This document shows, piece by piece, positions 1 to 18,454 of a stretch of 18,454 nt of DNA (its first letter is position 1; each line of letters begins with the position of its first letter). The DNA lies in assembly GCA_029974875.1 (NCBI GenBank), contig JARKQP010000863.1:1-18454 (forward strand), read 5' to 3'. Both the position numbers and the translations under genes were made by a program. This DNA is from Mobilitalea sp. Its GTDB lineage: Bacteria; Bacillota_A; Clostridia; Lachnospirales; Lachnospiraceae. The notes under the pieces are model-generated. The model was not told the DNA's origin and did no database searches. It saw nothing but the letters and a program-made list of their open reading frames with translations.

Positions 1-1782
1 GTATTAAGTATTGATATTGGATTAATAAAAACCAGAATATGCGAGGTTGAGTATGGGAAGAAAAATCCCCGCATCTATCATTGTATTACCTTTGATACGC
101 CGGAAAATGCAATAGAGGACGGATATATCAGGGATAAGGAATCTCTTGCAGCGGTGATGAAGGAGAAGCTGTATGCAGCAAAAATAAGACTTACCGATGT
201 GGTATTTACCATCGCTTCCACGAAGATTGCCAATCGTGAGGTTCTGATTCCCCTGGTAAAGAATAACCGGATCCAAGCGGTTGTAGATGCGGGGGCACAG
301 GATTATTTCCCGGTGGATGTATCAGAATACGTTATCTCCTATAGTATTTTAGAGCGCATTAACACCAAGGAAGATAAGAAATTAAAATTATTATTGCTGG
401 CAGCTCCAGGCAACATGATTAAAAATTATTACAGCTTTGCCCAAATCATGAATTTTAACATTGTGTCCCTGGACTATATTGGAAATAGCGCTTTTCAGGT
501 GTTAAAACGGCAGGTTGGCAGCGGAGTAAATTTATCCATTCAAATCAATGAGAAGACAACCCTGGTCAACGTAATTGATAACGAAGTATTAGCATTGCAG
601 AGAACCATACCCTACGGCTCTATGGCTGTGGTTGAGGCGGTTCTGGAAAATAAGGTTTTCGGAGCAAATACAGAGGCTGACGCAATCCGGCTGCTGTGCC
701 GGGAAGAATTAATTAATATGCAATTCCATATGGAAAATGAAGAGGCAGCCGTTGCCTTATCCGATGCCACAGAAAGCTTTGACCATGAACGGAGGGTTAT
801 GCACGGCAAGGAGGAGGTTACGGAATCCTTACGGTATCTGATAAGCAATGTCATCAGGGTGTTGGATTATTATAATTCCAAGCTTCCGGAAAAGAAGGTA
901 GAGACAATCAGCATTGCCGGACAGGGGGCTAAATTCAAAGGAATTGAAAGCCTGTTTAGTAATGAAATAGGTTTTAATATCAAACGTATTGAACGGTTGG
1001 CTTTTGTTGCATTTCAACAGAACCTGCAGGAGGCGGACCAGTCTGATTATATGTGCGCCATTGGTGCAGCCATCCAACCGATTGGTTTTATTTCAAAGGA
1101 AATTATTGCGAAGGAGAAAAAGAAGAGCAACCGGTTTAGTATGTCCATTATTTTCGGATTATCTGTGTTTGTGTCCCTGGTGATGGTCGTAAGCTCCAGC
1201 TTGGGTTTATATGCAGCAAAGCAGGAGAAGAAAATGCTGGAGGCTAAAATTGCTTCTATGTTATACGTAGAGGATATTTATGTCGAGCATGAGAGCATGT
1301 TATCCAAGTACCAAAAGGCTGCAACCGTGTATGTTTTGACAGAAAACCAAAATGAACAGCTGAATGGGCTGATTTCCCAGCTGGAGGAAAAGCTTCCTGC
1401 CTCCATGGTAGTAACCGCTTTTACGGTCAATAGCACGGGAATCAATATGAATATTACAACCAACACGAAGCTTTCTGTTGCCAAGATGTTCCTGCAGCTA
1501 CAGGAAATAGATGCGCTGAGTGTTATTTCTATCGAGTCCCTGGCGGAAACAGTGGATGATAACGGCATTACCTCCGTTACCTTTGCAGTTACCTGCTTAT
1601 TTGGCGACAGTACCACAGCTTTGCCGCAGCTGGGACAATCGGCACAGCCGGGGCAACCAGCACAGCGGGGACAACAAGAGCAGCCGGAACAGCAAGAGCA
1701 GCTGGAGCAGCCGGGGCAGTCAGAGCAGCCGGGACAGCAGGTACAGCTGGGTGAGCCGGAAGAGCAGGAGGGGAAAGGATGA
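1..1782 (+). CDS. pilM: PilM-PilN fusion, type IV pilus inner-membrane assembly protein (5' partial)
   Basis: The reading frame is open from base 1, so the true start lies upstream and 593 residues are visible. The first codons give VLSIDIGLIK, the phosphate-binding DIG strand that opens the actin-like ATPase fold of PilM. A second PilM-like strand (NVIDNEVLALQRTIPYG) and an AGQGAKFKG adenosine-loop-like motif near residue 306 follow. After about residue 375 there is a single hydrophobic span (about 381-405), then a short coiled segment and a PilN-like domain (LNGLISQLEEKLP...). In most bacteria PilM (cytoplasmic) and PilN (bitopic) are separate proteins joined by the short PilN N-terminus; here they are one chain. 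The last ~50 residues (from about 541) are a Gln/Pro/Glu/Gly-rich low-complexity tail. The stop overlaps the next start (ATGA at 1779-1782), so translation is probably coupled. The role is inferred from family: aligning inner-membrane components between the motor and the pilus. Confidence 0.85.
   Translation, partial: VLSIDIGLIKTRICEVEYGKKNPRIYHCITFDTPENAIEDGYIRDKESLAAVMKEKLYAAKIRLTDVVFTIASTKIANREVLIPLVKNNRIQAVVDAGAQDYFPVDVSEYVISYSILERINTKEDKKLKLLLLAAPGNMIKNYYSFAQIMNFNIVSLDYIGNSAFQVLKRQVGSGVNLSIQINEKTTLVNVIDNEVLALQRTIPYGSMAVVEAVLENKVFGANTEADAIRLLCREELINMQFHMENEEAAVALSDATESFDHERRVMHGKEEVTESLRYLISNVIRVLDYYNSKLPEKKVETISIAGQGAKFKGIESLFSNEIGFNIKRIERLAFVAFQQNLQEADQSDYMCAIGAAIQPIGFISKEIIAKEKKKSNRFSMSIIFGLSVFVSLVMVVSSSLGLYAAKQEKKMLEAKIASMLYVEDIYVEHESMLSKYQKAATVYVLTENQNEQLNGLISQLEEKLPASMVVTAFTVNSTGINMNITTNTKLSVAKMFLQLQEIDALSVISIESLAETVDDNGITSVTFAVTCLFGDSTTALPQLGQSAQPGQPAQRGQQEQPEQQEQLEQPGQSEQPGQQVQLGEPEEQEGKG
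1619..1782 (+). repeat. Low-complexity Gln/Pro/Glu-rich coding tail
   Basis: The 3' end of the PilM-PilN fusion gene is built from imperfect short repeats around cagccggggcag / gagcagccggaa. These encode runs such as QPGQ, QEQPEQ and EQPGQ. The segment lies after the folded PilN-like domain, so it should project on the outer side of the membrane into the cell wall. Short in-frame repeats of this kind tend to change copy number by slippage. Translating the opposite strand here gives a spurious Cys-rich ORF. Confidence 0.75.
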
Positions 1783-2501
1783 AGATTCAATTAAAGCTGT
1801 CTGAAAAAGATAAGAAGCTTTTGTTCCTGCTATTCTCCCTGATTGTGATAGCGGCTTCCTATTTTCTTGTGTACACAAAAAACATAAGGCAGGCGGAAGA
1901 AATCAATACAGTAAACTGGACGCTCCGTGAAAGAGCAGAGGAGCTGTCACAAATGCAGGCGCGGGCGGATTCCGTAAAATCAGAGACAGAGGAATTTAAA
2001 AAGCAAATCGATGGGATAGAAGCACAATTTCCGGTATCCGTAAGTATGGCGGATGCCATCGTGCTGGTGGACGAATTAGAGAAGGTGGCGGAAATGAAGG
2101 TATCCTCCTCCCAATTTGCTATGTATCATATTTTCTATCCGGCCGGTGCGGGGGCGGATACTTCAGCTGCGGCTGATGGAAGCGCGGATAACGGAGAAGC
2201 CGCCTCCCAGGATACAAGCCAGCCCTCAGATTACCAAGGGCTTAAATCAACGGTTACCATTACCTATCAGACCACCTATGAAGGATTAAAAAGATCCATT
2301 GATTATATCAATCAGTATAAAAACAGGATGAACATAGAGGATTTAAGCGCCACCTATGATACCAGTACCGGGAATTTGGTGGGAAATATGAAAATTAATA
2401 TGTTTTCCCTGTCAGGACAGGATATTGATAAGACCTATGAACCTCCCTATATCAGTGACATTGTGATAGGAAGGGATAACATCTTTGGAACAGCCCGGTA
2501 A
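1779..2501 (+). CDS. pilO: PilO-like type IV pilus inner-membrane assembly protein
   Basis: A 240-aa bitopic protein. A short cytoplasmic N-terminus is followed by one transmembrane segment (about residues 14-30, LLFLLFSLIVIAASYFLVY), then a heptad-like coiled coil (about 35-85) and a ferredoxin-like PilO-type domain that resumes at about residue 150 (LKSTVTITYQTTYEGLKRSI). Between about 122 and 150 is an Ala/Ser/Asp/Gly-rich linker that looks disordered and is unusual for PilO. The ATG at 1779 overlaps the preceding stop and has a purine-rich Shine-Dalgarno (aggaggggaaagg) in front. PilO normally pairs with PilN in the alignment subcomplex; here its partner would be the PilN part of the upstream fusion. 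The assignment rests on architecture and gene order more than on residue identity. Confidence 0.75.
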   Translation: MKIQLKLSEKDKKLLFLLFSLIVIAASYFLVYTKNIRQAEEINTVNWTLRERAEELSQMQARADSVKSETEEFKKQIDGIEAQFPVSVSMADAIVLVDELEKVAEMKVSSSQFAMYHIFYPAGAGADTSAAADGSADNGEAASQDTSQPSDYQGLKSTVTITYQTTYEGLKRSIDYINQYKNRMNIEDLSATYDTSTGNLVGNMKINMFSLSGQDIDKTYEPPYISDIVIGRDNIFGTAR

Positions 2502-2539
2502 CCGGGGACTGGATAAGGGATGAAAAGGGGAAGTTGATC

Positions 2540-3787
2540 ATGAAATCTGGAAAAAATACAGTAAATAATCTGGGATTTTCTCTGGTAGAGGTTATTGTAA
2601 GCATAGTCATACTGGCGCTTATTGCAGTTCCTCTTTTAAATTATTTTGTAAGCTCGGCGAGGTACAATGCCAGAGCAAGGAATGAGCAAAGGGCAGTTGC
2701 CTTAGCCCAAAGTATCATGGAGCAGTGCAAGGACCATTCCATTGAGGAGATAGCGAGGAGCTTTCATACCGTTACTGATTTTGATAAGAATTTTAGTATC
2801 GTAGCCCCCGATAAGCTTGACAACGACGAAAGCAGAGTGGGGGAGGTTAATGCTGCAGGTGCTTTGGTGGGTGCAAAGGGCGCCAGCGGAAGCTATGAGG
2901 GGAATACCTTTAAGAATTCTGCGAATGGAATGCTGTATTATTCCATGAGGGGAATTCAGGAGAATGGGAATTCTTATGATGCGTTAATTACGGTGGATAC
3001 CAATATTACTGCGGGAACTACCTACTATGACCTGAATGTTAATCAAACCTTATCTGAAATCAGGACAATTGAATCCCCCAGGAATGTGGTGGCGGTGGAA
3101 ACGACGCAGAAGGCCCATGCCGTTATTCCCATGAGTGACTTGAACCGGGAATACTGTAATAACCGGAATGCAAGCTCACCTGGCACCTGGCTGTATCCGG
3201 AAAGTGAGGAGGATATCCGGAATGCCCTGGTGCGGAATATGTACATTGATATTGACCCGGTCAGTGGCAGCAGCACCTCAGTTGAGGTAAAGATTTATTA
3301 TAAGTATTATTGTCCCGGAATCCCGGGCTGTCCTGCGGATGTGGCCGGTGCCATAGAGATTGACCCTCCCCTGTATCAGGAAACGGTTTCGCTGAATGAT
3401 CTGCAGAATATTTATCTGTTTTTCCAGAGGGATAGGAATGTAGAGCAGGTGATGCTGGATATCGATAGAGATGTAGCAGCTTATTTTTTACGAAAGATAA
3501 ATCTCTATCTGTTGTGCCAGGCAGAGCTGTCCTCAGATACGGTGCCGGCATATGATATCAACATTAATCCGGTGGATAATTCCAGGGATCAGCTTGAAAA
3601 GGTATACTCCAATGCGAATAAGGTTTCAGTCCTGGGAGCAGGAAACGATATCAAGGAAGCAGGCGGCTATATCCGGCGCTCCCCTGTTATTCGAATGATG
3701 AACATAAGGGTTGATATCTATAGAGAAGGCCGGCTGCTGGATCCGGATGCTTTATTTGCTACACTGACTTCAACAAAGGGAAGATAG
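2540..3787 (+). CDS. Minor prepilin, GspI/PilV-like, unusually long
   Basis: A 415-aa prepilin. A 12-residue leader ends in Gly and is followed by FSLVEVIVSIVILALIAVPL, a class III prepilin signal with the conserved Glu at +5. The ensuing helix (RNEQRAVALAQSIMEQCK) resembles GspI/PilV minor pilins. Those are usually only 120-200 aa, so the C-terminal ~300 residues are a large extra head with no domain I recognise. I chose the ATG at 2540 because AAGGGG (2525-2530) is well spaced for it; a TTG at 2534 in the same frame is too close to that Shine-Dalgarno. The gene lies 38 bp after pilO in the same operon. It should be processed by a prepilin peptidase encoded elsewhere and inserted into the tip-initiating pseudopilin complex (inference from T2SS/T4P). 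Confidence 0.8.
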   Translation: MKSGKNTVNNLGFSLVEVIVSIVILALIAVPLLNYFVSSARYNARARNEQRAVALAQSIMEQCKDHSIEEIARSFHTVTDFDKNFSIVAPDKLDNDESRVGEVNAAGALVGAKGASGSYEGNTFKNSANGMLYYSMRGIQENGNSYDALITVDTNITAGTTYYDLNVNQTLSEIRTIESPRNVVAVETTQKAHAVIPMSDLNREYCNNRNASSPGTWLYPESEEDIRNALVRNMYIDIDPVSGSSTSVEVKIYYKYYCPGIPGCPADVAGAIEIDPPLYQETVSLNDLQNIYLFFQRDRNVEQVMLDIDRDVAAYFLRKINLYLLCQAELSSDTVPAYDININPVDNSRDQLEKVYSNANKVSVLGAGNDIKEAGGYIRRSPVIRMMNIRVDIYREGRLLDPDALFATLTSTKGR

Positions 3788-4062
3788 CACTTGTGCGAAT
3801 CCATGAATTGAGCGGTGGAATTGAGCAGTAGAATTAAGAAATGAAATTGATCAGCGGAATTGAGCAGAAAATTAAGTAGTGAAATTAAGAAGTGGAATTA
3901 AGCGGTGAATTTAAGAAGTGAAATTAAGCAGTGGAATTAAGAGTGGAATTTAAGAAGTGAAATTAAGTAGCGGAATTAAGCAGAAAATTAAGTGACGAAA
4001 TTAAGCAGTGAAATTAAGTGGAAAATTAAGTAGTGAAATTTGCTTGTGATAGGAGGGAGACA
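3788..4062 (+). repeat. Tandem array of a 13-bp repeat between two prepilin genes
   Basis: From 3805 to 4035 the sequence reads as 18 consecutive head-to-tail units with consensus RAATTAAGNAGTG. Thirteen units are exactly 13 bp; units at 3857, 3934, 3973 and 4011 are 12 bp and the unit at 3946 is 14 bp. A 19th partial unit runs into 4036-4046. A higher-order duplication is visible: the block AGCGGAATTRAGCAGAAAAT occurs at 3853 and again at 3969, 116 bp apart. The strand is rich in A and G and poor in C, with frequent TAA and TGA. Because the period is not a multiple of three, no long frame survives, so it is not a protein repeat. It forms the leader directly in front of the 815-aa pilin gene. 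Confidence 0.95.
4051..4056 (+). promoter_or_regulatory. Ribosome binding site deciding the start of the 815-aa pilin
   Basis: AGGAGG lies 6 nt before the ATG at 4063. A GTG in the same frame at 4033 sits inside the last tandem repeat and has no Shine-Dalgarno, so the ATG is preferred. This places the prepilin leader at 10 residues. Confidence 0.8.
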
Positions 4063-6510
4063 ATGAGGCAGTTTGGAAAAAATAACAAGGGGTCAAACCT
4101 ATTACTTGTCATCATTGCCATACTCTTTATCGGAATCCTTGGCTCTTTAATTCTGGCTCTGACTATGACAAATATACGGATGAAACAGGTGGATTATCAG
4201 GCAAAGGAGAACTTTTACCAGACCGAGACGGTAATCAATGAATTGCAGGCGGGGCTGGAAGGGATCTCTTCCCAGTGTATGTATGAGGCCTATGACTATT
4301 TATTGCTTCATTACTCAGAAATCCTCCAGAATCCCAGCACCAGCTTAAAAGCAGAGTTTGACAGACACTATATAGAGAATCTGGTACCGGCTCTTTGCGG
4401 TTCATCGGTATCCTATGATCCCTTGGGCGGAACCTATTATTATCAGCCAAGTCGTTTGAAAAGCTTTCTGAATTCCAATCTGCAGCCAAAGAAGGATAGT
4501 ATTATTCTATATCCTGATACTCCGTATCTTGATCCGGCGAAGAATACTAATATCCTGGCAGTCAGTCTGGATACGGCGGACCCGGATAAGGTTAGCTCTG
4601 TCACCTTAAAGAATGTGAAGGTAAGCTTTGTCGACACCCAGGGCTTTGAGACCAGAATTACGACAGATATCAAGCTGGAAGTACCCAGCCTGAATTTTGA
4701 ATATGCCGGTATCTACCCCGAGTTTACAAAATACGCTATTATTGCCGACGAGCAGCTGCTGACCGAGGGTGGAACGGGCATGAGGATTGATGGAAATATT
4801 TATGCCGGTATCGGCGGAATTGAGGTTAATGCAACCAATGTTACGGTCCCTGATATTAATAATGCAGCCAATGGCTATAATCTTAAAATTACCGGTGATA
4901 CCTTGATTACAAGGGGAGATTTAACGGTGAAGGATGATGCCAAGCTCTTTATTGGAGACAGCGCAAACCTGAAAAAGGTCAGTATATGGGCGGAGAATAT
5001 TAAGACAACGGGTAATTCGGCAGGTGTGCAATCCTCCTACTTAAATATCAATGGAAATTGTATGGTATCCGATGATCTCATGCTGGGAGCGAAGCGAAGT
5101 GATGTTATCATCAGCGGAAGCTATTTTGGCTATAGCTATAGCAAAACAAATACAAAAATAGATGATAACAATAAGATAAAAACAGAAGTGAATTCCAATT
5201 ACAGCAGTGCGATTTTAATTAACGGAATCAATTCCTCCCTTAACATGATTGATGTGAAAAGCCTGATGCTTGCGGGAAGAGCCTTTATCTCAAGAAAAAA
5301 TGAGGCTGGAAAAACAGTGGTGGATGATATTATGACAGGAGAATCCATATCGGTGAAGAGCAATCAGCTGGCCTATCTGGTGCCCGATGAATATCTTCCC
5401 TGGCTGGGACATAATCCGGTGATGCGCTCAGAGGTGGATGCGCTGCCAAGCGGTGCGAAGACAGTGGATATCCCTGTGGTTCCGGGTACCATATCCGACC
5501 TGCTAACGGCTGCCCAGTTTGTAGAATATCATTATCTCATGGGTGGTACGGTGCCCATGGTATATTATTATCTGGAATTTAAGAACCAGGCCTGTGCCAA
5601 CCAATATTTCAGGGAGTATTACAGCCATGGGGAGAACCAGGCAAAAATTAAGGAGAATGCGGAGAGCTATCTGTACGGTGACGGCATAAGGCTGAGCGGA
5701 GCGCTTCTGTTGTCAGCCAATGCATTAAAAACCTCAGCCGATGGCCTGGTATTGACAGGCGGAGTCCTTGCCAACCCGGATCTTCCCCATGAAAGCCTTT
5801 TAAGGGATTCGATCCGTAGCGCAAAGGAATATAAATCAAGACAGTTATGTCTGGTTCCGGTATCGGCGGCAGGCAATGCCGGAGATTTCCGGCTGGATAA
5901 AGCAAGCAGTCCCTTATTCCAGACGATTATCAGCCAATATGATAATGGCACACCGGCAGTACCCGGGGATGATATGTCGGTCATTGAATGGGAAACACGG
6001 GATGACGGAGCTGCAGCGGTCAATGGCTTTGCAAAATACAATGGTAATTATTTTAAACGGGTTCCCATTGATATTAACAGGGATAATACCATAAATGATT
6101 TGGATTATTCTGTTTATATCATCCGCAATGACAGTAAAATCAATGCCAGTGATATCATTACAGCTACATCCGGCCCGGATTTGCAGAAAGGAATTATTAT
6201 TGCCACAGGGGATATAGATTTTGATAAAAGCTATAAGGGCTTAATTATTTCGGATAAAACTATCAAGCTGATGTCAAATGGCATATCCATAGGCTCCAGC
6301 CCAGAGATTGTTCAGGATATTTTTTCCTATGCATTGGAGAAAGAGACCTTGGCACCGGTGGAAGGCGGCTGGCTTGGACTGGATGCTAAGAGGTTCACCC
6401 ACTACTTTGCGGATTATTCAAAGGTGGACACCAATGAAGCGGAAAATATTGACCAGGTTGATATCTCCAGATATATTACCTATGAAAACTGGAAGAAGAA
6501 TGTGTATTAG
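4063..6510 (+). CDS. Giant GspK/PilX-like minor prepilin with beta-solenoid-like body and EF-hand-like loop
   Basis: An 815-aa protein from the ATG at 4063. The N-terminus MRQFGKNNKG|SNLLLVIIAILFIGIL resembles a prepilin signal followed by a hydrophobic helix, but position +5 is Leu instead of Glu. Loss of Glu5 is typical of GspK and PilX_N-type subunits, which sit at the tip. After the helix (KENFYQTETVINELQAG) comes a long extracellular body. Residues about 244-410 are dense in short alternating strands with Gly/Asn turns (GNIYAGIGGIEV, TLITRGDLTVKDDAKLFIG), suggesting a right-handed beta-helix; a similar stretch recurs near the C-terminus (KGIIIATGDIDFDKSYKGLI). Residues 670-681, DINRDNTINDLD, match an EF-hand/dockerin calcium loop (D670, N672, D674, T676, N678, D681). 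Typical GspK is about 300 aa, so this is greatly enlarged. The PilX/GspK assignment is an inference from the N-terminus and gene neighbourhood. Confidence 0.7.
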   Translation: MRQFGKNNKGSNLLLVIIAILFIGILGSLILALTMTNIRMKQVDYQAKENFYQTETVINELQAGLEGISSQCMYEAYDYLLLHYSEILQNPSTSLKAEFDRHYIENLVPALCGSSVSYDPLGGTYYYQPSRLKSFLNSNLQPKKDSIILYPDTPYLDPAKNTNILAVSLDTADPDKVSSVTLKNVKVSFVDTQGFETRITTDIKLEVPSLNFEYAGIYPEFTKYAIIADEQLLTEGGTGMRIDGNIYAGIGGIEVNATNVTVPDINNAANGYNLKITGDTLITRGDLTVKDDAKLFIGDSANLKKVSIWAENIKTTGNSAGVQSSYLNINGNCMVSDDLMLGAKRSDVIISGSYFGYSYSKTNTKIDDNNKIKTEVNSNYSSAILINGINSSLNMIDVKSLMLAGRAFISRKNEAGKTVVDDIMTGESISVKSNQLAYLVPDEYLPWLGHNPVMRSEVDALPSGAKTVDIPVVPGTISDLLTAAQFVEYHYLMGGTVPMVYYYLEFKNQACANQYFREYYSHGENQAKIKENAESYLYGDGIRLSGALLLSANALKTSADGLVLTGGVLANPDLPHESLLRDSIRSAKEYKSRQLCLVPVSAAGNAGDFRLDKASSPLFQTIISQYDNGTPAVPGDDMSVIEWETRDDGAAAVNGFAKYNGNYFKRVPIDINRDNTINDLDYSVYIIRNDSKINASDIITATSGPDLQKGIIIATGDIDFDKSYKGLIISDKTIKLMSNGISIGSSPEIVQDIFSYALEKETLAPVEGGWLGLDAKRFTHYFADYSKVDTNEAENIDQVDISRYITYENWKKNVY

Positions 6511-6525
6511 AAGAGGAGAAGGACT

Positions 6526-7047
6526 ATGAGGAATGATAAGGGTATGTCTTTGGCAGAAATCATTTTAGTCATAGCCATTCTTGCTATTTTTGCAGGCGGG
6601 GCAATTGGGGGTATGAGCTATATCCGGTATGGCAATGCCAAGACATGTGCGTCTGAAATCAATGCTGCCCTGGACAGGGTGAGGCTTGAGGCGATGAGCA
6701 GGGCGGAAAAACCCTTTCTGTACATTTACCAGTCGGGGGACTCCTATTATATGAAGGTAAGCACTGAGCCTGCAACGGAAGCCCTGCTGGATGCAACGGG
6801 AACCAGGCTGGGGAACAGGCAGCTCCGTCTTTTTTATGAAACAACGGTATCCGCTTCAAGCATAGAGATAGGAAACTTTGCCTCCGGGAGTTATATGCAG
6901 CTGGGCTTTGAGAAGGGCACCGGGGGCATATCAGCCAATCCGGCGGATTCCAGCTATTATAATAAGATCATGGTAGCGGACAGTGATGGAACCCCGCGGT
7001 ATACCATTACCTTAGTTAAGGCAACAGGAAAGCATTTTATCAGGTGA
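6526..7047 (+). CDS. Minor prepilin, GspH/FimU-like
   Basis: A 173-aa prepilin with a very short leader: MRNDKG|MSLAEIILVIAILAIFAGG, with Glu at +5. The helix continues into SEINAALDRVRLEAMSRAEK, followed by a beta-rich domain (FLYIYQSGDSYYMKV). This layout resembles GspH/FimU minor pilins, where the helix leads into a sequence like LRLARSEAI and a beta-sandwich. A Shine-Dalgarno (agaggagaagg) precedes the ATG, 15 bp after the previous stop. Length is normal for the family. It should be a core component of the pilus-initiating minor pilin complex together with the GspI-, GspJ- and GspK-like neighbours. Confidence 0.75.
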   Translation: MRNDKGMSLAEIILVIAILAIFAGGAIGGMSYIRYGNAKTCASEINAALDRVRLEAMSRAEKPFLYIYQSGDSYYMKVSTEPATEALLDATGTRLGNRQLRLFYETTVSASSIEIGNFASGSYMQLGFEKGTGGISANPADSSYYNKIMVADSDGTPRYTITLVKATGKHFIR

Positions 7048-7053
7048 AAAACG

Positions 7054-7644
7054 ATGGAACAGAGATGGAAACAGGTGGTAAAACTGAATAACCGGGGCTT
7101 AACGCTGGTGGAATTGATTTTGGTTATGGCTATTTCAGCCATTGTTATTGGGGCGATAACCATATTTATGTCTGCGGGCAGCCGCAGCTATAAAGCGGCC
7201 GAAAATGAGATTCTCCTCCAGACGGAAGCCCAGACTATTATGAATCAGATCAGGGAGTGCGTTTTAGAAGGAAATAATATCGAATATGATGCCGCCCTTG
7301 GAACTCTTTTTATCTATCATAGTGATGATAATCCTGCTACGACAGCGGATCCGATGGAAATCATATGGTTTAATGATGAGGATAAAAGGCTGTACCTTTA
7401 TAACCTGACCATAGGGGATAAGGGGGCTGTTGTTGCTGATATTACGGCCGGAGCAGCTTCAGAGGATAACCTGTTAGGGGAATATGTGGAGAGCTTTTCG
7501 GCGGATCCGGTAATGTTTACCTCCGGCAGGCCAGGGACATCCGGCAATACCCTGACGGTCACGGTCAGACTGGAATACAATGATAGGGAATTTTCTGTCT
7601 CAGAGGATATTAAGCTGAGAAACCGGATTGTTGATTTGCCATAG
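7054..7644 (+). CDS. Minor prepilin, GspJ/PilW-like
   Basis: A 196-aa prepilin. A 15-residue leader ending NNRG precedes LTLVELILVMAISAIVIGAI, with Glu at +5. It is followed by MSAGSRSYKAAENEILLQTEAQTIMNQIRE, which matches the GspJ/PilW pattern of a long helix carrying a LQ.....IM..I segment. The remainder is a beta-rich head. It starts 6 bp after the preceding stop; GGTG within that stop region is the only evident Shine-Dalgarno, so translation may be coupled to the GspH-like gene. It completes a set of four minor pilin types encoded in one operon. Confidence 0.75.
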   Translation: MEQRWKQVVKLNNRGLTLVELILVMAISAIVIGAITIFMSAGSRSYKAAENEILLQTEAQTIMNQIRECVLEGNNIEYDAALGTLFIYHSDDNPATTADPMEIIWFNDEDKRLYLYNLTIGDKGAVVADITAGAASEDNLLGEYVESFSADPVMFTSGRPGTSGNTLTVTVRLEYNDREFSVSEDIKLRNRIVDLP

Positions 7645-7714
7645 GATGGAACTGGTAAAGTAGTGGCATAGTCTGCTGGCAGCAGACAATTGTTGATTTA
7701 TCATAGGATGGAAC
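7628..7714 (+). repeat. Direct repeat flanking a stem-loop before the large secreted-protein gene
   Basis: Two 25-bp copies at 7628-7652 and 7690-7714 share 23 of 25 bases (they differ only at GC versus AT) with a 62-bp offset. The first copy spans the last codons and the stop of the GspJ-like gene (ttgttgatttgccatagg). The second ends immediately before the ribosome binding site of the next gene. This looks like a local duplication of the gene end. The DNA between the copies holds the inverted repeat at 7671-7687. Confidence 0.85.
7671..7687 (+). other. Perfect 7-bp stem-loop in the pilin/secreted-protein intergenic gap
   Basis: GTCTGCT-GGC-AGCAGAC forms a 7-bp stem with a 3-nt loop, followed by AATTGTTGATTTATC, which has only a weak U content. 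It could be an attenuator, an mRNA processing or stability element, or a poor terminator that lowers expression of the downstream 1346-aa protein relative to the pilins. No regulatory partner can be seen. Confidence 0.5.
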
Positions 7715-7729
7715 ATGGGAGGAATTTTC

Positions 7730-10700
7730 ATGAAGGGAAGACACTTAGGGAAGAAAATATTAGTGATAGCTTCATTTTTTCTTTTGATTGCCGCAAGTGC
7801 ATATGGAGGCTTTAGTCTGCTTGTGTCAGCGGAGGATGCGGCAGTCATCCCCGTGCCGGATAAGGATGGGGTGAGTGAGCTTGGCACCCGGAATAATCCA
7901 TTATTTATTTTGGAAATAGTCCCGAATAGAAGCTACGGGGAAGTGGGCTACTGGATATCAGGATGTGAGCCGGTGGACATGGAACAGCTTTCAATCAGCA
8001 ATCTTGCGTCTGAATATCAGGCTGGAGGCTTTGCTGTCTGCACTACGACAACAGAAAATAAGTATGTATTTGAAATAGACCCGGAGGAATTGGCCTCCGG
8101 CAAGGGCAATTGGACTAAGTCAGGGGAAGAGCGCGGCTATTATCAAAAGGTCACGGATGAAACAGGAACCATCAGCCAAAAGCAGGCCGGTTCCGAATTC
8201 ATTTATACCTATGAGGGGGCAGGAAAGGGTCAGTATAAGTGGATCCAAAACGATGATACTACTATGCCGACGGATCATACGGCAGATCAGGTATGGATGA
8301 CCATCGACCGTTACACACGTAATAAAATGATCTTTACCCATAAAAATACCTTCTTAAAGGAGGCAGTCGGTGTTCCCGAAGAGAAGCTGGCAGACTATCA
8401 GTCAGTGGTGATAACTGTTGACCCGACAGATCTGGCAAACCCGGATAATTTGGACTTAATTAAGAAGGCGGATGTGATATATATCAATGGCAAAGCCCCT
8501 GCTGTAGCGGGACTTCCCGAGATTTGGAAGAAATTCAATAAAGAAGGCGGGGAGCTGACGAATACCTCCACTAATTTTCAGGGCAGCAATGATTTTACCT
8601 GGGAAACAACCATGGCTATCTTTGACCGGACGGTTTCAAAAAATAGGGCGGTCATTATGATGGATGCTACCAATAGTTATCTTAGCCCAGCCTCTGAAAA
8701 TAATGCCCATAAGCTGTGCATTATGCTGCTGCAGATGGGGCCGGCGAACTTTAACCGCCTTTACATCAAGCCGGGCAAGATTAAAACAAAACAGGTGGGA
8801 GGAAAAACCGTAGCATACTATGTGGGGGCAGCTGGAAACCAGACGGTCACAGCCTGGAACAAGGATACCTTTTTAAGTAATAATGGCGGACTGGAGCTAA
8901 AAAATCCTGACATCATAATTAATAATACTACTGCAGGGGAGGGAGTATATACCTTTAGCGGCAGTCTGAGTCTATGGGAGTATCTAGGGACGAAGACTAT
9001 TACAGAGACAGGTGTAACCAGGGATGCCTTTGACTGGTATGAACATTATGACAGGTATGTCAAAGAGGACAGGGATGTGAATTCGGCGCGCCGCAGCAGT
9101 ATTTCGCCGGCGGAAGCCATATTTTCCATGCTGGACCAGGAGTTCCACTGGGCGGATAAGAATGAGCTGAATATACTGGAAATACAGCCCTATGACGACT
9201 TTATTTATGGAACCGGCGGGTGGGAAGTGCGATACCGTAAATTATTCCCGTACTTCATGGGAGCAGCAGGTGATATCCATGTTACTACCATGACGACCTA
9301 TGATTTTATTGGGAAAATTGAAGATATCAATGCCAGGTATGATATGATCATCATTGGTTTAAATACGGGATCCAAGAACATTAATCAGTATAGTGACGCT
9401 AATTTAAACGGAAAGGTTTATTTATCCATAGGGGATAAGGTATATAAGGAAACGGGCACTGCGAAGGAAGGAATCCGTTATTCCGGAAATGATATCACAC
9501 AAAAAAAGTTGGAAGAATTAAAGGATTTTATGCTGTCAGGCAGACCGGTCGTCTTGACCGGCGGCCGCAGTGACAATGCTGACAATTTTTATACGGATAC
9601 CACGCGAAAAAAAGTTTCCCTTAAGGTGGATAAAGCAACCTATCTGTATCGTTTGGCCGATGTAATCCGGCAGGAAGGCCTGAATGTATATACGCCGGAG
9701 CAGGAGCAGATACAGGAAGTGTACCGCTCCAATTTTAGGGATAAGATTTTTTATGAGAAACAGTTCAACTCCTATTTGTTACAGGAGAAAATATCTAATT
9801 CCGTCTGCAGCCTCGAGTTCGCAAATAAAAGTAATTCCGGCATGTATCCGGTTCCTTATAGTTATTCCTTAAAGGGGGATGGCAGCATTGAGGAGGCTTT
9901 CTATAATGATTCAAATACGCTGAAATACCGGTTCAAAATACTGGGAAGCGGAGCTAGTTATGCTGTAAAGCTATATATCGACAACAATGGTGACGGAAGG
10001 TATAATGGCTCGATTGATACGCCGACCGGTGCGAAGCAGGAAGGAATCAGCAATTTAAAGGTCAAGGATGACTCCAATAAATCTGTAGCTGTGAATGCAT
10101 TAAAACCAAATACCTGGTATACGCTGACAAGACATCTGGATGATACCTATCAGGGAATCATTCCCTGGAAATTGGAAGTGAACCAGACGGATAATACATC
10201 GCTGCGCTGCAGTGAGATTAATTATACGGTAATAAAAAAACGGGAAGAAGCCAAGGTGGAGATCAAGGTACTTCAGGTAGCCATTGATGCAGGGACAGGG
10301 AATGTGAGTAACAGCTTAAATATGCAGACGGATGATCGGTTCCAGCGTTATCTGCAATCTGTTGCGGAATATAAGGTGAATATTACCTGCATGACGAATC
10401 AACAGTTTCTGGCTAAATTTACCGTGGGCCATTATGATGATTTTCTGGAGGATTATGACATGCTGATCCTGGGATTCCGTGATTGCTGCAGCTATACGAA
10501 TAATCCGGCTGCCCATCAGGAAATCAAGGATTTTATTAACCAGGGAAAGAGTATTATCTTTAGCCATGATGTCATATGGGATAAGGATGCCGGAACCGAG
10601 CGCCATTATAATGCGGAGCTAAGAAAGATATTAAGCCAGGACCGTTATAATTTTGATGTGGGCAAGAAAAATTCGGACCAGAAAGAGCAATCCATTTACT

Positions 10701-11770
10701 ATAATGATACGTCAAATACAATGCAGAGAATTCCGATGCAGATTTATGCGAGTGGTATTAATTATAGTGATAGCTCCTATGATAAGTATTGGAAATTCTA
10801 TACGGATAACAGTAATAAACTGGTTTGGAGCAGTGATCCGGCAGACACCAACAATAGTCAAAAGGTATACAAGGACAGGAACTCTACCAACTATACAACA
10901 GGCTGGGAGACAACGCGGATATCCGTTGCAAATAAAGGCCAGATTACCCAATATCCGTTCCTTATAGGAGATACTATTCAAGTAGCAACAACTCATTTTC
11001 AATATTATCAGTTAGATTTAGAACAGGAAGACATGGTGGTTTGGTATAACCTGTCAGATAATCAAAGCAAACTGATGGGAGGGACAAATAACGGCTTTTA
11101 TTCCTCCCGTGAAAATGATTCCCGGAATAATTATTATATTTACAATAAGGGAAATATAACCTATACGGGCTTGGGACACAGGAATAATCTTACAAATGAT
11201 GAGATAAAATTATTTATCAATACGATGATCAGCTCCTATCGTGCGGGATTTGCCCAACCAAGGATCGTGGTTACCAATGAGGACGTATATACCGCCGGGA
11301 CAGGGGAACAATTTTTGTTTATCAGCTCAGATACAGATTCCGTAGATGTCCAGGATGCGAGTGTGGTAAAAACGGTTAGGTTCAGAGTGGAAGAGGATAG
11401 TGTGGTTAATACCAGTGACAGGAAATATTATGTATCGTACCATGCATGGATACCGGATCCTGCTGACAGCACGAAAACCATCCGGGTGGAAATGAATCCG
11501 ACTGCCGCAGAGGCTTCTACTGATGTCCTGGCCACAAAAAATCTGAATACTGGGACGGTTTGCAGCGTTACAGCGGGGAAGGGCACGAATTTAAACAGTG
11601 ATGACGAATTTTCGATTCAGGTGCCATTAAAGTACTTCCAGGGAAGAAGTCAGCTGGTAGTGGAGATGGAGCTTATGTGCAATGAAATTGACGAGGATGG
11701 GAATGAAATTGCATTAAAAAGTATATCCAAACTAAATATAGTGGCAAATCTTCTGTTTGATCTTGACTAA
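7730..11770 (+). CDS. Large secreted protein with repeated Rossmann/amidotransferase-like modules (DUF5057-like), last gene of pilus operon
   Basis: A 1346-aa protein. The ATG at 7730 has GGAGG at 7718-7722; an in-frame ATG at 7715 precedes this site and has none. A Sec signal peptide is clear: KGRHLGKKILVIASFFLLIAA, with likely cleavage after LLVSA, about residue 37. The mature part starts with FILEIVPNRSYGEVGYW (about 59-75), a motif I associate from memory with DUF5057. Related modules begin with NILEIQPYDDF (about 480) and KVLQVAID (about 846). The latter two share YDMIIIGL / YDMLILGF followed by LKDFMLSGRPVVL / IKDFINQGKSIIF, the pattern of a ThuA/class I amidotransferase-like fold. No catalytic Cys-His-Glu set is evident. 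A DNNGDGRYNGSID loop at 751-763 resembles a calcium site. There is no LPXTG or C-terminal membrane anchor. Position after the minor pilins suggests a pilus-tip or pilus-dependent exported factor, analogous to PilY1 (inference). Confidence 0.7.
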   Translation: MKGRHLGKKILVIASFFLLIAASAYGGFSLLVSAEDAAVIPVPDKDGVSELGTRNNPLFILEIVPNRSYGEVGYWISGCEPVDMEQLSISNLASEYQAGGFAVCTTTTENKYVFEIDPEELASGKGNWTKSGEERGYYQKVTDETGTISQKQAGSEFIYTYEGAGKGQYKWIQNDDTTMPTDHTADQVWMTIDRYTRNKMIFTHKNTFLKEAVGVPEEKLADYQSVVITVDPTDLANPDNLDLIKKADVIYINGKAPAVAGLPEIWKKFNKEGGELTNTSTNFQGSNDFTWETTMAIFDRTVSKNRAVIMMDATNSYLSPASENNAHKLCIMLLQMGPANFNRLYIKPGKIKTKQVGGKTVAYYVGAAGNQTVTAWNKDTFLSNNGGLELKNPDIIINNTTAGEGVYTFSGSLSLWEYLGTKTITETGVTRDAFDWYEHYDRYVKEDRDVNSARRSSISPAEAIFSMLDQEFHWADKNELNILEIQPYDDFIYGTGGWEVRYRKLFPYFMGAAGDIHVTTMTTYDFIGKIEDINARYDMIIIGLNTGSKNINQYSDANLNGKVYLSIGDKVYKETGTAKEGIRYSGNDITQKKLEELKDFMLSGRPVVLTGGRSDNADNFYTDTTRKKVSLKVDKATYLYRLADVIRQEGLNVYTPEQEQIQEVYRSNFRDKIFYEKQFNSYLLQEKISNSVCSLEFANKSNSGMYPVPYSYSLKGDGSIEEAFYNDSNTLKYRFKILGSGASYAVKLYIDNNGDGRYNGSIDTPTGAKQEGISNLKVKDDSNKSVAVNALKPNTWYTLTRHLDDTYQGIIPWKLEVNQTDNTSLRCSEINYTVIKKREEAKVEIKVLQVAIDAGTGNVSNSLNMQTDDRFQRYLQSVAEYKVNITCMTNQQFLAKFTVGHYDDFLEDYDMLILGFRDCCSYTNNPAAHQEIKDFINQGKSIIFSHDVIWDKDAGTERHYNAELRKILSQDRYNFDVGKKNSDQKEQSIYYNDTSNTMQRIPMQIYASGINYSDSSYDKYWKFYTDNSNKLVWSSDPADTNNSQKVYKDRNSTNYTTGWETTRISVANKGQITQYPFLIGDTIQVATTHFQYYQLDLEQEDMVVWYNLSDNQSKLMGGTNNGFYSSRENDSRNNYYIYNKGNITYTGLGHRNNLTNDEIKLFINTMISSYRAGFAQPRIVVTNEDVYTAGTGEQFLFISSDTDSVDVQDASVVKTVRFRVEEDSVVNTSDRKYYVSYHAWIPDPADSTKTIRVEMNPTAAEASTDVLATKNLNTGTVCSVTAGKGTNLNSDDEFSIQVPLKYFQGRSQLVVEMELMCNEIDEDGNEIALKSISKLNIVANLLFDLD

Positions 11771-11850
11771 ATACTGTTTTTTTGCGTACAAAACGTACAC
11801 TATCGACGTCTTATCTTAGAAGATATTGAGAGGATAGGAGAAGAAATAAG

Positions 11851-11922
11851 ATGCCAAGCTGGAAAGAACTAAAACGCTTTTGTGAAAAAGACGGATGGGA
11901 GTTGTATAAAAGGCTATTGTAA
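11851..11922 (+). pseudogene. Truncated HicA-like toxin gene remnant
   Basis: A 23-codon ORF, MPSWKELKRFCEKDGWELYK followed by RLL and a stop, with a good Shine-Dalgarno (aggataggag) upstream. The first 20 residues resemble, from memory, the N-terminus of a clostridial HicA-type toxin family (a ~70-90 aa double-stranded-RNA-binding-fold protein). The rest of that family, including its catalytic His region, is missing, and no antitoxin gene follows. Bases 11923-12089 hold no continuation in any frame that I can recognise. It is probably a decayed toxin-antitoxin locus, but a genuine small peptide gene cannot be excluded. Confidence 0.4.
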
Positions 11923-11958
11923 ATGCATAATGGTATAAAGAACTACAGGCGGAATAAA

Positions 11959-11985
11959 ACAGGCGAGGGGTTGTCCCTCGCCTGT
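11959..11985. terminator. Stem-loop, probable bidirectional terminator
   Basis: ACAGGCGAGGG and CCCTCGCCTGT form a perfect 11-bp GC-rich stem around a GTTGT loop. On the + strand it is followed by CGTTGTTTCCC, and on the - strand by TTTTATTCC, so U-richness is modest on both sides. It lies between the end of the pilus operon and the convergent Uma2 gene, which fits transcript termination from either side. Confidence 0.7.
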
Positions 11986-12064
11986 CGTTGTTTCCCTATA
12001 AAATAGGTATTCCTTCTTGCGTTGTATTCATCTTCTGATAAAATATATCTTCCTTCTTAGGCTG

Positions 12065-12080
12065 CCCTGCCGTGACAGGG
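12065..12080 (-). other. Weak stem-loop just after the Uma2 stop codon
   Basis: CCCTG-CCGTGA-CAGGG gives a 5-bp stem 10 bp downstream of the Uma2 gene end. No U-tract follows on the - strand. It may add to 3' end formation together with the stronger hairpin at 11959-11985. The remainder of 11986-12089 is AT-rich with nothing else recognisable. Confidence 0.25.
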
Positions 12081-12089
12081 ACTTAGTGA

Positions 12090-12638
12090 TTATAGCTCCA
12101 GTTCTGAAAAGTCGATGCATAGATCATTGTAAATGCTCACCTTAATCTTATCAGAGAATGTATAAAGTTGTGGAATGAAGTTTTTGTCGGTAAAGTCATA
12201 AACTGTAATCGCCTGTTTCTGCGGATTTACAATCCAATATTCACGGACACCTGCTGCCTGATATTTAACTGACTTCAACAGATAATCATGATTTGAAGTG
12301 CTGGGGGAAGTAATTTCAATAATCCAATCAGGAGTACCGAAGCAGCCCCTTTCTTTAATAATATCAGGATTGCATATAACGCTGATATCAGGAATGTAGC
12401 ATTCACTTTCATTGCCATTAAGAAATACATCAAAGGGAGCCGGAAATACCTCACACTTCCCTTTGTTTGCTTTAATAAAGCTGTCAATCTTCACAACCAG
12501 TTCTTTTGATATGAGTTGGTGTGTTCTGGAGGGCGAAGCTTGGTAGTAGATCTGTCCATCAATCAGCTCTGCCCTGGTTCCCTCCGGCAGATTGTCAATA
12601 TCGTCGATGGTATAAACTGGTTCCCTTGGTAGTGGCAT
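12090..12638 (-). CDS. Uma2-family protein (DUF820, PD-(D/E)XK endonuclease fold)
   Basis: A 182-aa protein of typical Uma2 length. It opens with YTIDDIDNLPEGTRAELIDGQIY, the usual family entry, followed by ASPSRTHQLISKEL. The nuclease-like core is visible: CYIPDISVI (Asp of the PD motif, near residue 83), then WIIEITSPST (Glu near 107, the E of E-X-K type sites), a Lys in YLLKSVKYQAAGVREYWIV, and the closing VNPQKQAITVYDF strand. A Shine-Dalgarno (aaaggaaagga) precedes the ATG at 12638. Uma2 proteins are widespread, often in multiple copies; cellular function is poorly established, with DNA nuclease activity proposed from the fold. It stands alone here, convergent with the pilus operon and separated from the ABC operon by 202 bp. 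Confidence 0.85.
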   Translation of the reverse strand: MPLPREPVYTIDDIDNLPEGTRAELIDGQIYYQASPSRTHQLISKELVVKIDSFIKANKGKCEVFPAPFDVFLNGNESECYIPDISVICNPDIIKERGCFGTPDWIIEITSPSTSNHDYLLKSVKYQAAGVREYWIVNPQKQAITVYDFTDKNFIPQLYTFSDKIKVSIYNDLCIDFSELEL

Positions 12639-12840
12639 AGTAACACGTCCTTTCCTTTAAAGTATTAGTTAATTGGTCAGAGCTATTCAACGTTCAGCAC
12701 TATTACCTGTTTTTATAATTATACTATAACATATTCGGCTCAGCTCTTCCACTTCATTTCACAAGACCTTGTAAGGATAACCGTCCTTCCGGGGCAGCCA
12801 ACCGGAAAACCCAACAAACGAAAGCAGCAGGGCCTTCCCC
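12639..12840 (-). promoter_or_regulatory. Uma2 upstream region and 3' end of ABC operon
   Basis: No gene is seen. On the - strand, TATAAT (12718-12723) and an overlapping TATAGT (12723-12728) lie in an AT-rich stretch about 80-90 bp before the Uma2 start; no good -35 is present, so the promoter is tentative. Between 12790 and 12820 TTCCGG and CCGGAA could pair around a 9-nt loop, but no U-tract follows, so a terminator for the ABC genes is not evident. Confidence 0.3.
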
Positions 12841-14721
12841 CTACGCCGTCTTCTCAAACTGTGAATTATACAGGTTCGCATAGAAGCCGCCCGTTGCAAG
12901 GAGCTCTTCATGGCTGCCCTGTTCCACGATATCACCGTTGTTCATGACGAGAATTAAATCTGCATCACGGATCGTAGACAGACGGTGGGCTATGATAAAG
13001 CTGGTTCTTCCCTTCATCAGGGAGTCCATTGCCTTCTGGATTAGCAGCTCAGTCCTGGTATCGACGGAGCTGGTGGCTTCATCCAGGATCAGGATCTTAG
13101 GGTCGGCCAGGATGGCGCGGGCGATGGTGAGCAGCTGCTTCTGGCCCTGGGATACATTGCTGGCCTCCTCGTTGAGCACCATGTTATAGCCATCCGGAAG
13201 GGTGGAGATAAAATGGTGGACATGGGCGGCCTTTGCAGCCCTCATTACCTCCTCGTCAGTGGCATTTAGCTGGCTGTAGCGGATATTCTCCAGGATGGAT
13301 CCGTTAAATAGCCAGGTGTCCTGGAGGACCATGCCAAACATCTTGCGTAAGTCACTGCGGTTAAAGTCCTGGATATTGTGGCCGTCAATGAGGATCTGTC
13401 CGCTGTTGATGTCATAGAATCTCATCAGCAGCTTTACAATCGTTGTTTTACCGGCACCGGTAGGTCCTACGATGGCAATTTTCTGGCCCTTATAAACCTT
13501 GGCGTTAAAATTATTGATAATGATCCTGTCCGGGTTGTAGCCGAAATGGACGTTCTTAAATTCCACATTTCCATTCAAGCCCTGGATGGATACCGGGTTT
13601 TCTGCTGTCTGCACTTCTTCCTCTGCATCTAAGAATTCGAATACCCTCTCAGCCGCAGCCGCAGCCTGCTGGAACATGTTTGCTACCTGCATCAGCTGGT
13701 TGATGGGCTGTGTGAAGCTTCGGATATATTGGAAGAAGGACTGGATTTGTCCAATCTTAATCTTACCCTTGATTACAAGGTAGCCGCCAAGGATGGCTAC
13801 GCCTACATAACCGATATTACCTACGAAGGACATGATCGGCATCATAAGGCCCGATAAAAATTGGGACTTCCAGGCGGATTCATAAAGCTTTTCATTCTTT
13901 TCATTAAATTCCTCAAAGGATTCCTCTTCCTTGTTGTAGGCCTTAATGATCGTATGGCCGCCGTAAACCTCTTCTACCTGGCCATTCACATGTCCCAGGT
14001 ATTCCTGCTGCTGCTTGAAATATTTCTGGGATTTCTTGATAACCTGGCTTACCATGAGGACGGAAACCGGTAAAATCAAAAGTGCCAGAAGGGTCATATA
14101 GACATTGATCCTCAGCATCATGATGAGGACACCGACCACGGATACGGAAGAGGTGATCAGCTGCGTCAAGCTTTGGTTTAAGCTTTGGTTCAGGGTATCA
14201 ACGTCATTTGTAATCCGGGACAGGATCTCACCGTGGGAATGGGTGTCAAAGAAGTTCATCGGCATACGGTGGATCTTTTCCGAGATATCCTTACGGAACT
14301 TATAGCTTACCTTCATGGAAATGCCGGATAATATCCAGCCCATGACAAAGGAGAACACGGAGCTGACGGCATAGATAATGATCAGGGTAAGTAATATCTT
14401 CCCGAGGGCGGTGAAATCAATGCCCTTTCCACCCCGGATTTTGTCTAGCAGGCCTTCTGCTATTTCCGTAGTCGCATCACCCATGATGGTCGGGCCTATA
14501 ATGGAAAATATGGTGCTGCCCACAGCAAAGATGAAGGCTATAAAAAATCCGATCTTATATTTGGAAAGAACCTTGACCAGTTTTACCATGGTTCCCTTGA
14601 AATCCTTTGCCTTTTCCCCGGGCATCATTCCCGGAGGGCCGCCAAACCCGGGACCCATCCTTCTCCTTCCGGGAGCAGGCTTCGTTGTTACCGGTTGGTT
14701 GTTGTTTTCTTCTCTGCTCAT
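12841..14721 (-). CDS. ABC half-exporter with canonical Walker B and H-loop (second subunit of heterodimer)
   Basis: A 626-aa type IV (exporter) ABC protein with fused membrane and ATPase domains. A Pro/Gly/Met-rich cytoplasmic N-tail (residues 1-40, GPGFGGPPGMM) precedes six transmembrane helices (about 55-345). The nucleotide-binding domain has Walker A GPTGAGKTT at 419-427, signature NVSQGQ at 522-527 (a variant of LSGGQ), Walker B ILDE with D547 and E548, and H-loop His579 (IIAHRLST). The ATG at 14721 overlaps the upstream stop as ATGA and has AGGAGG nine bases before it; an upstream in-frame start at 14778 lies inside the previous gene and is rejected. The protein pairs with the adjacent degenerate half-transporter, as in BmrCD or TM287/288-like exporters. 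The substrate is unknown; drugs, lipids or peptides are possible. Confidence 0.93.
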   Translation of the reverse strand: MSREENNNQPVTTKPAPGRRRMGPGFGGPPGMMPGEKAKDFKGTMVKLVKVLSKYKIGFFIAFIFAVGSTIFSIIGPTIMGDATTEIAEGLLDKIRGGKGIDFTALGKILLTLIIIYAVSSVFSFVMGWILSGISMKVSYKFRKDISEKIHRMPMNFFDTHSHGEILSRITNDVDTLNQSLNQSLTQLITSSVSVVGVLIMMLRINVYMTLLALLILPVSVLMVSQVIKKSQKYFKQQQEYLGHVNGQVEEVYGGHTIIKAYNKEEESFEEFNEKNEKLYESAWKSQFLSGLMMPIMSFVGNIGYVGVAILGGYLVIKGKIKIGQIQSFFQYIRSFTQPINQLMQVANMFQQAAAAAERVFEFLDAEEEVQTAENPVSIQGLNGNVEFKNVHFGYNPDRIIINNFNAKVYKGQKIAIVGPTGAGKTTIVKLLMRFYDINSGQILIDGHNIQDFNRSDLRKMFGMVLQDTWLFNGSILENIRYSQLNATDEEVMRAAKAAHVHHFISTLPDGYNMVLNEEASNVSQGQKQLLTIARAILADPKILILDEATSSVDTRTELLIQKAMDSLMKGRTSFIIAHRLSTIRDADLILVMNNGDIVEQGSHEELLATGGFYANLYNSQFEKTA

Positions 14722-16958
14722 TGTTCCAGCTCCTCCTTTGATAATTGGGATGATGCAATCTGCTGATATACCTCGCAATCCCGGAGTAATTCCCTATGGG
14801 TTCCTTTGCCGACTATTTTACCGTCATCCAGGACCAGGATCTGCTCCGCGTTCATGATGGTGCTGATACGCTGGGCAACGATCAGGAGAGTACTGTCGGA
14901 AAGCTCTTCCTTCAGGGTCTTGCGCAGGGTTGCATCGGTCTTATAATCCAGTGCGGAAAAGCTGTCGTCAAAGATATAAATTTCAGGATCCTTTGCAATT
15001 GCCCTGGCGATGGACAGACGCTGCTTTTGTCCGCCGGATACGTTGGTGCCTCCCTCGGAGATCGGGGCGCCATAGCCCTCCGGCTTATTGTCGATAAACT
15101 CCTCTGCCTGTGCAATCCGGGCAGCCTTTTTCATGAGCACGTCATCCAGGCCTGAATTGCTGAATTTAATGTTGGATTCAATGGTGCCGCTGAACAGGAC
15201 TCCCTTTTGCGGGACTAAACCGATCCTATTCCTTAAATCCTTCTGGGATAGCCTGGTGATATCGGCGCCGTCCAGCAAAATACTTCCGGCGGTGGCATCA
15301 TAAAATCTTGGTATCAGGTTGATCAGGGTAGATTTACCGCTGCCGGTACTTCCGATAACGGCCGTTGTCTCACCGGGCTTTGCTACAAAGCTGATGTCTG
15401 ACAGCACATCCTCGTCAGCACCCGGATAACGAAAACAGACATTGCGAAATTCCAGGATGCCTTTCTGTGAGGAGAAGGCTGCTACCGGATTTTCAGGATC
15501 CAGGATGCTGATATCTGTGGAGAGCACCTCATCAATACGGTTTGCAGCAACGGTGGCTCTTGGCAGCATGATGGAGATCATGGTCAGCATCAGGAAGGAC
15601 ATAATAATCTGCATCGTATACTGGATGAAGGCCATCATGTCACCAACCTGGAGCGTACCGTCCTCGATACCGTGGGCGCCAACCCAGAGGATCAGGAGGG
15701 AAATAAGGTTCATGATGATCATCAGCATCGGCATCATGAAGGTCATGACACGGGATACGAATAAGGAGTTTTTGGCAAGATCCATATTGGCCTTGTCAAA
15801 ACGCTTTTCTTCATGGTCTACGGTACTGAAAGCACGGATGACCGGAAGACCTGTGAGGATTTCACGGGCAACTAAATTGATCCGGTCGACCAGCTTTTGC
15901 ATAATCTTGAATTTTGGCATTGCTATCACAAACAGGGATCCAATGAGAAGGAATAAGGCGCCCACACCGATTGCCAGAACCCAGGACATGGAGGTATCCG
16001 TCTGGAGGACCTTATAGATTCCGCCAAGAGCCAGGATCGGGGAATAGATTACGATACGGATCAGCATTACGATCAGCATCTGCACCTGTTGGATATCATT
16101 GGTGCTTCTTGTAATTAAGGAAGCGGTGGAGAACTGGTCCATCTCCTTATGGGAGAAGGAAACTACCTTCCGGAATACATTGCTGCGCAAATCGCGTCCC
16201 ATCCGGGCCGCTACCCTGGAAGCGATCAGGGTTACCAGGATGGAGGCAACCATTCCCAGCAGGGCGAAACCAAGCATCTTCAGGCCTACGACAATGATGT
16301 AATTAATCTGCATCTGATCCACGTCCACACCGATTGCCTGGTATTCGGCCTTGATGTAAGCGGAGGCAGAGGAAACCAGCATCGTATCCGACATGGCGCT
16401 GAATTTTTCCCTCAGGGTATCGGAAAAGGCTGCCTGGTTCTCGGCAGGCAGCAGGGGCAGGATTGCGAATATATCCGAAGAGCCCTGCTTTAGCGCGTCG
16501 GGAAGATTTGCAAGGATCTGCTGCTGTATCTGGACGGAGGTCTCTTCGGTGCCTTCCAGCAGATAAACTATGGTGGAAGGAAGCGCCAGGGAGTCTGCCA
16601 CAAGCTCTGTATCCATGCCGTCAAAGAGGTACAATTCCTCGGACTGGAGCAGAGGGTATTTCTTTTCATAATCGGACCATTGCTCCCCGCTGTAATCCTC
16701 CTTTGACATGAGAGTAAAGTGGGGAAGGGCAATGTCCTTTTCTTCCTGTGTCATAAAGATGGTAAGCCTGTCAAGCTCCGTTTTGCGGAGCACCTCCGGT
16801 ACGGAGGTGGCGATACCGTTTCTCATAATTCCAATATTGACAATCTCGGAGGTATAAGTAGGTAGGGACAAATCAGTATAAGCCTGCAGGATTAACAGGA
16901 GGACAACCAGTATAATCGCTGCAGTTGATTTTTTCAAAAATTTAAGTAGCTTAAGCAT
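14718..16958 (-). CDS. ABC half-exporter with degenerate nucleotide site and large extracellular insert
   Basis: A 746-aa ABC exporter half. TM1 (about 12-30) is followed by an insert of about 180 residues (about 45-225) before TM2, then the remaining helices and an ATPase domain. Walker A is GSTGSGKST at 536-544 and the signature is canonical, NVSGGQ at 639-644. However, Walker B carries Asp665 where the catalytic Glu is expected (IFDDSFSALD), and the H-loop carries Gln696 instead of His (IVAQRIST). These changes are characteristic of the non-hydrolytic site in heterodimeric exporters. The signature of this chain would complete the competent site of its partner. An extracellular domain between TM1 and TM2 also occurs in BmrD-type proteins. 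The start codon lies 23 bp after the MarR stop, with GAAAGGAA as Shine-Dalgarno. Confidence 0.93.
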   Translation of the reverse strand: MLKLLKFLKKSTAAIILVVLLLILQAYTDLSLPTYTSEIVNIGIMRNGIATSVPEVLRKTELDRLTIFMTQEEKDIALPHFTLMSKEDYSGEQWSDYEKKYPLLQSEELYLFDGMDTELVADSLALPSTIVYLLEGTEETSVQIQQQILANLPDALKQGSSDIFAILPLLPAENQAAFSDTLREKFSAMSDTMLVSSASAYIKAEYQAIGVDVDQMQINYIIVVGLKMLGFALLGMVASILVTLIASRVAARMGRDLRSNVFRKVVSFSHKEMDQFSTASLITRSTNDIQQVQMLIVMLIRIVIYSPILALGGIYKVLQTDTSMSWVLAIGVGALFLLIGSLFVIAMPKFKIMQKLVDRINLVAREILTGLPVIRAFSTVDHEEKRFDKANMDLAKNSLFVSRVMTFMMPMLMIIMNLISLLILWVGAHGIEDGTLQVGDMMAFIQYTMQIIMSFLMLTMISIMLPRATVAANRIDEVLSTDISILDPENPVAAFSSQKGILEFRNVCFRYPGADEDVLSDISFVAKPGETTAVIGSTGSGKSTLINLIPRFYDATAGSILLDGADITRLSQKDLRNRIGLVPQKGVLFSGTIESNIKFSNSGLDDVLMKKAARIAQAEEFIDNKPEGYGAPISEGGTNVSGGQKQRLSIARAIAKDPEIYIFDDSFSALDYKTDATLRKTLKEELSDSTLLIVAQRISTIMNAEQILVLDDGKIVGKGTHRELLRDCEVYQQIASSQLSKEELEQ

Positions 16959-16981
16959 AAAAGTTCCTTTCTTAGCTTATA

Positions 16982-17416
16982 TTATAATTCAAAATTGCGT
17001 AAATTTTCTATCATTTTATTGGTCAGGACTAATATTACGTTCATCTCCTCCTTGGAAAAATCCTTAAAGAGTGCTCCGTAAAGACTCTTCATCAGCTGCT
17101 CGCTTTGGGTGGCAACCTCCCTGCCCTCCGGGGTCAGATATACCCTCATGATCCTTTTGTCGGCTTCGTCCACCTGGCGGTAGACAAAATGCTTGGCTTC
17201 AAGGGTGTTCAGCATTCCGGTAATCGTAGACGGCTTCACGTAGGTCATTGTGCCCAACTCCTTTTGGGAAATACCCTCATGTCCTTTAATCAGGGATAAT
17301 AATTTTGGCTGGCCGGGATGCAGGTTCTGGTTAATGGATTTGTGGTAGGATAACAGGTGGAAGGATTTATGGATCTCTAACAGATTCTTGGTAATTTGTT
17401 TGATTTCTTCCGGCAT
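16982..17416 (-). CDS. MarR-family transcriptional regulator
   Basis: A 144-aa winged helix-turn-helix protein of normal MarR length. The core is visible: LHPGQPKLLSLIKGHEGISQKELGTMTYVKPSTITGMLNTLEAKHFV, with the recognition helix around residues 64-77. The wing DEADKRIMRVYLTPEGRE follows, matching the DxRD-type wing and LTxxG motif of the family. N- and C-terminal helices would form the dimer interface. It is the first gene of an operon with the two ABC exporter halves, a common arrangement in which the regulator represses its own operon until a ligand (often the transported compound) binds. The ATG at 17416 follows AAAGGAGGTGAT, an almost full-length anti-16S match, at a slightly long spacing. 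Confidence 0.92.
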   Translation of the reverse strand: MPEEIKQITKNLLEIHKSFHLLSYHKSINQNLHPGQPKLLSLIKGHEGISQKELGTMTYVKPSTITGMLNTLEAKHFVYRQVDEADKRIMRVYLTPEGREVATQSEQLMKSLYGALFKDFSKEEMNVILVLTNKMIENLRNFEL

Positions 17417-17465
17417 TTCTTTGATATCACCTCCTTTGCAGTAAGGAACGCTCCCAGTAAGAATA

Positions 17466-17491
17466 AAATTACTTAGGAGCCTAACTAAATT
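17466..17491. promoter_or_regulatory. Candidate MarR operator (imperfect palindrome)
   Basis: TTAGG-AG-CCTAA (17473-17484) is the core of a longer dyad centred at 17478/17479. Ten of 13 pairs match across the 26 bp. It starts two bases downstream of the -10 box of the marR promoter, within the transcribed leader, a typical site for autorepression by MarR proteins. Assignment to this regulator is inferred from position and symmetry. Confidence 0.5.
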
Positions 17492-17493
17492 AC

Positions 17494-17521
17494 ATTATAG
17501 CATATGAACGTCCTCCGTCAA
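17494..17521 (-). promoter_or_regulatory. Sigma-A type promoter of the marR-ABC operon
   Basis: On the - strand TTGACG (17516-17521) and TATAAT (17494-17499) are separated by 16 bp. The -10 is preceded by TGC, giving an extended -10. This is the best promoter match in the window and lies about 78 bp upstream of the marR start codon. Confidence 0.8.
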
Positions 17522-17566
17522 TATACAGAATAATTAAAATTTAAAGGCGAGACACTCTTGCTTTGT

Positions 17567-17588
17567 AAAAATTGCATATTGACATGCA
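17567..17588 (-). terminator. Terminator of the ABC-2 permease transcript
   Basis: On the - strand TGCAT-GTCAAT-ATGCA is followed by ATTTTT. The 5-bp stem is short and AT-containing, but it sits directly after the longer hairpin at 17594-17639, downstream of the permease stop and upstream of the marR promoter. Confidence 0.4.
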
Positions 17589-17593
17589 CAAGG

Positions 17594-17639
17594 AATGCGC
17601 CTTGGACTTAGTCTGTCAAAGACCATTTCAAGGCGCATT
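17594..17639. other. Long 11-bp perfect stem-loop with nested hairpin
   Basis: AATGCGCCTTG pairs perfectly with CAAGGCGCATT across a 24-nt loop. The loop itself contains GTCT-GTCAA-AGAC, able to form a small inner hairpin. It lies 34 bp downstream of the permease stop. No U-tract follows immediately on either strand. It may protect the mRNA 3' end, contribute to termination, or be a copy of a dispersed repeat. Confidence 0.55.
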
Positions 17640-17672
17640 ATTAGATCAGGAATGACGGGGCGGTAAGGGTTC

Positions 17673-18454
17673 TTAAATGTTTAGATCCCGCTTTTGGTAA
17701 AAGAAATCGGAAAAGGCGGTAAATACGGCTATAAGCACCAGGGAAAGAAGTGTGGCCTGGAGGCTGATTTCATTGGCATGCACTGCTTTTTCCAGGCTAA
17801 AATACTGAAAGGGAGAAAGCAGGTTTAATATATCCAGGTGATCAACCAGGCCTGTCACCTTTGAGATAACATAGCCGGCCAGGACAATATTTGCCGCCAT
17901 TGCTCCCGAGGCCTTGGGCTTTCTTGTGAAAGCGGCTAAAAATGCTCCAAGGGTCAGGAAAATCAATTGGACGATAAGCATGGTCAAGTGCAGGAGTAAA
18001 ATTTCACCGGTAATATCCTCGCCGGTGTGGAAGGTGGGGACGATAGCCAGGGAGGACAGCAGGGAAACAATATTTATGACTGCTACATTAAAAAAAGCGG
18101 CAAGCAGCTTGGAGGTTATGATTACGCTTCTGGAAACGGGCTTTACGATTAAGAATTCAGTAGTTTTATCCCGCTCTTCCTTGGCAATAATACCGCTGCC
18201 TAACAGTGCGGCATGGATTGCCGCCGTGATTTCAATATAAGGAAACAAAAAGGCATAAAAACCGCTTATCTTTGCTACTTCAAACCCGCTAATCCCCAAT
18301 AAAACCTTCATTGTAGCAGGTAATTGGTTAAATACCTCATTGCCGGCGGAGCTGCCTGAGGAATACGCGGTATATTTACCCATGCCGCTCAGCACTAGCA
18401 GCGCCATGCACACGCTCCATATGATCAGGGCTTTTCTGTTTGATTTTAATTCTC
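17673..18454 (-). CDS. ABC-2 type transporter permease (5' partial)
   Basis: The frame is open through the window edge: beyond the GTG at 18413 it continues upstream as ELKSNRKALIIWSV, which resembles the normal N-terminal lead of these permeases (ELKxxxKxxxIW), so the start lies past 18454. About 260 residues are visible with six hydrophobic spans. The segment KEERDKTTEFLIVKPVSRSVIITSKLLAA is a hallmark of ABC-2 permeases, the cytoplasmic loop that contacts the ATPase. The C-terminus ends in YQKRDLNI. An ATP-binding subunit gene is expected just upstream (beyond the right edge on this strand). Substrate unknown. Confidence 0.85.
   Translation of the reverse strand, partial: ELKSNRKALIIWSVCMALLVLSGMGKYTAYSSGSSAGNEVFNQLPATMKVLLGISGFEVAKISGFYAFLFPYIEITAAIHAALLGSGIIAKEERDKTTEFLIVKPVSRSVIITSKLLAAFFNVAVINIVSLLSSLAIVPTFHTGEDITGEILLLHLTMLIVQLIFLTLGAFLAAFTRKPKASGAMAANIVLAGYVISKVTGLVDHLDILNLLSPFQYFSLEKAVHANEISLQATLLSLVLIAVFTAFSDFFYQKRDLNI

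Follow-up and report, generated by a model that had tools for sequence, protein, structure and literature searches.

PilY1 of type IV pili is known for its C-terminal beta-propeller (PF05567) and for a calcium-binding loop of the form Dx(D/N)xDGxxD, and the complexes formed by minor pilins are capped by their K component. In the available text of one study, PilY1 is described as priming pilus assembly as well as adhering, and four complexes were modelled in which an added strand joins PilX and PilY1 (PMC13190605). In the accessible part of another paper, a model of M. xanthus PilY1.3 places its eight C-terminal residues, LQNVYELP, as a strand on PilX3 (PMC11046646). Monoderms lack PilC/PilY1 according to the portion available of a paper on S. 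sanguinis pili (PMC9934059), and a review, as far as its available text goes, gives the late diderm components as missing there (PMC6916266). The role of a separate tip protein in Gram-positive pili has been thought unfilled. Here we describe a minor-pilin operon of a Mobilitalea species (Lachnospiraceae) in which a large secreted protein of the Pfam family DUF5057 may take this role.

Organization of the minor-pilin operon

The window, i.e. the whole stretch of 18,454 nucleotides that was analysed, is cut before pilB, and all features described below lie on its + strand. The operon runs from pilM(N) and pilO through I-K-H-J to the gene for the DUF5057 protein. Its first gene is pilM (positions 1–1782, the 5′ end lying outside the window; PF11104: 54.5 bits, cut-off 27), probably fused to pilN, although the PilN match of its product (PF05137: 18.5 bits) was below the cut-off of 22.8. 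It is followed by a gene in the pilO/gspM position (1779–2501), whose matches (GspM) were all sub-threshold and whose position is kept across loci. The four prepilin genes encode I (PilV/GspI/ComGE type, 415 aa, 2540–3787; N_methyl and ComGE/PilV/GspI matches, Glu5 present), K (PilX/GspK type, 815 aa, 4063–6510; Glu5 absent), H (GspH/FimU/ComGD type, 173 aa, 6526–7047) and J (PilW/GspJ/ComGF type, 196 aa, 7054–7644), the last two assigned by family matches and by their N-termini. Next comes the secreted protein of 1346 aa (7730–11770). The sequence-only reading had claimed four consecutive prepilin genes with a large protein directly after them, and an enlargement of two of the minor pilins. 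Indeed, the open reading frames are as claimed, with I and K as the enlarged pilins, and the same order is found in the loci of relatives. Since it recurs, the gene arrangement is more than chance.

For the typing of the pilins, selected relatives were scanned singly against family models. I matched the PilV and ComGE models in 23 of 24 relatives, H matched GspH in 14/20 and J matched ComGF in 17/20 (normal-size J only, 28 J proteins of more than 400 aa being left out), in all three cases with scores below the equivalog cut-offs. PilX_N was matched by only three of the 35 K relatives (best E value: 0.0015). A prepilin N-terminus with Gly-1 and a hydrophobic helix was present in 99/99 selected rows; Glu5 was found in 64/64 rows of I, H and J and in 0/35 of K. 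Judged from these alignments, K is typed better by its position and its missing Glu5 than by a family model. The alignments hold parts of the sequences gathered (rows: A1, 32; A2, 35; A3, 96; A4, 49; A5, 24; A6, 20; A7, 20), and A6 excludes the enlarged J proteins.

Linkage of the DUF5057 family to type IV pilus loci

To follow the linkage of the large protein to pilus genes, we used a set of Lachnospiraceae-type loci (80 of 216 relatives kept). J lay directly upstream of the large protein in 71/80 loci, the other nine being cut close upstream, and the full I-K-H-J order was found in 60/80. In a sample of 200 genomes, 44 bore a DUF5057 gene, and in 40 of these 44 the K gene shared both contig and strand with it. 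Besides PilM and the PilO-position gene present in the window, the type IVa pilus genes of relatives' loci included PilB, 12–15 kb upstream of all 15 DUF5057 genes examined in this respect (14 genomes), and PilT, adjoining PilB in 14/15. In Paenibacillus-type genomes the operon is rearranged, and the DUF5057 gene was beside pilB in 20/20 loci examined (loci were obtained for 20 of 38 positive genomes). Since the gene linkage holds even with a rearranged operon, we conclude that the family belongs to type IV pilus loci as a dedicated component, both in Lachnospiraceae and in Paenibacillus-type Bacilli. Occurrence of the family mostly away from pilus genes had been named beforehand as a result that would refute the tip-complex reading; the counts with K, with upstream J and with pilB all point the other way. 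Weak DUF5057 matches, near or below the cut-off, do lie away from pili (L107–L109).

The linkage is not reciprocal: 22 of the 64 K-bearing genomes in the 200-genome sample had no PF16480 match. We looked at the loci of 17 of these 22, the other five having weak K matches. One locus, L085, combined a strong K with no large protein after J. Six replacement proteins were found after J, two of which (L081 and L082) could not be connected with the family by profile search at E values up to 10; both were grouped with it by position, L082 also by its tail, whereas the L081 tail departs from the motif described below.

The earlier claim of a large protein in the PilY1 position and unrelated to it stands at the sequence level, because the 1346-aa protein had no match to the PilY1 propeller (PF05567) at E values up to 1; PilY1 homology was rejected on this result. 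A search for PF05567 in 17 genomes (14 Lachnospiraceae-type, 3 Paenibacillus-type) gave no match either, but the control genomes also gave none. The restriction of the claim to Clostridia was too narrow, since the linked family extends to Paenibacillus-type Bacilli.

Domains and C-terminal tail of the DUF5057 protein

The protein matched PF16480 with 170.6 bits (cut-off: 27.9), the DUF5057 domain covering residues 587–947 (9488–10570; E value: 8.6e-50). By eye, its N-terminus is hydrophobic, includes VSA-ED and is of the Sec type rather than a prepilin N-terminus, which agrees with the proposed Sec secretion. A ThuA-like (class I glutamine-amidotransferase-like) domain is predicted at about residues 842–1174 (10253–11251); the resemblance to ThuA-like proteins (PF06283) is one of fold only, without a Pfam match at E values up to 1, and with such a fold the protein may be an enzyme. 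The predicted C-terminal Ig-like domain (about residues 1175–1341; 11252–11752) had tied structural matches that indicate no particular relative. Comparison of internal repeats with hhalign gave 93.7% for D2-D3, 69.5% for D1-D2 and 4.3% for D1-D3, so that a ThuA-like copy within the first 480 residues is unproven. No match was obtained in sequence searches of solved structures with the protein or its profile, nor in a comparison with PHROGs. Relatives are about 800–2850 aa long across loci and carry F5/8 type C, pAdhesive_15 and Big_2 modules. The motif D.[DN].DG, at residues 751–756 of the window protein, was present at differing places in 98/120 Lachnospiraceae-type proteins (14/120 after shuffling), and in only 3/116 Bacilli-type and 2/36 short-type proteins.

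The protein ends in LFDLD (residues 1342–1346; 11753–11767), which we propose as its pilus-docking end. A tail of the [L/M]-F-x-L-x type terminated 115 of 120 homologues, though the preceding domain varies, and it was kept in 36/36 shorter relatives without the DUF5057 domain. Position −4 was F, Y or L and position −2 was L or M in 80/80 complete ends, and no other columns of the C-terminal domain are as conserved as these two. The fixed C-terminus, which went unmentioned in the sequence-only reading, is the most telling feature of the protein. Bacilli have a different fixed end, DRY-like, with Tyr as the last residue in 106/118; therefore, no single docking rule covers both clades. Among the other ORFs of 150 aa or more at these loci (1171), one ended in the strict motif; this ORF reads as a chemoreceptor and was taken as a chance match. 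The tail was also considered as a general export signal and rejected: a degenerate codon pattern, loose enough to accept Phe in place of Leu and TGG in place of a stop, had 205 matches in 14 genomes against 321 for the reversed pattern, a crude control. The fixed residues suggest a protein mounted on the pilus tip; in Lachnospiraceae, however, the proteins have an Ig-like domain in common just before the tail, which could instead have a role in the folding of that domain.

In K, an AlphaFold2 model predicts a beta-helix at about residues 219–786, whose structural match is the fold of the tapirin C-terminal domain (Caldicellulosiruptor); K itself is a prepilin and shows no sequence match, none being found between tapirin chains and the K profile at E values up to 10. 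Searched by sequence against solved structures, K alone gave no match and its profile gave seven weak rows (E value 0.02 or worse: pilin N-termini, FliL and antifreeze proteins). Cellulose binding is a trait of tapirin. A tapirin-like K together with carbohydrate-type modules suggests a possible means of holding fibre or mucus.

Proposed function and comparison with known systems

In our view, the DUF5057 protein probably (roughly 60%) acts as a tip adhesin that is not itself a pilin, seated on I-K-H-J of a retractable type IV pilus, equivalent to PilY1 and built from unrelated domains; we infer its tip position, docking partner and ligand. The operon would make a retractable type IV pilus, with I-K-H-J as the conserved priming and tip complex. 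As in the models of PilY1 on PilX, the fixed last residues would join a minor pilin by strand addition; K, which caps such complexes, is the likeliest partner. The variable modules (ThuA-like and Ig-like here; F5/8 type C, pAdhesive_15 and Big_2 in relatives) and the K beta-helix would face outward and hold polysaccharide, e.g. plant fibre or mucus, to which PilT-driven retraction would pull the cell.

Other explanations are less probable. The predicted ThuA-like fold and the carbohydrate-type modules of relatives would also suit a protein that only shares expression with the pilus and works beside it, e.g. in fibre contact: a polysaccharide-binding protein or an enzyme of the ordinary kind, secreted or bound to the wall. 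We regard this as unlikely, since the linkage survives the complete operon rearrangement in Paenibacillus-type genomes, the C-terminus is more conserved than the preceding domain, which is unexpected for a free enzyme, and no LPXTG-like anchor was seen by eye at the C-terminal ends inspected. Somewhat less likely still is a factor acting at the pilus base, which primes I-K-H-J or opposes PilT and whose tail docks only during assembly. The fixed tail and the operon position would fit such a factor, and PilY1 itself is said, in the available text, to prime assembly as well as to adhere (PMC13190605), but the body is very large, modular, of widely differing length and equipped with adhesive domains in relatives, and 22 of 64 K-bearing genomes do without it. 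Least of all do we expect a substrate of a type II secretion-like pseudopilus with the tail as its export signal: although I-K-H-J sets also cap pseudopili and the tail is strictly C-terminal, as some export signals are, it was not seen to be shared by other proteins in the codon-pattern search (with its crude control) or the ORF comparison, and PilT beside PilB fits a retractable pilus.

Beyond this locus, the chances are about even that a separate class of non-pilin tip adhesins, not related to PilY1, exists in Bacillota. Such adhesins would dock by a tail specific to the clade (LFxLx type in Lachnospiraceae, DRY-like in Bacilli), and their polysaccharide-binding modules, open to exchange, would be displayed next to a tapirin-like K. 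DUF5057 is named in no paper we found in the open-licence literature, and reports outside it are possible; a dedicated non-pilin partner in Lachnospiraceae and Paenibacillus-type bacteria would give this Pfam family a function. It becomes testable whether a short C-terminal strand is a common mount for a large adhesin on a minor-pilin tip. If Bacillota do have such adhesins, mounting a large tip protein by its tail would be a principle common to type IV pili in general and reached by convergence, and the Lachnospiraceae of the gut, where they are a main family, would hold fibre or mucus by retractable adhesive tips.

Among known systems, the Kil (Tad) pili of Myxococcus share the trait of exchangeable large tip modules, but these are parts of Tad minor pilins, and the accessible text describes no separate non-pilin protein (PMC12075869). 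Streptococcus sanguinis PilA/PilB/PilC likewise give a Gram-positive pilus large adhesive modules at its proposed tip; as far as the available portion of that paper shows, these adhesins are modular pilins, whereas DUF5057 loci have a full I-K-H-J set and a separate non-pilin protein (PMC9934059). The closest system is PilY1/PilC with FimU-PilV-PilW-PilX of diderm type IVa pili, where a large secreted non-pilin is likewise encoded with four minor pilins. The DUF5057 protein differs in having predicted ThuA-like and Ig-like domains and no beta-propeller, its hosts are monoderm, and the gene order and tail sequence are different. Nevertheless, both proteins, as far as the PilY1/PilC texts available go, combine a constant C-terminal end with variable outer modules.

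Genomic linkage of the large protein to pilus genes

The type IV pilus operon ends, on the + strand of the window, with pilM (probably fused to pilN), a gene in the pilO position, four prepilin genes (I, 2540-3787; K, 4063-6510; H, 6526-7047; J, 7054-7644) and the gene for a 1346-aa secreted protein (7730-11770), which is a member of the Pfam family DUF5057 (PF16480). Towards its end (1627-1760), the PilM-PilN protein has low-complexity Gln/Pro/Glu-rich repeats with 18-bp units, and an array of a 13-bp unit with a 39-bp higher period and ~6 copies is located between the I and K genes (3805-4040). Downstream, the - strand (12090-18452) encodes a Uma2 nuclease-family protein, an ABC exporter pair, a MarR regulator and an ABC-2 permease, which look unrelated to the pilus.

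The nearest relatives of the large protein, including those from Anaerocolumna species and one Clostridiales genome, share 60-64% identity with it along its whole length. A single scan of species genomes yielded 216 relatives, 80 of which were kept for locus analysis; gene order was determined by iteratively searching the window proteins against all ORFs of these 80 loci. J was the nearest matched gene upstream of the large-protein gene in 71 loci. In the other nine, either fewer than 300 bases of upstream DNA were present (seven loci) or there was a 5'-open ORF of 376 or 401 aa (L050, L053) that may represent the last part of an enlarged J. The upstream order was K-H-J in 63, I-K-H-J in 60 and PilM-PilO-I-K-H-J in 49 of the 80 loci, and the shorter orders stop where the available locus DNA ends, save in L015, where the iterative search of the locus ORFs did not find H. 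The gap between J and the large-protein gene (median 27 bases) exceeded 300 bases in seven loci, and in six of them it contained a small gene resembling CYTH proteins; the one of these six scanned against Pfam CYTH scored 21.8 bits (cut-off 23.2). A small CYTH (triphosphatase-type)-like gene was seen at this position in L043, L044, L046, L048, L049, L051 and L102; the Pfam CYTH match was below the cut-off in L044, and none was found in L102.

Among 200 sampled genomes of the family to which G008 belongs (Roseburia faecis, the source of L018), DUF5057 was present in 44 and K in 64. K occurred in 42 of the 44 DUF5057 genomes, and in 40 the two were on the same contig and strand, as read by eye. 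Among the other four (G055, G023, G038 and G110), G055 has H-J-DUF5057 at a contig end, and in G023 J is followed by a small gene and by the beginning of a DUF5057 gene, likewise at a contig end. G038 carries a 652-aa DUF5057 piece (L099, 8879-10837) directly after pilB-, pilT- and pilC-like genes, with I-K-H-J absent from this locus, owing to a deletion or an assembly join. Three of the 44 genomes contain weak DUF5057 matches that do not exceed the cut-off (L107, L108, L109), and no pilus gene was recognized near these. Fourteen genomes from which named loci come contain 15 DUF5057 genes, and for each of these PilB is encoded on the same contig and strand at a distance of 12-15 kb upstream; PilT adjoins this PilB in 14/15 (exception: G013).

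Eight genomes possess a strong K (E under 1e-80) without PF16480. In six, another large protein of 802 to 2847 aa follows J; L085 has no large protein there, and L087 is cut. The DUF5057 family profile still matches four of the six replacement proteins, along most of its length in L083 and mainly in the N-terminal module in L084, L086 and L088, and gives no match in L081 and L082. Such a protein was absent after J in nine of ten more distant K loci (nine genomes); the tenth is cut.

In a phylum sample, five of 299 genomes had DUF5057, three of them of a Paenibacillus type represented by L104, whose protein is 97% identical to that of Paenibacillus sp. FSL R10-2791. Here I, J and K lie on one side and pilB-pilT-pilC-major pilin-pilD-pilM-pilO on the other, with the DUF5057 gene between the two blocks on the opposite strand (gene names rest on similarity to L104 and on inspection by eye). 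Within the family of this type, 38 of 118 sampled genomes had the domain; pilB adjoins the DUF5057 gene in 18 of the 20 loci obtained, and likewise in the other two in longer reads. Since the linkage to pilus genes was kept despite this operon rearrangement, it is strong evidence of a shared function.

Minor pilins

Among selected relatives, Gly-1 was conserved in all 99 pilin rows; Glu5 was found in 64/64 rows of I, H and J and in 0/35 of K. PMC9934059 describes the same pattern for H-I-J-K tip complexes. Family models back the typing of I, H and J, and PilX_N matched only 3 of 35 K relatives. J exceeds 400 aa in 28/71 loci, among them L009, L012 and L028, and a J-like pilin reaches 1396 aa in one distant cluster (L097, 10070-14260); which minor pilin is enlarged varies from lineage to lineage. 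Genome G080 has two consecutive minor pilin sets (L110, L111), each followed by a separate large protein, of 1778 and 2803 aa.

For K (4063-6510), a tapirin-like beta-helix is predicted. Tapirin-type proteins of Caldicellulosiruptor bind cellulose, and the predicted fold would connect enlarged GspK-type pilins with them.

The C-terminal tail

C-termini are complete in the window protein, which ends in LFDLD, and in the proteins of 79 loci; all 80 have Phe/Tyr/Leu at -4 and Leu/Met at -2, and the strict end [FY][DNEKS]L[DNEK] occurs in 62/80, compared with 1/1171 other ORFs. In a 96-row alignment, no other column of the C-terminal domain was as conserved as -4 and -2 (0.17 and 0.23 bits; mean 2.83). 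Among the homologues listed as matches, window and close relatives included, 115/120 terminate in [LMIVFY][FYLM]x[LM]x. Five of the six replacement proteins have a tail of this kind; L081 departs from it. With the L086 protein as query, 36 matches were obtained; every one ends in LFxLx, and the two scanned had no Pfam match. Of 118 Bacilli-type proteins obtained as homology matches, 106 have Tyr as the last residue, mostly in DRY, EKY, DKY or WLY, and none has the Lachnospiraceae-type tail.

A degenerate codon pattern searched in 14 genomes, with a crude control, provided no indication of the tail being a general export signal. The tail may still serve the folding of the preceding Ig-like domain. 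Docking on K, together with a tip position and a ligand for the DUF5057 protein, is what we infer. The protein itself, whose extreme C-terminus is nearly fixed, is a dedicated component of pilus loci of two classes.

Comparison with PilY1

In Myxococcus xanthus models, PilX3 gains a strand from the last eight residues of PilY1.3, LQNVYELP, and C-terminal strand addition is likewise modelled for PilY1.1 (PMC11046646); a later study has such strand addition in four modelled complexes (PMC13190605). The window end VANLLFDLD may parallel LQNVYELP in mode and not necessarily by homology. The DUF5057 protein stands outside the PilY1 family; the PilY1 propeller was not found in the 1346-aa protein. 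If our reading is right, it would nevertheless work like PilY1.
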